This document shows, piece by piece, positions 1-64,000 of a DNA stretch of 64,000 nt. The stretch covers positions 1 to 64,000 of the forward strand of contig JAIQFZ010000022.1 in NCBI GenBank assembly GCA_020073015.1, read 5' to 3'. The notes beneath the pieces were generated by a model, which searched no databases, was not told the DNA's origin, and saw nothing but the letters and a program-made list of their open reading frames with translations. The DNA is from Terriglobia bacterium (GTDB lineage Bacteria > Acidobacteriota > Terriglobia > Terriglobales > Acidobacteriaceae). Every line of letters starts with the position of its first letter. Positions within the stretch are counted from its first letter, which is position 1. Made by a program: the position numbers and the translations under genes.

Positions 1-475
1 CGCCCGCCGTCAACTTGTCGATCGAGATGGTCTCGTCGTTACCGGCTTCGTCCTCGCGGATCACGTCGAGCGTGAACCCTTCGCTGGCGTCTTCCAGCAC
101 GCGCTTGGACTGCTCGGTCTTCTTGAGAATGTCGGAGATTTGCTTGAGCGTGGAAACCTTGGTCAAGATCCGCTTGCCCAGCAGCAGGCTGATCTCGTCG
201 ATCATCATCAACTGGCTGGGATCGGCAATCGCAATCGCCAGCCGACCGTCCGGCGTTTCATCCAGCGGCACGAAGTTATACCGGAACATCAGGTGGACCG
301 GGATCTTCTCGAACAGGTCATGGTGGAGCTGGAAATCGCTCAAGTCGACGAATTCGCAACGGTAACGGCGCGCAATATCCCGCGCGCGCTCCAATTCGTC
401 GGATGCTGCCACCGGTTCCGGCACCAGCTTGCCGCCGTTCCCGCCGTTCACGAATGCTGTTTTCTTATCCGCCAT
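1..475 (-). CDS. GspE/PilB-family assembly ATPase, N-terminal fragment
   Basis: The gene runs off the left edge, so only its first 158 residues are visible, from an ATG at 475. I translated it by hand. After an Asn/Gly-rich lead it carries the N-terminal T2SSE_N-type domain of hexameric ATPases that power type IV pilus extension or type II secretion, with stretches such as RRYRCEFVDLSDF, KIPVHLMFRYNFVPL and ADPSQLMMIDEISLLLG. The Walker motifs would lie outside the window. It follows the PilC gene by 39 bases on the same strand, which supports a shared operon. PilB and GspE cannot be told apart from this fragment. Confidence 0.85.
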   Translation of the reverse strand, partial: MADKKTAFVNGGNGGKLVPEPVAASDELERARDIARRYRCEFVDLSDFQLHHDLFEKIPVHLMFRYNFVPLDETPDGRLAIAIADPSQLMMIDEISLLLGKRILTKVSTLKQISDILKKTEQSKRVLEDASEGFTLDVIREDEAGNDETISIDKLTAG

Positions 476-514
476 GCCCATTCCAGTCTACAGCCTTATC
501 CGGCACCCGATGCT

Positions 515-1723
515 TTAGTGCACACCGGCTCCCAAAGTAAAAATCGGCATATACAACGAGATCAGGATGCCGCCGACAAACACTGCCATGATGATCAAAA
601 TCATCGGCTCAATCAGCGCCATGGCTGCCCCGAGCGCCGTTTGCACATCTTCCTCGTAGAACTCCGCCACCGAACCTAGCATGGCAGGCAACGCTCCGGT
701 TGATTCGCCCACTTCCAGCATTTCCACCGCCAGATCGGGAAACAGCTTCTGGGTTTCCAGGCTCTTCGCCAGCCCCTGCCCCTCGCGCACGCGCTCGGCT
801 GCATGGATGATCCCGTTCAACATCTGCCGGCTCGTCATCGACGCGCCCGCCGTTTCCATCGCCGGTACCAGCGGCAAGCCGCCCTGCAGCAGTGTGGCCA
901 GAATGCGCGAAAAATTTGCCACCTGGTACTTCAGGCGGATTTCTCCGATTAGCGGCAGGGACAGCAGAAATCGGTCGATTTGCTCCGCCCCGCGATCGCT
1001 TTGCTTCCAGCGCCAGAGCAAGAGGCCACCCACCACCAACACGATGACCGCCACCCACGCATACTTCTGCGCGTTCAAGCCCACCGCCAGCATGAACACG
1101 GTGATCGCGGGAAGTTCCGCCCCAAGATTATTGAAAAGGTCGGCAAACTTCGGCACCACGTAGGTGATCAGAAAAATCAGCATCACGGTAACTACAGACA
1201 CCAGCAGTGCCGGATACACCAGCGAAACCAGCAGCTTCTTGCGGAACGTCTGCACCAGGCGCTGATAGGAGATGTAGCGGCTCAGTACTTCTTCCATGTT
1301 GCCGCTCTTCTCGCCCGCCAGCAGCGTGGTGGTGTACATTTTCGGAAACACCTGCTGGGCGGCGAACGCGTCCGAAAGCAGTTCGCCTCCTTTAACCCGT
1401 TCCCGAACGTTTTCGAGCATCTGCAGCAGGAACTTGTCGCGCTGGCGTTTGATCAGCAAATCGAGCGCGGTCAGGATGGGCAGTCCGGCCTTGATGAGCG
1501 TCAGAAACTGCTGGTTGAAGATCAGGAAGGTTCCCTGCCTGAGCTTGCCGCGCCGCCCCATGCGCATTCCGGCGGGGGACAGCAGCGTCCGCGGCTTCAC
1601 CCAGTACACTAGGTACCCTTGCTGGGTGAACCGGTCGTGGACCTCTGCTTCCGAATACCCCTGCTCGACCTGCTGCCGCAGGTTGCCCTGCTCGTCGGCG
1701 ACTTTGACCAGGAATTCTGCCAT
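515..1723 (-). CDS. pilC: Type IV pilus / type II secretion inner-membrane platform protein PilC/GspF
   Basis: This 402-residue polytopic inner-membrane protein is the platform on which the assembly ATPase acts. It has the usual family length and two GspF repeats, about residues 68-190 and 270-392. The first contains FNQQFLTLIKAGLPILTAL and GEKSGNMEEVLSRY, and the second contains ILATLLQGGLPLVPAMETA and GESTGALPAMLGSVAEFYEE. Hydrophobic segments lie near residues 165-190, 210-235 and 370-395. The ATG at 1723 precedes the standard MAEFLVKVADEQG start. With the downstream ATPase gene and the two pilin genes at 6.2-7.6 kb, a type IV pilus role is more likely than secretion, but this is inference. 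Confidence 0.93.
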   Translation of the reverse strand: MAEFLVKVADEQGNLRQQVEQGYSEAEVHDRFTQQGYLVYWVKPRTLLSPAGMRMGRRGKLRQGTFLIFNQQFLTLIKAGLPILTALDLLIKRQRDKFLLQMLENVRERVKGGELLSDAFAAQQVFPKMYTTTLLAGEKSGNMEEVLSRYISYQRLVQTFRKKLLVSLVYPALLVSVVTVMLIFLITYVVPKFADLFNNLGAELPAITVFMLAVGLNAQKYAWVAVIVLVVGGLLLWRWKQSDRGAEQIDRFLLSLPLIGEIRLKYQVANFSRILATLLQGGLPLVPAMETAGASMTSRQMLNGIIHAAERVREGQGLAKSLETQKLFPDLAVEMLEVGESTGALPAMLGSVAEFYEEDVQTALGAAMALIEPMILIIMAVFVGGILISLYMPIFTLGAGVH

Positions 1724-1826
1724 CGGTTGACCGCCCGGAACCTGCCACTTAGCGCAAGTGTAACATTCTATTCAGCGAAGCGTTGCTGCAACTATTTTCC
1801 TCTGGTACTCAGGTAACCACTGCGCG

Positions 1827-2495
1827 TCAGGGACCCAACTCTCCTTCGACCGTCTCCACGCCTGGGGGAGGCGTGAACTCGAATCGTCCGTCGCTGAGGC
1901 TCATATTCTCCTTCAGGCCGGCAAAGCGGAACTCGGTCGTGGCCCCGTCCACCTCCGTCAGTAGGATGCGAACGATCTGATGCGAAGGTGTGATCTCCAA
2001 CTGCACTTCGCTTACCCGTTCCCCCATGGCCTGCGGCACCCCACGCAACAGCGTGTTTCCGGTTCCCATGGGGGCCTGATCGACAACTTTCGAAAGTCCC
2101 CGCAATTCGTTCTCCAGCTTGGTTTTACCTAGTAGAAACGCCAGCGGGGAGCGTAAGTCCTCCAGCTTCTTCAGTTGCGTCTTCCGGGCCTGCCGCTCCC
2201 CCGGCAAGTAAAACCAAACCAGCTTGCCGTCGCTGACAAACAACTTCTCTTTCGGAGAACGATATTCCCATCGCATCTTGCGCGGCTTTTTCAGCCACAA
2301 GGTGCCCGATTCGACCCTCTCGGCGCCCGCTCCCCGGTAGATTTCGGTGAAGTCGGCCTGCAGGCTGCGCAGGTGGTTGTAATGCTCGTCCACCGCACGC
2401 GCTAGTTGGTGAATGTCCTGGGCATGTGTGGGCAAAGCGAATGCCAGTACTGCTACCCAGGTAAAGGGGAGATTCTTCAAGTTCAGCTTTCCCAA
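1827..2495 (-). CDS. lolA: Outer-membrane lipoprotein carrier protein LolA
   Basis: This periplasmic chaperone carries lipoproteins from the LolCDE transporter to the outer membrane. The 222-residue product has a signal peptide ending in PTHAQ near residue 26. LolA-type features follow: LQADFTEIYRG, a GTLWLKKPRKMRWEY strand pair, the FVSDGKLVWFYLPGERQ motif, and a hydrophobic helix region with SPLAFLLGKTKLENEL. The start is a TTG at 2495 preceded by a GAAGG-type site, so the exact start is less certain than the family. It lies about 100 bases upstream of pilC on the same strand. Confidence 0.9.
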   Translation of the reverse strand: MGKLNLKNLPFTWVAVLAFALPTHAQDIHQLARAVDEHYNHLRSLQADFTEIYRGAGAERVESGTLWLKKPRKMRWEYRSPKEKLFVSDGKLVWFYLPGERQARKTQLKKLEDLRSPLAFLLGKTKLENELRGLSKVVDQAPMGTGNTLLRGVPQAMGERVSEVQLEITPSHQIVRILLTEVDGATTEFRFAGLKENMSLSDGRFEFTPPPGVETVEGELGP

Positions 2496-2664
2496 TCTTT
2501 ATGATTCTACCTTCGTTTTACTTTGTCTTGGATCAAAGTGGTGTGAATGTTTGAGGAGTTAGCTCAGCGCCGGCCGGGATTCAGCAGGCAGGCGCACAGA
2601 CTTTCTCTGCCCTGGTTCGGTAGACAGAGTGATGCCCGGCCCTGCTCACGCGCTCCAGCATCTG

Positions 2665-3339
2665 CTATGCGGAGACCACATGTTCGAGCACCGGGTTGTG
2701 ATACACGATCCAAACCGGACGCCACACCTTCAGCAGCGATTCCTCCAGTCGCCCAATGACACGCCGCAGCCCCGCTTCCGGCAGGGGGTTAAATAGATAC
2801 ACGACGAGCGGCGTTTCCGGGAAGACGTACTCGCCTGCATCGGCCAGGACTGACTCAATCTGTCCGCCGCGCCCCGTCGAGTCCCGGTAGGCGCGGATGT
2901 TCTCTTCCGCTTCCCGATGAAGTGCTGGCAGAATCTCGATGCCCACAATTCTCTGAAAGGGATACTCGGATGCCAGCAGCAAGGTCCGCCCTTTGCCCGA
3001 GCCCAGATCCACAAAACTGAACTGGTCGAACTGGATCGGCAACTCCGTCATCATCTCCCGGAACATTGCGGGATCGGTGGGCTGATACGCAGAATGAAAT
3101 ACACCCAGCAAGCGCTCGCGCCATCCCACCGTGCCGCTGGTGGTGTTGACGCGATGCTCCCAGTCGTACTCCATGTCGCCATAGCGCTGCCGCCGGCGCG
3201 CGGGAGTCGAATCGCGCAGGAAGTCCCAAAGCTCACGCGCCAGCAGGGAACCGGCGGCCGAGACGCCCTTCTCGCTGGCCTGCTCCTTCCACCAGCGCCG
3301 GAATGCGGTCAGGAATTGTTGGGAGAACTTCGAGGACAC
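2665..3339 (-). CDS. Class I SAM-dependent methyltransferase
   Basis: This 224-residue protein has a Rossmann-type methyltransferase core. Motif I, VDLGSGKGR, spans residues 110-118, and the acidic ribose-binding position follows in VGIEIL, residues 132-137. A later strand reads PLVVYLFNPLPE. The N-terminal 90 residues are basic and aromatic and probably form a helical substrate-recognition cap. The start is a GTG at 3339. The substrate cannot be told from sequence. The gene stands alone, with short gaps to LolA and to the TPR protein, all on the minus strand. Confidence 0.8.
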   Translation of the reverse strand: MSSKFSQQFLTAFRRWWKEQASEKGVSAAGSLLARELWDFLRDSTPARRRQRYGDMEYDWEHRVNTTSGTVGWRERLLGVFHSAYQPTDPAMFREMMTELPIQFDQFSFVDLGSGKGRTLLLASEYPFQRIVGIEILPALHREAEENIRAYRDSTGRGGQIESVLADAGEYVFPETPLVVYLFNPLPEAGLRRVIGRLEESLLKVWRPVWIVYHNPVLEHVVSA

Positions 3340-3392
3340 GCCTGCATGCTAACAAATCGTTGGTCCCGATATTCAGAGATGGCTGACGGCTT

Positions 3393-4319
3393 CTAGTCTT
3401 TCGTCGCCACCTTCGGCTGGGGCGATGCCATCCCCGGTGGTAGGCCCTTGGTGATGAAGAGAATGCGGTCCGGATCCTGCACTTCGATGCGCCCGTCGGA
3501 CATCAGATTGTACGGCCGGTCCGTCGGATCCAGGGGGGTTCCGCGGATCAACCCGGCGCGCTCCAGATCGCTCATGGTGGCGGGCAACTTTCCGGTCTGC
3601 TGGCGGTACTTGGTGACCACTTCTTCCAGACGCGTGACGTCTTCATCCACTCGCAACGCCCGCAGGTGCTCGATGGCATTCTGGCGGATCTGCGCTTCGG
3701 TGGTGCTCTGGTAGGTCGTGAACCACAACATGCGCGCGGTGTCGAATTCTCCGGCATGCTGCGCCATGCGGGCCGCCAGGATGGGCATGAATTCATTGGT
3801 GACGGGAACTTGCGCTCCACGCGTAAACGCATCCGCCGCCTTAGCGTAGTCGTTGAACTCCGTGTAGTAGAGGAAGCCCAGGTTGTAGTAGAGCCGCCAC
3901 TGATCGGGATTGTGCGCGATCCCGTATTGGATCAGCGCCAGGGCTTCCTTCGGCATGCCGGCGCCGTTGGGCGGCTTGGGGGCGACGAAATTAACGCCGA
4001 ACTGATAGGCCGGGAGCAGTTTCGGATCCAGTTCGGTCGTGATCTCCAGCAGCGGCCCCAACAGTCGGAAGTCCGCGGAAGCGGCGTGATGCTGGTACCC
4101 GAAATATTGCACGGCGCGCGTCCAGTAGATGTCGGCCAGCAGGCCGGTATACCCGAGGCTTATCCGTCGCAGTGTTTTGGAAGAACGAATATAAAGCGCA
4201 TCCTGCAGCGTGGCGCCTCGCCGGATGCGATCAATGGCATAGAGCGTCGTTATTGCCCCCGCCATGGAAACCAGCAGCACAACGCTTGCAACCCAGTTCA
4301 CTCGGCGTGTAGCGCTCAT
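3393..4319 (-). CDS. Membrane-anchored TPR-type protein, third gene of an ABC trio
   Basis: This 308-residue protein has one N-terminal membrane helix, about residues 9-29. A helical TPR-like region (about 60-220) has paired helices such as DQWRLYYNLGFLYYTEFNDYAK. The C-terminal segment LPATMSDLERAG...LDPTDRPY resembles tails of other acidobacterial TPR proteins. Its ATG at 4319 overlaps the stop of the ABC permease by four bases (ATGA), so the three genes are almost certainly co-translated. It may be an accessory protein of that transporter. Function is unknown and the transporter link is inferred from coupling only. Confidence 0.7.
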   Translation of the reverse strand: MSATRRVNWVASVVLLVSMAGAITTLYAIDRIRRGATLQDALYIRSSKTLRRISLGYTGLLADIYWTRAVQYFGYQHHAASADFRLLGPLLEITTELDPKLLPAYQFGVNFVAPKPPNGAGMPKEALALIQYGIAHNPDQWRLYYNLGFLYYTEFNDYAKAADAFTRGAQVPVTNEFMPILAARMAQHAGEFDTARMLWFTTYQSTTEAQIRQNAIEHLRALRVDEDVTRLEEVVTKYRQQTGKLPATMSDLERAGLIRGTPLDPTDRPYNLMSDGRIEVQDPDRILFITKGLPPGMASPQPKVATKD

Positions 4320-5092
4320 TTCAGGTTCCGGCGCTGGAAGATCAGGACCGCGCCCGAGATGGCCATCGCCGAATACAGGAGCGCGTAAATGCTGTTGTAG
4401 AGAATGAGGCGGCCCGGGACGGCGTCTCCGTGCGCGACCTGATTAATCACATTGAGCGCAGAGAAATTCGGGACCAGGTAGGCGATCGAGGTCGCGATCC
4501 AGCCTCCCAGTCCCTGGGCGATCCGTGCAAACCCACGCAGATCCTCCGAGAGACTTCCGATCACAAAGAGCGCAAATGTAAAGACGGCCGACATCAACGG
4601 CGTTGAAAACGACGAGAAGAACAGCGCCAGCGCACACACCATCAGAAATTGCAGCACGATGAAGTACAAAGCGACCAGCACCCAGGCGTCCATCTTCTCG
4701 AACTTGTGGGCCACATACAGCAAGGCGAGGAACACGCCGATGGCCATGAAGAACGTATTTACGACCAGCGTGCCGGTGAGCCCGAAGAACTTCCCGACCA
4801 CGAACTCCCATCTGCGCACGGGCCGCGACAGCACGGTGTACAGCGTGCGCTTCTCGATCTCCTTCGAGACCAGGCCGATCCCGATAAAGATCGCGATCAC
4901 GACGCCGAAAAGCGACACCGCGGTCAGTCCCAGGTTCACCACCACCAGTCGTTCGATATCGATCGAGACCTGACCGACCAGAATGGCCGCGCCCGACAGC
5001 AGCAGGGCGAACGCGATCAGGTTGTACAGCACCCGGTCGCGCACTGCCTCGCGAAACGTATTGAACGCTACCGATGCGATGCGCGAGCTCAT
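4316..5092 (-). CDS. ABC-2 type transporter permease
   Basis: This 258-residue inner-membrane permease starts MSSRIASVAFNTFREAVRDR and has about six hydrophobic segments, matching ABC-2 (NatB/CcmB-like) permeases. The open frame extends further upstream, but that extension lies inside the ATPase gene in another frame and reads as Arg/Gly-rich noise. The ATG at 5092 gives a four-base ATGA overlap with the ATPase stop, so I chose it. The RTLYTVLSRPVRRWEFVVGK motif is typical of these permeases. The exported substrate is unknown. Confidence 0.88.
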   Translation of the reverse strand: MSSRIASVAFNTFREAVRDRVLYNLIAFALLLSGAAILVGQVSIDIERLVVVNLGLTAVSLFGVVIAIFIGIGLVSKEIEKRTLYTVLSRPVRRWEFVVGKFFGLTGTLVVNTFFMAIGVFLALLYVAHKFEKMDAWVLVALYFIVLQFLMVCALALFFSSFSTPLMSAVFTFALFVIGSLSEDLRGFARIAQGLGGWIATSIAYLVPNFSALNVINQVAHGDAVPGRLILYNSIYALLYSAMAISGAVLIFQRRNLK

Positions 5093-6027
5093 GCGCTTGC
5101 CCCCTTGCTTTCTGCAGGCTGCAGTTTCTGGATGTAGAAGTCTTCGAGCGAGCTGCGAACCGGGGTCAGCGAGATCAATTTGAGGTGCTCGCGCCGCAGC
5201 ACTTCCAGGGCCGCTTCCTGCTGTTCCTCTGGCAGTACGGCGTTCACCATGTCGCCGCTCACCCGCGCCTCCGCGCCCAGGCTGGCCAAGGCAGCGGGTA
5301 CGCTCTGCCCGTAAAAAATAACTTCGACCTTGCCATGCATCCGCGACGTCAATTCCGCCACCGCACCCACGCCGCGCAGTTCGCCGTGGTTGATCACTGC
5401 CACGCGATCGCAAAGTGCTTCTGCATCCGACAGAATGTGGGTGGAAAAGAACACCGTCTTTCCTTCCTGCCGCAGTTGCTGGATCAGATCGCGCACTTCC
5501 CGCCGTCCCATCGGGTCCAGTCCCGACATCGGTTCATCCAGAAACACCAGCTTGGGGTCATGCAGGATGGCCTGCGCCAGCCCCACCCGCTGCAGCATGC
5601 CCTTCGAGAATTTGCGGAGTTGCACGCGCGCGGCGTCTTGCAGCCCCACCCGCGCCAGCATCTTCTCCACGCGCGCCGCACGCTCTTTTGCCGGTACGCC
5701 GGAGAGTTGTCCGTAATATTCGAGCAGTTCCTGGGCGGTCAGGTAGTCGTAGAAATAGGGCTGCTCGGGCAGAAACCCGATTTGCGCTTTGACTCGCGGA
5801 TCGTCCACCTCCATACCGAGAATGCGCGCCGTTCCTGCGGTTGGGAGAACCAGACCCATCAGGAGCTTGAGCGTGGTTGTCTTCCCGGCGCCGTTCGGCC
5901 CCAGGAAGCCGAAGACTTCGCCCTCTTCGATCGTCAAATGGAGCGGGCGCAGCGCCTGCTTCGTGCGCTTGCGCCAGAAACCGACCAGGTAGTTCTTTTC
6001 GAGTCCCAGAATTTCGATCGCAGCCAT
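5089..6027 (-). CDS. ABC transporter ATP-binding protein
   Basis: This 312-residue ATPase has Walker A GPNGAGKT (residues 43-50), a Q-loop region around FLPEQPYFYDYLTA, the signature FSKGMLQR (140-147, the FSKGM variant common in NatA-type exporters), Walker B LVFLDEP (160-166) and the switch H in FSTHIL. The C-terminal domain after residue 220 is typical of ABC-2 partners. An ATG 54 bases further upstream (6081) is possible, but residues before MAAIEIL are not family-like. It drives the permease encoded immediately downstream. Confidence 0.93.
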   Translation of the reverse strand: MAAIEILGLEKNYLVGFWRKRTKQALRPLHLTIEEGEVFGFLGPNGAGKTTTLKLLMGLVLPTAGTARILGMEVDDPRVKAQIGFLPEQPYFYDYLTAQELLEYYGQLSGVPAKERAARVEKMLARVGLQDAARVQLRKFSKGMLQRVGLAQAILHDPKLVFLDEPMSGLDPMGRREVRDLIQQLRQEGKTVFFSTHILSDAEALCDRVAVINHGELRGVGAVAELTSRMHGKVEVIFYGQSVPAALASLGAEARVSGDMVNAVLPEEQQEAALEVLRREHLKLISLTPVRSSLEDFYIQKLQPAESKGASA

Positions 6028-6212
6028 GGGTGAGATCAACCGGCGCCCAATCCGTTTCGATGTGTGAATTATATGAAACATTTGCCTGGCGGCAAGCCGG
6101 TGGGATGGGGGCGAGGATTACGAAAGTGAGCGGCGGTCTCGGCCAGGAATCAGGGGGAAGTCGTGGACATGAGCAAGGCGTGCTGTCTTCTGGAAACCGC
6201 ACTCCAGCAGAT

Positions 6213-6243
6213 TTCAGCCGTCGAGAAGATCCCCACGGCTGAA
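6213..6243 (-). terminator. Hairpin just after the first pilin gene
   Basis: A perfect 9-bp stem (TTCAGCCGT pairing with ACGGCTGAA) with a 13-base loop starts six bases beyond the pilin stop codon. No T tract follows on the minus strand, so it may be a Rho-type or mRNA-stabilising hairpin rather than an intrinsic terminator. Confidence 0.4.
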
Positions 6244-6248
6244 GCGGC

Positions 6249-6725
6249 TTACTGCTGTGGAGCGACCGACGTGTCGCAGGTCGAAATGCTATTCGGGCTG
6301 GTACGTACCACCGCGTCGGCAAACGAACAGTAGTAGTTCATTCCGGAGTAGTTCCACAAGACGGGCGCGCCGATGACTGTGTAGGTCGCGCTCGGTGTGC
6401 CGGTTACGTTGCTGAGCGAGAACGTGTAGCCATTCCTAAGGCCACCGGCCAGGGCGGTATCGATGAGGCAGGCGCCGGCCGAACTCGGCGGAGTGCAACT
6501 GCTTCCCCCCATGGCCGCCAGGGTGGAGGCATAGCCCACCGTGGGGTACGCCGAATTGTATGAGATTTGCGCCGTGTTCAGAGTCCGGATCGACGCGACC
6601 GCCGACGATTCGTTGGCTGCCATGCGAGACCGCAGATAACTGGGGATCGCAATGGCCGCGATGATCAGGATGATGGCCACCACAATCAGCAATTCAATGA
6701 GCGAAAAACCTTTTTGCCGCCGCAT
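6249..6725 (-). CDS. Type IV pilin-like protein (PilA family), copy 1
   Basis: This is a 158-residue prepilin with a class III leader: basic MRRQKG, then FSLIELLIVVAIILIIAAIA with Glu at +5 of the mature protein, the site cut and methylated by PilD. The assembly helix is followed by an ESSAVASIRTLNTAQISY segment and a Ser/Thr/Gly-rich head with four cysteines, two of which (SSCTPP...GACLID) probably form a disulfide. Two adjacent ATGs exist (6728 and 6725). GGGGGAG lies two and five bases upstream of them, so 6725 is preferred. It is the same length as copy 2 and clearly paralogous, with a more divergent head. Confidence 0.9.
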   Translation of the reverse strand: MRRQKGFSLIELLIVVAIILIIAAIAIPSYLRSRMAANESSAVASIRTLNTAQISYNSAYPTVGYASTLAAMGGSSCTPPSSAGACLIDTALAGGLRNGYTFSLSNVTGTPSATYTVIGAPVLWNYSGMNYYCSFADAVVRTSPNSISTCDTSVAPQQ

Positions 6726-6781
6726 CATATCTCCCCCAAGCCCCGATGAGGACGCCAAGTCTCGGGCACAATTTCACTGTT

Positions 6782-6795
6782 GCATTTTTGATACC
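6782..6795 (-). promoter_or_regulatory. Possible sigma-54 promoter of pilin copy 1
   Basis: On the minus strand the sequence reads GG, ten bases, GC, with TGCA at the -12 box, which is the minimal -24/-12 spacing. The -24 box (CGGTATC) is a poor match to TGGCACG. It sits 57 bases upstream of the start codon, a similar distance to the better element of copy 2. Confidence 0.3.
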
Positions 6796-7002
6796 GTGCT
6801 TCGCTGATTCCGATCGCTGTATGTTATTGAGGATTCAATGCGACCGCCTGCATAGGTGCGGTACGGCGGTCCCGCGAATGACTCGGACCGCGCGGCCTGA
6901 CATTTTTTGTCACTTGGTTGCGGAAATTGCGGGGCAAGGAAGAGAAGAAGAACCAGGAAGTTGCCCGGCAACCCGAGGCAGAACGAGGAGACAAGATCCA
7001 AG

Positions 7003-7038
7003 ACAAAAAAAGAAGCAGAGGATTTCTCCTCTGCTTCT
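7003..7038 (-). terminator. Intrinsic terminator of pilin copy 2
   Basis: On the minus strand a perfect 12-bp stem (AGAAGCAGAGGA with its complement at 7027-7038, four-base loop) is followed by seven Ts. It lies 43 bases beyond the stop of pilin copy 2. This is a textbook Rho-independent terminator, so copy 1 probably needs its own promoter. Confidence 0.9.
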
Positions 7039-7080
7039 TCCGGCTTGTACCCTCCCCCAGGTACTTTGCCAACTTAAAAA

Positions 7081-7557
7081 CTAGTTCAGCGGCTGGACGG
7101 TAGCGTCGCAGGTCGACAGCGAAGCCGTGCCGGAGCGCAGTACGCCATCGGCGAACGAGCAGAAGTAACGGACGCCGCTCTGGTTCGGGGCAATCGGATC
7201 GGCAGCGACCTGATAGGTCGAGACCGGGGTTCCGGTGGTGCCCGACAACGTGAACGAATAACCGCTCTTGGTGCCAGCCGCCAGAGCCGTGTCAATCAAG
7301 CACGCACCGGCCGAAGTCGGCGGAGCGCAGCTGGTTCCGGCCAGGGCACCCATGGTGCTGGCGTAGCCCACTGTCGGATAGGTGGAGTTGTACGAAATCT
7401 GAGCTGTATTGAGTGTGCGAATCGCGGCCACGGCGGACGACTCATTCGCCGCAATACGCGCGCGCAGCAGGTTCGGGATGGCAATCGCGGCGATGATCAG
7501 GATGATCGCCACCACAATCAGCAATTCAATCAGTGAGAAGCCCTTCTGTTTACGCAT
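7081..7557 (-). CDS. Type IV pilin-like protein (PilA family), copy 2
   Basis: This 158-residue prepilin starts MRKQKG, with cleavage expected before FSLIELLIVVAIILIIAAIA. The head carries SCAPPTSAGACLID and C-terminal YFCSFADG and LSTCDA cysteines, the same pattern as copy 1. The start at 7557 is set by the leader and by GAGGGA nine bases upstream. The open frame continues upstream without pilin features. A strong terminator follows and a sigma-54-like promoter precedes it. It is probably a major or minor pilin of the machine encoded at the left edge. Confidence 0.93.
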   Translation of the reverse strand: MRKQKGFSLIELLIVVAIILIIAAIAIPNLLRARIAANESSAVAAIRTLNTAQISYNSTYPTVGYASTMGALAGTSCAPPTSAGACLIDTALAAGTKSGYSFTLSGTTGTPVSTYQVAADPIAPNQSGVRYFCSFADGVLRSGTASLSTCDATVQPLN

Positions 7558-7920
7558 GTGAAATTTTCCCTCGTCTCCGTTTGACTGTTCTCGTTGGATG
7601 ACCAACTCGCCTGTACTATCGCACTCGGAATGCCAGAGGCCTAGGTAACGGAAGTCAGATGTCCTTTCGGGTGAATAGCCTGCATTTTCAGCAGCCTTCC
7701 GCGTAGTAGTCACCTCTCCCCAGTTACTCCTCAATACCGCGCGTTGCGTCGCAATGACACTTTCGGAGACCGAATTGACAAAATTTGCCAGTTGCGGCCG
7801 GCTCGGCCATGGCGCCTCGGACACTTCAGCCGATTTACTCTGCCAAGGCTACCGCCCTTTTGCCCCGATCCTCCGAGGCCGTTGCGGGACTCGCCTTCCG
7901 CGCTAGAATGGATTCCCTCG
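7558..7920. other. Divergent intergenic region, pilin / Rieske oxygenase
   Basis: This 363-base region separates the minus-strand pilin from the plus-strand oxygenase. It holds the sigma-54-like element at 7621-7635. I see no convincing sigma-70 promoter for the oxygenase and no small gene. The long upstream extensions of both neighbouring frames have no family-like sequence. Confidence 0.5.
7621..7635 (-). promoter_or_regulatory. Possible sigma-54 promoter of pilin copy 2
   Basis: On the minus strand TGGCATTCCGAGTGC gives TGGCA at -24 and GC at -12 with the required ten-base spacing between GG and GC. It lies 64 bases upstream of the start codon, leaving a leader of about 50 bases. Pilin genes are often sigma-54/PilR dependent in other bacteria. 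That knowledge is from the family, not from this sequence. Confidence 0.45.
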
Positions 7921-9003
7921 ATGATCAACCGTGAGATGGATCCGGATCGTGATATTGCCCGCGCGTCAACTTTGCAGGCTCCTCTTTACTACAGTCACCA
8001 GACGTTCGAAGACGAGAAGGCGAAGATCTTCTCCAGCACCTGGCAACTCGTCGGCCACGTCCGTCAGGCCGCGCATCCCGGCGATTACTTCACCTTCGAT
8101 CTCATCGGAGAGCCGCTGCTCATTGTCCGTGGCGAGGACGGCATCCTGCGCGGCTTCTACAATGTCTGCCGCCATCGTGCCGGTTACCCCGCCTCCGGAT
8201 GCGGCAACCGCAAACTTTTCCGCTGCGGCTATCACGGCTGGACCTACCGCCTCGACGGCGCCCTGCTCGTCACCCCGGAGTTCGACGGCGTGCAAGACTT
8301 CGATCCCGGGGAGTTCGGTCTCGCCCCGGTGCGCACCGAAGAATGGTTCAACCTGATCTTTGTCAATCTCGATCCCGAGGCCCCACCGCTCGACGAATGC
8401 CTGGGTGAGCTTCCCGCGCAAGCCGGGAAGTTCGACTTCTCCAGCATGCAATTCTCCGAACGGCGTACCTACGACATGAAGTGCAACTGGAAGACCTACC
8501 TTGACAACTACCTCGAGGGGTACCACCTGCCCAGCGTCCACCCGGGTCTGAACCGGGAACTCAACTACAACGAGTACACCGTCGAGGCCTCTCCGCATCA
8601 CGTGCGCCAATGGAGCCCGATTCGAGGCGCCCAATCGGGCGACGCCACGCCGCGCCGCTACTCGGCCGGCGACGATCTGACCGCCGATTATTTCTGGATT
8701 TTTCCCAACTGGATGCTGAACTGCTATCCCGACAACGTTTCGATGAATATCATTTTGCCGCTCGAGCCGGAGCGCACGCTCGCGATCTTCGAGTGGTATG
8801 TGCCGGAAAAGGACCTGGGCAGTGAAGCTGCACGCAAGGCGGTCGCGTTCAGCGATGAAATCCAGATGGAAGACATTGCCATCTGTGAGATCGTCCAGAA
8901 AAATCTGCATTCCCGCAGCTATCACAGCGGGCGCTACAGCGTGAAGCAGGAAAAAGGCGTCCACGCGTTCCACCGCATGTACCGCGAGCTCATGCCCGGA
9001 TAA
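7921..9003 (+). CDS. Rieske non-heme iron oxygenase, alpha subunit
   Basis: This 360-residue oxygenase has an N-terminal Rieske [2Fe-2S] domain with C83-x-H85 and C102-x2-H105, and a C-terminal catalytic domain with the mononuclear iron ligands H202 and H207 (YHLPSVH) and probably D318. The residue bridging the two centres, three before H202, is Glu199. Classical ring-hydroxylating dioxygenases have Asp here, while carnitine and choline-type monooxygenases have Glu. A quaternary-amine or other non-aromatic substrate is therefore worth considering. No reductase or ferredoxin gene is adjacent. The start MINREMDP was chosen because upstream codons give no family-like sequence. Confidence 0.88.
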   Translation: MINREMDPDRDIARASTLQAPLYYSHQTFEDEKAKIFSSTWQLVGHVRQAAHPGDYFTFDLIGEPLLIVRGEDGILRGFYNVCRHRAGYPASGCGNRKLFRCGYHGWTYRLDGALLVTPEFDGVQDFDPGEFGLAPVRTEEWFNLIFVNLDPEAPPLDECLGELPAQAGKFDFSSMQFSERRTYDMKCNWKTYLDNYLEGYHLPSVHPGLNRELNYNEYTVEASPHHVRQWSPIRGAQSGDATPRRYSAGDDLTADYFWIFPNWMLNCYPDNVSMNIILPLEPERTLAIFEWYVPEKDLGSEAARKAVAFSDEIQMEDIAICEIVQKNLHSRSYHSGRYSVKQEKGVHAFHRMYRELMPG

Positions 9004-9162
9004 GCAGTGACGGTAGAGCTAGTACCGCGGACTGGTAGCGAACAGCACAGAATCGTCTAAGTCAACACGGCATCGCGTTAGAATCGTCTCCGGCAGGGAG
9101 GAGCGCGATATTGTTGAGGAGGAGCGAACCTTCGGCCAACGGAGCCGCCTCCACCTACCTAC

Positions 9163-11007
9163 ATGTCCGCGTCCCGCGAAACGCACGTCGTCATCTTCTG
9201 TCTCCTGCTGGTGGCGGCCGCGCTCGCTTTCTACAATCCCATCATCCATAACCAGTTCATCGACTTCGACGACTCGTCCTATATCCTGAAAAATTCCCAG
9301 GTTCAACGTGGCCTGACCTGGGACACGGTGAAGTGGTCGTTCACCACCTTCCGCGACGGAAACTGGCATCCGCTGACGTGGTTGTCGCATGCCCTGGACT
9401 GCCAACTCTTTCGCCTTAATCCCGTGGGCCACCATTACACGAATCTTCTGCTGCACGCGGTGAACGCTGTGCTGCTGTTCCTGCTATTGCGGCGGGCCAC
9501 CGGATTCACCTGGCCCAGCTTGGTAGTGGCTGCTTTGTTTGCCCTGCACCCGGTCAATGTGGAGTCGGTAGCCTGGGCCGCCGAGCGCAAGAATGTGCTT
9601 AGCATGTTCTTTTTCTTGCTCGCCCTGCATGCTTACGACCGGTATGCACGCACGGGCGGGCGTCATCTTTACTGGCTGGTCACCGTTTGTTTTGCTCTGG
9701 GCCTGATGGCGAAGCCGCAGATTGTCACGCTGCCGTTTGTGCTGCTGCTTTGGGACTACTGGCCCCTGCAGCGAATGGACACTGGTTCCTGGGGTGGCGG
9801 CTCGAATGCTGCTCTCACTCCCCGCTCGTTCTCTTTTCTGGTTTGGGAAAAGTGGCCTCTGTTCGTTCTTGCCGCCGCGGATTCGGTCATCACCGTGATT
9901 GCGCAGCGCGCCGGAAATACGGTTCGAACCTTTTTGGAAGTTTCCGGTTCGGCGCGCCTCGAGAATGTCTTTGTTTCGTACGTGCGTTATCTGGGGAAGG
10001 CGTGCTGGCCGTCCCGGCTTGCTCCCATGTATCCGCACCAGGGCAATTTGCTGCGGGCCTGGCAGGTGGTGGGCGCGGCGGCGCTGCTGCTTCTGCTGTC
10101 GGTGCTGGTGCTGCGCTGGCGCGACCGCCGCTATTTGGCCGTCGGCTGGTTCTGGTTCTTGGGGACACTAGTCCCGATGATCGGGGTCATCACGGTGGGC
10201 GAGCAGGCGATGGCGGACCGGTACGCGTATCTTCCCTTTATTGGTTTGTTTGTCGCGGTCGTGTGGGCGCTGGGCGCGGTGGCCTCGGAGTGCCGGATCC
10301 CCAGTGCGTGGCGCGCCAGTGCCGCTGTTCTCGTGGTCTGCATCCTGGGATGCCTCACCTATCGCCAACTTGGTCACTGGCGCGACGATGAAACCCTCTG
10401 GCGCTACACCTTGAGCGTCACCGAGCGGAATTACATGGCGCACAACAATCTTGCCCTCGCATTGGCCAAGCAGGGCCGGTCCGACGAGGCAGTCTTCCAA
10501 TTCCGAGCGGCCAAGGCACTGCACCAATATCCGGCCGACCAGATTCTCGCCCTCGCCTTCTACGAACTGCGTGTCGGGCATCCCCAGGAGGCGATCGAGG
10601 AATGCAATACGGTCCTGCGCACTTCCGCCGATCCCAAGGTTCAAGCCGCCGCGTGGAGCGAACTTGGCCAAGCTCACCTGCAGTTGCGTCACTATGATCA
10701 GGCCGCCGAGAGCTACCAGAATGCTCTCCGCCTGAGTCCGGAGAATGGCATGGCGCTGATGGGCTCAGGTGTGCTGGCGCTCGGTCAGGGACAGCCTGAC
10801 GTGGCGGTTACCCAGTTAGCGCATGCGGCCAAAGTGGATCCCAGCGATCTGAATTTCTTGCTGCTCGCACAAGCTCTGCGGCGGGCTGGTCGTGCCGCCG
10901 AGGCTGATGCGGCCTCGGCGCAAGCCCAGAAGATTTCCCCGGATTTGAGCCAGGCTCAAATCGCTGCGGGACAATTCCTCGGTTTTGTCGGCCTGCAGCT
11001 ACAGTAG
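9163..11007 (+). CDS. TMTC-like polytopic membrane protein with C-terminal TPRs
   Basis: This 614-residue protein has about ten hydrophobic segments in residues 8-415, then TPR helices (about 425-600, for example MAHNNLALALAKQGRSDEA). After the first helix the loop reads NQFIDFDDSSYI, with the acidic pair typical of GT-C glycosyltransferases. The HPVNVESVAWAAERKN segment is characteristic of bacterial relatives of eukaryotic TMTC O-mannosyltransferases. It probably transfers a sugar from a lipid carrier to a periplasmic acceptor, but that role is inferred. The stop codon TAG lies inside a dispersed GTAGCGCCGG repeat. Confidence 0.75.
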   Translation: MSASRETHVVIFCLLLVAAALAFYNPIIHNQFIDFDDSSYILKNSQVQRGLTWDTVKWSFTTFRDGNWHPLTWLSHALDCQLFRLNPVGHHYTNLLLHAVNAVLLFLLLRRATGFTWPSLVVAALFALHPVNVESVAWAAERKNVLSMFFFLLALHAYDRYARTGGRHLYWLVTVCFALGLMAKPQIVTLPFVLLLWDYWPLQRMDTGSWGGGSNAALTPRSFSFLVWEKWPLFVLAAADSVITVIAQRAGNTVRTFLEVSGSARLENVFVSYVRYLGKACWPSRLAPMYPHQGNLLRAWQVVGAAALLLLLSVLVLRWRDRRYLAVGWFWFLGTLVPMIGVITVGEQAMADRYAYLPFIGLFVAVVWALGAVASECRIPSAWRASAAVLVVCILGCLTYRQLGHWRDDETLWRYTLSVTERNYMAHNNLALALAKQGRSDEAVFQFRAAKALHQYPADQILALAFYELRVGHPQEAIEECNTVLRTSADPKVQAAAWSELGQAHLQLRHYDQAAESYQNALRLSPENGMALMGSGVLALGQGQPDVAVTQLAHAAKVDPSDLNFLLLAQALRRAGRAAEADAASAQAQKISPDLSQAQIAAGQFLGFVGLQLQ

Positions 11008-11035
11008 CGCCGGTACCTTGCCGGCTGTCGCGAGG
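11004..11035 (+). repeat. GTAGCGCCGGC hairpin element, copy 1
   Basis: The element reads GTAGCGCCGG, TACCTT, GCCGGC, then TGTCGCGAGG. CCGG/GCCGGC halves can fold as a hairpin. It supplies the TAG stop (11005-11007) of the preceding gene and lies between convergent genes. Three more copies occur at 27384, 29594 and 52364. Confidence 0.75.
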
Positions 11036-11056
11036 CCACCTTCTCGGCGGTGAATA

Positions 11057-12214
11057 CTACCCGCGCTTCAGCAGCAGGCACGTCATGTCGTCGTGCTGCG
11101 GGGTGTTGCCCACGAAAGCATCCAGTTCTTGAAGCAGACCACGCAGAAGTTCGGAGGGCGCTGACGACGCCCGGCGGTTCAGCAGTTGAATCAGCTCCGG
11201 CTCTCCAAACTCATCTCCCTTGGAGTTGATCGCCTCAACGACGCCGTCGGTGAAGATAACCAGATTGTCCCCGTCGCCCAATCGAATCGTCTCTACGGGG
11301 TAAGAAGCATCCTCAAAAATTCCCATCGGGATGCCTCCCGCCTCAAGCCTCTCGACCGCCCCCGAGGCCCTGCGCAGAATCGGCGCGTTATGCCCGGCGT
11401 TGATACAAGCCATGCTGCCCGTCGCCGGATCCAGTTCCGCCAGGAACGCCGTCGTGAATCGACCGCCCCCCAGACTGTTCGAGCAGGCATAGCGGTTCAA
11501 GCCGGCGATCAGATCCGCGAGCGACGCGCGGCTGCTCGACAGAGTGCGCAAACTCGCCTGAAACGTGGCCATCAGCATGGCGGCTGGAATGCTCTTTCCC
11601 GCCACATCCGCCACCACGAACAGAACGCGGTCGTCACCCGGCGCCTGCCCCGGACGCAAAATCACATCGTAATAATCGCCCGCCACCGTATTCGCGGGGC
11701 GCGTGGCATAGGCGATCTGGTATCCCGGAATCTGCAACGGCGCGCCCGGCAAGAGCCAGGTCTGGATGTCCTTGGCAATCTCCAAATCGCGCTTCATGAC
11801 CACGCGGTCGGCCAACTCCAGCAGCAGCACGATAAACATCAGCAGCCCGCCCCAAATCTGGAGGTTCAGTTGGAAGCTGACACGGCCCGCTTTGCCTTCG
11901 TAGTTGAATCCGCCGGCGGGGAAAAAAAGCAGGATCAGCGCCAGCAGCAAAAGCACGCGCCGTGCCGGGGAAAGCTTTTCGATGATCGCCCAGAACAGGG
12001 CCTTGGCAACCGCCCACCCGCGGTGGACCCCTTTTTCCCCCTCCGTCCGCTCCGCCAGCCCCGTCGAATATAGGCGGTAACTCGAACGCGCGTCTTTTTC
12101 AAACTGCGACCAGAGCTGGTGGACTTCCAGCCCCTCGGTGACCCGCTGCCAGAAGCGTTGGGCCCCCGCCCTGACGCTGGATTTCGGACGGGTCGATTGC
12201 GCGGCAGGTTGCAT
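11057..12214 (-). CDS. PP2C-type (RsbU/SpoIIE) serine phosphatase, membrane anchored
   Basis: This 385-residue protein has a cytoplasmic-looking N-terminal stretch, two hydrophobic helices (about 86-107 and 116-138) and a C-terminal PP2C/SpoIIE phosphatase domain. Metal-binding motifs are visible as AGDYYDV, VADVAGKS, INAGHNAP, FTDGVVEA and the closing HDDMTCLLL. Such enzymes usually dephosphorylate anti-anti-sigma factors in partner-switching stress pathways. No STAS or anti-sigma gene is adjacent, so the partner is unknown. The sensor part is not a HAMP or PAS domain that I can recognise. Confidence 0.85.
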   Translation of the reverse strand: MQPAAQSTRPKSSVRAGAQRFWQRVTEGLEVHQLWSQFEKDARSSYRLYSTGLAERTEGEKGVHRGWAVAKALFWAIIEKLSPARRVLLLLALILLFFPAGGFNYEGKAGRVSFQLNLQIWGGLLMFIVLLLELADRVVMKRDLEIAKDIQTWLLPGAPLQIPGYQIAYATRPANTVAGDYYDVILRPGQAPGDDRVLFVVADVAGKSIPAAMLMATFQASLRTLSSSRASLADLIAGLNRYACSNSLGGGRFTTAFLAELDPATGSMACINAGHNAPILRRASGAVERLEAGGIPMGIFEDASYPVETIRLGDGDNLVIFTDGVVEAINSKGDEFGEPELIQLLNRRASSAPSELLRGLLQELDAFVGNTPQHDDMTCLLLKRG

Positions 12215-12351
12215 GGGAAGGGAACATTATAGGGCAGGTGGCCGGAGTCCGTGAGCCGACGCCGAGAAGGCATGGCCGGCTCGGCCGGACAGGCTGAAAA
12301 CCTCGCCAGGGAGATCACCCAGCGTTCACCGGCTGAGAAATCTCAGCTCGC

Positions 12352-13374
12352 TCAGAAAAGACTAAATTGCTGTACTGCGCCGACGTTGCCGTGCGCCCTG
12401 CGGCTTCTGCTGCCATGCACTCCACCGATTCCGTACTTCTGCCGCAATCGCATCATCATCTGCGAGAGCCGCTGCGCGTACCCTTTGGGCAGAAACGCGC
12501 GGCTCTCATAACGCTTTCTGTAGTTGTCGACCAGAGCAGGGAAGTGTTCCTCCAGAAACGGCAAAAACACCGCCGCCGAGCACGGCTTCAGAAACAGCGG
12601 ATTCGCAAAGATGTATTTCGCGCCCGCTTCGCTCGCCGCTTTCACCAGCGCCTCCAGATCACGCGGAGCATCGGTGATCTCGGGCAGCACCGGAGCGCAG
12701 ATCACCCCCGCATCCACGCCCGCCAGATTCAACTGGCGCACCGTTTCCAGCCGCAGATCGGGACGGGACGCCCGCGGTTCCAGCTTGCGCGCCAGCTCCG
12801 TGTTAACGGTGGTCACCGTCAGATTGACGAAGAGCCGGTTGTTCTCGGCGACGCGGCGGAGAAGCTCCACGTCCCGCGTGATCAGGTTCGACTTCGTGAC
12901 GATTCCGATCTCCAACCCGGCGTGGCGCACCAGTTCCTGTAAGATCCCCCGCGTCACCTCGAACCGCCGCTCCGCCGGCTGGTACGGATCCGTTGCTGTC
13001 CCAATAGCAATCTCTTCCCTGGGCTTGACCTTCCTTAGTTCCTGGCGCAGCCAATCCGCCGCATGCTGCTTGACGAAAATCTTCTGTTCGAATTCGATTC
13101 CGTCCCGCAATTCCATGAACTCGTGGGTGTAGCGCGCGTAGCAGTACTTGCACGCGAACTCGCAGCCGCGATACGGATTGATCGCCCAGGTGAACGGCAG
13201 ATTGCGGCGGCTCACGACCCGGTTGAGGAGCGACCGCGTCCCGAGCGTGAAGTACTCCACATTGTGCCCTTCGCGCAGCGACTCACCGGCAGCCGCAATC
13301 CGCGCAATGCCGACCAGCTTTGGTCGGGACTCGGAATCGGGGAGCAGTGGAAGGGAGGCCATAGATGCGCTCAT
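12352..13374 (-). CDS. SPL-like radical SAM protein (PA0069 family)
   Basis: This 340-residue enzyme has the radical SAM cluster motif C71-x3-C75-x2-C78 in GCEFACKYCYARY, then GTATDPYQPAE and GIVTKSNLITRD, all typical of the spore-photoproduct-lyase-like PA0069 family. The family is linked to nucleic-acid repair by homology only. The last five residues are QFSLF, which fit the bacterial sliding-clamp binding consensus QLxLF. The protein is otherwise full length. It is a monocistronic minus-strand gene, divergent from nothing obvious, with a 400-base spacer before the IS remnant. Confidence 0.85.
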   Translation of the reverse strand: MSASMASLPLLPDSESRPKLVGIARIAAAGESLREGHNVEYFTLGTRSLLNRVVSRRNLPFTWAINPYRGCEFACKYCYARYTHEFMELRDGIEFEQKIFVKQHAADWLRQELRKVKPREEIAIGTATDPYQPAERRFEVTRGILQELVRHAGLEIGIVTKSNLITRDVELLRRVAENNRLFVNLTVTTVNTELARKLEPRASRPDLRLETVRQLNLAGVDAGVICAPVLPEITDAPRDLEALVKAASEAGAKYIFANPLFLKPCSAAVFLPFLEEHFPALVDNYRKRYESRAFLPKGYAQRLSQMMMRLRQKYGIGGVHGSRSRRAHGNVGAVQQFSLF

Positions 13375-13781
13375 GTTCGCTATTTGTTCGCCTACGATAC
13401 CGCTCGTTTAGAGCCTTGTCAAATGGGAATTGGGGTTGAAGGAGAGGACGGCGAAACTGCCACACCCCCACCACACAGACTGCTGGGGGTTGGGCCTGGG
13501 CACGCGCGCTAGCGGGGGAGTGAGCGGGGCGGGAGGGAGCGACGGGAGCTGGGAAGGTGCATTGTCGAATACCAGTCTGAGCAAGGTAGAGAATTTGCGA
13601 AGACTCAGGACCCTGCTTATCCGACAATCTGCAGCAAATGTACAGTAAAATACCTCGGGGGAAGAGGTTGTCCTGAGAAGTACACTTGCCCGCTTTCGAG
13701 GAACCAGATTTCGAAGAAAACGCCCACGATTCTCTCGTCGACCTGCGGACGAAACTTGAGCCGTTTGATCCTGTTGATCTC
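13375..13781. other. Spacer between the radical SAM gene and the IS remnant
   Basis: This 407-base stretch has no convincing gene. Minus-strand frames following the truncated transposase continue for some 50 codons but show no transposase motifs. It may be the decayed remainder of the insertion or unrelated DNA. Confidence 0.4.
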
Positions 13782-14042
13782 CTAGCAATTGCGGGTGCCT
13801 TGGAACTTCTTCTCCAAGAACTCAATCCGTTTCTGTTTCTCCTCCGCCTGGCGGCGAGGACGTTCCGGCGTTTGGAAGGCGGCCGCTCCGTTCTCGAAAA
13901 ACTCTTTTTGCCAGCGGTAGAACACCGTCGGCTGTAGTCCCAGTTCTTCACACAGATCGGAAACCGGAACGTGCTCTAAAAGATGGCGTCGTAGGATGGC
14001 CACCTTCTCTTCAGCTGTGTAGTGCTTGCGCTCTTTTCTCAT
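13782..14042 (-). pseudogene. Truncated IS3-family OrfA-type transposase (HTH domain)
   Basis: The 86-residue frame starts MRKERKHYTAEEKVAILRRH, with a helix-turn-helix (SDLCEELGLQPTVFYRWQKEFF) and the start of the coiled-coil region (QAEEKQKRIEFLEKK). Family members continue for another 15-25 residues with a KDEVLAELM-type leucine-zipper. Here that part is replaced by FQGTRNC and a stop, and no OrfB catalytic DDE gene follows. It looks like a decayed insertion. No terminal inverted repeats or target duplication were found. Confidence 0.7.
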
Positions 14043-14059
14043 ACGTTCGCTCCGCTATC

Positions 14060-14461
14060 TTACCGGACGAACGCTCTCTCCATTTCCAGCTGAGGCGGAA
14101 CACCCCAGCCTCTGTCTCCTACTAGTTTTGCTTCGGCTCGTCGAATGACGTGCTCCTCTGCGACGAAGTAAGCAACTTTGTTGTGGTCGATGAAGTTCTC
14201 TTCGTCCTCCGTTGAGGTTTTCCATTCCGGCGATTGACGCGCCGCCCGCAAAGCCTCCCGGTCGTCAAACCAGAGTTCCGCCATGCCGTCGTAATCGGGC
14301 CGGTGTCGGTCTCCGGGCACGGTCAGGCGGTGGCTCTGTACCAACCTGCGGAGTCGAGGAATTCGAGCGCCGATCGGGCCGTGGACATTTTCCCAGTAGC
14401 GAAAGAACTCCTCGTCCGTCAGGTCCGCCTTCTTGGTGATGCAATAAACAAGCTTGATCAT
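14060..14461 (-). CDS. EthD domain protein
   Basis: This 133-residue protein belongs to the EthD/dimeric alpha-beta barrel group: MIKLVYCITKKADLTDEEFFRYWENVHGP at the N-terminus and a central AELWFDDREAL block are diagnostic. The family includes small stress-response and catabolic accessory proteins, often of unknown activity. A GTG two codons upstream is possible, but AAAGG lies six bases before the ATG at 14461. It is divergent from the AsmA gene, with a word-repeat hairpin between them. Confidence 0.8.
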   Translation of the reverse strand: MIKLVYCITKKADLTDEEFFRYWENVHGPIGARIPRLRRLVQSHRLTVPGDRHRPDYDGMAELWFDDREALRAARQSPEWKTSTEDEENFIDHNKVAYFVAEEHVIRRAEAKLVGDRGWGVPPQLEMERAFVR

Positions 14462-14521
14462 CGCCACCCTTTCTCCACGTACTTTCTCTCCTTCAGTGTA
14501 TTTTTACGGTGGAAAAGTTCG

Positions 14522-14590
14522 CAGTTCCCAGTTCTCAGTAACAGCCGATAGCAGTTTGACGAGAACTGAGAACGGAGAACTGGGAACTGG
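14522..14590. repeat. Word repeat, AGTTCCCAGTTCTC type (inverted pair)
   Basis: The left arm (14522-14539) CAGTTCCCAGTTCTCAGT is complementary to the right arm (14563-14590), which reads ACTGAGAAC, an extra GGAGAAC, then TGGGAACTG. The unit is a degenerate 7-mer. It can fold as a hairpin with a seven-base bulge. It lies in the 5' region of the AsmA gene. Confidence 0.75.
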
Positions 14591-14663
14591 GCTTTTTGGT
14601 AGACTGTCCTTGACTGCCGTACCACCTCGCTTTCTTGCATTCCATCCTAGAGGAGGTGCTCCC

Positions 14664-16325
14664 GTGAAAACCGCTCTCAAAGTAATCGGCATTGTGATTG
14701 CAGTGCTTATCGTGGCCGCCATCGCGGTCCCGTTTCTGATAAATGTGAACGCGTTCCGGCCGCAGATCGAGTCGAACCTGAGCTCAGCCCTCGGACGGCC
14801 GGTTAAAGTCGGCAACTTGAGCCTGAGTATCCTTTCCGGCAGCGTGGGCGCCGACCAGCTCTCCATCGCCGACGATCCGAAATTCAGCCAGGCCCCGTTC
14901 ATTCAGGCAAAGTCTCTCAAAGTCGGCGTGGAACTGATGCCGCTGATCTTCAGCAAACAGCTCAACGTCACCCACATCCTCATCGATCAGCCGGAAATCA
15001 CGCTGCTCCGCAACCGGGAGGGTGTCTGGAACTTTTCCTCCCTCGGGGGCGGAAACGAAGCGGCGAAAAATCAGCCCGCGGCACCCTCAGTTCCTGCGAA
15101 ATCCTCCGCTGCGACATCATCGGGCGCACCCGGCAACGTGAATGTGGCCAAGCTGGAACTGACGGATGGAAAGCTCTCGGTCGGCTCCATTCCCGCCAAG
15201 CGCAAGCCGGTGGTGTACGACAAGGTCAACATCGCGGTGCGCAATTTTTCTTTCATCAGCGCCTTTCCCGTGACCGCATCCGCCGGTCTGCCGGGCGGCG
15301 GCAGCCTGAAGCTGGATGGCACCGCGGGTCCGATCAATTCGACCGACGCCTCGCTGACGCCACTCCAGGCCAAGCTGAACATCAACAAGCTCGATCTTTC
15401 GCAGTCGGCGCTCGTCGATCCGACGCTGGGCATCACCGGTTCCGCGGATTTCGACGGCTCACTCACTTCCGACGGCCACATCGCCAGGACCAACGGCACG
15501 TTGAAAGCCACTGCGCTGAAGCTGGTTCCCAAGGGCTCTCCGGCGGCCCAGCCCATCCAGCTGGTCTACACGCTCGAGCACAACCTGCAGAGCGAATCGG
15601 GCAAGCTGTTGCAGGGAGACGTCTCCATGGGCAAGGCGCTGGCCAGACTCACCGGCACCTACGACATGAAGGGGGAGATGACCTCCATTCGTACCCGGCT
15701 TAACGGACAAGCGCTGCCGGTGGACGATCTGGTAGCGGCGCTGCCGGCAGTCGGCGTCGTGCTTCCTTCTGGCTCAAAGCTGAAAGGTGGAACGCTCTCG
15801 CTTGATCTCGACTCCGTGGGGCCGCTCGACCGGCTCGTCACCACGGGCGCGGTGAAGCTGAACAACACGGAACTCTCCGGCTTCAATCTGGGCTCAAAGC
15901 TTTCGGCGATCGCGGCGCTTTCGGGCAAGCAGACGGGCAATGACACCAGCATCCAGAACCTGAGTTCCGACGTGCGGGTGGCGCCCGAGGGCACGCGGCT
16001 CGACAAAATCAGCCTGGTCATCCCCGCGCTCGGAGCACTAACCGGCGCAGGCACGATCAGTCCTGCCGGAGCGCTCGATTTCAAGATGTCTGCGAGCCTG
16101 AGCGGAGGCGCGGTCACCGGCCTGACGCAACTCGCAGGCTTGGGCGGGAAAGGAACGGGCGCGATTCCATTCACGATTCAAGGCACCACCTCGGACCCGA
16201 GCTTCCGACCCGACATCAAGGGGATGGCGGGAAGCCAACTGAAAGGATTGCTGCAGGGAGGGGACAAGAACAATCCTCTTGGCGGACTGACGGGACTCTT
16301 CGGGAAGAAGAAACCGCCGAAATAA
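14664..16325 (+). CDS. AsmA family protein
   Basis: The 553-residue protein starts at a GTG at 14664 with GGAGG seven bases upstream. It has one N-terminal membrane helix (about 4-26) followed by FRPQIESNLSSALGRPVKVGNLSL, the hallmark of AsmA/TamB-like envelope proteins, and a long beta-rich periplasmic body. The C-terminal region has repeats of L..LSGGxVTG type and ends Lys-rich (KKKPPK). Family members act in outer-membrane lipid transport or assembly. The frame is open back to 14454, but the upstream residues look non-coding and coincide with the word repeat. Confidence 0.85.
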   Translation: MKTALKVIGIVIAVLIVAAIAVPFLINVNAFRPQIESNLSSALGRPVKVGNLSLSILSGSVGADQLSIADDPKFSQAPFIQAKSLKVGVELMPLIFSKQLNVTHILIDQPEITLLRNREGVWNFSSLGGGNEAAKNQPAAPSVPAKSSAATSSGAPGNVNVAKLELTDGKLSVGSIPAKRKPVVYDKVNIAVRNFSFISAFPVTASAGLPGGGSLKLDGTAGPINSTDASLTPLQAKLNINKLDLSQSALVDPTLGITGSADFDGSLTSDGHIARTNGTLKATALKLVPKGSPAAQPIQLVYTLEHNLQSESGKLLQGDVSMGKALARLTGTYDMKGEMTSIRTRLNGQALPVDDLVAALPAVGVVLPSGSKLKGGTLSLDLDSVGPLDRLVTTGAVKLNNTELSGFNLGSKLSAIAALSGKQTGNDTSIQNLSSDVRVAPEGTRLDKISLVIPALGALTGAGTISPAGALDFKMSASLSGGAVTGLTQLAGLGGKGTGAIPFTIQGTTSDPSFRPDIKGMAGSQLKGLLQGGDKNNPLGGLTGLFGKKKPPK

Positions 16326-16864
16326 ACTGAGTCGGACCGGCGGAGCGCGTTCCGGCAATAACCCGGAGCAATAGGGAAACGCACAGGAGGCGATCCTGGC
16401 GCGTTTGGGCTCCGGGACGACCTGTGGGTTGCCGGGCGGACCAAACACTCGCGTACGGTCCTCCTACAGCGTTTGAGCGGCATGCTACGCGACGGGCGAA
16501 CCAACAATCGGAGGGTGGTGCGCCGATTCCCGCTGGGAACATGTTATATCTATAAGATATAAAATTGCAAGTCGTTGATTATAGGTGGCTGCCGATAAAC
16601 CGCGGAACTGGACCCGCCCCGATGGCTCTATCGCGGGCACCATGACCGACACGCCGCCGGACTACAGCAACGGCTGGCGCATGATGACCACTCACTAGAG
16701 CAGATTCACGCCGTCCAGCCGCCTATCCAACGATCAACGATGAAGAAGGGTGCGAGAGATTCGCGCGGGGCGATCGACCGGCCCAAGAACGCTGGCGCGA
16801 CACGGTCGGACTGTGCTTAAATTCGCGAGTTATCCACGCAGTTCATTTCAAGACGAGGGGCTTC
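16326..16864. other. Spacer with AT-rich palindrome and a tiny ORF
   Basis: In this 539-base stretch I see a palindrome at 16544-16562 and, 22 bases beyond it, a 37-codon frame (16585-16698, GTG start) with codon-like composition (NWTRPDGSIAGTMTDTPPDY). I do not recognise that peptide and it may be a gene relic. No other gene is apparent. Confidence 0.4.
16544..16562. promoter_or_regulatory. AT-rich 19-bp palindrome, operator-like
   Basis: TTATATCT, a three-base centre ATA, and AGATATAA form a perfect inverted repeat in an otherwise GC-rich region. It resembles an operator for a MarR/PadR-type or similar dimeric repressor. The regulator is not identified. Confidence 0.4.
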
Positions 16865-18973
16865 ATGCACAGGAGACTGTTCTCGTACCTAGTCTGCTTA
16901 CTGTTGCTGGCCATCGCCAGCCGTGCTGACAAACGCGCGTTCACCATCGAAGACTTATACCGCATTCGCGGAATCGACGACCTGCACATATCTCCCGACG
17001 GCAAATCGGTCCTGTTCACGCTGCGCACGAACGACCTGGCGAAGGCAAAGAGCATCCGCCACATCTGGTTGATGGACGCCGACGGCAAGAACGCGCGCCA
17101 GTTTACCTTTGGCGAAAAGGGTGAATCGTCGCCCATCTTCTCACCCGACGGCAAGTGGATCGCCTTCGTCAGTTCCCGCGATGGCGACGACAATCTCTAT
17201 GTCATTTCCACCGGCGGCGGCGAGGCCCGGAAACTCACTAACATTTCTACGGGAGTCTCTGATCCGCTCTGGTCCCCGGATGGCAAATGGATCGCGTTTT
17301 CGAGCGACGTCTATCCCGAATGTGGCGCCGACGACGCCTGCAACAAGAAGATCAACGAGCGCTGGAGCAAGGGCCCGCTCCACGCCCATCTGGCCGATGC
17401 CCTCCTCTACCGCCACTGGACGCAATGGAAGGATGGACAGCGCACACACATCATGCTGGCCGAGGTTTCCAGCGGCGCCGTGCGCGACCTGACGCCCGGC
17501 GACTTCGATTCCCCTCCTTTCCAACTCGGCGGATCCTTACGCTACGATTTTTCGCCGGACAGCGCCGAACTCGCCTTCGACTCCAATCATGACCGCGATC
17601 AGGCTTCGTCCACCAACAGTGACGTGTGGATTGTCCCGCTCGCGGGCAATCAGCCGCCGCGCAACCTCACCGCTGCCAATCCCGCCTTCGATGGGCATCC
17701 AAAATACTCGCCGGACGGAAAGTACATCGCCTATCAGCTGCAAGAACAGCCCGGCTATGAATCCGATCTGTTTCGTCTGGCCATCTACGATCGCTCCACC
17801 GGCGTATCCCGCGTGCTGACCGAGTCCTTCCGCAACTGGGTCGACAGCTTCCAATGGGCCGCAGACTCGAAGTCGCTTTACTTCAGCGCTCCGGTGGAAG
17901 GCGATAACCCCATCTTTCGGGTGGCTCTGGATCCCGGCTCCATTCAGCAAGTGTTGGTGGACCGCACGATCGACTCCTTCGAACTTTCCCATGACAACCG
18001 CCGCATCTTCTACACGAGGCGTTCGACCGGCGAACCCGTCGAAGTTTTCGCGGTGGACTTGGCCGGCGGCAAATCCCCGGCGCCGCAACGCCTCTCTCAC
18101 TTCAACGACGAAGTCGCCAATGAGGTGGACCTCCGTCCAGCCGAGCGAATGTGGGTGAAAGGAGCCGACGGAGCGAAGATCGAAGTTTTTATCGTCAAGC
18201 CTCACAACTTCGATCCGTCCAGGAAATATCCGCTGATTCTCAACGTGCACGGTGGGCCGCAGATGCAATGGCAGGACGCGTTTCGCGGTGACTGGCAGGT
18301 GTATCCCGGAGCCGGCTACGTCGTGGCTTTCGCCAATCCTCATGGATCGACCGGCTACGGCCAGGATTTCACCGCCGAGATTTCCGGAGACCATGGTGGC
18401 AAGGTGTTTGAAGACCTGATGAAGGTTACCGACGAACTGGTCAAGCTGCCTTACGTCGACCCCGACCGCGTCGGTGCCATGGGCTGGTCCTACGGCGGCT
18501 ACATGATGGACTGGTTCGAAGGCCACACCAACCGCTTCAAGGCCATCGCCTCGATGATGGGGCTCTTCGACTTGCGTTCTTTTTACGGTTCCACCGAGGA
18601 GTTGTGGTTTCCCGAGTGGGACCTCAAAGGCCAGCCGTGGAATTCCGAGCAATACGAAAAGTTTTCTCCCTCTTACTACGCGAAAAATTTCAAGACACCC
18701 TGCCTCGTCATCTCCGGCGAGCGCGACTATCGCGTCCCCTACACGCAGTCACTTCAGATGTTCACCTCACTGCAAAAGATGAAGGTGCCTTCCAAATTGA
18801 TCATCTATTCCAACGCCGGGCACTGGCCCAGTTGGTATGAAATGGCTCTGTACTACACCGCACACCTCGAGTGGTTTCATCAGTATCTGGGAGGAGACCC
18901 ACCACCCTGGTCCTCGGAACAATTCCTGCGCAACGCCGTCTTCGACCCTGCGACCGGCCAGCGGGTCAAGTAA
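16865..18973 (+). CDS. Secreted S9 family prolyl-oligopeptidase-type peptidase
   Basis: This 702-residue exported serine peptidase has a signal peptide (residues 1-21). A WD40-like/TolB-type propeller carries several SPDGKxxxF repeats between about 30 and 420, and an alpha/beta-hydrolase domain forms the C-terminus. The catalytic triad is Ser542 (GWSYGGYM), Asp621 (GERDYRVP) and His653 (NAGHWPSW). This order and length fit dipeptidyl or acylaminoacyl peptidases that process oligopeptides in the periplasm. The start at 16865 is the first ATG before the signal peptide. Confidence 0.93.
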   Translation: MHRRLFSYLVCLLLLAIASRADKRAFTIEDLYRIRGIDDLHISPDGKSVLFTLRTNDLAKAKSIRHIWLMDADGKNARQFTFGEKGESSPIFSPDGKWIAFVSSRDGDDNLYVISTGGGEARKLTNISTGVSDPLWSPDGKWIAFSSDVYPECGADDACNKKINERWSKGPLHAHLADALLYRHWTQWKDGQRTHIMLAEVSSGAVRDLTPGDFDSPPFQLGGSLRYDFSPDSAELAFDSNHDRDQASSTNSDVWIVPLAGNQPPRNLTAANPAFDGHPKYSPDGKYIAYQLQEQPGYESDLFRLAIYDRSTGVSRVLTESFRNWVDSFQWAADSKSLYFSAPVEGDNPIFRVALDPGSIQQVLVDRTIDSFELSHDNRRIFYTRRSTGEPVEVFAVDLAGGKSPAPQRLSHFNDEVANEVDLRPAERMWVKGADGAKIEVFIVKPHNFDPSRKYPLILNVHGGPQMQWQDAFRGDWQVYPGAGYVVAFANPHGSTGYGQDFTAEISGDHGGKVFEDLMKVTDELVKLPYVDPDRVGAMGWSYGGYMMDWFEGHTNRFKAIASMMGLFDLRSFYGSTEELWFPEWDLKGQPWNSEQYEKFSPSYYAKNFKTPCLVISGERDYRVPYTQSLQMFTSLQKMKVPSKLIIYSNAGHWPSWYEMALYYTAHLEWFHQYLGGDPPPWSSEQFLRNAVFDPATGQRVK

Positions 18974-19374
18974 CGCATGGGGCGGGCTACTCCGTCTTGG
19001 GCCCTTCACAACTTGCGGAAAAACTCGATCTGGCACTTGATTTTGGGTGGCGCAGTGTTTTAGCCCCGCGATAGAGGCTTATCTTGCCGAGGCTTTAGCC
19101 ACTGCGGTCAGGCCGCCGCCAGAAAAACACTTTTTCCGCGAGTTGGCTGGTTTCTGTGCATCACCGTGCGCGGTGACCGGCATCATTGCTGTTCCCCGGG
19201 CACGGAAGGACAATAGACCGCGTCGAGATATTCTTTGCTAGCCGCGAAGCGGTCGACCCACGACCGCAAGCCGTTCCGAGCGCCTTCCACTGCGGCTTCT
19301 TGATCGTTGGTGGCGGCAGAAGGCTGCTTTGAGCAGGCCGTCGGGTACCTCCGCCCGCATGGATGGAGGAAGTC
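18974..19374. other. Spacer with hairpin and a possible gene relic
   Basis: This 401-base stretch contains a hairpin TCACCG-TGCG-CGGTGA at 19161-19176 and, on the minus strand, a frameshifted possible gene relic at 19183-19360. I see nothing else supportable. Confidence 0.4.
19183..19360 (-). pseudogene. Possible frameshifted small gene
   Basis: From an ATG at 19360 the minus strand reads MRAEVPDGLLKAAF, which looks coding. A shift of frame then gives an open stretch ending DRFAASKEYLDAVYCPSVPGEQQ and a TGA at 19183. Each half looks protein-like and neither frame is protein-like throughout. I recognise no family. It could be a chance pairing. Confidence is low. Confidence 0.25.
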
Positions 19375-20658
19375 ATGCCTCGCAAGCTTGTCTTTTGCTT
19401 CCTATTGGGCGTCATCACGGCATCGGTAGGGATGAGCGCTCACTCCCAGTCGCGCTCCAACCTCTTCCGCGACAAGCAGAACCGTTTCACGGTAAGCGTA
19501 CCGCAGGGTTGGACCGCCGCGCCGCTGGATGACAACACGGTCCAAGTCGCATCCCCGCCCGCTTATGTCACCATTTTCGCTCTGCGAACCGGTGCCGATG
19601 CGCAAGCCATCGTCTCGCAGTTGATGGCGCAGATCGGGCCGCAATGGCAAGATCTGGAGCAGGTGCGCGCCGATCAGACCACGGTAAGCGACCGGCCAGC
19701 CTACAGCGTGGTGTATAGCGGAGCGAACCCGAAGGGCGTCCGGTCCGCCCTGCGAATCATCGGATTGACACTGGGCAATGACGGGTACGCGCTGATGTTT
19801 TCCGTCCCGGTGGATCGTTTTGATGCCCTGAAGCCGGCTCTCGACCGCATCGAGCGAAGCTTCTCGGTAGCTAAGACAGGCGGCGCGGTGAGCGCTGGTC
19901 CGGCACAAGTGACCGCGCCCCGGCTGGGGTCCAAGCCCCCTGTTCAGCAAGCCGCGAAGATTCCACGAGGCGGAGTTCCTGTTCATCCCGTACGAGCGGG
20001 GTATTGCAACGCGATGGCGCCCGCCGATTGGAAGGTGACCGGCGTCCTGCCCGATGGCAAGGGCTTCTCCCTGAGCAACGGCGATTTTTCAGCGGCCTAT
20101 ACCATCGAGGGCCTCACTGCGGAATTTATACAGATGGGGCGGCCCGCTTGCGCTGATCCACGCGTTTGCGTGCAGAGCAAGGTCGCGGAGATTGCCCAGA
20201 TGAGCGGGCAGGGACCGATCCTGCAGGCGTCCCAGATCCAACAGTATGGCGATATGTTTGTCCAGGAATTCGATACCGCATCCCGCCACACGGTTGCGAT
20301 GTATTCTGCTTACCCGATGTCGATGGGCGGTTATGTCCTTGTATTCCGTTCCGCCGTGGGACTGAAAGACCGCTGGCAGTCCTATGGAACAAACGCGATT
20401 CTGGTCGCCGGATCGATCCGCTGCCAGGCGCAGTACAGGCCTTCCCCGGCTGTGGATGTCGGGTCACGCGGGGGATCGTCGGGAGACTCGACGTACAATG
20501 TGCAGCTTGGAACCGAGTATGCCTACGATCCGGAGACGGGAGAAGTTTTCTTGATGAAACATGCGGACGACTGGATGGAGACCGGCCCGGACGGGCCCGG
20601 ATATTACCGTCAGACTCCCGGCGGCTCCCGGAAACTGGTGCCCGGACTGCCGCGGTAG
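19375..20658 (+). CDS. Secreted protein of unknown function with two PsbP/DUF1795-like halves
   Basis: The 427-residue product has a signal peptide (about 1-25) and starts at the ATG at 19375, four bases after GGAGGA. The first half opens FTVSVPQGWTAAPLDDNTVQV, a pattern seen in PsbP/DUF1795-type domains. After a Pro/Gln-rich linker near residue 185, a second half repeats the theme (CNAMAPADWKVTGVLPDGKGFSL). The C-terminus has YAYDPETGEVFLMKHADDWMETGPDGPGYY-like aromatic repeats. No enzymatic motif is visible. Probably a periplasmic or surface protein. Confidence 0.7.
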   Translation: MPRKLVFCFLLGVITASVGMSAHSQSRSNLFRDKQNRFTVSVPQGWTAAPLDDNTVQVASPPAYVTIFALRTGADAQAIVSQLMAQIGPQWQDLEQVRADQTTVSDRPAYSVVYSGANPKGVRSALRIIGLTLGNDGYALMFSVPVDRFDALKPALDRIERSFSVAKTGGAVSAGPAQVTAPRLGSKPPVQQAAKIPRGGVPVHPVRAGYCNAMAPADWKVTGVLPDGKGFSLSNGDFSAAYTIEGLTAEFIQMGRPACADPRVCVQSKVAEIAQMSGQGPILQASQIQQYGDMFVQEFDTASRHTVAMYSAYPMSMGGYVLVFRSAVGLKDRWQSYGTNAILVAGSIRCQAQYRPSPAVDVGSRGGSSGDSTYNVQLGTEYAYDPETGEVFLMKHADDWMETGPDGPGYYRQTPGGSRKLVPGLPR

Positions 20659-20927
20659 CCGAACTCGGACGGCAATCTCGCAGGAGATGGCGAATCCGGT
20701 CGAAAGGGTTGCACCGATACGGCAGGTGCCGGGCGACCTTTGGGGACATTTCCTGCACCCGAAAAAATAAAAGAGCCCCTCCCCATCCCCCTGCATCTCA
20801 TCACTATCAGGCTTAGTTTGATTTGCCCCATTTTGGGCTGGACCCGCCGAAACTCTCTGCGTCGCCACCTCACAGTAGCCAGCAATCTTCTCAGCAGGAA
20901 ATTCACAAAGGAACAAGGTAATACCCA

Positions 20928-21128
20928 ATGGAACAAGGAACCGTGAAGTGGTTCAACGACGCGAAAGGGTACGGCTTTCTGAGCCGTCCCACCGGGGAGG
21001 ACGTATTCGTCCATTTCTCCGCTGTCCAGTCGAGCGGCTTTAGGAGCCTCTCGGAAGGTCAGGCCGTGCAGTTCGAGGTCGTCAAAGGCCCGAAAGGTTG
21101 GCAAGCCGAGAACGTACAAGTCCTGTAG
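20928..21128 (+). CDS. Cold-shock domain protein (CspA family)
   Basis: This 66-residue single-domain RNA/DNA-binding protein has the full cold-shock fold: [15 protein letters not shown] with RNP1 at residues 13-18 and VFVHF (RNP2) at 26-30. It probably acts as an RNA chaperone. The leader upstream is about 270 bases without a gene, which fits the long 5' untranslated regions of csp mRNAs, but no specific thermosensor was identified. A GC hairpin follows. Confidence 0.95.
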
Positions 21129-21143
21129 ACTGTAAATGGGACA

Positions 21144-21174
21144 CCCCACCCTGCGGCTTTTGCCCAGGGTGGGG
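21144..21174 (+). terminator. GC-rich hairpin after the cold-shock gene
   Basis: CCCCACCCTG pairs with CAGGGTGGGG over an 11-base loop, 15 bases after the stop codon. Only a weak T-rich stretch follows, so termination strength is uncertain. Confidence 0.55.
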
Positions 21175-21215
21175 GTTCCTGTTACCGTCACCGTTGACCC
21201 CAGAAAAGAGGGCGT

Positions 21216-21410
21216 TTGCCCAAGCATTTGTGTTTGCAGTGTGGTGGTGAGCTGGCTCTATCCTTCAACCCCTCGCGGATGAACGTGGTGAACGCTGCGC
21301 GGACCCCGATGACGGGATGGCGATGCAGTACCTGCGGATCCACTTTTAGCAGCGAACAACTCCGGGTGGCCAAGGTTAAGGCCGCTGTAGCCACGGTCGC
21401 CAACCCATGA
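21216..21410 (+). CDS. Small zinc-ribbon-like protein
   Basis: The 64-residue frame contains two CxxC pairs (C6/C9 in CLQCGG and C37/C40 in WRCSTCGSTF), spaced as in zinc ribbons. It starts with TTG at 21216 behind a GAGGG site, 87 bases after the cold-shock gene. Family and function are unknown. The paired cysteines are the main support that it is real. Confidence 0.5.
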   Translation: MPKHLCLQCGGELALSFNPSRMNVVNAARTPMTGWRCSTCGSTFSSEQLRVAKVKAAVATVANP

Positions 21411-21470
21411 TCGTCCGTTACCCGAGGCATTCTGAGCCCGGCTTCGAGGTTATTGGTATATCCTAAGTCT

Positions 21471-21740
21471 ATGGATCATCTAGGAGTTCTTCAGAAAAAG
21501 ATCGTGAGCCTGCGGGCTGAGATTGCTGAAATCCATGAGCTGAACCAGCAGTATCGGCAGCGAAAGGGCAATGGAACCGCGGACCAGGTCGCTCACGGGC
21601 AGAGGCATGAACGGCTCCAGGAAATCCAGAAGGAACTCGGTCGTCTGGCCGCCCTCGGCCGATCCGTGGTGTCGATCAGTGAGGTACGGGAACAGAACCA
21701 CGTCCGCCTGCAACAAATCAAGGATAAGCGCGCTTCCTGA
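21471..21740 (+). CDS. Small coiled-coil protein of unknown function
   Basis: This frame of 89 residues from ATG 21471 (a TTG at 21453 is an alternative) is rich in Gln, Glu, Arg and Leu with heptad-like spacing (LQKKIVSLRAEIAEIHELNQQ, then RLQEIQKELGRLAALG), so it should be a helical coiled coil. No Shine-Dalgarno site is clear. It follows the zinc-ribbon ORF by 60 bases. I do not recognise the family. Confidence 0.5.
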   Translation: MDHLGVLQKKIVSLRAEIAEIHELNQQYRQRKGNGTADQVAHGQRHERLQEIQKELGRLAALGRSVVSISEVREQNHVRLQQIKDKRAS

Positions 21741-21838
21741 GCGCGCTCCGCAACTCTCAATCTGCCGATTGGTTTTGTCGTCCCGACACCCTGAGTGAAG
21801 CCGAAGAGGACGGATCTGCAGTTCGCCGCAACGAGCCG

Positions 21839-22834
21839 CTAGGTGCCAAGCCGCTTCGCCACCAAGCAATACAACTCCACCGCCTCCAGCAGTTGCTTCT
21901 TGGTAACGTATTCGCCCTCGGTGTGGGCGACGTGGATCGAGCCCGGCCCCAGCAGCAGCGGCTCGCCCCAGTTCCCCAGCGACGGGATATCGGTGGTGAA
22001 AGCCGCGACCATCGTCGGCAGGCCGTCCAGGGTCCGCAGGCGCATGAACGGAGCCTCGCGCGTGAAGTGGACCTCCACGAGTTCGCTGACCGCGTCGGTA
22101 ATCTGCCGCCGCAGTTCATCCGACGGACCCACCAGGCGATAGAAAACGTCGGCCTTGGCGAAGTCGGAAATCACGTTCCTCGCCCGTCCTCCTTCAATCG
22201 TGCCCACGTTTCTCGTGCAGGGTCCAACGTCGGGGCTCTCGGGAAGCTTCATGGTGCGCAAACGGTGCAGAGCCTCCACCAGCTTGTCGATTGCCGACTC
22301 GCCCAATTCCGGATAGGCCGAATGCGCCATCTTTCCTCGCGCCGTCAGTTCCACGTGCAGGGAGCCTTTGCTGGCCAGCGCCAGGCGGTTATCCGTAGGC
22401 TCACCGTTCATCATGAAGCGTGCCCCGATTGGCTGCTCGTTCGCCTTCTTCGCGCCGATCGAGTCGCGTTCCTCGCCCACCAGAAACAGCAATCCAACGA
22501 AGACGCCGGCCGCGCGCAACTTCTCAGCCGCAATGATCTGCGCAGCAAGGATCCCTTTCGCGTCACAAGACCCACGCCCGTAGATGCACGCGTCGTCCTC
22601 CGACGACGCGATGAAGGGAGGCACGGTGTCCATGTGGGTGGAGAAAACTATCTCGGGTCGCGCATGTCCAGGCCAGGTCGCCAACACGTTGGCGCGCGTA
22701 CCTTCGACCGGCATCTTCTGCGCGTCGAATCCGCGCCGCCGCAGCTCTTCGTAGAGGAAGTCTCCGACCACACCTTCGTTCGGAGTCGTGGATTCAATAT
22801 CAATCAGCCGGCGCGTCAGCGCGAAGAGATCCAT
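21839..22834 (-). CDS. M20 family metallopeptidase (ArgE/DapE-like)
   Basis: This 331-residue metallo-hydrolase has the M20 zinc-site motifs: STHMDTVPP (His67, Asp69), GRGSCDAKG (Asp91 bridging), the catalytic GEE pair (Glu121/122), a later metal ligand region MMNGEPTDN and a C-terminal VAHTEGEYV histidine. Substrates of this group are N-acylated or dipeptide-like amino acids. The exact substrate is unclear. The ATG at 22834 (MDLFALTRRL) is preferred over one 54 bases upstream, whose extra residues are not family-like. Confidence 0.9.
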   Translation of the reverse strand: MDLFALTRRLIDIESTTPNEGVVGDFLYEELRRRGFDAQKMPVEGTRANVLATWPGHARPEIVFSTHMDTVPPFIASSEDDACIYGRGSCDAKGILAAQIIAAEKLRAAGVFVGLLFLVGEERDSIGAKKANEQPIGARFMMNGEPTDNRLALASKGSLHVELTARGKMAHSAYPELGESAIDKLVEALHRLRTMKLPESPDVGPCTRNVGTIEGGRARNVISDFAKADVFYRLVGPSDELRRQITDAVSELVEVHFTREAPFMRLRTLDGLPTMVAAFTTDIPSLGNWGEPLLLGPGSIHVAHTEGEYVTKKQLLEAVELYCLVAKRLGT

Positions 22835-23147
22835 TGACGGAATCTTATCAGCGATGGGTGGCCTCACCCCGATCAGAACAGGATCCAAAGACAGTTCTGA
22901 TCTGGGAATTGCCCGAAGACCTTCCCATTTCGGAGCGCAGCTCTTGCTCGAATCACAGAATTAGAAGAAATTCATGGCCCCGCCGAACTAGGATGGGTTC
23001 GTAGCGATTCTGCCGAGAGATCTGTTCATGGCTCTGGCTCCAGATTGCGCTGCATTCTGAAGACTCTCCCCCGCCGCGGCCCGAAACTGCACTATCCACC
23101 GCGTTCGCAAGTTTGCGCGTCTCTTTCCTGCCCAACAGGAGGCATCC
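22835..23147. other. Divergent spacer, M20 peptidase / ASH-propeller gene
   Basis: This 313-base region contains the inverted repeat at 22868-22907 close to the M20 start. No gene is apparent. A good ribosome-binding site (AGGAGG) ends it, before the ATG at 23148. Confidence 0.5.
22868..22907. promoter_or_regulatory. Interrupted inverted repeat, operator- or hairpin-like
   Basis: GATCAGAAC (22872-22880) and GTTCTGATC (22895-22903) are perfect inverted copies. With flanks the match is 12 of 13 positions on each arm. It lies about 35 bases upstream of the M20 start codon, so it could be an operator or a 5' leader hairpin. Confidence 0.4.
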
Positions 23148-26100
23148 ATGAACGCTCCAAGACTCCCGATCCGACCCTTTCATCTCGTGATTTTGGCCCT
23201 ACTCTGCGTCCCGGTGCTCGCACAAACCGTTAAGCTCAGCCCCGCCAGTCTGTCGTTCGGCAACCAGGTGATCTCTGGTACTAGTGCCACCAAGAGTGCG
23301 ACGCTAACCAACAGCGATAAAGTGAACTCGCTGACCATCGACGACATCGAAGCCAGCGGCAACTATGCGCAGACCAACAACTGCGGCAGCGCTCTGGCGC
23401 CCGGGGCAAAGTGCACCATCAGCGTGACCTTCACCCCCCTTTTGCCGGGAGCGATCACCGGCGAAATCACCTTCCAGGACAACGCCGCCAACAGTCCGCA
23501 AATGGTCAACCTGTCCGGCACCGGCATTTATCCTCTGTCTTTCAAGCCGACCTCGTTAAGTTTCGGTACGGTCTCTGTCGGTAACACCTCCACCGCGCAG
23601 ACCATCACTCTTACGAACAATCGGAGTTCCGCCCTCAGTCTCAGCTTCATTGCCAGCGGGAATTTTGCGGTCGCAGGAAGTGGCACCCCTTGCGGAGCCA
23701 GCTTGGCGTCCAAGACCAGCTGCACCATTGGCGTGACCTTCTCTCCAACCACAGCGGGAACTATCAAAGGAGCGTTAACCCTGATCCATAGTGCCGCCTT
23801 CAGCCCGCAAGAAGTCGGCCTGACCGGAACCGGCTCCGGCAGCGTCACCGCCCCGCTGAAAATCGCGCCCGTCAGTTTGAGTTTCACGAGTGTCGTGGGC
23901 GCGGCCAGCGCAGCGAAGACTGCCACCATCACCAACACCAGGGCCTCGCCCGTCACCATCAACAGTATTTCCGCCAGCAGCGTGTACACATGGACGGGAA
24001 GTGGAGGAACTCCCTGTGCGCCCGGAACTCTGGCCGCCGGCGCCAAGTGCACGCTCGCGGTCACCTACACCCCTACGGTGCCCGGAACAGACACAGGCGC
24101 TGTCACCATCAGCTACACGGGAAGCACCAGCCCGCAAATGCTCAAGCTGAGCGGCAAGAGCCTCATGCCCGTCACCTTCTCTCCAACCAGTCTGACGTTC
24201 TCGGCGCAGCCGGTAGGCGTGCCCAGCCCGCCCAAGACCGTTACTCTGACCAACAATCAGAGCGCCGCCCTTGCCCTCACCAGCATCGTGACCAGCGGGC
24301 AGTACGGCATAGTCTCGGCGGGGAGCAATCCCTGCGGAAACAGTGTCCCAGCCAAGGGGAGCTGCACGATCGGTGTCGCCTTCACCCCGGTCTCGGCGGC
24401 CACCATCAAGGGTGTGGTCACCATTTCGCACGGCGCTCTTTTCAGCCCACAGGAGATCAAACTCACCGGCACGGGCAAGGCGCCCTCGACCGTGGCCCGT
24501 TTTGCAATCTTCCCTGACAACGATTACAAAACTCTCTCCGTGTACAGCATTGATGCCGGCACCGGAAAGATGCGCCCGAACGGCCAACGCCTGGTCGGAC
24601 CCGACCTTTACACCAACCCAGCATTGGCGGTGGTTCATCCGTCGGGCAAGTTCGTGTACACAGAGGCTGGCTTCATCGGCATTTACGGATACACCGTCAA
24701 CGCGGATGGCTCGTTGAGCCCGGTCCCGGGTTCGCCGTTTAGCGCATCGCGACCCGCAAACCTGGCGATCGCACCGAATGGCAAGTTCTTCTACATGCTG
24801 GACTCTGCAACCCTGCGGGGCTTCACCGTCAACCCAACGTCGGGGTCCTTGACCCCAATCTCCGGGATGCCTTCGATCACCTTCAGCGGTAGAGCGATGA
24901 CGTTTGATCCCGCGAGCAAGTTCCTCTACGCGCAGGTCGACGGAGGGTACGAAGACACGACCATCCTGGTCTTCGCCATCGACAGTGGGACGGGTGTTCT
25001 GACGAGTGTGCAAAGTATTCTGGCTCCCGGCACCGGCCGTTCGAGTGGAATGGCCGTCGATCCTTCGGGAAAGTTTCTTTACGCCACCGGCTTCGACCAT
25101 GGGGCGGTGGACGCCTTCACGATTAATTCGGCCACGGGCGAACTGACGCTCATCGCCGGCTCGCCCTTCATCGGAGGCTATCCCGGGGAGTCACTCTCGG
25201 TGGATCCGCTGGGCAAATACGTGTACGCAGGCAACCGCGGCGGAGTAACTATGTACGCCATCAACAGCTCGACCGGCGCACTCACAGAAATTGAAGGTTC
25301 TCCTTTCCTGACCAGCCTGGGAGAACTGGGCAGCATCGCTCCCGATCCCACCGGAAAATTCCTGTACATCGACCATAACTGGGCGATGACCGCCGTCGCG
25401 GTGGACCGCTCGGCCGACACGCTGACCGTCCTCAACACTGTCAAAACGCGCAGCACTTCCGGTTCGGGGCGCTGGTCTCGCTTCCAGATCAGTACCGGTC
25501 CAACCGCACTCGGCTACACGCCGAAGTTTGCCTACGTGCTCAATAACACGGCCAACAGTGTCTCGGCCTATACCATCAACGCCACCAGCGGAGCCCTGAC
25601 CCAGGTGGGTTCGGCAGTAGCCACGGGCGGAAACAATCCTCAGGCGATGGCCACCGACTGGTTCGGAAAGTTTCTCTACGTAGTGAACCAGGACTCAAGC
25701 ACCGTCTCTGCCTTCAAGGTCAATCCCACGACCGGAGCGCTGAGCGTGGTTTCGGGCTCGCCTTATGCCACCGGACCCGCGCCTACGGGAGTGGCGGTGG
25801 AAACTTCGGGCCGCTTCGTGTACGTGGCGAATTCCGGAGATGAAAGCCTCACCATCTACTCGATTGATCCCACAACGGGAGGACTCACGCAGTCCGGCAT
25901 GGCCTTGGGAGTCGGCCAATGCACGGGAGCGCGCTCGCTTACCGTGGACTGGAAAGGCCGCGATCTATACGAGGTGTGCGCCGCTTCTAACAAGACGCTG
26001 CAGCGCGCGATTGATGCGGCGACCGGCTTGCTGAGCACGCCTCAGCCATTTGCTCACGGCGGGATCTCATTCAACCTGAGCCCGTACGGAGCAGCTTCTC

Positions 26101-26546
26101 CGTACCCGACGTACTGGCACAGCTATGCCTACCAGGTCATCCCAGCGGATCAAGCCATCAACCAGTTCCTGGTGGGCAACGTCGGTGACCTCTACTTCGT
26201 GAGTGCAGGCCCGACGGGAGTCAATCAGGGCATGACCCTGGATCCGCTGAACCGCTTTGCATACGCGGCAAATTCCTCGGCAAACAACATCCGGGCTTAC
26301 ATGATCGACCCCGCTACCGGCACTCTCACACAAGTGCCGGGTTCGCCTTGGGGCGCGGGCACGTTTCCCGTCGCCGCTGCGGAGGATGCGACCGGCCGAT
26401 TCCTCTACGTGGTCAACCGCGATTCCAACACCGTGTCGGGCTTCACGATTGACCAGAGCACCGGTGCGCTGACGCCGACGTCGCCGTCGACCTTCAGTAC
26501 GGGGACTCATCCCGTGGCTTTGGTCACGACATGGGCGCTGCAGTAG
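23148..26546 (+). CDS. Secreted choice-of-anchor/ASH-domain protein with tandem beta-propellers
   Basis: The 1132-residue product has a signal peptide (1-25) and four ASH-type (ASPM/SPD-2/Hydin) beta-sandwich repeats over about 27-445, each with PxSLSFGxxxVG and CTIxVxFxPxxxGxxxG motifs. About 13 YVTN/lactonase-like blades follow with the phrase STGALTxVxGSPF and PSGKFLYVxN, enough for two seven-bladed propellers with one irregular blade. It is probably a surface or periplasmic binding scaffold. No lactonase activity is implied. AGGAGG seven bases upstream supports the start. Confidence 0.85.
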   Translation: MNAPRLPIRPFHLVILALLCVPVLAQTVKLSPASLSFGNQVISGTSATKSATLTNSDKVNSLTIDDIEASGNYAQTNNCGSALAPGAKCTISVTFTPLLPGAITGEITFQDNAANSPQMVNLSGTGIYPLSFKPTSLSFGTVSVGNTSTAQTITLTNNRSSALSLSFIASGNFAVAGSGTPCGASLASKTSCTIGVTFSPTTAGTIKGALTLIHSAAFSPQEVGLTGTGSGSVTAPLKIAPVSLSFTSVVGAASAAKTATITNTRASPVTINSISASSVYTWTGSGGTPCAPGTLAAGAKCTLAVTYTPTVPGTDTGAVTISYTGSTSPQMLKLSGKSLMPVTFSPTSLTFSAQPVGVPSPPKTVTLTNNQSAALALTSIVTSGQYGIVSAGSNPCGNSVPAKGSCTIGVAFTPVSAATIKGVVTISHGALFSPQEIKLTGTGKAPSTVARFAIFPDNDYKTLSVYSIDAGTGKMRPNGQRLVGPDLYTNPALAVVHPSGKFVYTEAGFIGIYGYTVNADGSLSPVPGSPFSASRPANLAIAPNGKFFYMLDSATLRGFTVNPTSGSLTPISGMPSITFSGRAMTFDPASKFLYAQVDGGYEDTTILVFAIDSGTGVLTSVQSILAPGTGRSSGMAVDPSGKFLYATGFDHGAVDAFTINSATGELTLIAGSPFIGGYPGESLSVDPLGKYVYAGNRGGVTMYAINSSTGALTEIEGSPFLTSLGELGSIAPDPTGKFLYIDHNWAMTAVAVDRSADTLTVLNTVKTRSTSGSGRWSRFQISTGPTALGYTPKFAYVLNNTANSVSAYTINATSGALTQVGSAVATGGNNPQAMATDWFGKFLYVVNQDSSTVSAFKVNPTTGALSVVSGSPYATGPAPTGVAVETSGRFVYVANSGDESLTIYSIDPTTGGLTQSGMALGVGQCTGARSLTVDWKGRDLYEVCAASNKTLQRAIDAATGLLSTPQPFAHGGISFNLSPYGAASPYPTYWHSYAYQVIPADQAINQFLVGNVGDLYFVSAGPTGVNQGMTLDPLNRFAYAANSSANNIRAYMIDPATGTLTQVPGSPWGAGTFPVAAAEDATGRFLYVVNRDSNTVSGFTIDQSTGALTPTSPSTFSTGTHPVALVTTWALQ

Positions 26547-26562
26547 GCTGAAACTGTTCCTA

Positions 26563-26596
26563 AGGCCGGTCTGCATTTCTGGGCCGGCCTCTTTTT
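26563..26596 (+). terminator. Intrinsic terminator of the ASH/propeller gene
   Basis: AGGCCGG (26563-26569) pairs with CCGGCCT (26584-26590) over a 14-base loop, followed by CTTTTTC. It starts 17 bases after the stop codon. Confidence 0.8.
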
Positions 26597-26724
26597 CTGC
26601 TCCGGGGACCATCCGAATTCGTTCCACGACAAGTGGTACGCCCGATTTCTGGCGAAACCGGCGTACACAGGATACGGTCTTTGCCCACAATTGCCGCTGG
26701 CGCCGCAGGATGTAATCTGGAACG

Positions 26725-27387
26725 GTGAACTCCGAAAACGCGAGTATCCGCTCGCTCTCCCTGCCCGGCCCTGCCGGGCGGCTTGAAGCGCTGCTGAATG
26801 CCGGATCGCCCAACGCGACCCATGCAGCGGTCGTCTGTCATCCCCACCCGCTCTTCGGCGGCACGCTGCACAACAAGGTTGTCTTCCACACGATGAAAGC
26901 GCTCAACAACTTCGGATTCCCCGTGCTGCGTTTTAACTTTCGCGGCACCGGACTGAGCGAAGGCGAGCACGCGAACGGCATCGGGGAAGGCGACGACGTG
27001 CGCGCTGCCCTCGACTGGCTCGAGCGTGAATTTACTCTGCCCGTAATCTTCGCTGGATTTTCTTTCGGTGCCGCGGTGGGATTACGGGCTGCCTGTGCCG
27101 ACGACCGGGTCCGCCTCCTCGTCGCGCTCGGTCTGCCCGCCGTGCCCGTTGAAGACCGGGTCTATGATTTTGATTTCCTGCGCGCCTGCCCCAAGCCAAA
27201 ACTCTTCGTCAGCGGATCGCGCGATCAGTTTGGCCCAACCGGAAAACTCGAAGCCCTTGTCCAAACCTTCGCCGATCCGAAGAAGCTGGTCCGGATCGAA
27301 GCGGGCGATCATTTTTTCGAAGGCAGACTGAAGGAGTTGCGGGCGGCCATCGAAGAGTGGACGCGACTGACCTTGCCGGACTCGTAG
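26725..27387 (+). CDS. Alpha/beta hydrolase, dienelactone-hydrolase-like
   Basis: This 220-residue single-domain hydrolase has the oxyanion-loop HPHPLFGGTLHNKVV, the nucleophile elbow GFSFGA (Ser113), Asp167 (GSRDQFGP) and His196 (AGDHFFEG). This group acts on small esters or acyl compounds and is of unknown substrate. It starts with GTG at 26725. The TAG stop is part of the second GTAGCGCCGGC repeat. Confidence 0.85.
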   Translation: MNSENASIRSLSLPGPAGRLEALLNAGSPNATHAAVVCHPHPLFGGTLHNKVVFHTMKALNNFGFPVLRFNFRGTGLSEGEHANGIGEGDDVRAALDWLEREFTLPVIFAGFSFGAAVGLRAACADDRVRLLVALGLPAVPVEDRVYDFDFLRACPKPKLFVSGSRDQFGPTGKLEALVQTFADPKKLVRIEAGDHFFEGRLKELRAAIEEWTRLTLPDS

Positions 27388-27412
27388 CGCCGGCGCCTCG
27401 CCGGCAGTCGGG
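27384..27412 (+). repeat. GTAGCGCCGGC hairpin element, copy 2
   Basis: GTAGCGCCGGC, GCCTC, GCCGGC, AGTCGGG. It supplies the TAG stop (27385-27387) of the hydrolase gene and precedes the glycerate kinase gene by about 60 bases. Confidence 0.75.
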
Positions 27413-27470
27413 TGGGCGCCCTCGCCTCGCCATGGCAGCGGTGCGATGGCGTTTCTCTATAATCCCCAAC

Positions 27471-28799
27471 ATGCCCGATCTCTCCCCCGCGCGGGACCAG
27501 CAATTCCGCCACATGCGCGACGTCGCCCGCGACATTTTCAGTGCCGCGCTCAAGAACGCTTCCATCGAAAGCGCCTTCGCCCGCCACGTGCACTGCGAGC
27601 GCGGCGTGCTGCGAATTTGCGGGGACCTGTACGGCCTCCACTCCTACCATCGCCTGTTTGTGGTCGCCATCGGAAAAGCGGGTCACACCATGACCGAAGC
27701 GCTCGCTGCCCAGGTTGGCGGCCGCTTCGAAGGCATCGTGGCTTCGTCCGTCGAACCCACCAGCCAGGTCCACGGTTTCCGCTATTTCCACGGGGGCCAT
27801 CCCACGCCCACCGCCGAATCGATCCACGCCGCCGAAGCCATCCTGAAATCGCTGAACTCGCTCAACGCCGCGTCGCTGGTGATCTTCCTGCTCTCGGGCG
27901 GGGGGTCTTCCATTGTGGAAAAGCCGGTGGACGACGAAATCTCTCTGCCCGATCTGGTCGCCACCTATCGCGCGCTCGTACATTCTGGCGCACCCATCGC
28001 CGAAATCAACGCGATCCGCAAGCACCTCTCCGCGGTCAAAGGCGGACGCCTCGCACAGGTCGCCTATCCCGCGCAGCAGGCCTCCATTTTCGTCTCCGAC
28101 GTGCCTGACTCCACGCCCGACGCGCTCGCCTCCGGCCCCACCATGCCCGATTCCACGTCGATCCACGACTGCGAGCGCATCGCCGCGAAGTACGCATTGA
28201 TCGAGCAATTTCCATCCTCGGTCGCCGATCTCTTCCGCCAGCACGCGCTCGACGAAACGCCCAAGTCCGACGACCCGGCTTTTGTGCGCGCCCGCTGGTG
28301 GACCGTGCTTTCAAACCAGGTCGCCGTCGAGGAAGCCACCGTCGCCGCTACCCGCGCCGGCTTTGCGGTTGAAGTCGATAACTCCTGCGACGATTGGGAC
28401 TACGAAAAGGCCGCCGACTACTTAGTCGGTCGTCTGCGAGAATTACGCCGCGCTGTGTCGCGGGTCTGCCTCATCTCGGGCGGCGAAGTGACGGTTAGCG
28501 TTCGCGACGGCGGGGTTGGTGGACGCAACCAGCAGTTCGCTCTCGCCTGCGCCGAGAAAATCGCGGGGGACGACATTACCGTGCTCAGCGGCGGCACCGA
28601 TGGCATCGATGGCAACAGCCCGGCGGCGGGCGCCGTAGTCGACGGCAGCACGCTGGCGCGCGCCGGAGGGCCGGAGGCGGTGCGCGCCGCCCTCTCCGCC
28701 TTCAACGCCTATCCAATCTTTGCCTCCCTGGGAGATGCCGTTGTGACCGGTGCCACGGGCAACAACCTTCGCGATCTGCGGATCCTGTTAGCCTACTGA
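27471..28799 (+). CDS. Glycerate kinase, DUF4147/MOFRL type
   Basis: This 442-residue kinase phosphorylates glycerate and is of the type with an N-terminal DUF4147 domain and a C-terminal MOFRL domain. Visible motifs are VVAIGKAGHTM, the Gly-rich LSGGGSS, NAIRKHLSAVKGG, SDVPDS and, in the MOFRL part, GGRNQQFALA and SGGTDGIDGNSPAAGA. Length is normal for the family. The start at 27471 (MPDLSPARDQQ) is chosen since the open frame before it crosses the hydrolase stop and the repeat. The product is probably 2-phosphoglycerate. Confidence 0.92.
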   Translation: MPDLSPARDQQFRHMRDVARDIFSAALKNASIESAFARHVHCERGVLRICGDLYGLHSYHRLFVVAIGKAGHTMTEALAAQVGGRFEGIVASSVEPTSQVHGFRYFHGGHPTPTAESIHAAEAILKSLNSLNAASLVIFLLSGGGSSIVEKPVDDEISLPDLVATYRALVHSGAPIAEINAIRKHLSAVKGGRLAQVAYPAQQASIFVSDVPDSTPDALASGPTMPDSTSIHDCERIAAKYALIEQFPSSVADLFRQHALDETPKSDDPAFVRARWWTVLSNQVAVEEATVAATRAGFAVEVDNSCDDWDYEKAADYLVGRLRELRRAVSRVCLISGGEVTVSVRDGGVGGRNQQFALACAEKIAGDDITVLSGGTDGIDGNSPAAGAVVDGSTLARAGGPEAVRAALSAFNAYPIFASLGDAVVTGATGNNLRDLRILLAY

Positions 28800-28976
28800 C
28801 AGGGCCGGTTGGAGCGCCCGGCGTCCCGGCCCGTCCTTCCAAGGTACCGACCATTGACCGATCGTTCATGTCCTCCCGCGGTGGGCAAATTCGTGCAGAG
28901 CCCATCTTCCCGGCAGCGCCGGATGCCCTTCCTGCATCCAACTTAGTTAAACTCAATCCTGCACCGGAGGTTTCGA

Positions 28977-29573
28977 TTGAAACAGACACTGCGTGTTGTC
29001 GTCCTCTCGGCTTTTGCCTGCGCTGCCCTGGCGGCGTTCTCGAATCTCGCGCAGGCTCAGAAAATCGACTTTGCTTTCGGCATCAGCACGGTGGATGCCC
29101 CGGGGGCCAGCGCGGCGAGCGGGAGTCACCAGCCCGTTTCTCTCACCGGCGGCACCTATCCCGGCTTTAGCGCGGACGTGCTCTTCTACCACAATCTGGG
29201 CATCGGGGGCGAAATCTACTGGAAGGCAAACCAGCGCGACTACGGCGGCGACCCCACCCTTCCGTTTCGTCCAGTATTCTTCGACTTCAACGCCATTTAC
29301 TCGCCCAAACTCGCCAGCCACACCTACCTGGAACTTTCCGGCGGCATCGGTGCATTGGCCACCCGCTTCTACTGTTCCACGTGCTACAACGGCATCACCA
29401 ACTACGTGTCCGACAAACACTTCATGGCAGACTTCGGGGCCGGCATCAAGTTCTACCCGAAGGGCGGCTTTTTCATCCGGCCCGAGGGGAAAGTCTACCT
29501 TGTCAATAACAACATTTACTTCAGCTCCCCACGCGTCACGCGCTACGGCCTCTCGGTCGGGTATACGTTTTAG
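28977..29573 (+). CDS. Small outer-membrane beta-barrel protein
   Basis: This 198-residue protein starts at TTG with GGAGG six bases upstream. It has a signal peptide ending at LAQAQ near residue 28. The mature part has alternating hydrophobic strands, a closing aromatic GYTF and a paired-cysteine loop (YCSTCYNG), consistent with an 8-stranded opacity/OmpW-like barrel. Function is unknown. It is monocistronic, followed by the repeat element. Confidence 0.75.
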   Translation: MKQTLRVVVLSAFACAALAAFSNLAQAQKIDFAFGISTVDAPGASAASGSHQPVSLTGGTYPGFSADVLFYHNLGIGGEIYWKANQRDYGGDPTLPFRPVFFDFNAIYSPKLASHTYLELSGGIGALATRFYCSTCYNGITNYVSDKHFMADFGAGIKFYPKGGFFIRPEGKVYLVNNNIYFSSPRVTRYGLSVGYTF

Positions 29574-29593
29574 GCAGGTAGAACTGAAGCGAT

Positions 29594-29626
29594 GTAACGC
29601 CGGCACCTTGCCGGCTGTCGCGAGGG
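29594..29626 (+). repeat. GTAGCGCCGGC hairpin element, copy 3
   Basis: GTAACGCCGGC, ACCTT, GCCGGC, TGTCGCGAGGG. This copy lies 20 bases past the OMP stop codon and differs at one base of the head. A GC-rich CCCCACCC-type hairpin region follows to about 29700. Confidence 0.7.
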
Positions 29627-29791
29627 CAACCTTGCCTTCGCAGGTGGGGGCGGGACGCCCCACCCTTCGGCTTCGCTCAGGGCAGGCTAGCCGCCGGGGC
29701 GGCGCTACAGAATGCTTCGAGCCGCGCCTTTTTGTCGCACATCCCAACCTGCGAGTGGCCTGTTCTGCCCGTCCCGCATTATCATAGCCGT

Positions 29792-30142
29792 ATGAATCTC
29801 GGCTTCTCAGAGATGGTGTTTCTGTTCATCCTGGCGCTGCTCATCTTCGGCCCCAAAAAACTGCCCGAAATCGGTCGCCAAGTCGGCCGCTTCATGAACG
29901 AGTTCAAGCGCGCCTCGAACGAGTTCCGTTCGCAGATCGAATCGGAAATCAATGCTCTCGAAGTCGACGTCAAGCCGCAGATTCTCCCGCCCCTTCAAGC
30001 GCCTCTGAATTCACTCGCCAGCCGCATCTTCAATCCGCCCTCGTCCGAAAAGATCGAGGCCGCGGCCGCACCCGTCGCTGAGCCCGCGTCCGCGCCTGTG
30101 CCCGAGCCGCCGCCTGCGCCGAAAGTAGCGCCTGATGCCTGA
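29792..30142 (+). CDS. Twin-arginine translocase subunit TatA/TatB
   Basis: This 116-residue protein has an N-terminal membrane helix (LGFSEMVFLFILALLIFGP), the hinge FGPKKLPEIGRQVGR and an amphipathic helix with FKRASNEFRSQIE. The C-terminal half is Ala/Pro/Glu-rich and probably disordered. TatA and TatB are hard to separate. The ATG at 29792 fits the family N-terminus. Its end overlaps the start of tatC by eight bases, so the two form an operon that exports folded proteins. Confidence 0.9.
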   Translation: MNLGFSEMVFLFILALLIFGPKKLPEIGRQVGRFMNEFKRASNEFRSQIESEINALEVDVKPQILPPLQAPLNSLASRIFNPPSSEKIEAAAAPVAEPASAPVPEPPPAPKVAPDA

Positions 30143-30941
30143 AGCGACCGCCTCGTCCCCGGTGAACGATTCTCCCAAAGAAGAAATGCCTACCATGGGC
30201 TTCCTCGATCACCTCGAGGAACTGCGGCGCAGGATCATCTACTCGATCGTCGCGGTCGCGGTGGGTTGCCTCCTTTGCTGGACTTACGTCGTGCGTCTCG
30301 TCGATCTCATGCAGCGTCCAATCGTGGATGCGTTGCGCGCCAATGGGTTGCCCGAAAAGCTCGTTTATCTGAACCCGGTCGACCCTTTTAATCTGTATCT
30401 CAAAGTGGCGGGAGTCGCCGGTCTGTTTGTGGCCTCGCCGTTCGTGCTCTATCAGCTGTGGCTGTTCGTCGCGCCCGGCCTCTACCGCAATGAAAAGCGG
30501 TACGTCCTGCCCTTCATGGTTTCGACCGTGAGCCTTTTCCTGGCTGGCGGATTCTTCGGATACAGGCTGGTCTATCCCCAGGCGCTGCGGTTTCTCATCG
30601 ACTTCAGCAAGCAGTTCACGCCGATGATCACCATCGAAGAGTACAGCCAGCTGTTTCTGACGATCATCGTCGGTATGGGCGTGATTTTCGAAATGCCGAT
30701 CCTGGTTTTTTTCCTGGCGCTCATGGGCATCGTGAATGCCGGCTGGATGTGGCGCAACCTGCGCTATTCGATCCTGGTCATCTTCGTCATTGCCGCCATC
30801 CTGACGCCGACCACCGACATCCTGAACATGTGCATCTTCGCCGCGCCCATGGTGGCGCTCTACGTCCTGAGCATCGCCATCGCCTGGCTCGTGCACCCTA
30901 AACAGCGTAAGAAACGGGCGGAGAAGAAAGACAAAGACTAA
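30135..30941 (+). CDS. tatC: Twin-arginine translocase subunit TatC
   Basis: This 268-residue protein has six membrane helices and the conserved cytoplasmic HLEELRRR motif near residue 25, which binds twin-arginine signals, followed by the family motifs NPVDPF and PFVLYQLWLFVAPGLY. The C-terminal tail is Lys-rich. Length is normal. It is translationally coupled to the TatA/B gene. Confidence 0.95.
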   Translation: MPEATASSPVNDSPKEEMPTMGFLDHLEELRRRIIYSIVAVAVGCLLCWTYVVRLVDLMQRPIVDALRANGLPEKLVYLNPVDPFNLYLKVAGVAGLFVASPFVLYQLWLFVAPGLYRNEKRYVLPFMVSTVSLFLAGGFFGYRLVYPQALRFLIDFSKQFTPMITIEEYSQLFLTIIVGMGVIFEMPILVFFLALMGIVNAGWMWRNLRYSILVIFVIAAILTPTTDILNMCIFAAPMVALYVLSIAIAWLVHPKQRKKRAEKKDKD

Positions 30942-31046
30942 CCGCAGAGGGCACAGAGGATCACAGGGAGAACCATGAAATCACACGCAACCACAACGGG
31001 AGTTCTTCAAGCCTTCCCCTGTGCCCCTCTGTGCCCCCTGTGGTTA
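30940..31046. repeat. Word repeat, CTCTGTGCCCTCTG type (inverted pair across a start codon)
   Basis: The left arm (30940-30968) has AACCGCAGAGGGCACAGAGG and the right arm (31016-31046) ends CTCTGTGCCCCCTGTGGTTA, near-perfect inverted copies. The right arm is translated as part of the M28 signal sequence. The Shine-Dalgarno AGGGAG overlaps the left arm and the start codon is in the loop. Confidence 0.8.
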
Positions 31047-32027
31047 AGAATTTGTTGGTTGCTGCTGACCATCGTTTTTGCAAACACCGTGGCCTGCAGC
31101 AAAGGAACCTCCGCCGGCTCCACCAGCCCAGCCACCGCCACAAAATCCGAATTTTCCGCTGCGACGCCAGCTCCGCCCGAAGCTCCGTCCCCAGATCCTG
31201 GCCCGCTCCCGCAGATCGACGCCAAGCGCGCCTTCCAGTACACCCGCGAAGTTACCGCCTTCGGCGCCCGCTACATGGGCAGCGAGAATCACAAGAAACT
31301 CGAGCATTACATCCTTGACCACCTCAAAGGGGACCAGGTCGAAGACGATGCCTTCACCGCCGACACTGTAGAAGGGAAGTTTCCCGTCCGCAACATCATC
31401 GCGAAATATCCCGGCGCAAAGGACGGCATCATCGTCATCCTCGGCCACTACGATACGAACTACCCCCTGCGTAACACCGGCTTCGTCGGCGCCAACGACG
31501 GCGGCTCCTCGACCGCCATCCTGCTGGAATATGCCAACCACCTGCGCGGGAAGAAGCGCGACGGCTACAGCGTCTGGCTCGTCTGGACCGACGGCGAAGA
31601 AGCCGTCCGCCAGTGGTCCGCGACCGACAGCCTCTATGGCACCCGCCACCTCGCCGAAAAATGGGACAAGGACGGCACGCTGAAAAAAATCAAAGCCCTC
31701 ATGGTGATGGACATGATCGGCGATGCCGACCTCGACATTCAACGCAACACGTACGGCACCCCCTGGCTGATGGACCTGATTTATTCCGCGGCGGAGCGCG
31801 GCGGCTACCAGTCGCACTTCTACGCCCAGGAAGGCGGCATCGAAGACGACCACCTTCCGTTCCTGAAACTGGGCGTCCCCTGCGCCGACGTGATCGATCT
31901 CGACTACGGCTACAACAACGTCTTCCACCATACGCCGCAAGACACCATGGACAAGCTGAGTCCCAAAAGCTTCGAAATCGTAGGCAACACTACGCTCGAA
32001 ACCATCCGCCGGCTCGACCGACGTTAG
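30975..32027 (+). CDS. M28 family zinc peptidase / glutaminyl-cyclase-like protein
   Basis: This 350-residue exported protein has an N-terminal hydrophobic stretch and a possible lipobox ending TVAC (Cys41). M28 zinc ligands are visible: GHYDTN (His158, Asp160), GANDGG (Asp175), DGEEA (Glu208/209), DADLDIQ and a final HHTPQDTMD histidine. The WxE-type architecture fits glutaminyl-peptide cyclotransferase relatives or aminopeptidases. AGGGAG is five bases upstream of ATG 30975. Residues 14-24 (FPCAPLCPLWL) are encoded by a word repeat, which is unusual for a signal peptide. Confidence 0.88.
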   Translation: MKSHATTTGVLQAFPCAPLCPLWLRICWLLLTIVFANTVACSKGTSAGSTSPATATKSEFSAATPAPPEAPSPDPGPLPQIDAKRAFQYTREVTAFGARYMGSENHKKLEHYILDHLKGDQVEDDAFTADTVEGKFPVRNIIAKYPGAKDGIIVILGHYDTNYPLRNTGFVGANDGGSSTAILLEYANHLRGKKRDGYSVWLVWTDGEEAVRQWSATDSLYGTRHLAEKWDKDGTLKKIKALMVMDMIGDADLDIQRNTYGTPWLMDLIYSAAERGGYQSHFYAQEGGIEDDHLPFLKLGVPCADVIDLDYGYNNVFHHTPQDTMDKLSPKSFEIVGNTTLETIRRLDRR

Positions 32028-32036
32028 CCGGAGACT

Positions 32037-32058
32037 GGTGCTAAAATTTCTTAGCACC
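32037..32058. promoter_or_regulatory. 8-bp hairpin between M28 peptidase and cytochrome genes
   Basis: GGTGCTAA, a six-base loop, and TTAGCACC form a perfect stem. No T tract follows, and it ends two bases before the proposed GTG start of the cytochrome gene. It may be an operator, a processing site or a weak terminator. Confidence 0.35.
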
Positions 32059-32059
32059 C

Positions 32060-32443
32060 GTGGGGGGTGACTCTAATCGGCTTCGGGCCGTGAGTGCGTG
32101 GGGATCTTGCTTGTTGCAACGCTTTGTTGTCTCTGTGTTTCTGTTCGCTTCCGTTCCTCTGGTGAGCGCGCAAGCGCCGTCTGCTCCCGGCAAGCCTTTG
32201 CCGCCCGGACCGATGCAGGCCAAGGTGAAAGCGGCCTGCACGCAGTGTCACAACGCGACCCGCATTACCGAGCAGCACCTGACGCGCAAGCAGTGGTCCG
32301 ACCAACTCGACAAAATGGAAGGTCTGGGCGCGGTTGTTCCCGAATCCGACCGCAACGAGTTTCTGGCTTATCTGACCAAGAATTTCGGTCCCGGCAAGGG
32401 CGGCGGAAAAACCGCAGTGAAGAAAGCCAGTGCAGCCAACTAA
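32060..32443 (+). CDS. Small secreted c-type cytochrome-like protein
   Basis: The 127-residue frame has a signal-like stretch (about 20-38) and one heme-binding motif CTQCH (Cys60, Cys63, His64). QHLTRKQWSDQLDKMEGLGAVV, typical of short quinohemoprotein/PQQ-associated c domains, follows. The tail is Gly/Lys-rich. The start is unclear: GTG 32060 has no good Shine-Dalgarno, and a later GTG or TTG would still include the signal peptide. It is likely to be a periplasmic electron carrier. Confidence 0.75.
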   Translation: MGGDSNRLRAVSAWGSCLLQRFVVSVFLFASVPLVSAQAPSAPGKPLPPGPMQAKVKAACTQCHNATRITEQHLTRKQWSDQLDKMEGLGAVVPESDRNEFLAYLTKNFGPGKGGGKTAVKKASAAN

Positions 32444-32445
32444 AG

Positions 32446-32678
32446 TGTGTGGCGCGGACACTCTTGTCCGCGAAAAGTCCTCACCGCGAGAAATCTAGGG
32501 GAGCGGCTAGGTCAATGGAGTGCCGGGTTGCATCGCCCGGCAGAGAGTGCCGCGACCAAGCTCAAACTGGCCCCAACATGAACGGACCACCTCAAGAGTT
32601 CAAGTGATTGTTTAGGTGCTTGCATTCGCCGTTCCTGCTGGCGCAGGCAGACGCGGACAGGAGTGTCCGCGCCACACA
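32446..32678. repeat. REPIN-like inverted pair filling the convergent spacer
   Basis: TGTGTGGCGCGGACACTC (32446-32463) and its exact complement (32661-32678) bound a 233-base segment. Each end also contains a perfect 8-bp hairpin (CGCGGACA with TGTCCGCG, four-base loop). The interior holds no gene. It starts three bases after the cytochrome stop and ends six bases from the lysS stop. Confidence 0.8.
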
Positions 32679-32683
32679 GAACC

Positions 32684-34240
32684 CTATTCTTTCTCTGCGT
32701 TCTCGGCGTCCTCTGCGGTTAACTGCTTTTCCGGCCGCAGCAACGGAAACAGGATCACATCCCGAATCGTGTGCGAATTAGTGAATAGCATCGCCAGCCG
32801 GTCCAGTCCCACGCCCACGCCTCCCGCTGGAGGCATGCCATACGACAGCGCCCGGATGTAATCCTCGTCCATCTGGTGGGCTTCTTCATCCCCGCGCTCG
32901 CGTTCTTTCAGTTGCGCCTCAAAGCGCCGACGCTGATCTTCGGGATCGTTGAGTTCGCTGAAGCCGTTGGCGATCTCCATCAGCCCCGCAAACATCTCGA
33001 AGCGCTCGGTCCAGTCCGGCTCATCCGGCTTCTGCTTTGACAGCGGAGAAACTGCGGTCGGAAATTCGTAGATAATCGTCGGCTGCAGCAGGTGTTCCTC
33101 GGCGACCGCTTCGAACAAACCAGCAACCGTCTTGCCGACCGGTTCCGCTGCATCGTAAGCGAGGTTGACTCCTGCCGCGCGCACGCGGTTGACCAACTCC
33201 CGCACCGAATCGTGCAAAGCGAAATCGTTCCGCGACGGCGCGGCCCCGGCCTTTTCCGGCCAGAACTTCGAGATCGCTTCCCGCATCGTCATCCGGCGCC
33301 AGTTCGCGTGCGACCAGTCAATCTCGTGCTCGCCCCACTTCGTCTTCGTGCCGCCCGTGACTTCCTTCACTGCCTGCTCGATTGCGCCCTGCGTGGTGTC
33401 CAGAATGCCGAGATAATCGGTGTATGCCTGATAAGCCTCGAGCATGGTGAACTCAGGATTCCACCTCCATCCCAGCCCCTCATTGCGGAAGTTGCGGTTG
33501 ATCTCATACACGCGATCGAATCCGCCCACCGTCAGCCGCTTCAGATAAAGCTCGGGCGCGATGCGCAGGAACAATTCCATGTCGAGCGTGTTGTGGTGCG
33601 TCTTGAACGGACGCGCCACGGCTCCGCCCGCAATCGGATGCATCATCGGCGTCTCAACTTCGACGAATCCGTGCCCGTCGAAGTACCGCCGCAGCGACTG
33701 CACCAGCTTGCTGCGCTTCAAGAAGACCTCGCGCACTTCCGGATTCATGACCAGATCGACATAGCGCTGCCGGTAGCGCAACTCGACGTCGGTTAGCCCG
33801 TGCCACTTTTCCGGCAGAGGGAGCAGGTCTTTCGAGAGGAACGTCAGTTCCTCGGCATGAATGCTGAGTTCGCCGGTGCGAGTGCGAAACAGATATCCGC
33901 GCACCCCGATGTGGTCGCCCAGATCGAGCAGCTTCCAGAGCTCAAAGCCCGCGTCGCCGACCGCGTCTTTTTTGACGTAGATCTGTAGCCGCTTCCCGTC
34001 TTGCTGCAGATGGGCAAAACCGGCTTTGCCCATCAGCCGGATCGCCATGATACGGCCGGCGACGCGCACCATCACGCGCGGCGCTTCCAGTTCCTCCGCC
34101 GTCTGCCCGCTGTACTCGGCCAGAATCTGCGGCACCGTGTGGCTGAAGCTGTACTTCCGCGGATACGCCGGCTGCCCGAGAGCCTCAATCTTCTTGAGCT
34201 TCTCGCGCCGGATGTCATAGATGTTGTCGTCGAGGGCCAA
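32684..34240 (-). CDS. lysS: Lysyl-tRNA synthetase, class II
   Basis: This 518-residue enzyme charges tRNA-Lys. It has an N-terminal OB-fold anticodon-binding domain (about 55-160) and a class II catalytic core with motif 1 around [17 protein letters not shown], motif 2 [11 protein letters not shown] and motif 3 [12 protein letters not shown]. Length is slightly above the usual 490-510. The last 12 residues ([12 protein letters not shown]) are encoded by a word repeat and are an appended tail after PEKQ. The minus strand upstream has a TATAAT at 34299-34304, but no clear -35. Confidence 0.96.
32687..32722. repeat. Word repeat, CTCTGC(G) type, inside the lysS 3' end
   Basis: The plus strand reads TTCTTTCTCTGCG, TTCTCGGCG, TCCTCTGCGGTTA, three degenerate 9-mers of the same word class as the copy at 30940. 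It is read in the antisense direction as [10 protein letters not shown] by lysS. Confidence 0.7.
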
Positions 34241-34491
34241 TGAGTGTCCTTAAACGTCGTAAGAATTCAAATTGCGCGCAGACAGCGGGCGAATCCTGAT
34301 TATAAACATGCGTTGTGATCCGCAGCGCCTCCCGATCCCTTGCCCGTCATTGTCCGGTGCCGCGTCCCACGTCTCGCGAAACCTGGGCACGTCAAGCTAC
34401 GACTGGCTCTCCGGAGCTATACTGCTCATGTGAACAGCCGGGGCGCGAGGTCCGTGTGGCCTGAAGAAACAACCACGAACGGAGGGAAACG

Positions 34492-34992
34492 ATGAATCGT
34501 GTTGTGATGTGCGCAGCGCTCCTATGCGGCATGGTCAACTTTGCCTTTGCACAACCACCTTCGGTGAACAACGATTCCGCAACGTGTACCTTTCAAGATG
34601 GAAAGCAAATGAACGTTCTGTACACCGATGAAGCAACCGGAGGCCGGCAGGAGTTACCCGCGGGGCAGTTGTGGACACCCGGTAAGACACCGATGCTCTT
34701 GTTCACGCAGGCCGCACTCGCGGTGGGCAACTCAGAGATCCCCATCGGGGCCTACAGTATGTACGTGATTCGGCAAAAGGACAGTTGGACCCTGGTCTTG
34801 AACAAGAATGTTACCGCTGGAAGCAAATACGATGAGCATCAAGACCTGTTGCGCGTTCCGATGCAAATCGGACAGGTCGATCGACCAGAAAAACAGTTTC
34901 GAGTGCTGTTTGGACATCTTTCACCGAAGGTGTGCAGCCTGCGCGCGTACTTCGGGAAGACCGGAAGTTGGCTGGAGTTCCAGGAGAAATGA
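34492..34992 (+). CDS. Secreted DUF2911 domain protein
   Basis: This 166-residue product has a signal peptide (1-20) and a DUF2911 domain, recognised from LWTPGKTPMLLFTQAALAVG, IPIGAYSMYVIRQKDSWTLVLNK and a closing SLRAYFGKTGSWLEF strand. No function is known for the family. Upstream AACGGAGGG gives a good ribosome-binding site. A strong terminator follows, so it is monocistronic. Confidence 0.85.
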   Translation: MNRVVMCAALLCGMVNFAFAQPPSVNNDSATCTFQDGKQMNVLYTDEATGGRQELPAGQLWTPGKTPMLLFTQAALAVGNSEIPIGAYSMYVIRQKDSWTLVLNKNVTAGSKYDEHQDLLRVPMQIGQVDRPEKQFRVLFGHLSPKVCSLRAYFGKTGSWLEFQEK

Positions 34993-35065
34993 TCCCGTCG
35001 ATGCTGCTGGTTGCAGCGCGGCAGCTTATCCCTCAGTGAGGCGATATGCGGAGAGTAAGTTTAAA

Positions 35066-35096
35066 GCGTGGCCTCCGGGCCGCGCCTTTTTCTTTT
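35066..35096 (+). terminator. Intrinsic terminator after the DUF2911 gene
   Basis: GCGTGGCC pairs with GGCCGCGC (one G-U pair) over a TCCG loop, followed by CTTTTTCTTTT. It lies about 75 bases beyond the stop codon. Confidence 0.85.
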
Positions 35097-35261
35097 GGGG
35101 ACAACTTGAGTGAAGCGCGCCCTTTCCAGCAGCCAGTAAGGCCGCCGACTTGCCACCCCAGCGAATGGAGCGGACCTTTCGTACCTTACCGAAGGCGTAT
35201 TCCGCCTGCAGCCTCGGCCGGTTCTGGGCGATAGTTTGAATCAGGACCACTCCGCCGAACC

Positions 35262-36029
35262 ATGGCCGCCGACGCCCAGCCCGAGACTTCAAAGATCGGA
35301 GCCGTCATCTACCTTTCCTCCAACCGTCCTTTGCACGTTCCGGACTTTCTCAGCGAATTCCATCGACACTGGCCCCAGGGACTGCTGGAGAAAACCGGCA
35401 AGGAGCTTCACCGCGCCTTCTTCCGAGCGGGCCAATCCAACTTCGCTCTCGAACTGCATCACGCGCCTGTTCCGCAACCCATCACCGATTCAGTCGTCCA
35501 TTCGACGCTGCACTGGCCAACCGCCGGCGCGACGCTTGCTCTTCACCCAGCCCACCTGGTGGTCGCCGGCTCCGTGGAACGTGGTGGCTTCCTCACGCTG
35601 GCCTGCGATCTCACCCGGGCTATCGCCGCTCTTGCTTCCGTTACCGACGCGCTGGCCGTTTGCTGGCTCAACGGGTCCGCCCTGAACCCGGCTAAGAAAT
35701 TCACCGCGACCGCCCGCGAAATGTTTGATACCGGACTCTACCCGCTCACACTGTGGGTCGCGGCGCGTTTCGACACCGAAGCCGGCGCTCTCCAAACCAA
35801 AGGCATGGCGCAGTTTGAAGCGCCTGAGATCTACTTGGCTCGGCAACCCGATCCCGCGCCGTTGATGGTCGAATACCTGTTCCAGGTCGCACAGTACGTT
35901 TTGACTTCGCATCACCAGATCAAGGACGGCGAGAAGATGGACAGCCCCCACGGCACGATGAGAATCAAGTCGACCAGCGGCGGCGACCGGGGAAGGAAAG
36001 TCCTGATCCTCGAACCCACCCACCGCTGA
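35262..36029 (+). CDS. DUF4261-like protein of unknown function
   Basis: This 255-residue cytoplasmic-looking protein has the phrases GLYPLTLWVAARF and LQTKGMAQFEAPEIYL, which resemble the DUF4261 domain. The domain identification is from memory and moderately sure. No catalytic residues are known. The gene stands alone with a 230-base upstream spacer after the terminator. Confidence 0.65.
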   Translation: MAADAQPETSKIGAVIYLSSNRPLHVPDFLSEFHRHWPQGLLEKTGKELHRAFFRAGQSNFALELHHAPVPQPITDSVVHSTLHWPTAGATLALHPAHLVVAGSVERGGFLTLACDLTRAIAALASVTDALAVCWLNGSALNPAKKFTATAREMFDTGLYPLTLWVAARFDTEAGALQTKGMAQFEAPEIYLARQPDPAPLMVEYLFQVAQYVLTSHHQIKDGEKMDSPHGTMRIKSTSGGDRGRKVLILEPTHR

Positions 36030-36144
36030 AACGAGAAGGGAAGAGCCCAAGTTTAGCCCGTACCGCCACGCTTCGAGAACTTGTCCGCGGTCTAGCGCCT
36101 GAGGCGGGCCGCCGCGATTTGTGTCCATCCGCTGGACTTCGTGA

Positions 36145-36167
36145 ATGTACCGTGGTACATTGGTACC
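36145..36167. promoter_or_regulatory. Tandem GGTAC boxes in front of an RHH-like gene
   Basis: Three GGTAC half-sites lie at 36145-36151 (inverted), 36154-36160 and 36162-36167. TGGTAC repeats at an 8-base interval (36153, 36161) and ATGTACC/GGTACAT is a perfect inverted pair with a two-base centre. Eight-base spacing is typical of ribbon-helix-helix operators. Confidence 0.5.
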
Positions 36168-36329
36168 ATGATCGACGAATCCAAGCTGCTCATTGAACGC
36201 GTCCAGACCGGCGTCCGCATGGAAAAGCGCATCCTGAAAGTCCTGAAAGGATTCGCCGAATACCACGACATGTCGCTCGGCGACCTGCTGGAAGGCATCG
36301 TGCTCCACGCCTTCGACGCCACCACCTGA
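36168..36329 (+). CDS. Small ribbon-helix-helix-like protein
   Basis: The 53-residue product (start MIDESKLLIERVQTG) has an RHH-like pattern: a short strand (VRMEKRIL), a helix (KVLKGFAEYHDM), a turn and a second helix (SLGDLLEGIVLHAF). A GTG nine codons upstream (36141) is an alternative start. Neither start has a clear Shine-Dalgarno, and the space is occupied by GGTAC boxes, so autoregulation is possible. I infer DNA binding from fold only. Confidence 0.65.
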   Translation: MIDESKLLIERVQTGVRMEKRILKVLKGFAEYHDMSLGDLLEGIVLHAFDATT

Positions 36330-36378
36330 CCGAAATCAAGCGGCGCTCGAGCAAAAAGACTGCCTCGGAGAAGAAAAG

Positions 36379-36738
36379 ATGACACAAGACCGTTTACCTG
36401 CGGCGTTGCGCATCCTGCAGTGGACGCTGGGTCTGGTGATCCTGGCGGAGTCGGCACGTTTCGCGTACTCCCCAGGAGCCGCACACGCGTTCGCCAGAAC
36501 CGGGCTGCCCGACTTCGTTCGCCTTGCCCTGGCGTGGGCAGAGATCGGCGCTGCCATTCTGTTCCTCGTCCCGCGCGCCACGGTAGCTGGCGGATGGTTT
36601 CTGATCGTCGTGCTCGCCGTAGCGATTGTCCTCCATCTTCTGCACGGATGGCTCGACGTAGGAGCGCTGGTGGTTTATGCGGCGGCGACGTGGGCGGTCA
36701 TGGCGGGGAAGTCAGCGAACGCAGAGAAGCGAACATGA
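36379..36738 (+). CDS. DoxX/MauE-like small membrane protein
   Basis: This 119-residue protein has four hydrophobic helices and the DoxX-like TGLPDFVRLALAWAEIGAAILFLVP loop-helix. Members take part in redox or thiol systems, but here the role is unknown. Its last four bases overlap the next gene (ATGA), so the two are translationally coupled. Confidence 0.75.
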   Translation: MTQDRLPAALRILQWTLGLVILAESARFAYSPGAAHAFARTGLPDFVRLALAWAEIGAAILFLVPRATVAGGWFLIVVLAVAIVLHLLHGWLDVGALVVYAAATWAVMAGKSANAEKRT

Positions 36739-37127
36739 CGGGCGATGAACTGATCAGACAATTCGAATGCGGCGCTACTCCTGCTGACACTTTCCATCAC
36801 GCCGACCACGTCCGGGTGGCGTTTGAGTACCTATGTCAGTACACCGTCCTCGAAGCCCTGGAGAAATTTTCCGCCGTCTTGAAGCGCTTTGCCCTCTCCA
36901 AAGGCAAACCGAATCTCTACCACGAGAGCATTACCTGGGCCTACCTGTTTCTGATACGCGAGCGCATCGCCCGTGCCGGCCGCACCCAGACCTGGGAAGA
37001 ATTCGCCGAGCGCAACCCCGACCTGCTGGTCTGGAGAGGCGGGTTGCTGGCAACCCTCTATCGCCAGGAGACGCTCGACTCCGAACTGGCCCGCCACACC
37101 TTCATCCTCCCCGATCAGGGCCGGTGA
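36735..37127 (+). CDS. Conserved hypothetical protein with HHxDH motif
   Basis: This 130-residue all-helical protein carries FHHADHVRVAFEYL near the N-terminus and LYHESITWAYLFLI in the middle. The histidines and the acidic residues are spaced like a metal site, but I know of no function. The ATG at 36735 overlaps the stop of the DoxX-like gene. The next gene (nuoA) begins 124 bases later, so this pair may lead the nuo transcript. Confidence 0.75.
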   Translation: MTGDELIRQFECGATPADTFHHADHVRVAFEYLCQYTVLEALEKFSAVLKRFALSKGKPNLYHESITWAYLFLIRERIARAGRTQTWEEFAERNPDLLVWRGGLLATLYRQETLDSELARHTFILPDQGR

Positions 37128-37141
37128 TTTCGGATTTCCTT

Positions 37142-37171
37142 AGACCTGCGACCTGCCACCTGAGACATGGG
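37142..37171. repeat. Word repeat, ACCTG(C/T)GACCTG type
   Basis: Three degenerate 8-mers (GACCTGC, GACCTGCC, ACCTGAGACATG) lie between the HHxDH gene and nuoA, same word class as at 53184. No inverted partner is present. Confidence 0.5.
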
Positions 37172-37250
37172 ATGTTTACTCCTCCTTGAAGCGCGAGCGC
37201 TTCGGCGGTAGTATTCGTCTTTCGCCTGCACAGCGATTTTTCGAGGACTC

Positions 37251-37607
37251 ATGCCGCAGAACTACGTTCCTATTTTTATCTTTCTCGCGGTGGTCGGCAT
37301 CCTGATTCCGGTCACGCTGGTTGTGGCGAGGATCGTGCGCACGCAGAATCCCCACCGTACGAAGCTCATGCCCTACGAGTGCGGCATCGATCCCTACGAC
37401 AGCGCCCGCGGCCGCTACACCGTTCGTTACTACATCATTGCTATTTTGTTCGTGGTGTTCGATGTCGAAACCATTTTCCTGTTTCCCTGGGCGGTGAAGT
37501 TCAAGGCGCTCGGCATGTTCGGACTGGTCGAGATGCTGGTTTTTCTGGGCATCCTGGTGGTGGGGTACATATGGATCTGGAAGAAGGGCGCGCTGGAGTG
37601 GGTGTAA
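37251..37607 (+). CDS. nuoA: NADH:quinone oxidoreductase subunit A
   Basis: This 118-residue membrane subunit of complex I has three helices and the diagnostic motifs YECGIDPYDSARGRYTVRYYIIAILFVVFDVE. Length is normal. It is the first nuo gene of the operon. The 37-base overlap of the next gene with its 3' end is unusual. The expected nuoB neighbour is absent. Confidence 0.97.
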   Translation: MPQNYVPIFIFLAVVGILIPVTLVVARIVRTQNPHRTKLMPYECGIDPYDSARGRYTVRYYIIAILFVVFDVETIFLFPWAVKFKALGMFGLVEMLVFLGILVVGYIWIWKKGALEWV

Positions 37608-37930
37608 CCTCGGCGGGTCCCAATCCGGCTGTTCCCGATGAAACCTTCAGTGCGAGCCGTTGGACGAAAGGGAACCTGTGGTTCCCGACGCGCATCGTGG
37701 TCAGCCCGCTGCGTGTGAGCCGGGTGAAGCGGCGTCTGTTCGGCAGCAACGAAGAAAGCATTTCGATTTCCCAAGTAGCCTCGGTGAAGATTTCGACGGG
37801 AGTCTTTTGGTCTGACATTCTGATTGAGTCCACGGGAGGCACCGATCCGATCACCAGTCACGGCCATCGCAAAGCCGACGCGTTGCGCATCCGCGACCTG
37901 GTGGAAGGCTTTCAGGCAGCCCGGCGCTAG
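37571..37930 (+). CDS. PH-like domain protein in the nuoB position
   Basis: This 119-residue frame starts inside nuoA (ATG 37571, or GTG 37598) and ends 180 bases before nuoC. Residues from about 33 on (NLWFPTRIVVSPLRVSRVKRRLFGSNEESISISQVASVKI) resemble bacterial PH (bPH) domains: a beta-rich run with a conserved SGVFW-like turn. It has no cysteine ligands and cannot be NuoB. The role in the operon is unknown. Stop codons break the other frames, so this one is probably real. Confidence 0.6.
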   Translation: MDLEEGRAGVGVTSAGPNPAVPDETFSASRWTKGNLWFPTRIVVSPLRVSRVKRRLFGSNEESISISQVASVKISTGVFWSDILIESTGGTDPITSHGHRKADALRIRDLVEGFQAARR

Positions 37931-38110
37931 GGTAAACGGCACTGGTCAAAGTGATGACGGTCGTTGTGATGACGGTCATTGACGGTGAAGGGAACCAACT
38001 GTTAGAAGTGATGGTCTCCCAATCGCTCCGCGGCTATCGCGGTACAAGAAACCGGCCTTCGCAAGCGGAAGCCGGCGAAGAAACTGGCAAGGAAAGTTGG
38101 CCCAGGAAAG

Positions 38111-38788
38111 ATGGCCGAGGAAACCAAAACGCCTGCACCACCACCGCCACCGGAAGGTGAGAAGAAGCCGGTGGCGGAGAAAGCAACTCCTCCCGCGCAG
38201 GCCGCCGCACCTGCCGCTCCGAAAACGCCTACCGCTCCCGCTTCCGCTCCACCCAAGCCCGCGGCTCCCGCGAAGCCTGCCGGTCCCGTGCCGGTACCGT
38301 GGTCTTCGCCGATGGTTGAGAAATACAAGCGTCAGTACGGATCGGGCCTCGATGCGCAAACGTACCTGGGGCAGAACTACTTCAGCGTCGACCGGTCGCT
38401 CATTCCGGACATTCTGCGCCTGTTGCGCGACGAGGAGCAGTTCGACTACTGCGTCGACATCACTGCCGTTCACTATCCGAAGCGCGAAAAGCAATTCGAT
38501 GTTGTGTGGATTCTCTATTCATTTCCGCGTAATGAGCGCGTGCGGGTGAAAACACAAATTGCCGACGGCGAGTCATTGCCTTCTGCCGTTCCCATCTGGG
38601 CGACCGCGAACTGGCTGGAACGCGAAGTCTTCGACATGTTCGGCATCAAGTTCGACGGCCATCCGGACCTGAAGCGCATCCTGCTGCCCGATGGATGGAA
38701 GGGTTTCCCGTTGCGCAAAGACTACGGCATCCTCCAGCAAGATCAGGAGTGGGTGCAGATCAACCTGGGGATCGAGAGCGGACAATGA
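38111..38788 (+). CDS. nuoC: NADH:quinone oxidoreductase subunit C, with Ala/Pro-rich N-terminal tail
   Basis: This 225-residue hydrophilic subunit is homologous to the 30-kDa subunit. Residues 64-222 contain the family motifs FDYCVDITAVHYPKREKQFDVV, WATANWLEREVFDMFGI and LPDGWKGFPLRKDYG. Residues 1-63 are a low-complexity Ala/Pro/Lys tail, longer than in standard NuoC. Its stop overlaps an uncharacterised ORF by four bases. Confidence 0.95.
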   Translation: MAEETKTPAPPPPPEGEKKPVAEKATPPAQAAAPAAPKTPTAPASAPPKPAAPAKPAGPVPVPWSSPMVEKYKRQYGSGLDAQTYLGQNYFSVDRSLIPDILRLLRDEEQFDYCVDITAVHYPKREKQFDVVWILYSFPRNERVRVKTQIADGESLPSAVPIWATANWLEREVFDMFGIKFDGHPDLKRILLPDGWKGFPLRKDYGILQQDQEWVQINLGIESGQ

Positions 38789-39162
38789 GGGTGCGAACCA
38801 GAGCTGTGTTGGTTGTGAATTTCTGGGCGATGTGCCTGCCTTGCGCTCAGCCCCAGAGTATGGAAGCTGTCGCATCTCGGGGCGACGTTGCACCACGGGG
38901 ATGCGTTTTCATGAAAGAGGTAAATCTATTCTCGAAGATTAGTGCGCCCGAGGAATTCAGTCGGACCCCGAAGATCTTGCCGGCAACCGCGAAGTTCGAG
39001 AACCCTTTTGGGACTCCGGTGACAGGATCTTTAGTCCCGGAGGGCGCCCGTTCATCCGGGGCTTCTTTGTTTAAGAAAGTATTCCACTGTGCAGCCGAGA
39101 TCTCGCCGTGCGTCCTGATCTGTGGAACGATACGTGGAATTGGAACACCAAGTAATCAATGA
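38785..39162 (+). CDS. Unknown 125-residue protein wedged between nuoC and nuoD
   Basis: The frame begins with an ATG overlapping the nuoC stop (ATGA) and ends with a TGA overlapping the nuoD ATG, so it fills the 370-base gap exactly with a coupled gene at both ends. It has a signal-like N-terminus ([20 protein letters not shown]), 6 cysteines and no recognisable domain. Its third-position base composition is lower in G+C than its neighbours, suggesting acquisition or a young gene. Coupling is the main evidence that it is translated. Confidence 0.5.
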
Positions 39163-40310
39163 CCGATCCGCGCTCACTGTCGCCGCTCGACCTCGAGACT
39201 TGCGAGAAGCCGTATCTCGATTCGAACGAACTCATTATCAACATGGGGCCGCAGCATCCGGCGACGCATGGCGTGCTGCGCGTCATCCTGAAGCTCGATG
39301 GCGAAAAAGTTCTGGGCACCGAGTGTGTGATCGGGTACCTGCATCGCGGGGTCGAGAAGATCGCCGAGAACCGCACTTACACGATGTTCAATCCATACGT
39401 GGACCGCATGGACTACGTGGCTGCGGTTTCCAACGGGCTGGGCTACTGCCAGGCGGTCGAGAAGCTACTGAATGTGGAAGCGCCGCCGCGCGCGAACTAC
39501 ATTCGCGTCATCCTGACCGAACTGAACCGCATTGCCAGCCACCAGCTCTGGCTGGGCACGCACGCGCTCGATATCGGCGCGATGACGCCGCTCTTCTATA
39601 CCTTCCGGGATCGCGAGGAGATTCTCAAGATTTTCGAAAAGTATTGTGGCGCGCGCCTGACTACGCATGCGTTCCGCATCGGCGGGTGCCAATACGAGAC
39701 CTACGCCGGTTTCGAAAAAGACGTCAAGAACTTCCTGGCCTTCTTCCCTCCAAAGATTGTCGAGTACGAAGCTCTGCTGACTGGCAATCGCATCTGGCTG
39801 GAGCGCACAAAGAAGGTCGGCGTGATTTCCGCCGCCGATGCCATCGCGCTGGGCGTGACGGGGCCTGTGCTGCGCGCCAGCGGCGTGAAGTGGGATATCC
39901 GCAAGGCGCAGCCCTATGCTAACTATGCTGACTTCGACTTTGAAATTCCCACCGGCGAGAACGGCGACACGTTCGACCGATACATGGTGCGCATGGTCGA
40001 GATGCGGCAATCGCTGCGCATCATCGAGCAGGCCGTCAACGGCATTCCTGAAGGCCCGATCATGGCCAAAGTGCCGAAGGTGATCAAGCCTGCGGTCGGC
40101 GAGATCTATCACTCGATCGAGGCGCCCAAGGGTGAACTTGGATATTTCATCGTGAGTGACGGCTCAACCCAGCCCTACCGCTTGCGCGTGCGCCCACCCT
40201 CGTTCGTCAATCTGCAGGCGCTCGACATCATGGTTCGCGGCATGCTGGTCGCCGACGTGGTCGCCGTCATTGGCACGCTCGACATCGTGCTCGGTGAGGT
40301 GGACCGCTGA
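39159..40310 (+). CDS. nuoD: NADH:quinone oxidoreductase subunit D
   Basis: This 383-residue 49-kDa-type subunit forms the quinone site with NuoB and NuoH. It has the motifs [41 protein letters not shown] and a C-terminal [33 protein letters not shown] end typical of the family. Length is normal and the ATG at 39159 matches the family start. Its stop shares a base with nuoH. Confidence 0.97.
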
Positions 40311-41602
40311 TGCTGACTTCCTTCATGTCGTATCTGGGCAGCCAGTTCAGTCCGGGAGTGGCGGGCAATCAGCTCTGGGCCCTGATCTACATTCTCATTA
40401 TTTTTGCGGGCGTATCGGTCGCCGTGATCGCGATGAACTGGCTGGAGCGCAAGGCGCTGGCACATTTCCAGGTGCGGTTGGGGCCGATGCGCGTGGGCCC
40501 GCACGGATTGCTGCAGCCCATCGCCGATGCGCTCAAACTGCTGCTGAAGGAAGACATCATCCCCGCCGAAGCCGACCAGGTCGTCTTCTGGGTCGCGCCG
40601 CTGATCGGACTGCTGGCCGCCTTCACCGTCTACACGGTCGTACCCTTCGGGCCCTCGCAGGCGGTCAGCGACATGAACATTGGCATCCTGTTCATGCTCG
40701 GTGTGTCATCGCTCGGCGTGCTCGGCATTGTGACGGCCGGATGGGCGTCGAACTCGCACTACCCGTTGATCGGCGCGCTGCGTTCGAGCGCCCAGATGGT
40801 TTCGTATGAAGTCGCCATGGGACTGGCGGTGGTCTCGGCGATCCTGATGACGAGCCTCAACGAGAGCGGCACGGGAACGCTAAGCATGATCGGCATCGTG
40901 CAAGCGCAGCAGCAGCAAGGCATCTGGTTCATCTTCAAGTTCTTTCCGCTCGGCCTGATTGCGTTCGTGATCTTCGCCATCGCGATGGTGGCGGAAACGA
41001 ACCGGGCACCCTTCGACCTGGCCGAGGCCGAGTCGGAACTGACCGCTGGATTTCACACCGAGTACAGCGGCCTGCGCTGGTCGCTGTTCATGCTGGCCGA
41101 ATACGCGGCGATGATCGCCGTCTCGTCGATCGCCGTAACGCTCTGGCTGGGCGGATGGATGCATCCATTTCCGAACCTGCTGAGCGCGCCGGCATGGGAG
41201 TTCATCTTCTCCCTGTTCCCGGCGCTCACCTTCGGAGGCCTTGCGGCGATCGCCTTTCTAGGCGCAGCGCGCATGCCCGGACATTCGTTCTTCAAGATTC
41301 AACGCGCCGGCCTCGCTGTGTTTGCGGCTCTACTGGGGGTGCTTGCCCTGCTCCTGCTCGTCGTTGCGATTGCCGGACGCCATGCCGACACCAGCATCGC
41401 CGCCCGCTTCCGCGAAGGCATCGACTACGTGTACTGGTTCGTGCTGAAAGTGGCGGTCTTCATGTATCTGTTCATCTGGTATCGCGCGACGTGGCCGCGC
41501 TACCGTTTCGACCAGCTGATGAAAGTTGGGTGGAAAGTGATGCTGCCGATCTCACTCGGTGTGCTGATCGTGACCGCGATCGTGGGGGTGCTCGTTAAAT
41601 GA
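40310..41602 (+). CDS. nuoH: NADH:quinone oxidoreductase subunit H
   Basis: This 430-residue membrane subunit helps form the quinone channel. Conserved blocks are ERKALAHFQVRLGPMRVGPHGLLQPIADALKLL, the AEAESELTAGFHTEYSGLRW loop and the HADTSI-type end. It is about 80-100 residues longer than typical NuoH, with an inserted loop near residues 180-210 (NESGTGTLSMIGIVQAQQQQ) and a longer C-terminal part. It overlaps nuoJ by four bases, so nuoI is cleanly absent. Confidence 0.95.
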   Translation: MLTSFMSYLGSQFSPGVAGNQLWALIYILIIFAGVSVAVIAMNWLERKALAHFQVRLGPMRVGPHGLLQPIADALKLLLKEDIIPAEADQVVFWVAPLIGLLAAFTVYTVVPFGPSQAVSDMNIGILFMLGVSSLGVLGIVTAGWASNSHYPLIGALRSSAQMVSYEVAMGLAVVSAILMTSLNESGTGTLSMIGIVQAQQQQGIWFIFKFFPLGLIAFVIFAIAMVAETNRAPFDLAEAESELTAGFHTEYSGLRWSLFMLAEYAAMIAVSSIAVTLWLGGWMHPFPNLLSAPAWEFIFSLFPALTFGGLAAIAFLGAARMPGHSFFKIQRAGLAVFAALLGVLALLLLVVAIAGRHADTSIAARFREGIDYVYWFVLKVAVFMYLFIWYRATWPRYRFDQLMKVGWKVMLPISLGVLIVTAIVGVLVK

Positions 41603-42150
41603 CCCCGGAAATGACTCCCGTCGCGACGCCATTCTTCTTTTATCTGCTGTCGGGCTTGGCCATCATTGGCGGCGTGCTGGTGATCACGCGCCGCAACGCC
41701 GTGCATTCCGCGCTCGCGCTGATCGTGACGCTGCTGGCCGTTTCCGGACTCTACCTGATGCTTTACGCGCCCTTCGTCGCCGGCGTGCAAATCATCGTCT
41801 ACGCCGGCGGCATCATGGTGTTGTTCCTGTTCGTGATCATGCTGGTGAACATCGAGCGCACGGTGAAAGAGCGCCAGTTCAACCGCATCTGGCCCGCCGG
41901 AGTGCTGGCCGCGGCGGCGCTGCTGGGATTGTTCGTTTCGGTGTACGTGAAGGGCAAGACGCTGCTTAGCGATCCCGTGACCGGCAAGCCCCTGTGGCCG
42001 GATCCCACGATATCGCTGCCAGACTCGTCGAACACGCAACAGATTGGTGTGATGCTGTACGGCAATTACATGTTCGCCTTCGAAATCGCGTCGTTGCTGT
42101 TGCTGGTCGCGATCCTGGGGGCGGTGATTATGGCGAAGAAGAGAATCTGA
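41599..42150 (+). CDS. nuoJ: NADH:quinone oxidoreductase subunit J
   Basis: This 183-residue membrane subunit has five helices. Motifs are NAVHSALALIVTLLAVSGLYLML and the GGIMVLFLFVIMLVN block. The end reads LLLVAILGAVIMAKKR, standard for NuoJ. It is coupled to nuoH. The next gene, nuoK, starts 48 bases after its stop, the space being filled by a word repeat. Confidence 0.96.
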   Translation: MTPEMTPVATPFFFYLLSGLAIIGGVLVITRRNAVHSALALIVTLLAVSGLYLMLYAPFVAGVQIIVYAGGIMVLFLFVIMLVNIERTVKERQFNRIWPAGVLAAAALLGLFVSVYVKGKTLLSDPVTGKPLWPDPTISLPDSSNTQQIGVMLYGNYMFAFEIASLLLLVAILGAVIMAKKRI

Positions 42151-42153
42151 AAC

Positions 42154-42192
42154 CCGCTACTGGCTACTAGCTAGTAGCCAGCAGCCAGAAGC
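42154..42192. repeat. Word repeat, CTAGCTACTAGC type, perfect palindrome
   Basis: The core 42161-42180, TGGCTACTAGCTAGTAGCCA, is a perfect 20-base palindrome. The flank continues CCAGCAGCCAGAAGC. It ends seven bases before the nuoK start. Confidence 0.85.
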
Positions 42193-42198
42193 TGAACT

Positions 42199-42507
42199 AT
42201 GGCAGAGATCACCACGCTTCACTATCTCGTCGTCGCGGCGGCACTGTTTGTGCTGGGCGTGATCGGTGTGCTTACGCGGCGCAATGTCGTGATCGTGCTG
42301 ATGTCGATTGAGCTGATCCTAAACGCGGTGAACCTGAACCTGGTGGCGTTCTCGCGCATGTGGGGGAACTTGCATGGGCAGGTGTTCTCGGTCTTCATCG
42401 TGGTCGACGCCGCCGCCGAGGCTGCGGTCGGCCTCGGCATTCTGATCGCCTTCTTCCGGAATAAGGAGACGATCAATGTGGATGAGATCGATTTGTTGAA
42501 GTGGTGA
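42199..42507 (+). CDS. nuoK: NADH:quinone oxidoreductase subunit K
   Basis: This 102-residue three-helix membrane subunit has the [15 protein letters not shown] and [19 protein letters not shown] motifs, including the conserved glutamates of the proton path. No good ribosome-binding site exists because a word repeat abuts the start codon; translation may depend on coupling or on the repeat. Confidence 0.96.
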
Positions 42508-42508
42508 G

Positions 42509-42641
42509 GAAGTCGCGAGTGGCGAGAAGCGAGTCGCGAGTGAAGTGCTTCTAGCTACTAGCTTCTGGCTGCTAGCAACCATGGGCGAACAGGGAATGGC
42601 AAATAGCGAATCGCGAACTACGAACTACGAGTTGCAAACTA
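42509..42641. repeat. Word-repeat cluster between nuoK and nuoL
   Basis: Three word types follow one another: GTCGCGAGTGGCGAGAAGC (42512-42543), CTAGCTACTAGCTTCTGGC (42550-42577) and AGCGAATCGCGAACTACGAA (42604-42640). The third ends two bases before the nuoL start. No gene is apparent. Confidence 0.8.
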
Positions 42642-42642
42642 C

Positions 42643-44754
42643 ATGTTTCTAGACCACATCTGGCTCATTCCGCTGTTCCCGGCCTTTGGAGCCGCGATGA
42701 TGTTTTTCTTTGGACGGCGGATGCAGAAAGCCGCCGTCAGCACGGTCTGTGTCGGCGTGGTGGTGGTTGCGTTCGTGTTCGCCTGCGTCACGGTGGTCGA
42801 GTACACGCACTTCGCGCACGGCACCGGGCAGCCCTTCGAGAAGATCGTTTACACGTGGCTCGGTTCGGGTGATGCGCACCTCAGCTTCCTCAAGCGCGAC
42901 GGCACGCCCGCTCAGTTCAACGCTGACTTCGGCTTCCTGCTTGATCCGCTCTCGGTCATCTGGCTGCTCTTCGTTACCGGCGTGGGCATGCTGATCCATA
43001 TCTACTCGATCGGCTACATGGCGCACGAAGGCGGCTACTACCGCTTCTTCGGATACCTGAACCTGTTCATGTTCTCGATGCTCACGCTGGTGCTGGCGAA
43101 CAATTACGTGCTCCTGTTCGTCGGATGGGAAGGCGTGGGCCTGTGCTCGTACCTGCTGATCGGTTTCTATTTCCATCGCAAGTCGGCGAACGACGCCGCC
43201 AACAAGGCGTTCATCGTGAACCGCATTGGGGACGCTGGATTCATCCTCGGCGCGTTTACCCTGGCGTGGTATCTCGGTTCTTTCCGCTTCCTTGATATCA
43301 ATGCCGCTGCCCGCAGTGGACACTATCTGATCGGCGACACCGTTCTGACCGCCGCCGCGCTGCTGCTGTTCGTGGGCGCCTGCGGGAAGTCGGCGCAGAT
43401 TCCTCTCTATGTCTGGCTGCCCGACGCGATGGAGGGCCCCACGCCCGTGTCCGCGTTGATCCACGCGGCCACCATGGTGACGGCAGGCGTGTACATGGTG
43501 GCGCGCTCGAACGCCATCTTCGTGTTGGCGCCCACGGCGATGAAGACGGTCGCGATCATCGGCGCGCTCACCGCGATCTTTGCGGCGTCCATCGGCCTTG
43601 TCCAGAACGACATCAAGCGGGTGCTGGCTTATTCCACCGTGTCGCAACTGGGATACATGTTCCTGGCGCTCGGAGTGGGAGCATTTGCAGCGGGCGTGTT
43701 CCACGTCTTCACGCACGCGTTCTTCAAGGCTCTGCTCTTCCTCGGATCGGGCTCGGTGATCCACGCAGTCTCAGGCGAGCAGGACATGCGCAACATGGGC
43801 GACCTGCGCGGGCGCATTCCGACCACGTTCAAAACAATGTTCATCGCGACACTGGCGATCGCCGGTATCCCGCCGCTGGCAGGTTTCTTTTCGAAAGACG
43901 AAATCCTCTGGCAGGCTTGGCGTTCTGCTGACGGCGGGTTCCCGTATCTCTGGCTGATCGGCTTCGGCACGGCGCTGATGACCGCGTTCTACATGGCGCG
44001 ACTGATTTTCTTGACGTTCTATGGACAGCCACGCATGAGCCAGGAAGTGGAGCACCACATTCATGAATCGCCCAAGTCCATGACCGGCCCGTTGGTGGTG
44101 CTGGCAGTCTGCTCAGCGCTGGCCGGTTTCCTTGGAGTGCCGCATAGTCTCGGCGGTTCGAATGGTTTTGAGAAGTTCCTCGCACCCGTGTTCGAGCGTG
44201 GGACGGAAGCCGCTATTGCCGCGACGGAGGAGCCCCATCACCCCGCCGGCGAAGAACATCGCAAACTGGAATGGTTGCTGATGGTGCTCTCCGTCGGAGC
44301 GGCGGTCGTGGGTGGAGGGTGGGCCTATCGCCACTACGCGCTCGCCGGAAAAGACTATCCTGAGCCCATTGCTGTCAAGGCTCCGCCGCTTTACACCGTG
44401 CTCTACAACAAGTGGTTCGTCGACGAAGCTTACGACTACGCCTTCACCGGACGGCGCAAACTCGGCGACATCCGCCTGGGCGCCATGGGCGCGGGGGAAG
44501 CGTCGTCATGGTTTGACGCGAAGATTATTGACGGAACCGTAAACGGCGCAGGCTGGAGTACGCGCGCCGTGGCCACCCTTTCGACGTGGTGGGATAAGTG
44601 GATCATCGACGGCGTCGGAGTGAATGGGCCGGCGATTCTGGCGCGCATGATCTCGTATCCCACGCGCCTGCTGGAATGGGGCCTGGTGCAGTGGTACGCG
44701 CTGGTGATGGTGGCCGGGTTGCTAGGTTTTGCCGTGTATTACGTGTGGAAATGA
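42643..44754 (+). CDS. nuoL: NADH:quinone oxidoreductase subunit L
   Basis: This 703-residue antiporter-like proton-pumping subunit has about 16 hydrophobic segments. Motifs are LYVWLPDAMEGPTPVSALIHAATMVTAG, FVGWEGVGLCSYLLIGF and the C-terminal lateral-helix region with VLYNKWFVDEAYDYAF. Length is slightly above the usual 610-650. It is followed by a word-repeat pair. Confidence 0.96.
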   Translation: MFLDHIWLIPLFPAFGAAMMFFFGRRMQKAAVSTVCVGVVVVAFVFACVTVVEYTHFAHGTGQPFEKIVYTWLGSGDAHLSFLKRDGTPAQFNADFGFLLDPLSVIWLLFVTGVGMLIHIYSIGYMAHEGGYYRFFGYLNLFMFSMLTLVLANNYVLLFVGWEGVGLCSYLLIGFYFHRKSANDAANKAFIVNRIGDAGFILGAFTLAWYLGSFRFLDINAAARSGHYLIGDTVLTAAALLLFVGACGKSAQIPLYVWLPDAMEGPTPVSALIHAATMVTAGVYMVARSNAIFVLAPTAMKTVAIIGALTAIFAASIGLVQNDIKRVLAYSTVSQLGYMFLALGVGAFAAGVFHVFTHAFFKALLFLGSGSVIHAVSGEQDMRNMGDLRGRIPTTFKTMFIATLAIAGIPPLAGFFSKDEILWQAWRSADGGFPYLWLIGFGTALMTAFYMARLIFLTFYGQPRMSQEVEHHIHESPKSMTGPLVVLAVCSALAGFLGVPHSLGGSNGFEKFLAPVFERGTEAAIAATEEPHHPAGEEHRKLEWLLMVLSVGAAVVGGGWAYRHYALAGKDYPEPIAVKAPPLYTVLYNKWFVDEAYDYAFTGRRKLGDIRLGAMGAGEASSWFDAKIIDGTVNGAGWSTRAVATLSTWWDKWIIDGVGVNGPAILARMISYPTRLLEWGLVQWYALVMVAGLLGFAVYYVWK

Positions 44755-44756
44755 AC

Positions 44757-44847
44757 GGCTTCTAGCTACTGGCTTCTAGCGAGCAGAGCCAGTTAGAAGC
44801 GAAAGCCAGTAGCGTTTGCTAGAAGCTAGTAGCCAGAAGCTAGAAGC
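44757..44847. repeat. Word-repeat inverted pair between nuoL and nuoM
   Basis: GCTTCTAGCTACTGGCTTC (from 44758) and GAAGCTAGTAGCCAGAAGC (to 44840) are near-complementary arms with a short degenerate centre. The pair abuts the nuoM ribosome-binding region. Confidence 0.85.
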
Positions 44848-44855
44848 GATTCATT

Positions 44856-46550
44856 ATGCAGAGTCACATACTTTCGATCATCCTCTTCACGCCGCTGGTG
44901 GGCGCGTTCGTGCTCCTGTTTGTCCCCAAGGAGAACAAGGACGCGATCCGCTGGATTGCAAACATCTTCGCGCTCGGCGGCTTCCTGATTTCGATCCCGC
45001 TGGTGCCGATGTTCTGGGCGCAGCGCTTCGATGCCACGCAGCAGTTCAAGTTCATGGAAGGCTCGGCGAACAACTGGATCCCCTCGATTGGCGCGGGTTA
45101 CGTGCTCGGCATCGACGGCATCTCGTTCCTGCTGATCATGCTGACCACGCTGCTGGGATGGGTCTCGATCCTCTCGTCGTGGACCGCGATCGAGAGCCGC
45201 GTGAAGGAATACTATGTCTGGTTCCTGGTGTTGCAGACGGGCATGCTCGGCGTCTTCATGGCGCTCGATTTCTTCCTCTTTTTCGTGTTCTGGGAAGCGA
45301 TGCTGGTGCCGATGTACTTGCTGATCGGCATCTGGGGCGGGCCCAACAAGCTTTACGCCGCGATCAAGTTTTTCCTGTACACGTTGCTGGGCTCGGTGAT
45401 GATGTTGCTGGGCATCTTGTTCCTGTACTTCCATCACCACGCGGTCACGGGCATCTATACGTTCAGCATTCCCGAGCTGTACAAAACGGCGCCGCAAATT
45501 CCGTTCCATGCCGCGATCTGGCTATTCCTTGCCTTCTTCCTCGGATTCGCAATCAAAGTCCCGATGTTCCCGTTCCACACCTGGCTGCCGGACGCACACG
45601 TCGAGGCGCCCACGGCGGGCTCGGTGATTCTGGCGGGCGTTCTGCTGAAGATGGGGACGTACGGATTCGTCCGCTTCTCGCTGCCGTTCTTCCCGCAGGT
45701 GCTCTCCAGTACCGCTACATTCCTGAACGTGACGACTCGCGGCTGGATGATCGGCATTTCGCTGGTCGGCATTATTTATGGCGCGCTCGTCTCACTCATG
45801 CAGAAGGACATGAAGAAGCTGGTGGCGTATTCATCGGTCAGCCACCTGGGCTTCTGCACGCTGGGCATCTTCGCGCTGAACCCGGCGGGGCTGAGCGGAT
45901 CGGTGCTGCAGCAGATCAACCACGGCATCTCGACTGGCGCGCTCTTCTTGATCGTCGGCATTCTCTATGAGCGGCGGCACACGCGCGAGATCGCGGAGTA
46001 CGGCGGCATTTCGAACGTCATGCCGGTGTACGCGACGATCACCATGATTATGTTTCTCTCTTCGATGGGGCTGCCTCTGCTGAACGGCTTCGTCGGCGAG
46101 TTCACCATCCTGCAGGGAACGTTCACCGAGAGCTGGAAGTGGGCGGCGTGGGCCGCGCCGGGCGTGGTGCTGGCGGCCGCGTATCTGCTGTGGCTCTACC
46201 AGCGTGTGTTCTTCGGCACGGTTACGAATCCGAAGAACGAAAAGCTGCATGACCTGACGCTGCGCGAGATTCTCACGTTCGTTCCGCTGATCATTGCTGC
46301 GTTCTGGATCGGCCTGTATCCGAAGCCGTTCTTCCAGATTCTCGAGCAACCGGTCAATCAGATTGTGCTGACGGTTCGCCCGGGTTATCCGATTCCGGGA
46401 TATCCGAATGCGACTCCGGCGGTAAACGCGCAAGCCGCACCTGTAACCACGCCAGCGCAGATCCCCGCTACGGCCGTGACCGCGCCGACAGCGCCCGTTG
46501 CCAAGCCAGCGCACGCGGCCGCAGCCGCGAAACCGAAAGGGAGCTTCTAG
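44856..46550 (+). CDS. nuoM: NADH:quinone oxidoreductase subunit M, with Ala/Pro-rich tail
   Basis: This 564-residue antiporter-like subunit has 14 helices and motifs such as FFLFFVFWEAMLVPMYLLIGIWGG, PFHTWLPDAHVEAPTAGSVILAGVLLKMG and AGSP-type loops. The last about 48 residues are a low-complexity Ala/Pro/Thr tail ending KPKGSF, longer than in standard NuoM. It ends one base into the start of nuoN. Confidence 0.96.
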   Translation: MQSHILSIILFTPLVGAFVLLFVPKENKDAIRWIANIFALGGFLISIPLVPMFWAQRFDATQQFKFMEGSANNWIPSIGAGYVLGIDGISFLLIMLTTLLGWVSILSSWTAIESRVKEYYVWFLVLQTGMLGVFMALDFFLFFVFWEAMLVPMYLLIGIWGGPNKLYAAIKFFLYTLLGSVMMLLGILFLYFHHHAVTGIYTFSIPELYKTAPQIPFHAAIWLFLAFFLGFAIKVPMFPFHTWLPDAHVEAPTAGSVILAGVLLKMGTYGFVRFSLPFFPQVLSSTATFLNVTTRGWMIGISLVGIIYGALVSLMQKDMKKLVAYSSVSHLGFCTLGIFALNPAGLSGSVLQQINHGISTGALFLIVGILYERRHTREIAEYGGISNVMPVYATITMIMFLSSMGLPLLNGFVGEFTILQGTFTESWKWAAWAAPGVVLAAAYLLWLYQRVFFGTVTNPKNEKLHDLTLREILTFVPLIIAAFWIGLYPKPFFQILEQPVNQIVLTVRPGYPIPGYPNATPAVNAQAAPVTTPAQIPATAVTAPTAPVAKPAHAAAAAKPKGSF

Positions 46551-48058
46551 TGCTCGGTCTCTCGTCCGTCGAATACCGGCTCATGCTGCCCATGGTGGAG
46601 CTGGGCATTTTTGCGCTCGGCATTCTGATGATCGACCTGATGATTCCGCGCGAGTGGAAGTGGATGAATGCGGTGGGCGCCTTCGTGGGCGTGCTGTTCT
46701 CGGCCTTGTGCGTGTTCCAGATTCAGACCCTGTTTCCCCGCGGCGCGATTGGATTTTCTTATTCACTGCTCGTCGATCGCTTTGCCATTTACTTCTGGTA
46801 TCTGTTCCTGGCCGGAGCGGGGATCGCCATCCTGATGTCGGTGCGCTATCTCGACGTCGAAAACGAACATCACGGCGAATACTACGCGCTGCTGCTGCTC
46901 TCCGTGATCGGCATGATGTGCATGGCCGCCGGGATCGATATCGTACTCATCTTCATCGGCCTGGAACTGATGGCGATTTCGACTTACGTGCTGGTCGGCT
47001 TTCTGCGGCGCGACCGGCGCTCGAACGAAGCGGCCCTGAAGTATCTGTTGCTGGGAGCATTTTCGTCCGGCATTTTTGCCTACGGACTCTCGCTGTTTTA
47101 CGGGCTGTCGGGCAGCACCAACCTCAGGAGCATTGCGCAAGCTGTTTCGACTCGTAATCCGCATGACCCGGTGGTGATCATCGCGATGCTCACGACCATG
47201 GTCGGTCTGTTGTTCAAGATCGCGGCGATTCCGTTTCACCAGTGGGCGCCCGACGCCTACGAAGGCGCGCCCACCTGCATCACCGGCTTTATGTCGGTGG
47301 CAGTGAAAGCGGCGGCGTGGGCGATGTTGCTGCGCATCCTGGTGTTTGGGTTGTTCCCGCTACGCGCGGTTTACACGCCGGTGATCGTGTTCGTCTCGAT
47401 TGCCACCATGACGGGCGCGAACTTCGCCGCGCTCACGCAGACGAACACCAAGCGCCTGCTCGCCTACTCTTCGATCGCGCATGTCGGGTACATGCTGCTT
47501 GCCTTCGTGGCCATGGGGACTTCCGCTCCCAACAGTCCGGCCTTTATCGACGGCTTCAAGGGGATCCTGGTTTACCTGCTGGTGTACACGTTCATGAACC
47601 TGGGCGCGTTCGCGGTCATCACCTCGCTGCGCAACCGCAATGTGATTGGCGACGAACTCGACGACATCGCCGGGCTCTACTCGCGCGCGCCGGTCGAAGC
47701 TGTGCTGATGTTGCTCTTTCTGCTTTCGCTCGCCGGCATCCCGCCCGCTGCCGGATTCCTCGGCAAGTACTACATCTTCCTCAGCCTGATCGAGAGCCAG
47801 CATTACTGGCTGGCCGGTGCCGCCGTTCTCTACGCACTGTTCGGACTTTATTACTATTTGAAGATTGCGAATGCGATGTTCATGCGCGAAGCGATGGAAG
47901 CGGAGCGGTTGCCCATCAGCCTGGGAATGCGCGCCGCGCTCGGAGTCACCGCGCTCGCGACCCTCGTGATCGGAGTCTATCCCGAGCCCTTCATTCGAAG
48001 CGTGAACTGGTCGCTGGGAATCGCGCAGACCCCGCACGTGGCGGCGATGTTGAAGTAG
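46550..48058 (+). CDS. nuoN: NADH:quinone oxidoreductase subunit N
   Basis: This 502-residue antiporter-like subunit starts with GTG, overlapping the nuoM stop. Motifs are FIGLELMAISTYVLVGFLR, PFHQWAPDAYEGAPTCITGFMSVAVKAAAW and the TNTKRLLAYSSIAHVGYMLLA block. Length is normal. It is the last nuo gene; a weak hairpin follows. Confidence 0.96.
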   Translation: MLGLSSVEYRLMLPMVELGIFALGILMIDLMIPREWKWMNAVGAFVGVLFSALCVFQIQTLFPRGAIGFSYSLLVDRFAIYFWYLFLAGAGIAILMSVRYLDVENEHHGEYYALLLLSVIGMMCMAAGIDIVLIFIGLELMAISTYVLVGFLRRDRRSNEAALKYLLLGAFSSGIFAYGLSLFYGLSGSTNLRSIAQAVSTRNPHDPVVIIAMLTTMVGLLFKIAAIPFHQWAPDAYEGAPTCITGFMSVAVKAAAWAMLLRILVFGLFPLRAVYTPVIVFVSIATMTGANFAALTQTNTKRLLAYSSIAHVGYMLLAFVAMGTSAPNSPAFIDGFKGILVYLLVYTFMNLGAFAVITSLRNRNVIGDELDDIAGLYSRAPVEAVLMLLFLLSLAGIPPAAGFLGKYYIFLSLIESQHYWLAGAAVLYALFGLYYYLKIANAMFMREAMEAERLPISLGMRAALGVTALATLVIGVYPEPFIRSVNWSLGIAQTPHVAAMLK

Positions 48059-48064
48059 AAGGGA

Positions 48065-48093
48065 TTGCCTGGAGAATTGGGCAACCATTTTTA
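48065..48093 (+). terminator. Weak hairpin with T tract after nuoN
   Basis: TTGCC (48065-48069) and GGCAA (48080-48084) form a 5-bp stem, followed by CCATTTTTA. It is short but well placed to end the operon. Confidence 0.4.
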
Positions 48094-48154
48094 CTTCGCC
48101 CCACTCTAATGGCTGGGATATGCTTGGGATATCCTTACGAGAGAGAAGGCTATC

Positions 48155-51100
48155 ATGAGGCATCTCTCCGCTTCAGCTTTGCTTCTCTTGTCCTTCTGTC
48201 TCCCTCCACTCGCAGGGGCACAGACCTCTTCCATTAGCGGTACGGTTACGGACTCGACTGCGGCGGTTGTGCCTCAGGTGAAAGTCACCGCCCGCAACCT
48301 TTCGACTAACGTCTTGCGCAGCACGGCGACGGACGGGTCTGGAAGCTACCGGATCACGAGCCTGGTCCCAGGACTCTATGATGTGCTCGTCGAGCGGGCG
48401 GGCTTCAAGACCGTGGAGTATTCACGGGTGGAACTCACGGTCGGTCAGGTCCAAGACCTCAGCCCGACGCTGGTTCCGAGCGCGACCCCCGAAACGATCA
48501 CGGTGCACGGCGACGAAGTTGCACCGCTGGATTTGGACGATGCCCAGATCGGAAACATGGTCAAGAGCGAGCAGATCGAGAATCTGCCCATGATTCTGCG
48601 CGACCCGTATCAGCTGATTTTGCTCTCACCAGGCGCAATTCAGGGCAATTCCATTTTGCAAGGCCTCTCGGTAAATGGTTCGCGGGAGCGCAACAACAAC
48701 TTTTTGCTGGACGGCACTGACAACAATGATGCCGAGATTCCTGGCCTGACGCTGCCTCAGCCGGGACTGACTGCGCTGAATCCGGATTCTGTCCAGGAGT
48801 TTCGTGTCATCACGAGCAATTTTCTTCCCGAGTTTGGCCGCAACACGGGAGCGGTGATTGACATCGTGAGCAAGCGCGGCACCAACGATCTCCACTCTAA
48901 CGTCTACTGGTTCGGACGCTACGACGCGCTGGGTGCCCGCGACTATTTCAATCACCAGATTGATACGTTGGGGCAAGTGGCGCGCAAGGATTCATACTCT
49001 CGGAACACGTTTGGAGTCTCGAGCGGAGGTCCTCTGGTGCACGATAAGACCTTCTGGTTCGCGAGCTACGACGGCGAGCGATTCTCCACGACCCTGACGA
49101 ACACCAGCTATGTGCCGACCCAGGCGTTCAAGGCCGGAAGCTTCACATTCGACAACGTACCCATCGATGTCAGTACACCCACTTCGCCGTTTAACGTTTT
49201 CGGGTTGCCGCTGGATCCGACCATACAGAAGATCCTGGCGCTCTATCCCGCGCCGAACGGTCCCGCGGTTGACGACGTGCGCGGGCTGCTTTTCTATCCC
49301 AGCCCATCGCAGGCGACCGGCGATAACGTGAGCGTCCGGGTGGACCACAACTTCTCGCAGAAAGAAACCCTGGCGGTGCGCTACACCTTCAACCGGTACA
49401 TTGACCCCAACTTCGATCACACCGATTTCCTACCTGGCCTGGGCGGAACCGGAACTTCGCAGCGAAGACAGAATGCCACGCTGCAACTGACCTCGGTCAT
49501 CGATCCCAGACTGGTGAATAACTTTCGCCTAGGCGCAAACCGCATCAATTTCCCGCTCACTTGCGAGGGATTGAACGTTCTCGACAGCTTGGGATTGGCG
49601 GATTCGTATGGACGAGGGTTCGATCTTCCTCTGCCCGGCGTCGCCGGGTTCGGCTGCCTGCTGATCGTCGATCGCAATGGCTCGAAGCGGTTCAGTGGCA
49701 CTTATACGATCGCGGACGACGTGACCTGGGCTCGAGGCCGGCACACTTTCAAGTTCGGGGTCGAGACGCGTGATGCTTACTCCAACAGCACGAATGGTTT
49801 TTACTCGCGGCCCACGCTGGATTTCAACAATTTCGCGAACTTTGGGGGCGCCTCTGCCTTGCCCCCAACCGGCGACCCAAAAATCGACAACAACCCAACC
49901 CTGCAGGACATGGTGTGGGCGCTTTTTGGCACCGTGGGATCGGTGACCCAGGCGCAATTCTTCGACAAGGGCAGCAATCGTACCGCCGATGATCTCCGCG
50001 GATTCCGCCAGAAAGATTTCGGTGCCTTCGCGCAGGACACTTTCAAAATCCTTCCCAACCTCACTTTGAACTACGGCCTTCGCTACCAGTTCAATGGTGT
50101 CCCCTACGAAGTGAATAATTTGCTTTCGACGCTCTTTGCCGATCCCAGCGGGCAAGCCCCGTTTACCTTCACCGTGGCTGGGCGGAACGAGCACGGCCTG
50201 CCGCCGCTCTACAGTAACGACTGGCACGACTTTGAGCCGCGGGTCGGAATCGCGTGGGACCCTTGGAAGAACGGCAAGACCTCGATTCGCGCGGGCTATG
50301 GTGTCTTCCATGATCGTCTGTTCGGCCAGTTGCTGGGACTCGCGCGCGGGAACCCGCCCTTCCAGCAGGTATTCTTCGAGCCTTTTTTTGGCCTGCCGCC
50401 TTGTAATCCCCCGGCGATCCAGACTCAGTTTGGATTCTGCATCGGCCCACCCGTTTCCGCCCTGTCTTCGCCGCCGTCGCTGCCCACCTCAGCCGTCGTG
50501 AACCAGGGGGCGGGCGACCTGCCGTTCATTATCGATCCGCACCTGCGCATGCCTTACAGCCAGAGCTGGAATTTCGGAATCCAGCGTGATTTGCCTGGGA
50601 GTGTGCTCATGGAGGTCAACTACGTGGGATCGAAGGGAACGCACCTGCTCCGTCTGGTGGATGGCAATCCTCCGCAGCCCGCTTTGGTAGCCCAGTTATT
50701 GTCCGATGGTGTTCCTCCGGAGGCACTGCAGTTTAACAACCTCTGGTTTGGTGCTGAGACAATCGGTTTGCCCTTCGATGCGGTCAACAACAACGCCTTT
50801 CTGCACGCGGAGGTTTTCAACAACGCAGCTTCGTCGATCTATCACGCCTTGCAAGCCAACGTGACCAAGCGGATGTCGCGCGGCCTCACGTTCCAGGCCG
50901 CGTATACGTGGGCGCATGCCATTGACAACTCGTCCGACCCGCTGACGCCCTCCGTCGGCAACCAGGGATTCCCACGTGATTCGCTGAATCTTGCTGCCGA
51001 GCGCGGCAATTCCGACTTCGACGTGCGACAACGGCTGGTCATCAATTACTCCTGGACGCTTCCCTTGGGTCGCGGGCATGGCCACCTGGTCGAAGGGCTG

Positions 51101-51580
51101 GCGGGCACCGTCTTCGGAGGCTGGGAAGTGGCCGGGATCACGACCTTCTCCGGCGGCCTTCCGTACGATATCTTTACAGCGCTCGATACCGCCCATACCG
51201 GCCAGCAGCAACGCGCGGACTACAATCTGGCGGGCATGCCCCTTTCCGTCAGCAATCCGCGCACGCAAACCGGGCCGAACCCAGGCTTGTTCTCGAATCC
51301 AGCGTGGGGCAGCGCGGGCAACCTTGGGCGCAACCGCTTCTACGGTCCCGGCGTGAACCGCTGGGACATGGTTCTGCAAAAGACCTTAAGCCTTTCCGAA
51401 CGCTTCAATCTGCATTTCCGGGCCGAGAGCTACAACGTGTTCAATCGCGTCCAGTTCGGGCAGCCCGGAAACCTCATCTCCGATCAGGGTGCCCTCGGCC
51501 AGTCTACTTCCGAGGTGAGGCAACCCGACCTCACAACCGGCGCGCGGCAAATCCAGTTTGGGGTGAAGTTGAGCTTCTGA
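48155..51580 (+). CDS. Oar-like TonB-dependent receptor, copy 1
   Basis: This 1141-residue outer-membrane protein has a signal peptide (1-22), a carboxypeptidase-regulatory-like beta-sandwich (about 25-105), a plug-like segment with NGSRERNNNFLLDGTDNND and GRNTGAVIDIVSKRGTNDLH, and a long barrel ending in a C-terminal Phe (QFGVKLSF). These are hallmarks of acidobacterial Oar-type receptors, which may bind oligosaccharides or peptides. No TonB box is obvious. It lies between the nuo and atp clusters and is probably unrelated to them. Confidence 0.9.
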   Translation: MRHLSASALLLLSFCLPPLAGAQTSSISGTVTDSTAAVVPQVKVTARNLSTNVLRSTATDGSGSYRITSLVPGLYDVLVERAGFKTVEYSRVELTVGQVQDLSPTLVPSATPETITVHGDEVAPLDLDDAQIGNMVKSEQIENLPMILRDPYQLILLSPGAIQGNSILQGLSVNGSRERNNNFLLDGTDNNDAEIPGLTLPQPGLTALNPDSVQEFRVITSNFLPEFGRNTGAVIDIVSKRGTNDLHSNVYWFGRYDALGARDYFNHQIDTLGQVARKDSYSRNTFGVSSGGPLVHDKTFWFASYDGERFSTTLTNTSYVPTQAFKAGSFTFDNVPIDVSTPTSPFNVFGLPLDPTIQKILALYPAPNGPAVDDVRGLLFYPSPSQATGDNVSVRVDHNFSQKETLAVRYTFNRYIDPNFDHTDFLPGLGGTGTSQRRQNATLQLTSVIDPRLVNNFRLGANRINFPLTCEGLNVLDSLGLADSYGRGFDLPLPGVAGFGCLLIVDRNGSKRFSGTYTIADDVTWARGRHTFKFGVETRDAYSNSTNGFYSRPTLDFNNFANFGGASALPPTGDPKIDNNPTLQDMVWALFGTVGSVTQAQFFDKGSNRTADDLRGFRQKDFGAFAQDTFKILPNLTLNYGLRYQFNGVPYEVNNLLSTLFADPSGQAPFTFTVAGRNEHGLPPLYSNDWHDFEPRVGIAWDPWKNGKTSIRAGYGVFHDRLFGQLLGLARGNPPFQQVFFEPFFGLPPCNPPAIQTQFGFCIGPPVSALSSPPSLPTSAVVNQGAGDLPFIIDPHLRMPYSQSWNFGIQRDLPGSVLMEVNYVGSKGTHLLRLVDGNPPQPALVAQLLSDGVPPEALQFNNLWFGAETIGLPFDAVNNNAFLHAEVFNNAASSIYHALQANVTKRMSRGLTFQAAYTWAHAIDNSSDPLTPSVGNQGFPRDSLNLAAERGNSDFDVRQRLVINYSWTLPLGRGHGHLVEGLAGTVFGGWEVAGITTFSGGLPYDIFTALDTAHTGQQQRADYNLAGMPLSVSNPRTQTGPNPGLFSNPAWGSAGNLGRNRFYGPGVNRWDMVLQKTLSLSERFNLHFRAESYNVFNRVQFGQPGNLISDQGALGQSTSEVRQPDLTTGARQIQFGVKLSF

Positions 51581-51641
51581 TCTCTCCAATCGCTTGATCG
51601 CTGGCAGGCGACCGGCCAGCCGCTTGGTTTAGAATCCCGGC

Positions 51642-51875
51642 ATGCCTATGCCGGACAAGCCTTCCGAGAAAAAGGATCCGCTCGTCGCGCTCGCGCGCTA
51701 TTCCGAGATCGGGTTCATCATTCCCGGCGCGGTCCTGCTCGGTTTCTTTCTCGGCAAGCTTTTGGACTACTGGCTGCACACCAAGTGGCTCTACCTGGTT
51801 GGCTTGCTGTTTGGCGCGGTGGTGGGATTCGCGCAGATGATTCGCATGGCGCTGGGCGCTTCCAAAGATGAATGA
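51642..51875 (+). CDS. ATP synthase-associated AtpZ/AtpQ-like protein
   Basis: This 77-residue two-helix membrane protein has GFIIPGAVLLGFFLGKLLDYWLHT, matching the AtpZ group found at the start of atp operons. It overlaps the next gene by eight bases, which supports an operon. Its role is to assist Fo assembly or magnesium handling, by family inference. Confidence 0.8.
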   Translation: MPMPDKPSEKKDPLVALARYSEIGFIIPGAVLLGFFLGKLLDYWLHTKWLYLVGLLFGAVVGFAQMIRMALGASKDE

Positions 51876-52308
51876 CCAGGGGAGTCCGGAAACGCCCGCA
51901 CCGGACGTGCGGCTGGAGTCGTTCTATGCGCGCGCAATTCCGCGCATGCTCCGCATCATGCTGGTCGCAAGCGCCGTCCTGCTCGTGCCCGCGTTCTGGT
52001 TCTACAGCTGGGCGGGCGCGATTGGATTTGCGGCGGGCGCTGCAGTTTCCTACATCAATTTTCTCGCGCTGGCCCGCGGCGTGGAGGGCCTCGCCGAGCG
52101 CATCGTCAATCAGCATAGTCAGGAGAAGGGCCGGAGGATCGTGCTGCGCTTTATCGCGCGATACGGATTGGTGGCTGCCGTTGCCTATGCTATATTCAAA
52201 GGTTCTGCCTGGGCCTTTCGCGGCTTCCTGTGGGGGCTGTGCGTCCCGGTAGCGGCCATGATGATCGAGGCGGGGTTCGAGGCGTACGCAGCTTTCCGGC
52301 GGAAGTGA
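51868..52308 (+). CDS. atpI: ATP synthase subunit I-like protein
   Basis: This 146-residue membrane protein has four hydrophobic segments and the family-like GAAVSYINFLALARGVEGL and GLCVPVAAMMIEAG blocks. It belongs to the atpI group that helps assemble the c-ring. It overlaps the AtpZ-like gene by eight bases. Confidence 0.8.
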   Translation: MNDQGSPETPAPDVRLESFYARAIPRMLRIMLVASAVLLVPAFWFYSWAGAIGFAAGAAVSYINFLALARGVEGLAERIVNQHSQEKGRRIVLRFIARYGLVAAVAYAIFKGSAWAFRGFLWGLCVPVAAMMIEAGFEAYAAFRRK

Positions 52309-52363
52309 ACGACGAGGTTCGAGCCGCGATTTTTTCATAGTGGCCACCGCGGAAGGCAGGGTG

Positions 52364-52396
52364 CCTTCCGAACAGCCGGCTGGGCGCCGGCGCTAC
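52364..52396 (-). repeat. GTAGCGCCGGC hairpin element, copy 4 (inverted)
   Basis: On the minus strand the sequence reads GTAGCGCCGGC, GCCCA, GCCGGC, TGTTCGGAAGG. It lies between atpI and atpB, opposite in orientation to the other three copies. Confidence 0.7.
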
Positions 52397-52425
52397 TATC
52401 GTAGCTCGTAGCGGATCTGAATCGT

Positions 52426-53181
52426 ATGGAGCAACTGGCCTTTACAGCATTCCTGAACCGCCTGTTCGGCGCGCCGGTGCTGGCGCTGCTGCTGCGGCTG
52501 CACGTTCATCCCAAGCATCCTGCCACGCCCATCACGAACGCGGTTGCCATGGAAATTCTGGTCGTGCTGCTGCTGACGATCTTGTTCATCGTGCTGCGCA
52601 CGCGGCTCTCGGTGGAGCGGCCGGGCGCGCTGCAGCACACCATGGAAGGTATTTACGGGTTTGTCAATAACCTGGCGAGCGAGACGATTTCGCATCATCC
52701 GGAGAGGTTCGTCCCGTATCTGACCGCGCTCGGGCTATTCATCCTGAGCTGCAATCTGATCGGGGTGGTGCCGGGCCTGGAATCTCCAACGGCAGTGCCG
52801 ATGGTGCCGCTGGGCTGCGCGCTGTTCACGTGGTTTTACTACCATTATTACGGGGTGAGAGAGAACGGCCCCATCGGATATTTGAAGCACTTTATCGGGC
52901 CGCAAGAGGGCATGCCGTTGGCTGTCCGGTTGTTCTTGCCGATTCTGTTGTTCCCGATTGAGGTGTTCAGTCATACGGCGCGCGTCCTGTCACTGACTGT
53001 CCGTCTTTTCGCCAACATGTTCGCGGGCGAAATGGTGACCCTGGTGTTTTTCTCGCTCGTGCCGCTGGGCATCCCAATTGTGTTCGAAGGTCTGCATATC
53101 GGCGTGTCGTTGATTCAGACGTACATTTTTGTGCTGCTCGCCTGCGTTTATCTGGGAGAGGCGACGGCGCATGAGCACTAA
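52426..53181 (+). CDS. atpB: ATP synthase Fo subunit a
   Basis: This 251-residue membrane subunit forms the proton half-channels. The conserved LSLTVRLFANMFAGE helix with the essential Arg and the C-terminal IQTYIFVLLACVYLGEA block are visible. Length is normal. An inverted word repeat follows. Confidence 0.96.
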   Translation: MEQLAFTAFLNRLFGAPVLALLLRLHVHPKHPATPITNAVAMEILVVLLLTILFIVLRTRLSVERPGALQHTMEGIYGFVNNLASETISHHPERFVPYLTALGLFILSCNLIGVVPGLESPTAVPMVPLGCALFTWFYYHYYGVRENGPIGYLKHFIGPQEGMPLAVRLFLPILLFPIEVFSHTARVLSLTVRLFANMFAGEMVTLVFFSLVPLGIPIVFEGLHIGVSLIQTYIFVLLACVYLGEATAHEH

Positions 53182-53183
53182 AC

Positions 53184-53270
53184 ATCAGGTCACAGGTCAC
53201 AGGTGTCAGGTGTCAGGTCTCAGGAATTCAACTGCAAAGGTTTTCCTGAGACCTGTGACCTGTCACCTGC
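53184..53270. repeat. Word-repeat inverted pair between atpB and atpE
   Basis: The left arm (53185-53226) is built from CAGGTCACAGGTCAC and AGGTGTCAGGTGTCAGG words, and the right arm (53245-53270) is CCTGAGACCTGTGACCTGTC, an inverted partner. The two can fold as a large hairpin upstream of atpE. Confidence 0.85.
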
Positions 53271-53347
53271 CTTCAGCGTGAGGGCGTTGGCTCACTCGAG
53301 CGCGGCGCTAACCACCCACTGGGGGCAATTCATATAAGGAGAAGCAA

Positions 53348-53659
53348 ATGCGGAAATTCGTGATGTTGATGTTCGTGATGATGATGGCGTCGGTGCTGGC
53401 GGTGCCGGCGTTCGCGCAGACCGGCGGAGGCGCAGCTGGTTCAACCAACTGGGTGGCAATCACTTCTGGTTTCGCGATCGCCATCGCAGCCGGGTTGGCG
53501 GCGCAAGGGCAAGGCCGTACCGCATCGGCGGCGTGCGAAGCGCTCGGACGCAATCCGGCTGCCCGCGCGGGCATTCAGGTGGCGCTGATTCTGGGTCTGG
53601 CCTTTATCGAGTCGTTGGTGCTGTTCACGCTCGTGATTATTTTCGTGAAAGTCTTGTAG
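53348..53659 (+). CDS. atpE: ATP synthase Fo subunit c with signal-like N-terminus
   Basis: The 103-residue product has an N-terminal segment (1-24, ending PAFAQ) that looks like a signal peptide, then the two-helix c subunit. The ion-binding Glu lies in LGLAFIESLVLF. Helix 1 has Gln aligned with the Gln of known sodium c-rings and ES at the Glu position, but the Thr and Tyr that coordinate sodium in Ilyobacter are Leu and Phe here, so the ion is unclear. AAGGAG lies upstream of the start. Confidence 0.93.
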   Translation: MRKFVMLMFVMMMASVLAVPAFAQTGGGAAGSTNWVAITSGFAIAIAAGLAAQGQGRTASAACEALGRNPAARAGIQVALILGLAFIESLVLFTLVIIFVKVL

Positions 53660-53690
53660 AACCAGTCGCTCGGAGTTCGTAGTTCGTAAG

Positions 53691-53718
53691 AAAGGCCTCT
53701 GCTTCGGCGGGGGCTTTT
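53691..53718 (+). terminator. Intrinsic terminator of the atp cluster
   Basis: GGCCTCTGC and GCGGGGGCT form a stem with two G-U pairs over a stable TTCG loop, flanked by AAA and TTTT. It lies 32 bases after the atpE stop and can act on both strands. Confidence 0.85.
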
Positions 53719-53755
53719 GTATGCTTGCGCTGGGATTTCCGAGCTGCGGCTTCGA

Positions 53756-53805
53756 GCAAGCGAGGAGCGAGTGGCGAGTGGCGAGTGGCGAGCAGGGAGC
53801 CGCGA
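53756..53805. repeat. Word repeat, GCGAGTGGCGAG type
   Basis: Four to five degenerate GCGAGTG 7-mers in tandem, between the atpE terminator and the PilZ gene end. No inverted partner. Confidence 0.7.
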
Positions 53806-53833
53806 AACGTCAAGCTAAAGCCAAGAGCCTGCT

Positions 53834-56584
53834 CTACCCTTTGCGTTCGCCGTCCCAGGTATCAGAACGATTGCCGGGGGCCTTCTCCAAGGCTTCCATC
53901 AGGAGGCGGCGCAGGCGGTGGCGGCTGTCGAGGTCCATGCCGACAAACTCAAAGCCGATTTCGTTGACGCGGGCGCGGCGCAGCAGGATCTGGCCGCGGA
54001 TTTTTTTCACGCCGAGTGAGATCTCGACGTTGGCTTCGGAACCGACGCGCAAGTTGTCGTTGCGCGTACCCATTCCGCCACCCAGGCTCATTTCCCGCAT
54101 CACGATATTCGATTTTCCCCAGGAACTGGAGAGAGTGGCGGAGAGTGTGCGCGGCAGAATAATGCGATCGTAGCGGCGCTGGCGGACCCAGGGGCAGGCC
54201 GGAGCCGGATCGAGAGGAGTGATCGCCAGTTCCGCCGTTTCCAGGCCGCTGTCGCCCAGGGCTTGCGCGCCGTAGCGGGGATCGATTTTCGACAGTGCCT
54301 GCGCGGCCGCAATCCGCAGCTCGCGGTGCTGGCTGTACCCCCAGATCTTTTTGTCTTCCATGATGGAGCGCAGCACAGGAACTGCTTCGGTTTCGCGCAA
54401 GCGCCCCAGGGTTTCGACGGCTTTCAGTTGCACGAAGGGCGGCCGGGAACGAGTCTCACCCGAGGCTGCCAGTGCGATCAGACTGGAACTGGCGCTGCGG
54501 TCCAGGCTCATGCCGATTTCGTCGATCGCCTCGGGCAAGATCAGGGCATCGAGCAATTCGAGCAATTCCAGCAGCGTGCGTCCGCGATCCGGAGCAGCGC
54601 CGTAGGCGATCTGGCGTACGATGACGTCCTGGTAGAAGCGGTTAAACTCGGACATGCGCGAGGGCAGCAGTTCGAGCAGGTAGGTGACGGCCAGACGGCT
54701 GAGCAGGCCCACGGTAGACGCCGCCTGCCGCGGCTGGCCGACGCGTAACATTTCGCGCAAATCATCGACGCCGGGCTGTCCCAGTTCACTCACCAGCTCC
54801 ACGATGCGATCGCACTCGACTCGCTTCTGGGAGCGGAAGAACCGGTCGGCCAGTTGTTCCACCGCGTTTCTGGGAAGCTGCTGCAGGACGTTGACGAGTT
54901 CTTCGGGAACCTCGGTCGCGTTGATCGCCTCTTCGATCATTTCGGGCAGGCGGTTTTCGATGCCCATGCGGGAGCGCAAATCCTGAACCAGGACGGGCCG
55001 CGCCTCAGCGATACGATCGAGCGAGATACAGACTTCGGCAATCGCCTTATATTTCTTGCGGGAACACGCTTCCTGGCCAAAGCGCGTGTAGGCTGCACCG
55101 AGAAGACTTTGAATCTCGGGGTCGTTTTCCTTGCTCAGCTTCTCCGCCATGAGATCGATGGCACTGGGCATGACCTCGTCGGGCGCGCTGGCGTACAGGT
55201 CGGCAATTTGAGAAAGGCCGATGGCGGTCTTGCGCCGGGGCTCCGCATCCCTGGCGTCGAGGCAGCTGCAGTAGTTGGCCAGGATCTTGGCGGCTACTTC
55301 CTGGTCGCCGCGTTCCAGAAGCACTTCGACGAACTGGCGGATGTTGCGGGGAGGAACGCAGGCGGCCTCGCCCGAGAGCAGAACGCTTTTCTTGCCCGCT
55401 TCCGGAACCTCGGCCCAGAACATGCGATCGAGAATGTCAGCGTGGGACTCGATGAGGATGCCGGCCTTGCCCATCTTGTCTTCCTGGACGCGCAGGATCT
55501 GGCGCAGCGTGTCCATCTGCCGGCTCATGTGCTCCATCATCTGGTGCACGGCGTTGACCTTGACTTCGCCCTTTGAATAACGGTCGAGGGCGAACTTGAT
55601 GGCCATATGCTCCGCGGCCTTCATCAGCAGCGGAGTGTCGCTGGCCTCCTGATCGTGCGAGACCTGGGCGGCCAAAGATTCGAGTAACCCTGCGAGGTTA
55701 ACTTTCGCGCCTTCCGGGGCCCTGCCGAGTTCGATCTTAAGATTTTCCGGGGAAGCGTTGGGATCCTGCATGGCCTGGCCAAAATGCGTGAGCAGGCGGA
55801 TGGTCTGGATCACTTCCTCTTCCTGCAAGGCAACGACGCCGCCCTTCCAGGCTGGACCGCCGCCACTGCCGCCGCGTCCCGTTCCTGTGCCGCCACCCCC
55901 GCCACTGCCGGTACCGCTGCTCCCGTTACCACCACCACCGGGAATGGGAACTGTGGGGACACTGCCCAGCGGTGCGCCGCCGGGTTCGCCGGATCCTCCG
56001 GAGTTTGCTCCCTGCGCGGCGGCGATCAACTGCAGCAGTTTCTGCGGATCGTTGAGCCACTGCTTGAACTCCGGTCCCAGCGACTGGGCCGCGATCTGGG
56101 CCGCGATGGAGATTTCTCCCGTGGCCGGATCGGCTGCGACGAACTTCACTTCGTTGATGCGGATGGAAGAATTCTTGTTGTCGCCCAGCGCGTCCTTGAT
56201 CTGTTTGGCGAAGTCCTGCGCCTTGGATCCGCCCATGGCGAACGCGCGCACCAGGCGGGTGAAGTCGTCGAGCGTGACCTTGTTCGAAAAATGAATGCTG
56301 GCCAGTCCCGCCGCTGTCAACAATTGGGCGAAAGTGCGCTCGGCTTGGCCGGTGCTGAGCGGGATACCGTCGAGCAGAAGTTTGTTGTCTGAGACGCCCA
56401 GCAGGAAGCCGTTATCTCCCCCAAGCGCCTGTTGCAACTCAGCCCAAGTCGTCTGGAACTGCCCTTCGGTGCGCTTGTGATTCACTCCATACAGCCGGGT
56501 GTACTTGACTAGAATGTTGAGGCTGTGAATGAACGCCCGCGCGGACGCGCTGCGGCCGGCTTCATTTTGGGCGGCGGTCGAGAT
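53834..56584 (-). CDS. PilZ-domain protein with HEAT-like helical repeats, probable AUC start
   Basis: The last 110 residues form a PilZ c-di-GMP-binding domain: RxxxR (RRYDR) and EMSLGGG, where the canonical Asp/Asn is Glu. Before it is a long helical, HEAT-like region (about 300-750) and, nearer the N-terminus, a Gly-rich linker. The usual start would be GTG 56485 (883 residues). Upstream codons continue protein-like (RAFIHSLNILVKYTRLYG) with no ATG, GTG or TTG, back to an ATC at 56584 six bases after AGGAGG. I therefore extend the gene to that codon, giving 916 residues. The role is probably c-di-GMP-dependent control of motility or secretion, by inference. Confidence 0.8.
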   Translation of the reverse strand: MSTAAQNEAGRSASARAFIHSLNILVKYTRLYGVNHKRTEGQFQTTWAELQQALGGDNGFLLGVSDNKLLLDGIPLSTGQAERTFAQLLTAAGLASIHFSNKVTLDDFTRLVRAFAMGGSKAQDFAKQIKDALGDNKNSSIRINEVKFVAADPATGEISIAAQIAAQSLGPEFKQWLNDPQKLLQLIAAAQGANSGGSGEPGGAPLGSVPTVPIPGGGGNGSSGTGSGGGGGTGTGRGGSGGGPAWKGGVVALQEEEVIQTIRLLTHFGQAMQDPNASPENLKIELGRAPEGAKVNLAGLLESLAAQVSHDQEASDTPLLMKAAEHMAIKFALDRYSKGEVKVNAVHQMMEHMSRQMDTLRQILRVQEDKMGKAGILIESHADILDRMFWAEVPEAGKKSVLLSGEAACVPPRNIRQFVEVLLERGDQEVAAKILANYCSCLDARDAEPRRKTAIGLSQIADLYASAPDEVMPSAIDLMAEKLSKENDPEIQSLLGAAYTRFGQEACSRKKYKAIAEVCISLDRIAEARPVLVQDLRSRMGIENRLPEMIEEAINATEVPEELVNVLQQLPRNAVEQLADRFFRSQKRVECDRIVELVSELGQPGVDDLREMLRVGQPRQAASTVGLLSRLAVTYLLELLPSRMSEFNRFYQDVIVRQIAYGAAPDRGRTLLELLELLDALILPEAIDEIGMSLDRSASSSLIALAASGETRSRPPFVQLKAVETLGRLRETEAVPVLRSIMEDKKIWGYSQHRELRIAAAQALSKIDPRYGAQALGDSGLETAELAITPLDPAPACPWVRQRRYDRIILPRTLSATLSSSWGKSNIVMREMSLGGGMGTRNDNLRVGSEANVEISLGVKKIRGQILLRRARVNEIGFEFVGMDLDSRHRLRRLLMEALEKAPGNRSDTWDGERKG

Positions 56585-56778
56585 GGCGGACCTCCTCGTT
56601 CCTAGGGAGTTCGTGTTTAAGCCTAAGCCGGAAAGTGACCTAATGCACGATTACGGAGGTAATTGGATGCCCCGGGGCTGATACGCAGAGTGAGCCGAAA
56701 GGAGGTGTCCCAATGGGTGGGGCGCAGGGGCGCGGTACACTGGGTGACACGGCACGCCGTGTGCCGACACGGGTCCTC

Positions 56779-57531
56779 ATGCAAATCCGCGTGCTTTTCT
56801 TTGGGGTGCTACAAGAACTGGTGGGGCGATCGAGTGACACCATCGAACTGCCCGAAGGGGCGAGGGTTGAGGCTGTGCTCCGCCATTACTCGCGGCAGGC
56901 CCCGCGTTTTGAGGCGATGCTGCCGTCCTTGGCGCTTTCTGTGAACCAGGAATATTCCAGGGCAGACGTGGTTTTGCTGCCAGGCGACGAAGTGGCGTTC
57001 TTGCCGCCCGTGAGTGGCGGAGCACCGGAATCTGGGACGGCGCGAGATGAAGTGCTCCTGGTGCGCGAGCCGATTGCGGCGCAGGCGGTCATCAAGAGAT
57101 TCAAGCTGCCGGAAGATGGCGCGGCGGTAATTTTTGACGGCGTGGTGCGGAACAACACGCGCGGGCGGCGCACACTCTATCTCGACTATGAAGCCTATGA
57201 AGCCATGGCCCTGACGAAGATGGCAGCCCTGGCGGAAGAGTCGCGAGCGCGCTTCGGCGTGCGGCAGGTGGCCCTGGTACATCGGTTGGGCCGGTTGCAG
57301 ATTGGCGAGACGAGCGTGCTGATCGTGGTCGCCTCGGCCCACCGCGGCCCGGCGTTTGAGGCGTGCCGGTGGATCATCGACACGCTGAAGAAAACGGTGC
57401 CGATCTGGAAGAAGGAGTACTTCGAGGATGGCGCGGTGTGGGCCGACGGAGAGCCGTTTCCCGAAGAAATTCGGCGTCCGGCAGGCACGGCGGGGGAGCA
57501 GCCCGCATCCAAAGGAACATCCCGCATATGA
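56779..57531 (+). CDS. MoaD-MoaE fusion, molybdopterin synthase
   Basis: This 250-residue fusion carries a MoaD-like ubiquitin-fold domain (1-81, ending VSGG with Gly80-Gly81 inside the chain) and a MoaE domain (about 89-230) with VVRNNTRGR, VHRLGRLQIGE and VPIWKKEYF. MoaD needs a free C-terminal Gly-Gly for thiocarboxylation, so cleavage after Gly81 is expected, as for M. tuberculosis MoaX. The start ATG 56779 fits MoaD. An in-frame ATG at 56713 with GGAGG seven bases upstream would add 22 residues, so the start is uncertain. The stop overlaps the next gene by four bases. Confidence 0.9.
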   Translation: MQIRVLFFGVLQELVGRSSDTIELPEGARVEAVLRHYSRQAPRFEAMLPSLALSVNQEYSRADVVLLPGDEVAFLPPVSGGAPESGTARDEVLLVREPIAAQAVIKRFKLPEDGAAVIFDGVVRNNTRGRRTLYLDYEAYEAMALTKMAALAEESRARFGVRQVALVHRLGRLQIGETSVLIVVASAHRGPAFEACRWIIDTLKKTVPIWKKEYFEDGAVWADGEPFPEEIRRPAGTAGEQPASKGTSRI

Positions 57532-58436
57532 AGCGAGCCTATCTGGCCCTCATGGTTCTCGGTTGCGCCCTGGCGGCGGCGCAGGAACCGGAAACCACAC
57601 TCAAGGTGGACGTCAAGCTGGTGAACGTGTTCGTGACGGTCACCGACAGCCACGGCGCTCCGGTGGGCAGCCTGCAGAAGGAAAATTTTCTGCTCAAGGA
57701 AGATGGCAAGGAGCAGAAGATCGCGATCTTCGACCGCGAATCGGAACTGCCGCTTTCAATCGTGCTGGCGGTGGATACGAGTTTGAGCACTAGGAAGGAC
57801 TTGCCGCTCGAGCTCGCGTCGGCGCGCAAGTTTGCGCACACCATTCTGCGTCCGCAGGACGGCCTGTCGCTCTACAAGTTCAGCGAAGAAGTCAACGAGG
57901 TGGTGCCGTTCACCTCCGACCTGAAGCGGATTGATGCGGGCATCGATCGCATCCGCAACGGCGCGGCGACGGCGCTCTATGACGCGGTGTTCCTGGGATC
58001 GAGGGCGCTGGGCAAGCGGCAGGGAAGAAAGGTGATGGTCGTGATCACCGATGGCGGAGACACGGTCAGCCAGGTTGATTACCAGCAGGCGCTGCGGGCG
58101 GCCGAGGAAGCGGAGGCGATCATCTACAGCATCATTGTTGTGCCGATCGAAGCGAGCGCCGGGCGCGACACCGGCGGCGAACATGCTCTGATTCAGATTT
58201 CCGGAGACACGGGCGGGAAGTATTACTACGCCACCTCGCTGGCGCAACTGGACGAAGCCTTCCGCAAGATCAGCGATGAACTGCGCACGCAGTATCTGCT
58301 GGCCTACTATCCTTCGCAGCGCTATTCCGATTCGGAGTTCCGGCGGATCCAGGTGGACTTGGCGAAAGCGCCGGCGGGGGTGGGCTATCAGGCGCGCTAC
58401 CGGGCGGGGTACTACACCACCAAGGGCGATTGGTAG
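57528..58436 (+). CDS. Secreted VWFA-related acidobacterial-type protein
   Basis: This 302-residue product has a signal peptide (1-18) and a von Willebrand A domain with the metal-binding DxSxS (Asp83, Ser85, Ser87) in VLAVDTSLSTRK. The N-terminal LKVDVKLVNVFVTVTDSHG segment and the C-terminal YYPSQRYSDSEFRRIQVDL are typical of VWFA-related proteins that are abundant in Acidobacteriota. The ATG overlaps the MoaD-MoaE stop by four bases. Function is unknown, likely adhesion or protein contacts in the envelope. Confidence 0.9.
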   Translation: MKRAYLALMVLGCALAAAQEPETTLKVDVKLVNVFVTVTDSHGAPVGSLQKENFLLKEDGKEQKIAIFDRESELPLSIVLAVDTSLSTRKDLPLELASARKFAHTILRPQDGLSLYKFSEEVNEVVPFTSDLKRIDAGIDRIRNGAATALYDAVFLGSRALGKRQGRKVMVVITDGGDTVSQVDYQQALRAAEEAEAIIYSIIVVPIEASAGRDTGGEHALIQISGDTGGKYYYATSLAQLDEAFRKISDELRTQYLLAYYPSQRYSDSEFRRIQVDLAKAPAGVGYQARYRAGYYTTKGDW

Positions 58437-58637
58437 GCGGGCAGGCGTAGGAAGCCTGATCCACACTCTGGAACCCCCGTTCTCAAAAACCTATACATCG
58501 CCCCGGGGAAGTGGGCGCATCTAGTAAACTGTTCTATTCCATTGCGGTTGAAAACCAAGACCTTAGATGCGGGACCCCTGCCGGTTCCCACTTGCGGTTC
58601 TGCTCCCAGGAGATGCACTTTGTTCAATTGGTCGGGT

Positions 58638-61600
58638 ATGCAACGACGCTGGCTTGCCCATTTTGTGTTTACGGGCCTGTGCCTTCCTCTTTTTCTCACT
58701 TGCCTCTGTTTGGCTTTAGTGGCCCAGGCGGGAGCACAGGAGACGCCGGCTCCGGGTACCGGGACGATTCAGGGCACGGTCCGGGACTCGGACGGCAATC
58801 CGATCGAGGGGGCCCGCGTGGCGTTCCACTCCAAGGACACCGAGACCGGCGGCCAGACTCGCTCGGCGAAGGACGGCTCGTACGCCTCCGAGGCGCTGCC
58901 GCCGGGCGTGTACACGGTCCGGGCGGATGCGCAGGACTATCTTCTGGCTGAGACGCCGGTCACGGTGCAAGCGGGCGCGGCGGCTGCGGCTGATTTCAAA
59001 CTGGAAGAGATTAATCCCGGCCCGGCGCGGCTGGAGACCAAGATTGCAGGGGATGCGGCCAACACGCTACCCATCAATGGACGGAATTATCTGAGCGCAG
59101 CTCGCATTGAGGCGGGCACGCAAGTGGTCGATGGCGCAGTCCTCGATCCGGGGAAGAGCGGGTTCCAGGCGATCTCGATCAATGGCCTCTGGGGACGCAC
59201 GACGCACTACGACGTGGACCAGGTGGAGTCGATGGATGAGACGCGGGGCGCATCGACGCTGGCCCTGCCGTCCGAGGCGGTGAGCGAGGTGACGATTACG
59301 CGCGCTACCCCGGAGGTGTATCAGTCGCTGAATGCGGCGGGAGCGGTCAACATCACCACGCGCTCGGGCACCGACGAGTGGCACGGCAATCTGTTCGGCA
59401 ATTATCGCGACCGGCGCGCGGGGCTTGCGGGATTCCCCTCGGGCGATCCAAAGTACAGCCGGCAGCACTATGGATTTGGCGTCGGCGGAGCGGTGATCAA
59501 GGACAAGGCGTTCCTGTTCCTGAGCGGCGAACGCTTCAAGCAGGACGGCCAGCTGCCCTTTTACCAGGGCTTCCCGTACGCATTCTTAAACCTGCGGGAC
59601 GCTTCCGATCGCGACAACATGCTGACCGCGCGTCTGGACTACAACCTTTCCGAGAACGCGAAGTGGTTCGTGCGGCTGAGCTACGACAATGCGAAGCAGT
59701 TTGGGCCAACCGATAGCTGGTCGAAGTTTCAGGACCAGGTGAATGTTCCGGCGGCGGTGGTTGGGTTGGACTGGAACCAAGGGCGGTTTGCGCACAGTGG
59801 GCGGTTTGGATACCAGAAGCTGGTGAACGCGATCAATCCAGCGTTTGGGCAAGACTCGCTGCTCGTGCCTAACCACAGTGCGATTCATGAGCAGATTGGA
59901 TCGTTTGCGCTGGGGCCGAGCAACGCGGGTCCGCGGCAGACGATCCAGCGCGATCTGTTTGGGCGCTACGACGGCCGCACGAACTATCGCGGTGTTCATA
60001 CGCTGCGCTTCGGGGGCGCGGTTCATCGCATCACGCAGGGCGATTTCTATTCGCCAGGACTGAGTGGGCCGTCGGTGACGAGTTCGAACGGACTGGATGT
60101 AATCAATGCGATCAACAGCAACCCAAGTCCGTTCCTGCTGCCGGGCGGAGCGGAGAATCCGCTGAACTATCCGGTCGGGACCTTCACGATTTACAACGGG
60201 CTGGGAAACTTCAGCGAGAAGTCGGCGTTCAACCACTCAACGGGCGGGCATCTCGATACGCGGCTCGAGGGCTACGTGGCGGATACCTTCCAGGTGTTTC
60301 CGAACTTGAATGTGACGGTCGGTGTGAACTACGTTCGGGACACCGGGCGCTTGAATAGCGATTTGGCGGCGACCCCGTGCTCGGCCATCAATACGACGAT
60401 TGTGACGGCACCGCCGTGTTCGGGGAGCGCGGGGATTCTCGATCTGTTCGGTAATGTTCCGGGACAGGGGCTCAGTGTGCACCATCCCAACTTTGACTTC
60501 GCACCGCAGGCGGGCATCGCGTGGGATCCGGGACACAATGGACGGACGGTGGTGCGCGCGAGTGGCGGCATGTTCTTCGACAATTTTCTCATGCAGAACG
60601 CGTATCAGGACCGGATTAACCGGTTGTCGAATGGGCAATACGCTCGCAGCTTGACGCTGTGTCCGACGGGAACGGTGCTGTTTCCGGACAGCGCCAGCGT
60701 CAAGGACGTTGTGAGTTCCATAGACGGGCTCGATATCGCCACCCAAATCTGTGGCCAGCCGCTGGGAGCCACCATGATGCCAAATGGGGGCGAGCCGCCG
60801 GTGGTCGTAGCGGACGCAATCCAGGCCCTGCAAACCGCGTTCGTAGCAAGCCAATCCACGGTGACAAGCGGGGCGAATGTGTATTCGTTGGCCAACAGCC
60901 TGGCGAATTTTGGAGGAATGCTGGCGCCGACGTACAAAACGCCGCGCGTGGTTCACATGAGTCTCGGACTGCAGCGCGCGATCGGCGAGCACAGTTCGTT
61001 CTCGATCGACTACGTGCGGCAGATCGGCACGCAGCTTCCGCTGGGGATCGACACGAATCATGTGGGCGACACGCGGTATCTGACCGACGGCAGCGATCCC
61101 AATCCGGCGAACAACACGTACAAGGCGGAACTGGATGCGATCAATGCGACGGTGGCGGCGAAGGGGCTGTCGGGGTTGTGCCCGCAAGCGACCTCGGCGG
61201 GTAGCAGCTCGCAAGCGGCAGTGAACTGCTACCTACAAAACGTTGTGGCTGCGAGCATCGCGGATTTTGCGCGCCAAGGGCTGGATTCCTCCAATGCGTT
61301 TTGTGGTCCGTTTCCGTGTGCGGTGTTGCAGAAACAGAACTTGGCAGGTGAGCCGCTGAAAGCCTCTTTCGGCGGGATCAATCCGGCGGTGGGATCGAAC
61401 ATCATGTTCTTTCCGACCGGGCGATCGAAGTACCAGGGTGTGAATGTTGGTCTCAAGACGTCGGGTGAGAATCTTGTGCGCGGAGTGCGGCACTGGGATC
61501 TGGCGTTCTCGTACACCTACTCGGCCTATGAGAGCAACATCGCCTCGCCCAACGGCAGCGGGGGCGACTATTCGGTGTTGCCGGTGGCCTTGGACTACGT

Positions 61601-62342
61601 CCGTCCGCACGTGGGACACTTCGGCTCCTCGGGGCTGGACCGGCGCAGCTTGTTTGCGTTTACTCCGTCCGTGGAGTTGCGGCATGGGCCGCGGCTGACG
61701 ATGATTGCGCAGATGGCGTCGCCGCTTCCGCTCACTCTTTATCTTCCGCAGCAGGACGGCGGCGGAGTGGCGGGCGAAATCTTCCGCACGGACTGGACCG
61801 GCGACGGCACGGTCGGCGATCTCTTGCCGGGAAAAATGAAGATTGGAAGTGTAGGAAGATATACGGTCGACAACGTGGCCAACGCGATCAAGTCCTACAA
61901 CACGAACTACGCAGGAAAACTGACGCCGGCTGGAAATGATCTGGTGAGCGCGGGTTTGTTCAGTTCGAATCAACTGGCTGCGCTGGGCGCAGTGATGCCG
62001 CTGATTCAGCAGGTGAATCCCGGGGCAACGCCGACCTGGCTGAAGACGATCGATCTGCACCTGAGCTGGCCCTTCCATGTTGGAGACCGGTTCAAGATCG
62101 AGCCGAATGTTTCCGCGTTCAACATTCTCAACCTTGCGAATTTCGGGGGCGCGGGGCGGCAATTGAGCGGCGTACTCGATGGCTCACCGGGCACTTCCAT
62201 CAACAACGCAACCGCGGCGGGCAACTGTGGAGGCTCGACCGCGTTCTGCACTTCGCGACTGGACCGCATTACGGCAGGTTCGGGAACGTTTGGAACGGGT
62301 GCTCCGCGGCAGGTAGAGTTTGGAGTGCGGGTGACGTTTTGA
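58638..62342 (+). CDS. Oar-like TonB-dependent receptor, copy 2
   Basis: This protein of 1234 residues (from ATG 58638) has a signal peptide (about 1-33), a carboxypeptidase-regulatory-like domain (GTGTIQGTVRDSDGNPIEGARV to about 120), a plug-like region with INGRNYLSAARIEAG, and a long barrel ending VEFGVRVTF. An ATG at 58542 would add 32 residues before the signal peptide, which is unlikely. It is diverged from copy 1 and not adjacent to a TonB gene. The ligand is unknown. Confidence 0.88.
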   Translation: MQRRWLAHFVFTGLCLPLFLTCLCLALVAQAGAQETPAPGTGTIQGTVRDSDGNPIEGARVAFHSKDTETGGQTRSAKDGSYASEALPPGVYTVRADAQDYLLAETPVTVQAGAAAAADFKLEEINPGPARLETKIAGDAANTLPINGRNYLSAARIEAGTQVVDGAVLDPGKSGFQAISINGLWGRTTHYDVDQVESMDETRGASTLALPSEAVSEVTITRATPEVYQSLNAAGAVNITTRSGTDEWHGNLFGNYRDRRAGLAGFPSGDPKYSRQHYGFGVGGAVIKDKAFLFLSGERFKQDGQLPFYQGFPYAFLNLRDASDRDNMLTARLDYNLSENAKWFVRLSYDNAKQFGPTDSWSKFQDQVNVPAAVVGLDWNQGRFAHSGRFGYQKLVNAINPAFGQDSLLVPNHSAIHEQIGSFALGPSNAGPRQTIQRDLFGRYDGRTNYRGVHTLRFGGAVHRITQGDFYSPGLSGPSVTSSNGLDVINAINSNPSPFLLPGGAENPLNYPVGTFTIYNGLGNFSEKSAFNHSTGGHLDTRLEGYVADTFQVFPNLNVTVGVNYVRDTGRLNSDLAATPCSAINTTIVTAPPCSGSAGILDLFGNVPGQGLSVHHPNFDFAPQAGIAWDPGHNGRTVVRASGGMFFDNFLMQNAYQDRINRLSNGQYARSLTLCPTGTVLFPDSASVKDVVSSIDGLDIATQICGQPLGATMMPNGGEPPVVVADAIQALQTAFVASQSTVTSGANVYSLANSLANFGGMLAPTYKTPRVVHMSLGLQRAIGEHSSFSIDYVRQIGTQLPLGIDTNHVGDTRYLTDGSDPNPANNTYKAELDAINATVAAKGLSGLCPQATSAGSSSQAAVNCYLQNVVAASIADFARQGLDSSNAFCGPFPCAVLQKQNLAGEPLKASFGGINPAVGSNIMFFPTGRSKYQGVNVGLKTSGENLVRGVRHWDLAFSYTYSAYESNIASPNGSGGDYSVLPVALDYVRPHVGHFGSSGLDRRSLFAFTPSVELRHGPRLTMIAQMASPLPLTLYLPQQDGGGVAGEIFRTDWTGDGTVGDLLPGKMKIGSVGRYTVDNVANAIKSYNTNYAGKLTPAGNDLVSAGLFSSNQLAALGAVMPLIQQVNPGATPTWLKTIDLHLSWPFHVGDRFKIEPNVSAFNILNLANFGGAGRQLSGVLDGSPGTSINNATAAGNCGGSTAFCTSRLDRITAGSGTFGTGAPRQVEFGVRVTF

Positions 62343-62630
62343 ACTGGAAGGGATTGAGCGGAACCGGACAGCAGGGGCCGGAAATCACGGCGACGGTGGC
62401 TTGCCAGCGGCCTATCCTGGATTGTGAGCGTTCCCAGAGCGCGGTCCACGCGCAGTCTTAGACGTTGCACCCTTCCAACATCCGAAGGCTACATGAGGCG
62501 TCTGTTCCCGATGCACGCGTTTGTCGAGTTCGATCTGCAGCTCTGCGTTAGCATCAGCAACTGAAAAGTTTTGCACGATACCGCATTGCTTGGGACCATG
62601 GGAGAATCCGCGCCCGCCGTGCGATTTCGC

Positions 62631-62658
62631 TTGACACCGCTCGCGAACTAGCCATAAT
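62631..62658 (+). promoter_or_regulatory. Sigma-70 type promoter
   Basis: TTGACA (62631-62636) and CATAAT (62653-62658) are separated by 16 bases. This is the best sigma-70 match noted in the window. It directs transcription toward the partial secreted-protein gene. Confidence 0.7.
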
Positions 62659-62663
62659 AAACC

Positions 62664-62689
62664 GGTAACTATTGTGGGTAGTAGTTACC
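62664..62689. promoter_or_regulatory. Operator-like inverted repeat at the transcription start
   Basis: GGTAACTA (62664-62671) and TAGTTACC (62682-62689) are perfect inverted copies with a ten-base centre, starting about six bases after the -10 box. A repressor site or a 5' stabilising hairpin are both possible. Confidence 0.5.
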
Positions 62690-62945
62690 AGCCTTCCCCG
62701 CCGAATCTCGGATTCGGTTTCTCAGTCAACAGCAACGAGCAGCGCCTTCTTTTGATCCTCCCGGTGAAACTGGCACAAGCCGGGGAGATGATAGGAAAAA
62801 CCAGTCCACAACCTCAGTAGGTGACGAGTTCTGTAAGAGCACAGCGACTCTGTGAGAGCACAGCGAAAGTGTGCGAAGGCCACGACCTCCGCGCCGTGCG
62901 GAGCTAACTAAACAAGAGACACCAGGTTTTTTGGGAGGGTAATCT

Positions 62946-64000
62946 ATGAAGAAGTTTGCATTCGTAGCGGCGCTCATTGCGTGTGCCGTGACCCTGATTT
63001 CGCCGGCTCCAGCCCAGGACATGAGCAAGAAGATCCTGCCAACGATGCGGTTTGACGTGAAGCCTGCCTTTGAGCGCACTCCAGAACAGATGGACGCCTT
63101 CGATGCCACCTTGGCGCCGTCGGAAGAGAAAGAGGAGCCCGCTCCCCGTCCGACCATGGACGCGACCGTGTATGCCCGCCTTAAGCAAGCGGCGGGGCTA
63201 GCTCCCCATGGCGTCCGGCCGGGTGCCAGCGCACCTGCGTTAGCGCCGGCGGTGGTCAAAGCAAAGTTCGTAGGCGCGACGGAATGCGACGGACCTGGTG
63301 GCTGCTGGGTTCCGCCGGATGTGGCCGGCTCGATTGGCAAGACTCAGTTCGTCTCCGTGAGCAACGATGTAATCGAGGTTCACGCCCGGGCGGGCGCGGT
63401 GCAGAAAATCAACTCGCTGAACGGGTTTTTCGGTTATTCCACCCAGGCGATGTTTGATCCGCGGGTTCAGTACGACGAAGAATATCAGCGCTGGATCGTG
63501 ACTGCCGATGCGTTCGCGGAGAGCGCCACGGTGCAGTACCTCGGCATAGCGGTGTCGCAGACCAGCAGCGCCACCGGCAAGTGGTGGATTTACCTCATTA
63601 ACATCGCCGGAATCGGAGGCGCGGGCAGCTTCTACGACTACCCGGGGCTCGGGTTGTCGCAGGATGCGCTCCTGTTCACCGCCAACGTGTTCCTTCCCAA
63701 CAATGGCTTTCAGGGAGCCTCTCTGTTCTCGGTCGCAAAGGCCCGCGTCTACAACGGATTCGGCTTCGGCGTGCCGGTATTTACAGGTTTACAGGCCACT
63801 CTGCAGCCCGGCCACCAACTGCTGACGGACCAGAACCCGTACGCCTGGCTTGCGTCGGCTCCGGGGAACTCCAGTGCGATCTATATGTATGCTGAGGGGT
63901 TCGCCAGTAACGCATCGAGTGCGTTCATTGTAGGACCCTACGCGGTAACCGGGGTTGCTGGCTATGGGTTCCCCCCGTCGGCGGCACAGCCCGCAGGTTG
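62946..64000 (+). CDS. Secreted protein, N-terminal part (runs off the right edge)
   Basis: I translated this frame by hand because it has no stop before the edge. From ATG 62946 (GGGAGGG six bases upstream) it has a signal peptide (1-24, ending PAPAQ), a low-complexity Pro/Ala-rich stretch (to about 100) and then beta-rich sequence with QYDEEYQRWIVTADAFAES, a CDGPGGCW disulfide-like loop and repeated aromatic/Gly segments that could form a propeller. I recognise no family. It is well expressed in principle, given its promoter. At least 351 residues are visible. Confidence 0.8.
   Translation, partial: MKKFAFVAALIACAVTLISPAPAQDMSKKILPTMRFDVKPAFERTPEQMDAFDATLAPSEEKEEPAPRPTMDATVYARLKQAAGLAPHGVRPGASAPALAPAVVKAKFVGATECDGPGGCWVPPDVAGSIGKTQFVSVSNDVIEVHARAGAVQKINSLNGFFGYSTQAMFDPRVQYDEEYQRWIVTADAFAESATVQYLGIAVSQTSSATGKWWIYLINIAGIGGAGSFYDYPGLGLSQDALLFTANVFLPNNGFQGASLFSVAKARVYNGFGFGVPVFTGLQATLQPGHQLLTDQNPYAWLASAPGNSSAIYMYAEGFASNASSAFIVGPYAVTGVAGYGFPPSAAQPAG

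Follow-up and report, generated by a model that had tools for sequence, protein, structure and literature searches.

Degenerate 7-bp tandem arrays at the nuo operon junctions and across the genome of a Terriglobia bacterium, with preferred words that differ between related species

The window analyzed here (the whole stretch of DNA under study, 64,000 nucleotides or 64 kb) carries part of a nuo operon encoding complex I. Its nearest named NuoL relatives belong to metagenome-assembled genomes labelled Acidobacteriaceae, Terriglobales or Candidatus Sulfotelmatobacter, and are at most 83% identical. The genes nuoJ to nuoM and the arrays that lie between them are as follows (z, RNA folding score; arrays have no strand assigned).

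41599..42150, plus strand: nuoJ (complex I chain 6; Pfam Oxidored_q3, E 8.9e-42)
42156..42193, no strand: inverted pair of J-K arrays built of GCTNCTA-type units, with a perfect 22-base palindrome at 42160-42181 (z -4.5)
42199..42507, plus strand: nuoK (chain 4L; Pfam Oxidored_q2, E 2.1e-30)
42512..42542, no strand: K-L first array, GCGAGTG / GCGAGAA / GCGAGTC units
42547..42576, no strand: K-L second array, GCTNCTA / GCTNCTG units
42595..42642, no strand: K-L third array, reaching as far as the nuoL start codon, with GCGAACT / ACGAACT units
42643..44754, plus strand: nuoL (chain 5; Pfam Proton_antipo_N and _M)
44758..44780, no strand: L-M 5' arm, GCTTCTA GCTACTG GCTTCTA GC, 23 nt, 91% complementary to 44818-44840
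44816..44847, no strand: L-M 3' arm, TT GCTAGAA GCTAGTA GCCAGAA GCTAGAA GC, separated from the nuoM start by 8 nt (L-M spacer, z -7.4)
44856..46550, plus strand: nuoM (chain 4; Pfam Proton_antipo_M, E 8.2e-75)

A first-pass annotation of this DNA had described the nuoJ-K, K-L and L-M junctions as all filled by repeated words. This is correct, and all three consist of degenerate tandem heptads; a period of 7 does not appear in that description. The J-K and L-M junctions are inverted pairs of GCTNCTA-type units, whereas K-L holds three successive arrays of different words. The junction between nuoM and the next gene has no array, the downstream gene overlapping nuoM. The perfect palindrome previously reported as 20 bases is the J-K core, which spans 22, and the inverted pair at L-M has arms of 23 nt (91% complementary) or 31 nt (87%). 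Compared with mononucleotide shuffles, the J-K and L-M spacers fold strongly (z as listed), whereas K-L does not fold beyond chance (z -0.6). The same annotation had linked the words to weak or absent Shine-Dalgarno sites. The nuoK, nuoL and nuoM starts do lack a clear core, but this is not specific to genes preceded by arrays, since among genes whose start closely follows an array 6 of 25 have a core, vs 198 of 631 others (p 0.51).

A strict lag scan (25/35 matches) of the 64-kb window picked out J-K, K-L and two other regions at lag 7, and zero regions at lags 3-6 and 8-13; L-M is too degenerate for the strict scan and passes a laxer threshold of 15/21. Arrays elsewhere in the window lie in the atpB-atpE spacer and in a convergent and a divergent spacer.

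53186..53210, no strand: 5' arm in the atpB-atpE spacer, CAGGTCA / CAGGTGT units, 23/25 positions pairing with 53245-53269
53245..53269, no strand: 3' arm in the atpB-atpE spacer, the flanking genes being ATP-synt_A and ATP-synt_C (Pfam)
53756..53805, no strand: GCGAGTG-type array in a convergent spacer
14559..14602, no strand: AACTGRG-type array in a divergent spacer

The arrays are not confined to the nuo locus, a point that the first-pass annotation had set down for checking, and they form a repeat class in their own right, genome-wide and with strong preferences of position and orientation. In a 661-kb sample of the genome, comprising the window itself, the starts of 20 even-numbered contigs and, from four long contigs, 20 stretches placed away from the listed matches, lag-7 arrays were present in 25 of 438 spacers, as delimited by script-made gene calls rather than curated annotation. 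At other lags, the same spacers gave 0 arrays at lags 3-6 and 9-13 and 3 at lag 8. Lag 14, equal to two units, gave 15, and no single lag from 15 to 24 gave more than 3 (range 0-3). The period is thus exactly 7 bp, and the arrays are dispersed and largely outside coding DNA, with a density of 354 per Mb between genes vs 3.6 per Mb inside genes; loci L001-L020, mostly chosen because they hold the seed word, were left out of these density counts. Extrapolation from the 32 arrays in 661 kb gives a total of about 270 in the 5.5-Mb genome. The grammar RCTRRNA x3 + RC, with one mismatch allowed and overlapping windows, has 104 + 91 = 195 matches in this genome and 0 for the reversed control. Within coding DNA, the F1 heptad unit is rarer than its reversed control (10.5 vs 102.8 per Mb).

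Across the phylum, matches to the grammar were found in 163 of 396 Acidobacteriota genomes and 92 of 211 genera, single matches carrying little weight. In some genomes the reversed control equals or exceeds the grammar (12 vs 144 in G331, 12 vs 85 in G282), and counts within the one genus g40 span 0 to 124. The heptad grammar is not universal in Acidobacteriota. A different array, (ACTGATA)n, is present in genomes G383 and G330.

Expectation-maximization (EM) fitting over 168 arrays yielded the unit consensus R-C-Y-R-R-N-A, with column information of 0.47, 1.63, 0.60, 0.51, 0.46, 0.00, and 0.38 bits, respectively, i.e. with one free column; in a nine-family fit, the words mostly, though not always, obey this consensus. 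Mismatches between neighboring units are uneven over the columns in 9/9 word families (p 4.6e-3 to 1.6e-50, with phases fitted on the same arrays). Neighboring units of one array differ at 136 of 224 free-column positions and at 319 of 1266 positions in the other columns. Between orthologous spacers that use the same word (43 pairs, not independent), divergence affects 75/409 free-column, 175/1069 loop, and 243/2365 other-column positions, so that the constraint on the non-free columns is moderate (0.103 vs 0.164 in loops). Identity in the free column is 0.40 between neighboring units vs 0.31 between units of different arrays. Because the specified columns agree while one column is free, the units look like recognition sites rather than copies of one unit.

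The arrays also have a preferred place and a nearly fixed polarity, preferences that the first-pass annotation had set down as a second point to check. Among 182 arrays, 138 lie at most 15 nt from a gene edge, and outward is the prevailing direction of the grammar strand at either edge (left +18/-64, right +78/-10; Fisher p 1.4e-19). In co-directional spacers (165 arrays), those near the stop codon only are 56 antisense, 5 sense, and 4 unclear, and those near the start codon only are 52 sense, 1 antisense, and 4 unclear; the corresponding sense, antisense, and unclear counts are 27, 7, and 1 near neither edge and 5, 2, and 1 near both. Both sets include L001-L020 and the nuo loci and are therefore not random samples. 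Other spacers hold a small number of arrays (left 0/4, right 7/4), and their agreement with outward polarity is weak (p 0.08). A further expectation, enrichment between co-directional genes, was not upheld: it is suggestive in our own sample (arrays in 20/280 co-directional, 4/67 divergent, and 1/66 convergent spacers) and absent in G107 (6/173, 5/56, and 3/36, respectively). Inverted arms scoring at least 10 occur in 78 of 134 co-directional spacers with heptads vs 79 of 500 others, identical spacers being counted once in the former set only. Paired arms have their word family in common, but not their free bases.

We searched 24 genomes of the same genus, of which 21 (own included) gave nuo junctions, and 20 of these 21 carry at least one array there. 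Lag-7 arrays occupy 49 of 61 junctions (J-K 14/20, K-L 17/21, L-M 18/20), and arrays at lags 5, 6, 8, and 9 occupy 0 of 61; in four more distant Acidobacteriota (L030, L031, L034, L038) the nuo junctions measure at most 12 nt. Orthologous spacers often switch word between species, and at J-K and L-M they do so in both arms together. For example, the L-M spacers of L123 and L124, whose coding DNA is 90.5% identical, score 0.55, whereas those of L123 and L021, with 87% identical coding DNA, score 0.95. A score of 0.55 corresponds to unrelated sequence, since non-orthologous spacers score 0.45-0.60 in 348 of 428 pairs. An arm matches its own partner better than the arm of another species, with scores of 15.5 vs 9.6 at L-M and 12.3 vs 7.1 at J-K, and with a smaller gap at K-L (10.2 vs 7.0). 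Whole pairs can also be present or absent: spacer 57532 is 0-30 nt long in five genomes and 110-142 nt long, with a GCTNCGA-type array pair, in three.

Preferred heptad words differ between species genome-wide, as a dialect. Among the 24 genomes, GCTNCTR has 124 copies in our own genome vs 5 in G001, GCTNTTR has 27 vs 228 in G001, and GCANTTR has 1 vs 213 in G016; the heterogeneity of four words gives a chi-square of 2359 with 63 df, inflated by overlapping windows. Each genome employs several words together, e.g. GCTNCTR (124), AGGTNTC (102, one mismatch allowed), GCTNTTR (27), and GCTNCGR (20) in our own genome. The words at the nuo junctions track those of the genome in which they lie, with a log-likelihood of -163 vs -378 ± 45 when permuted (18 of 20 genomes having the minimum word counts), and a partial Mantel test with coding identity held fixed gave r 0.56 and p 0.0002 (19 genomes having the minimum counts). 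These dialect tests used six words, all taken from nuo and atp spacers, together with draft genomes that are 71-100% complete. In G021, the nuo junctions are without array and all six words have 0 copies. The atpB-atpE spacer behaves similarly in the 8 genomes with arrays there, sorted by eye and leaving out G019, which has none: CAGTANC makes up 0.48-1.0 of the genome total of the two words in three species with CAGTANC at this site, and 0.03-0.44 in four AGGTNTC species and one mixed species. By our own arithmetic, such perfect sorting has a chance of 1 in 56; the two groups come closest at 0.44 and 0.48.

Units that resemble recognition sites, together with dialects, point to a recognizing factor or process whose specificity changes, and we infer that the arrays are shaped as DNA, through sequence-specific recognition. 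The nuo junctions carry members of the genome-wide class of 7-bp arrays, and we tentatively favor, at somewhat less than even confidence, the view that this class undergoes recognition-driven concerted evolution at the DNA level. A putative trans-acting factor or process would read the 7-bp unit while ignoring one base, with preferred words that differ between species; individual events in spacers would create or replace arrays, whose words would then drift toward the current words of the genome, and unit-wise slippage would alter array length by single units. The nuo junctions would be ordinary sites of this class, with no special regulator of complex I. Counting against one recognizing factor, several words are used at once per genome. 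The favored view is also weakened by the merely moderate constraint on the non-free columns, by the scarcity of the F1 unit in coding DNA, which sets it apart from known uptake sequences, by the non-universal grammar, and by the small set of words and the draft genomes behind the dialect tests.

The first-pass annotation had suggested that the words shape hairpins and stoichiometry in the operon transcript, i.e. that intercistronic RNA hairpins are under selection for mRNA processing, translational coupling, or subunit stoichiometry. The arms do sit between stop and start codons, the J-K and L-M arms switch word in step, inverted arms are commoner in spacers with heptads, and 45 of 63 junctions of 60-260 nt fold with z < -2 against mononucleotide shuffles (L134 and L138, duplicates of L021 and L022, and L140 being left out); however, any inverted pair would fold below its shuffles. 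If the transcript stems were selected, G-U mismatches would be expected to outnumber A-C mismatches, whereas the counts are equal (49 G-U and 48 A-C, with 102 others), showing no wobble preference. The free column is paired in 148 of 223 cases (0.66) vs 0.64 ± 0.02 by chance; an apparent excess of 0.68 vs 0.39 for slid arrays, with the best register chosen, was gone once the register was refound in permuted arrays. Moreover, the K-L spacer of our own genome does not fold beyond chance, arrays also occur between divergent and convergent genes (G107), and positions 41400-54000 of the window gave no Rfam match at the gathering score. Selection on RNA hairpins is not supported, and we consider this explanation very unlikely.

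A serious rival is a combination of mutation and recombination, with slippage in 7-nt steps helped by hairpin arms, and ectopic recombination spreading the words, without recognition or function. Many bacteria have an excess of heptamers, and earlier work has put forward a slippage step determined by the contact length of the polymerase (work cited in Rehm 2015, PMC4692102); of the 37 gaps of 4 nt or more that separate same-word orthologs, 14 measure exactly 7 nt (pairs not independent), coding DNA is almost free of arrays, as it would be of frame-breaking insertions, and concerted evolution based on recombination could yield dialects. Yet strict gene-edge polarity is not predicted by such a process, and the word families hold most columns with one or two free. 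Free-column agreement between neighbors is barely raised (0.40 vs 0.31), indicating that the arrays are neither fresh copies of a unit nor copies of one another, so that the slippage proposed in the first-pass annotation is weakly supported. For the J-K pair of G017, the one pair tested, the matches listed include no near-identical donor (best 75-78%). We regard this rival as somewhat unlikely. The missing donor also weighs against an origin as a mobile palindrome with heptad arms, akin to REP/RAYT or MITE elements, since no near-identical full-length copy of the tested pair is among those matches. The mobility that the first-pass annotation had proposed agrees with the presence or absence of whole pairs between species (spacer 57532), and our own genome holds 8 Y1_Tnp matches; however, the arms have no fixed sequence. 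A RAYT (Y1_Tnp) is expected in genomes with REP/REPIN elements, but 9 of the 10 g40 genomes with at least 16 heptad matches have no Y1_Tnp match, and two g40 genomes without a heptad match carry 5 and 7. A search for PF01797 in 396 genomes of the phylum, with the contrasts read from the tables by eye, thus gave no link in g40. The arrays are, as had been noted before, unlike both REP and CRISPR elements: they are contiguous degenerate 7-mers, neither fixed palindromes of 20-40 bp nor near-identical repeats that measure about 23-55 bp and alternate with spacers. A mobile origin is, in our judgment, very unlikely.

A templated adder, similar to telomerase, could instead extend both 3' ends of a broken spacer, writing one arm on each before the ends are joined. 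A single step would then give the same word in both arms, in opposite orientation and with independent free columns, and would fit both the indifference to gene direction and the gain of whole pairs. Against this, a search for PF00078 in the 396 genomes found no RVT_1 match in 7 of the 10 heptad-rich g40 genomes (also read by eye from the tables), so a reverse transcriptase detectable by this model is not required, and neither is a RAYT. Such a writer seems highly improbable.

Heptamer arrays as such are of a known kind. In the sections of the following papers on which we draw, Xanthomonas (GGGANTN)n and Nostoc GGGGA(C/T)T arrays are heterogeneous heptamers with G-quadruplex potential, two Xanthomonas genomes have 70 and 75 convergent inverted heptamer pairs, and these heptamers vary much between related species, with no function found (Rehm 2015, PMC4692102). 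They have in common with the present arrays 7-bp units with free positions, a mostly intergenic location, inverted pairs, and gene-edge polarity, but theirs is a G-rich word, whereas the present arrays use many words without G runs, with preferred words differing within the genus; 0 of the 9 EM consensus words contains GGG, whereas each unit of the G-quadruplex heptamers has a run of 3-4 G. In marine Beggiatoaceae, Cyanobacteria, and Bacteroidetes, direct repeats of TAACTGA closely precede start codons; one orientation predominates, and most sets lack a canonical ribosome site (MacGregor 2015, PMC4679880). The likeness lies in the heptamer arrays adjacent to start codons, and (ACTGATA)n of G383 and G330 is the TAACTGA word in another phase; however, those sets consist of one word, related heptamers are seldom repeated, and 1 of 170 sets is inverted, as opposed to the several words and frequent inverted arms found here. 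Tandem heptamers are the commonest intergenic periodic repeat in prokaryotes, with no clear functional clue in the text used (Mori 2018, PMC6344855). Period, intergenic location, and wide spread are alike, but that work is a survey of periods, and the part drawn on here does not deal with grammar, polarity, arm pairing, or dialects. In parS of plasmid pSM19035, 7-bp sites adjoin one another as direct or inverted units, and each heptad binds one omega/ParB dimer (PMC9499535), an arrangement like that of the present arrays, although it is a plasmid partition site with one consensus and the arrays occupy many chromosomal loci with many words. The dialects resemble those of DNA uptake sequences, in that a many-copy word varies genome-wide between species. 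Uptake sequences are not 7-bp tandem arrays, being enriched as single sites genome-wide, coding DNA included, whereas the F1 heptad unit is depleted in coding DNA. In Neisseriaceae, the uptake word is known to differ between related species (Frye 2013, PMC3630211, in the part cited here). Species dialects, or such arrays in Acidobacteriota, are not reported among the literature matches listed, which are mostly open-access; a 2025 survey of short tandem repeats (PMC12699852) contains none of the five terms sought in it.

Heptad arrays can disturb spacer alignments and hairpin predictions, and caution is needed not to take them as regulators of the host operon. On a broader and distinctly speculative proposal, which we rate as unlikely, gene-edge arrays would be maintained genome-wide in Acidobacteriota by a trans-acting system able to write or read 7-bp words, its changing specificity would produce the species dialects, and a system of the same kind may underlie the arrays of Xanthomonas, Nostoc, and Beggiatoaceae. 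A genus in which dialects differ at the same spacers makes the role of heptamer arrays testable.

Inverted pairs of heptad units were also found at the nuoL-M junction of two more distant Acidobacteria (loci L029 and L039), where the words, GGATTTCGGATTGC and CCAAAATCCAAAATCG, are quite different; the architecture therefore extends past the RCYRRNA consensus. The reversed control pattern, i.e. the heptad grammar written backwards, gave many matches in some Acidobacteriota genomes (G096, G144, G139, G331, G282, and others), up to 144, and these may represent additional heptad words outside the consensus. Perfect (ACTGATA)n arrays are present in Acidobacteriota as well (genomes G383 and G330, family f22), the word being the same as the TAACTGA described for Beggiatoaceae and Cyanobacteria (PMC4679880).

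Some nuo spacers of relatives contain a palindromic repeat other than the heptads, TGTCATCCTGAGCGAAGCGAAGGACCT and its variants, which adjoins heptad arrays at the nuo junctions of loci L122, L125, L126, L129, and L136. In the sample of the window's own genome, CTAG (counted on both strands) occurs 1038 times per Mb of coding DNA and 5293 times per Mb between genes, a roughly fivefold depletion within genes, and GCTNCTAGC units account for only part of the intergenic copies.

One further observation concerns a block near atpE:

53270-53347, about 75 nt, block 5' of atpE, CTTCAGCGTGAGGGC...AACCACCCACTGGGGGCAATTCATATAAGGAGA

This block is well conserved across the nine genus genomes compared, and a scan of positions 41400-54000 gave no Rfam match to it at the gathering score. 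It is possibly an atpE leader or a regulatory element.
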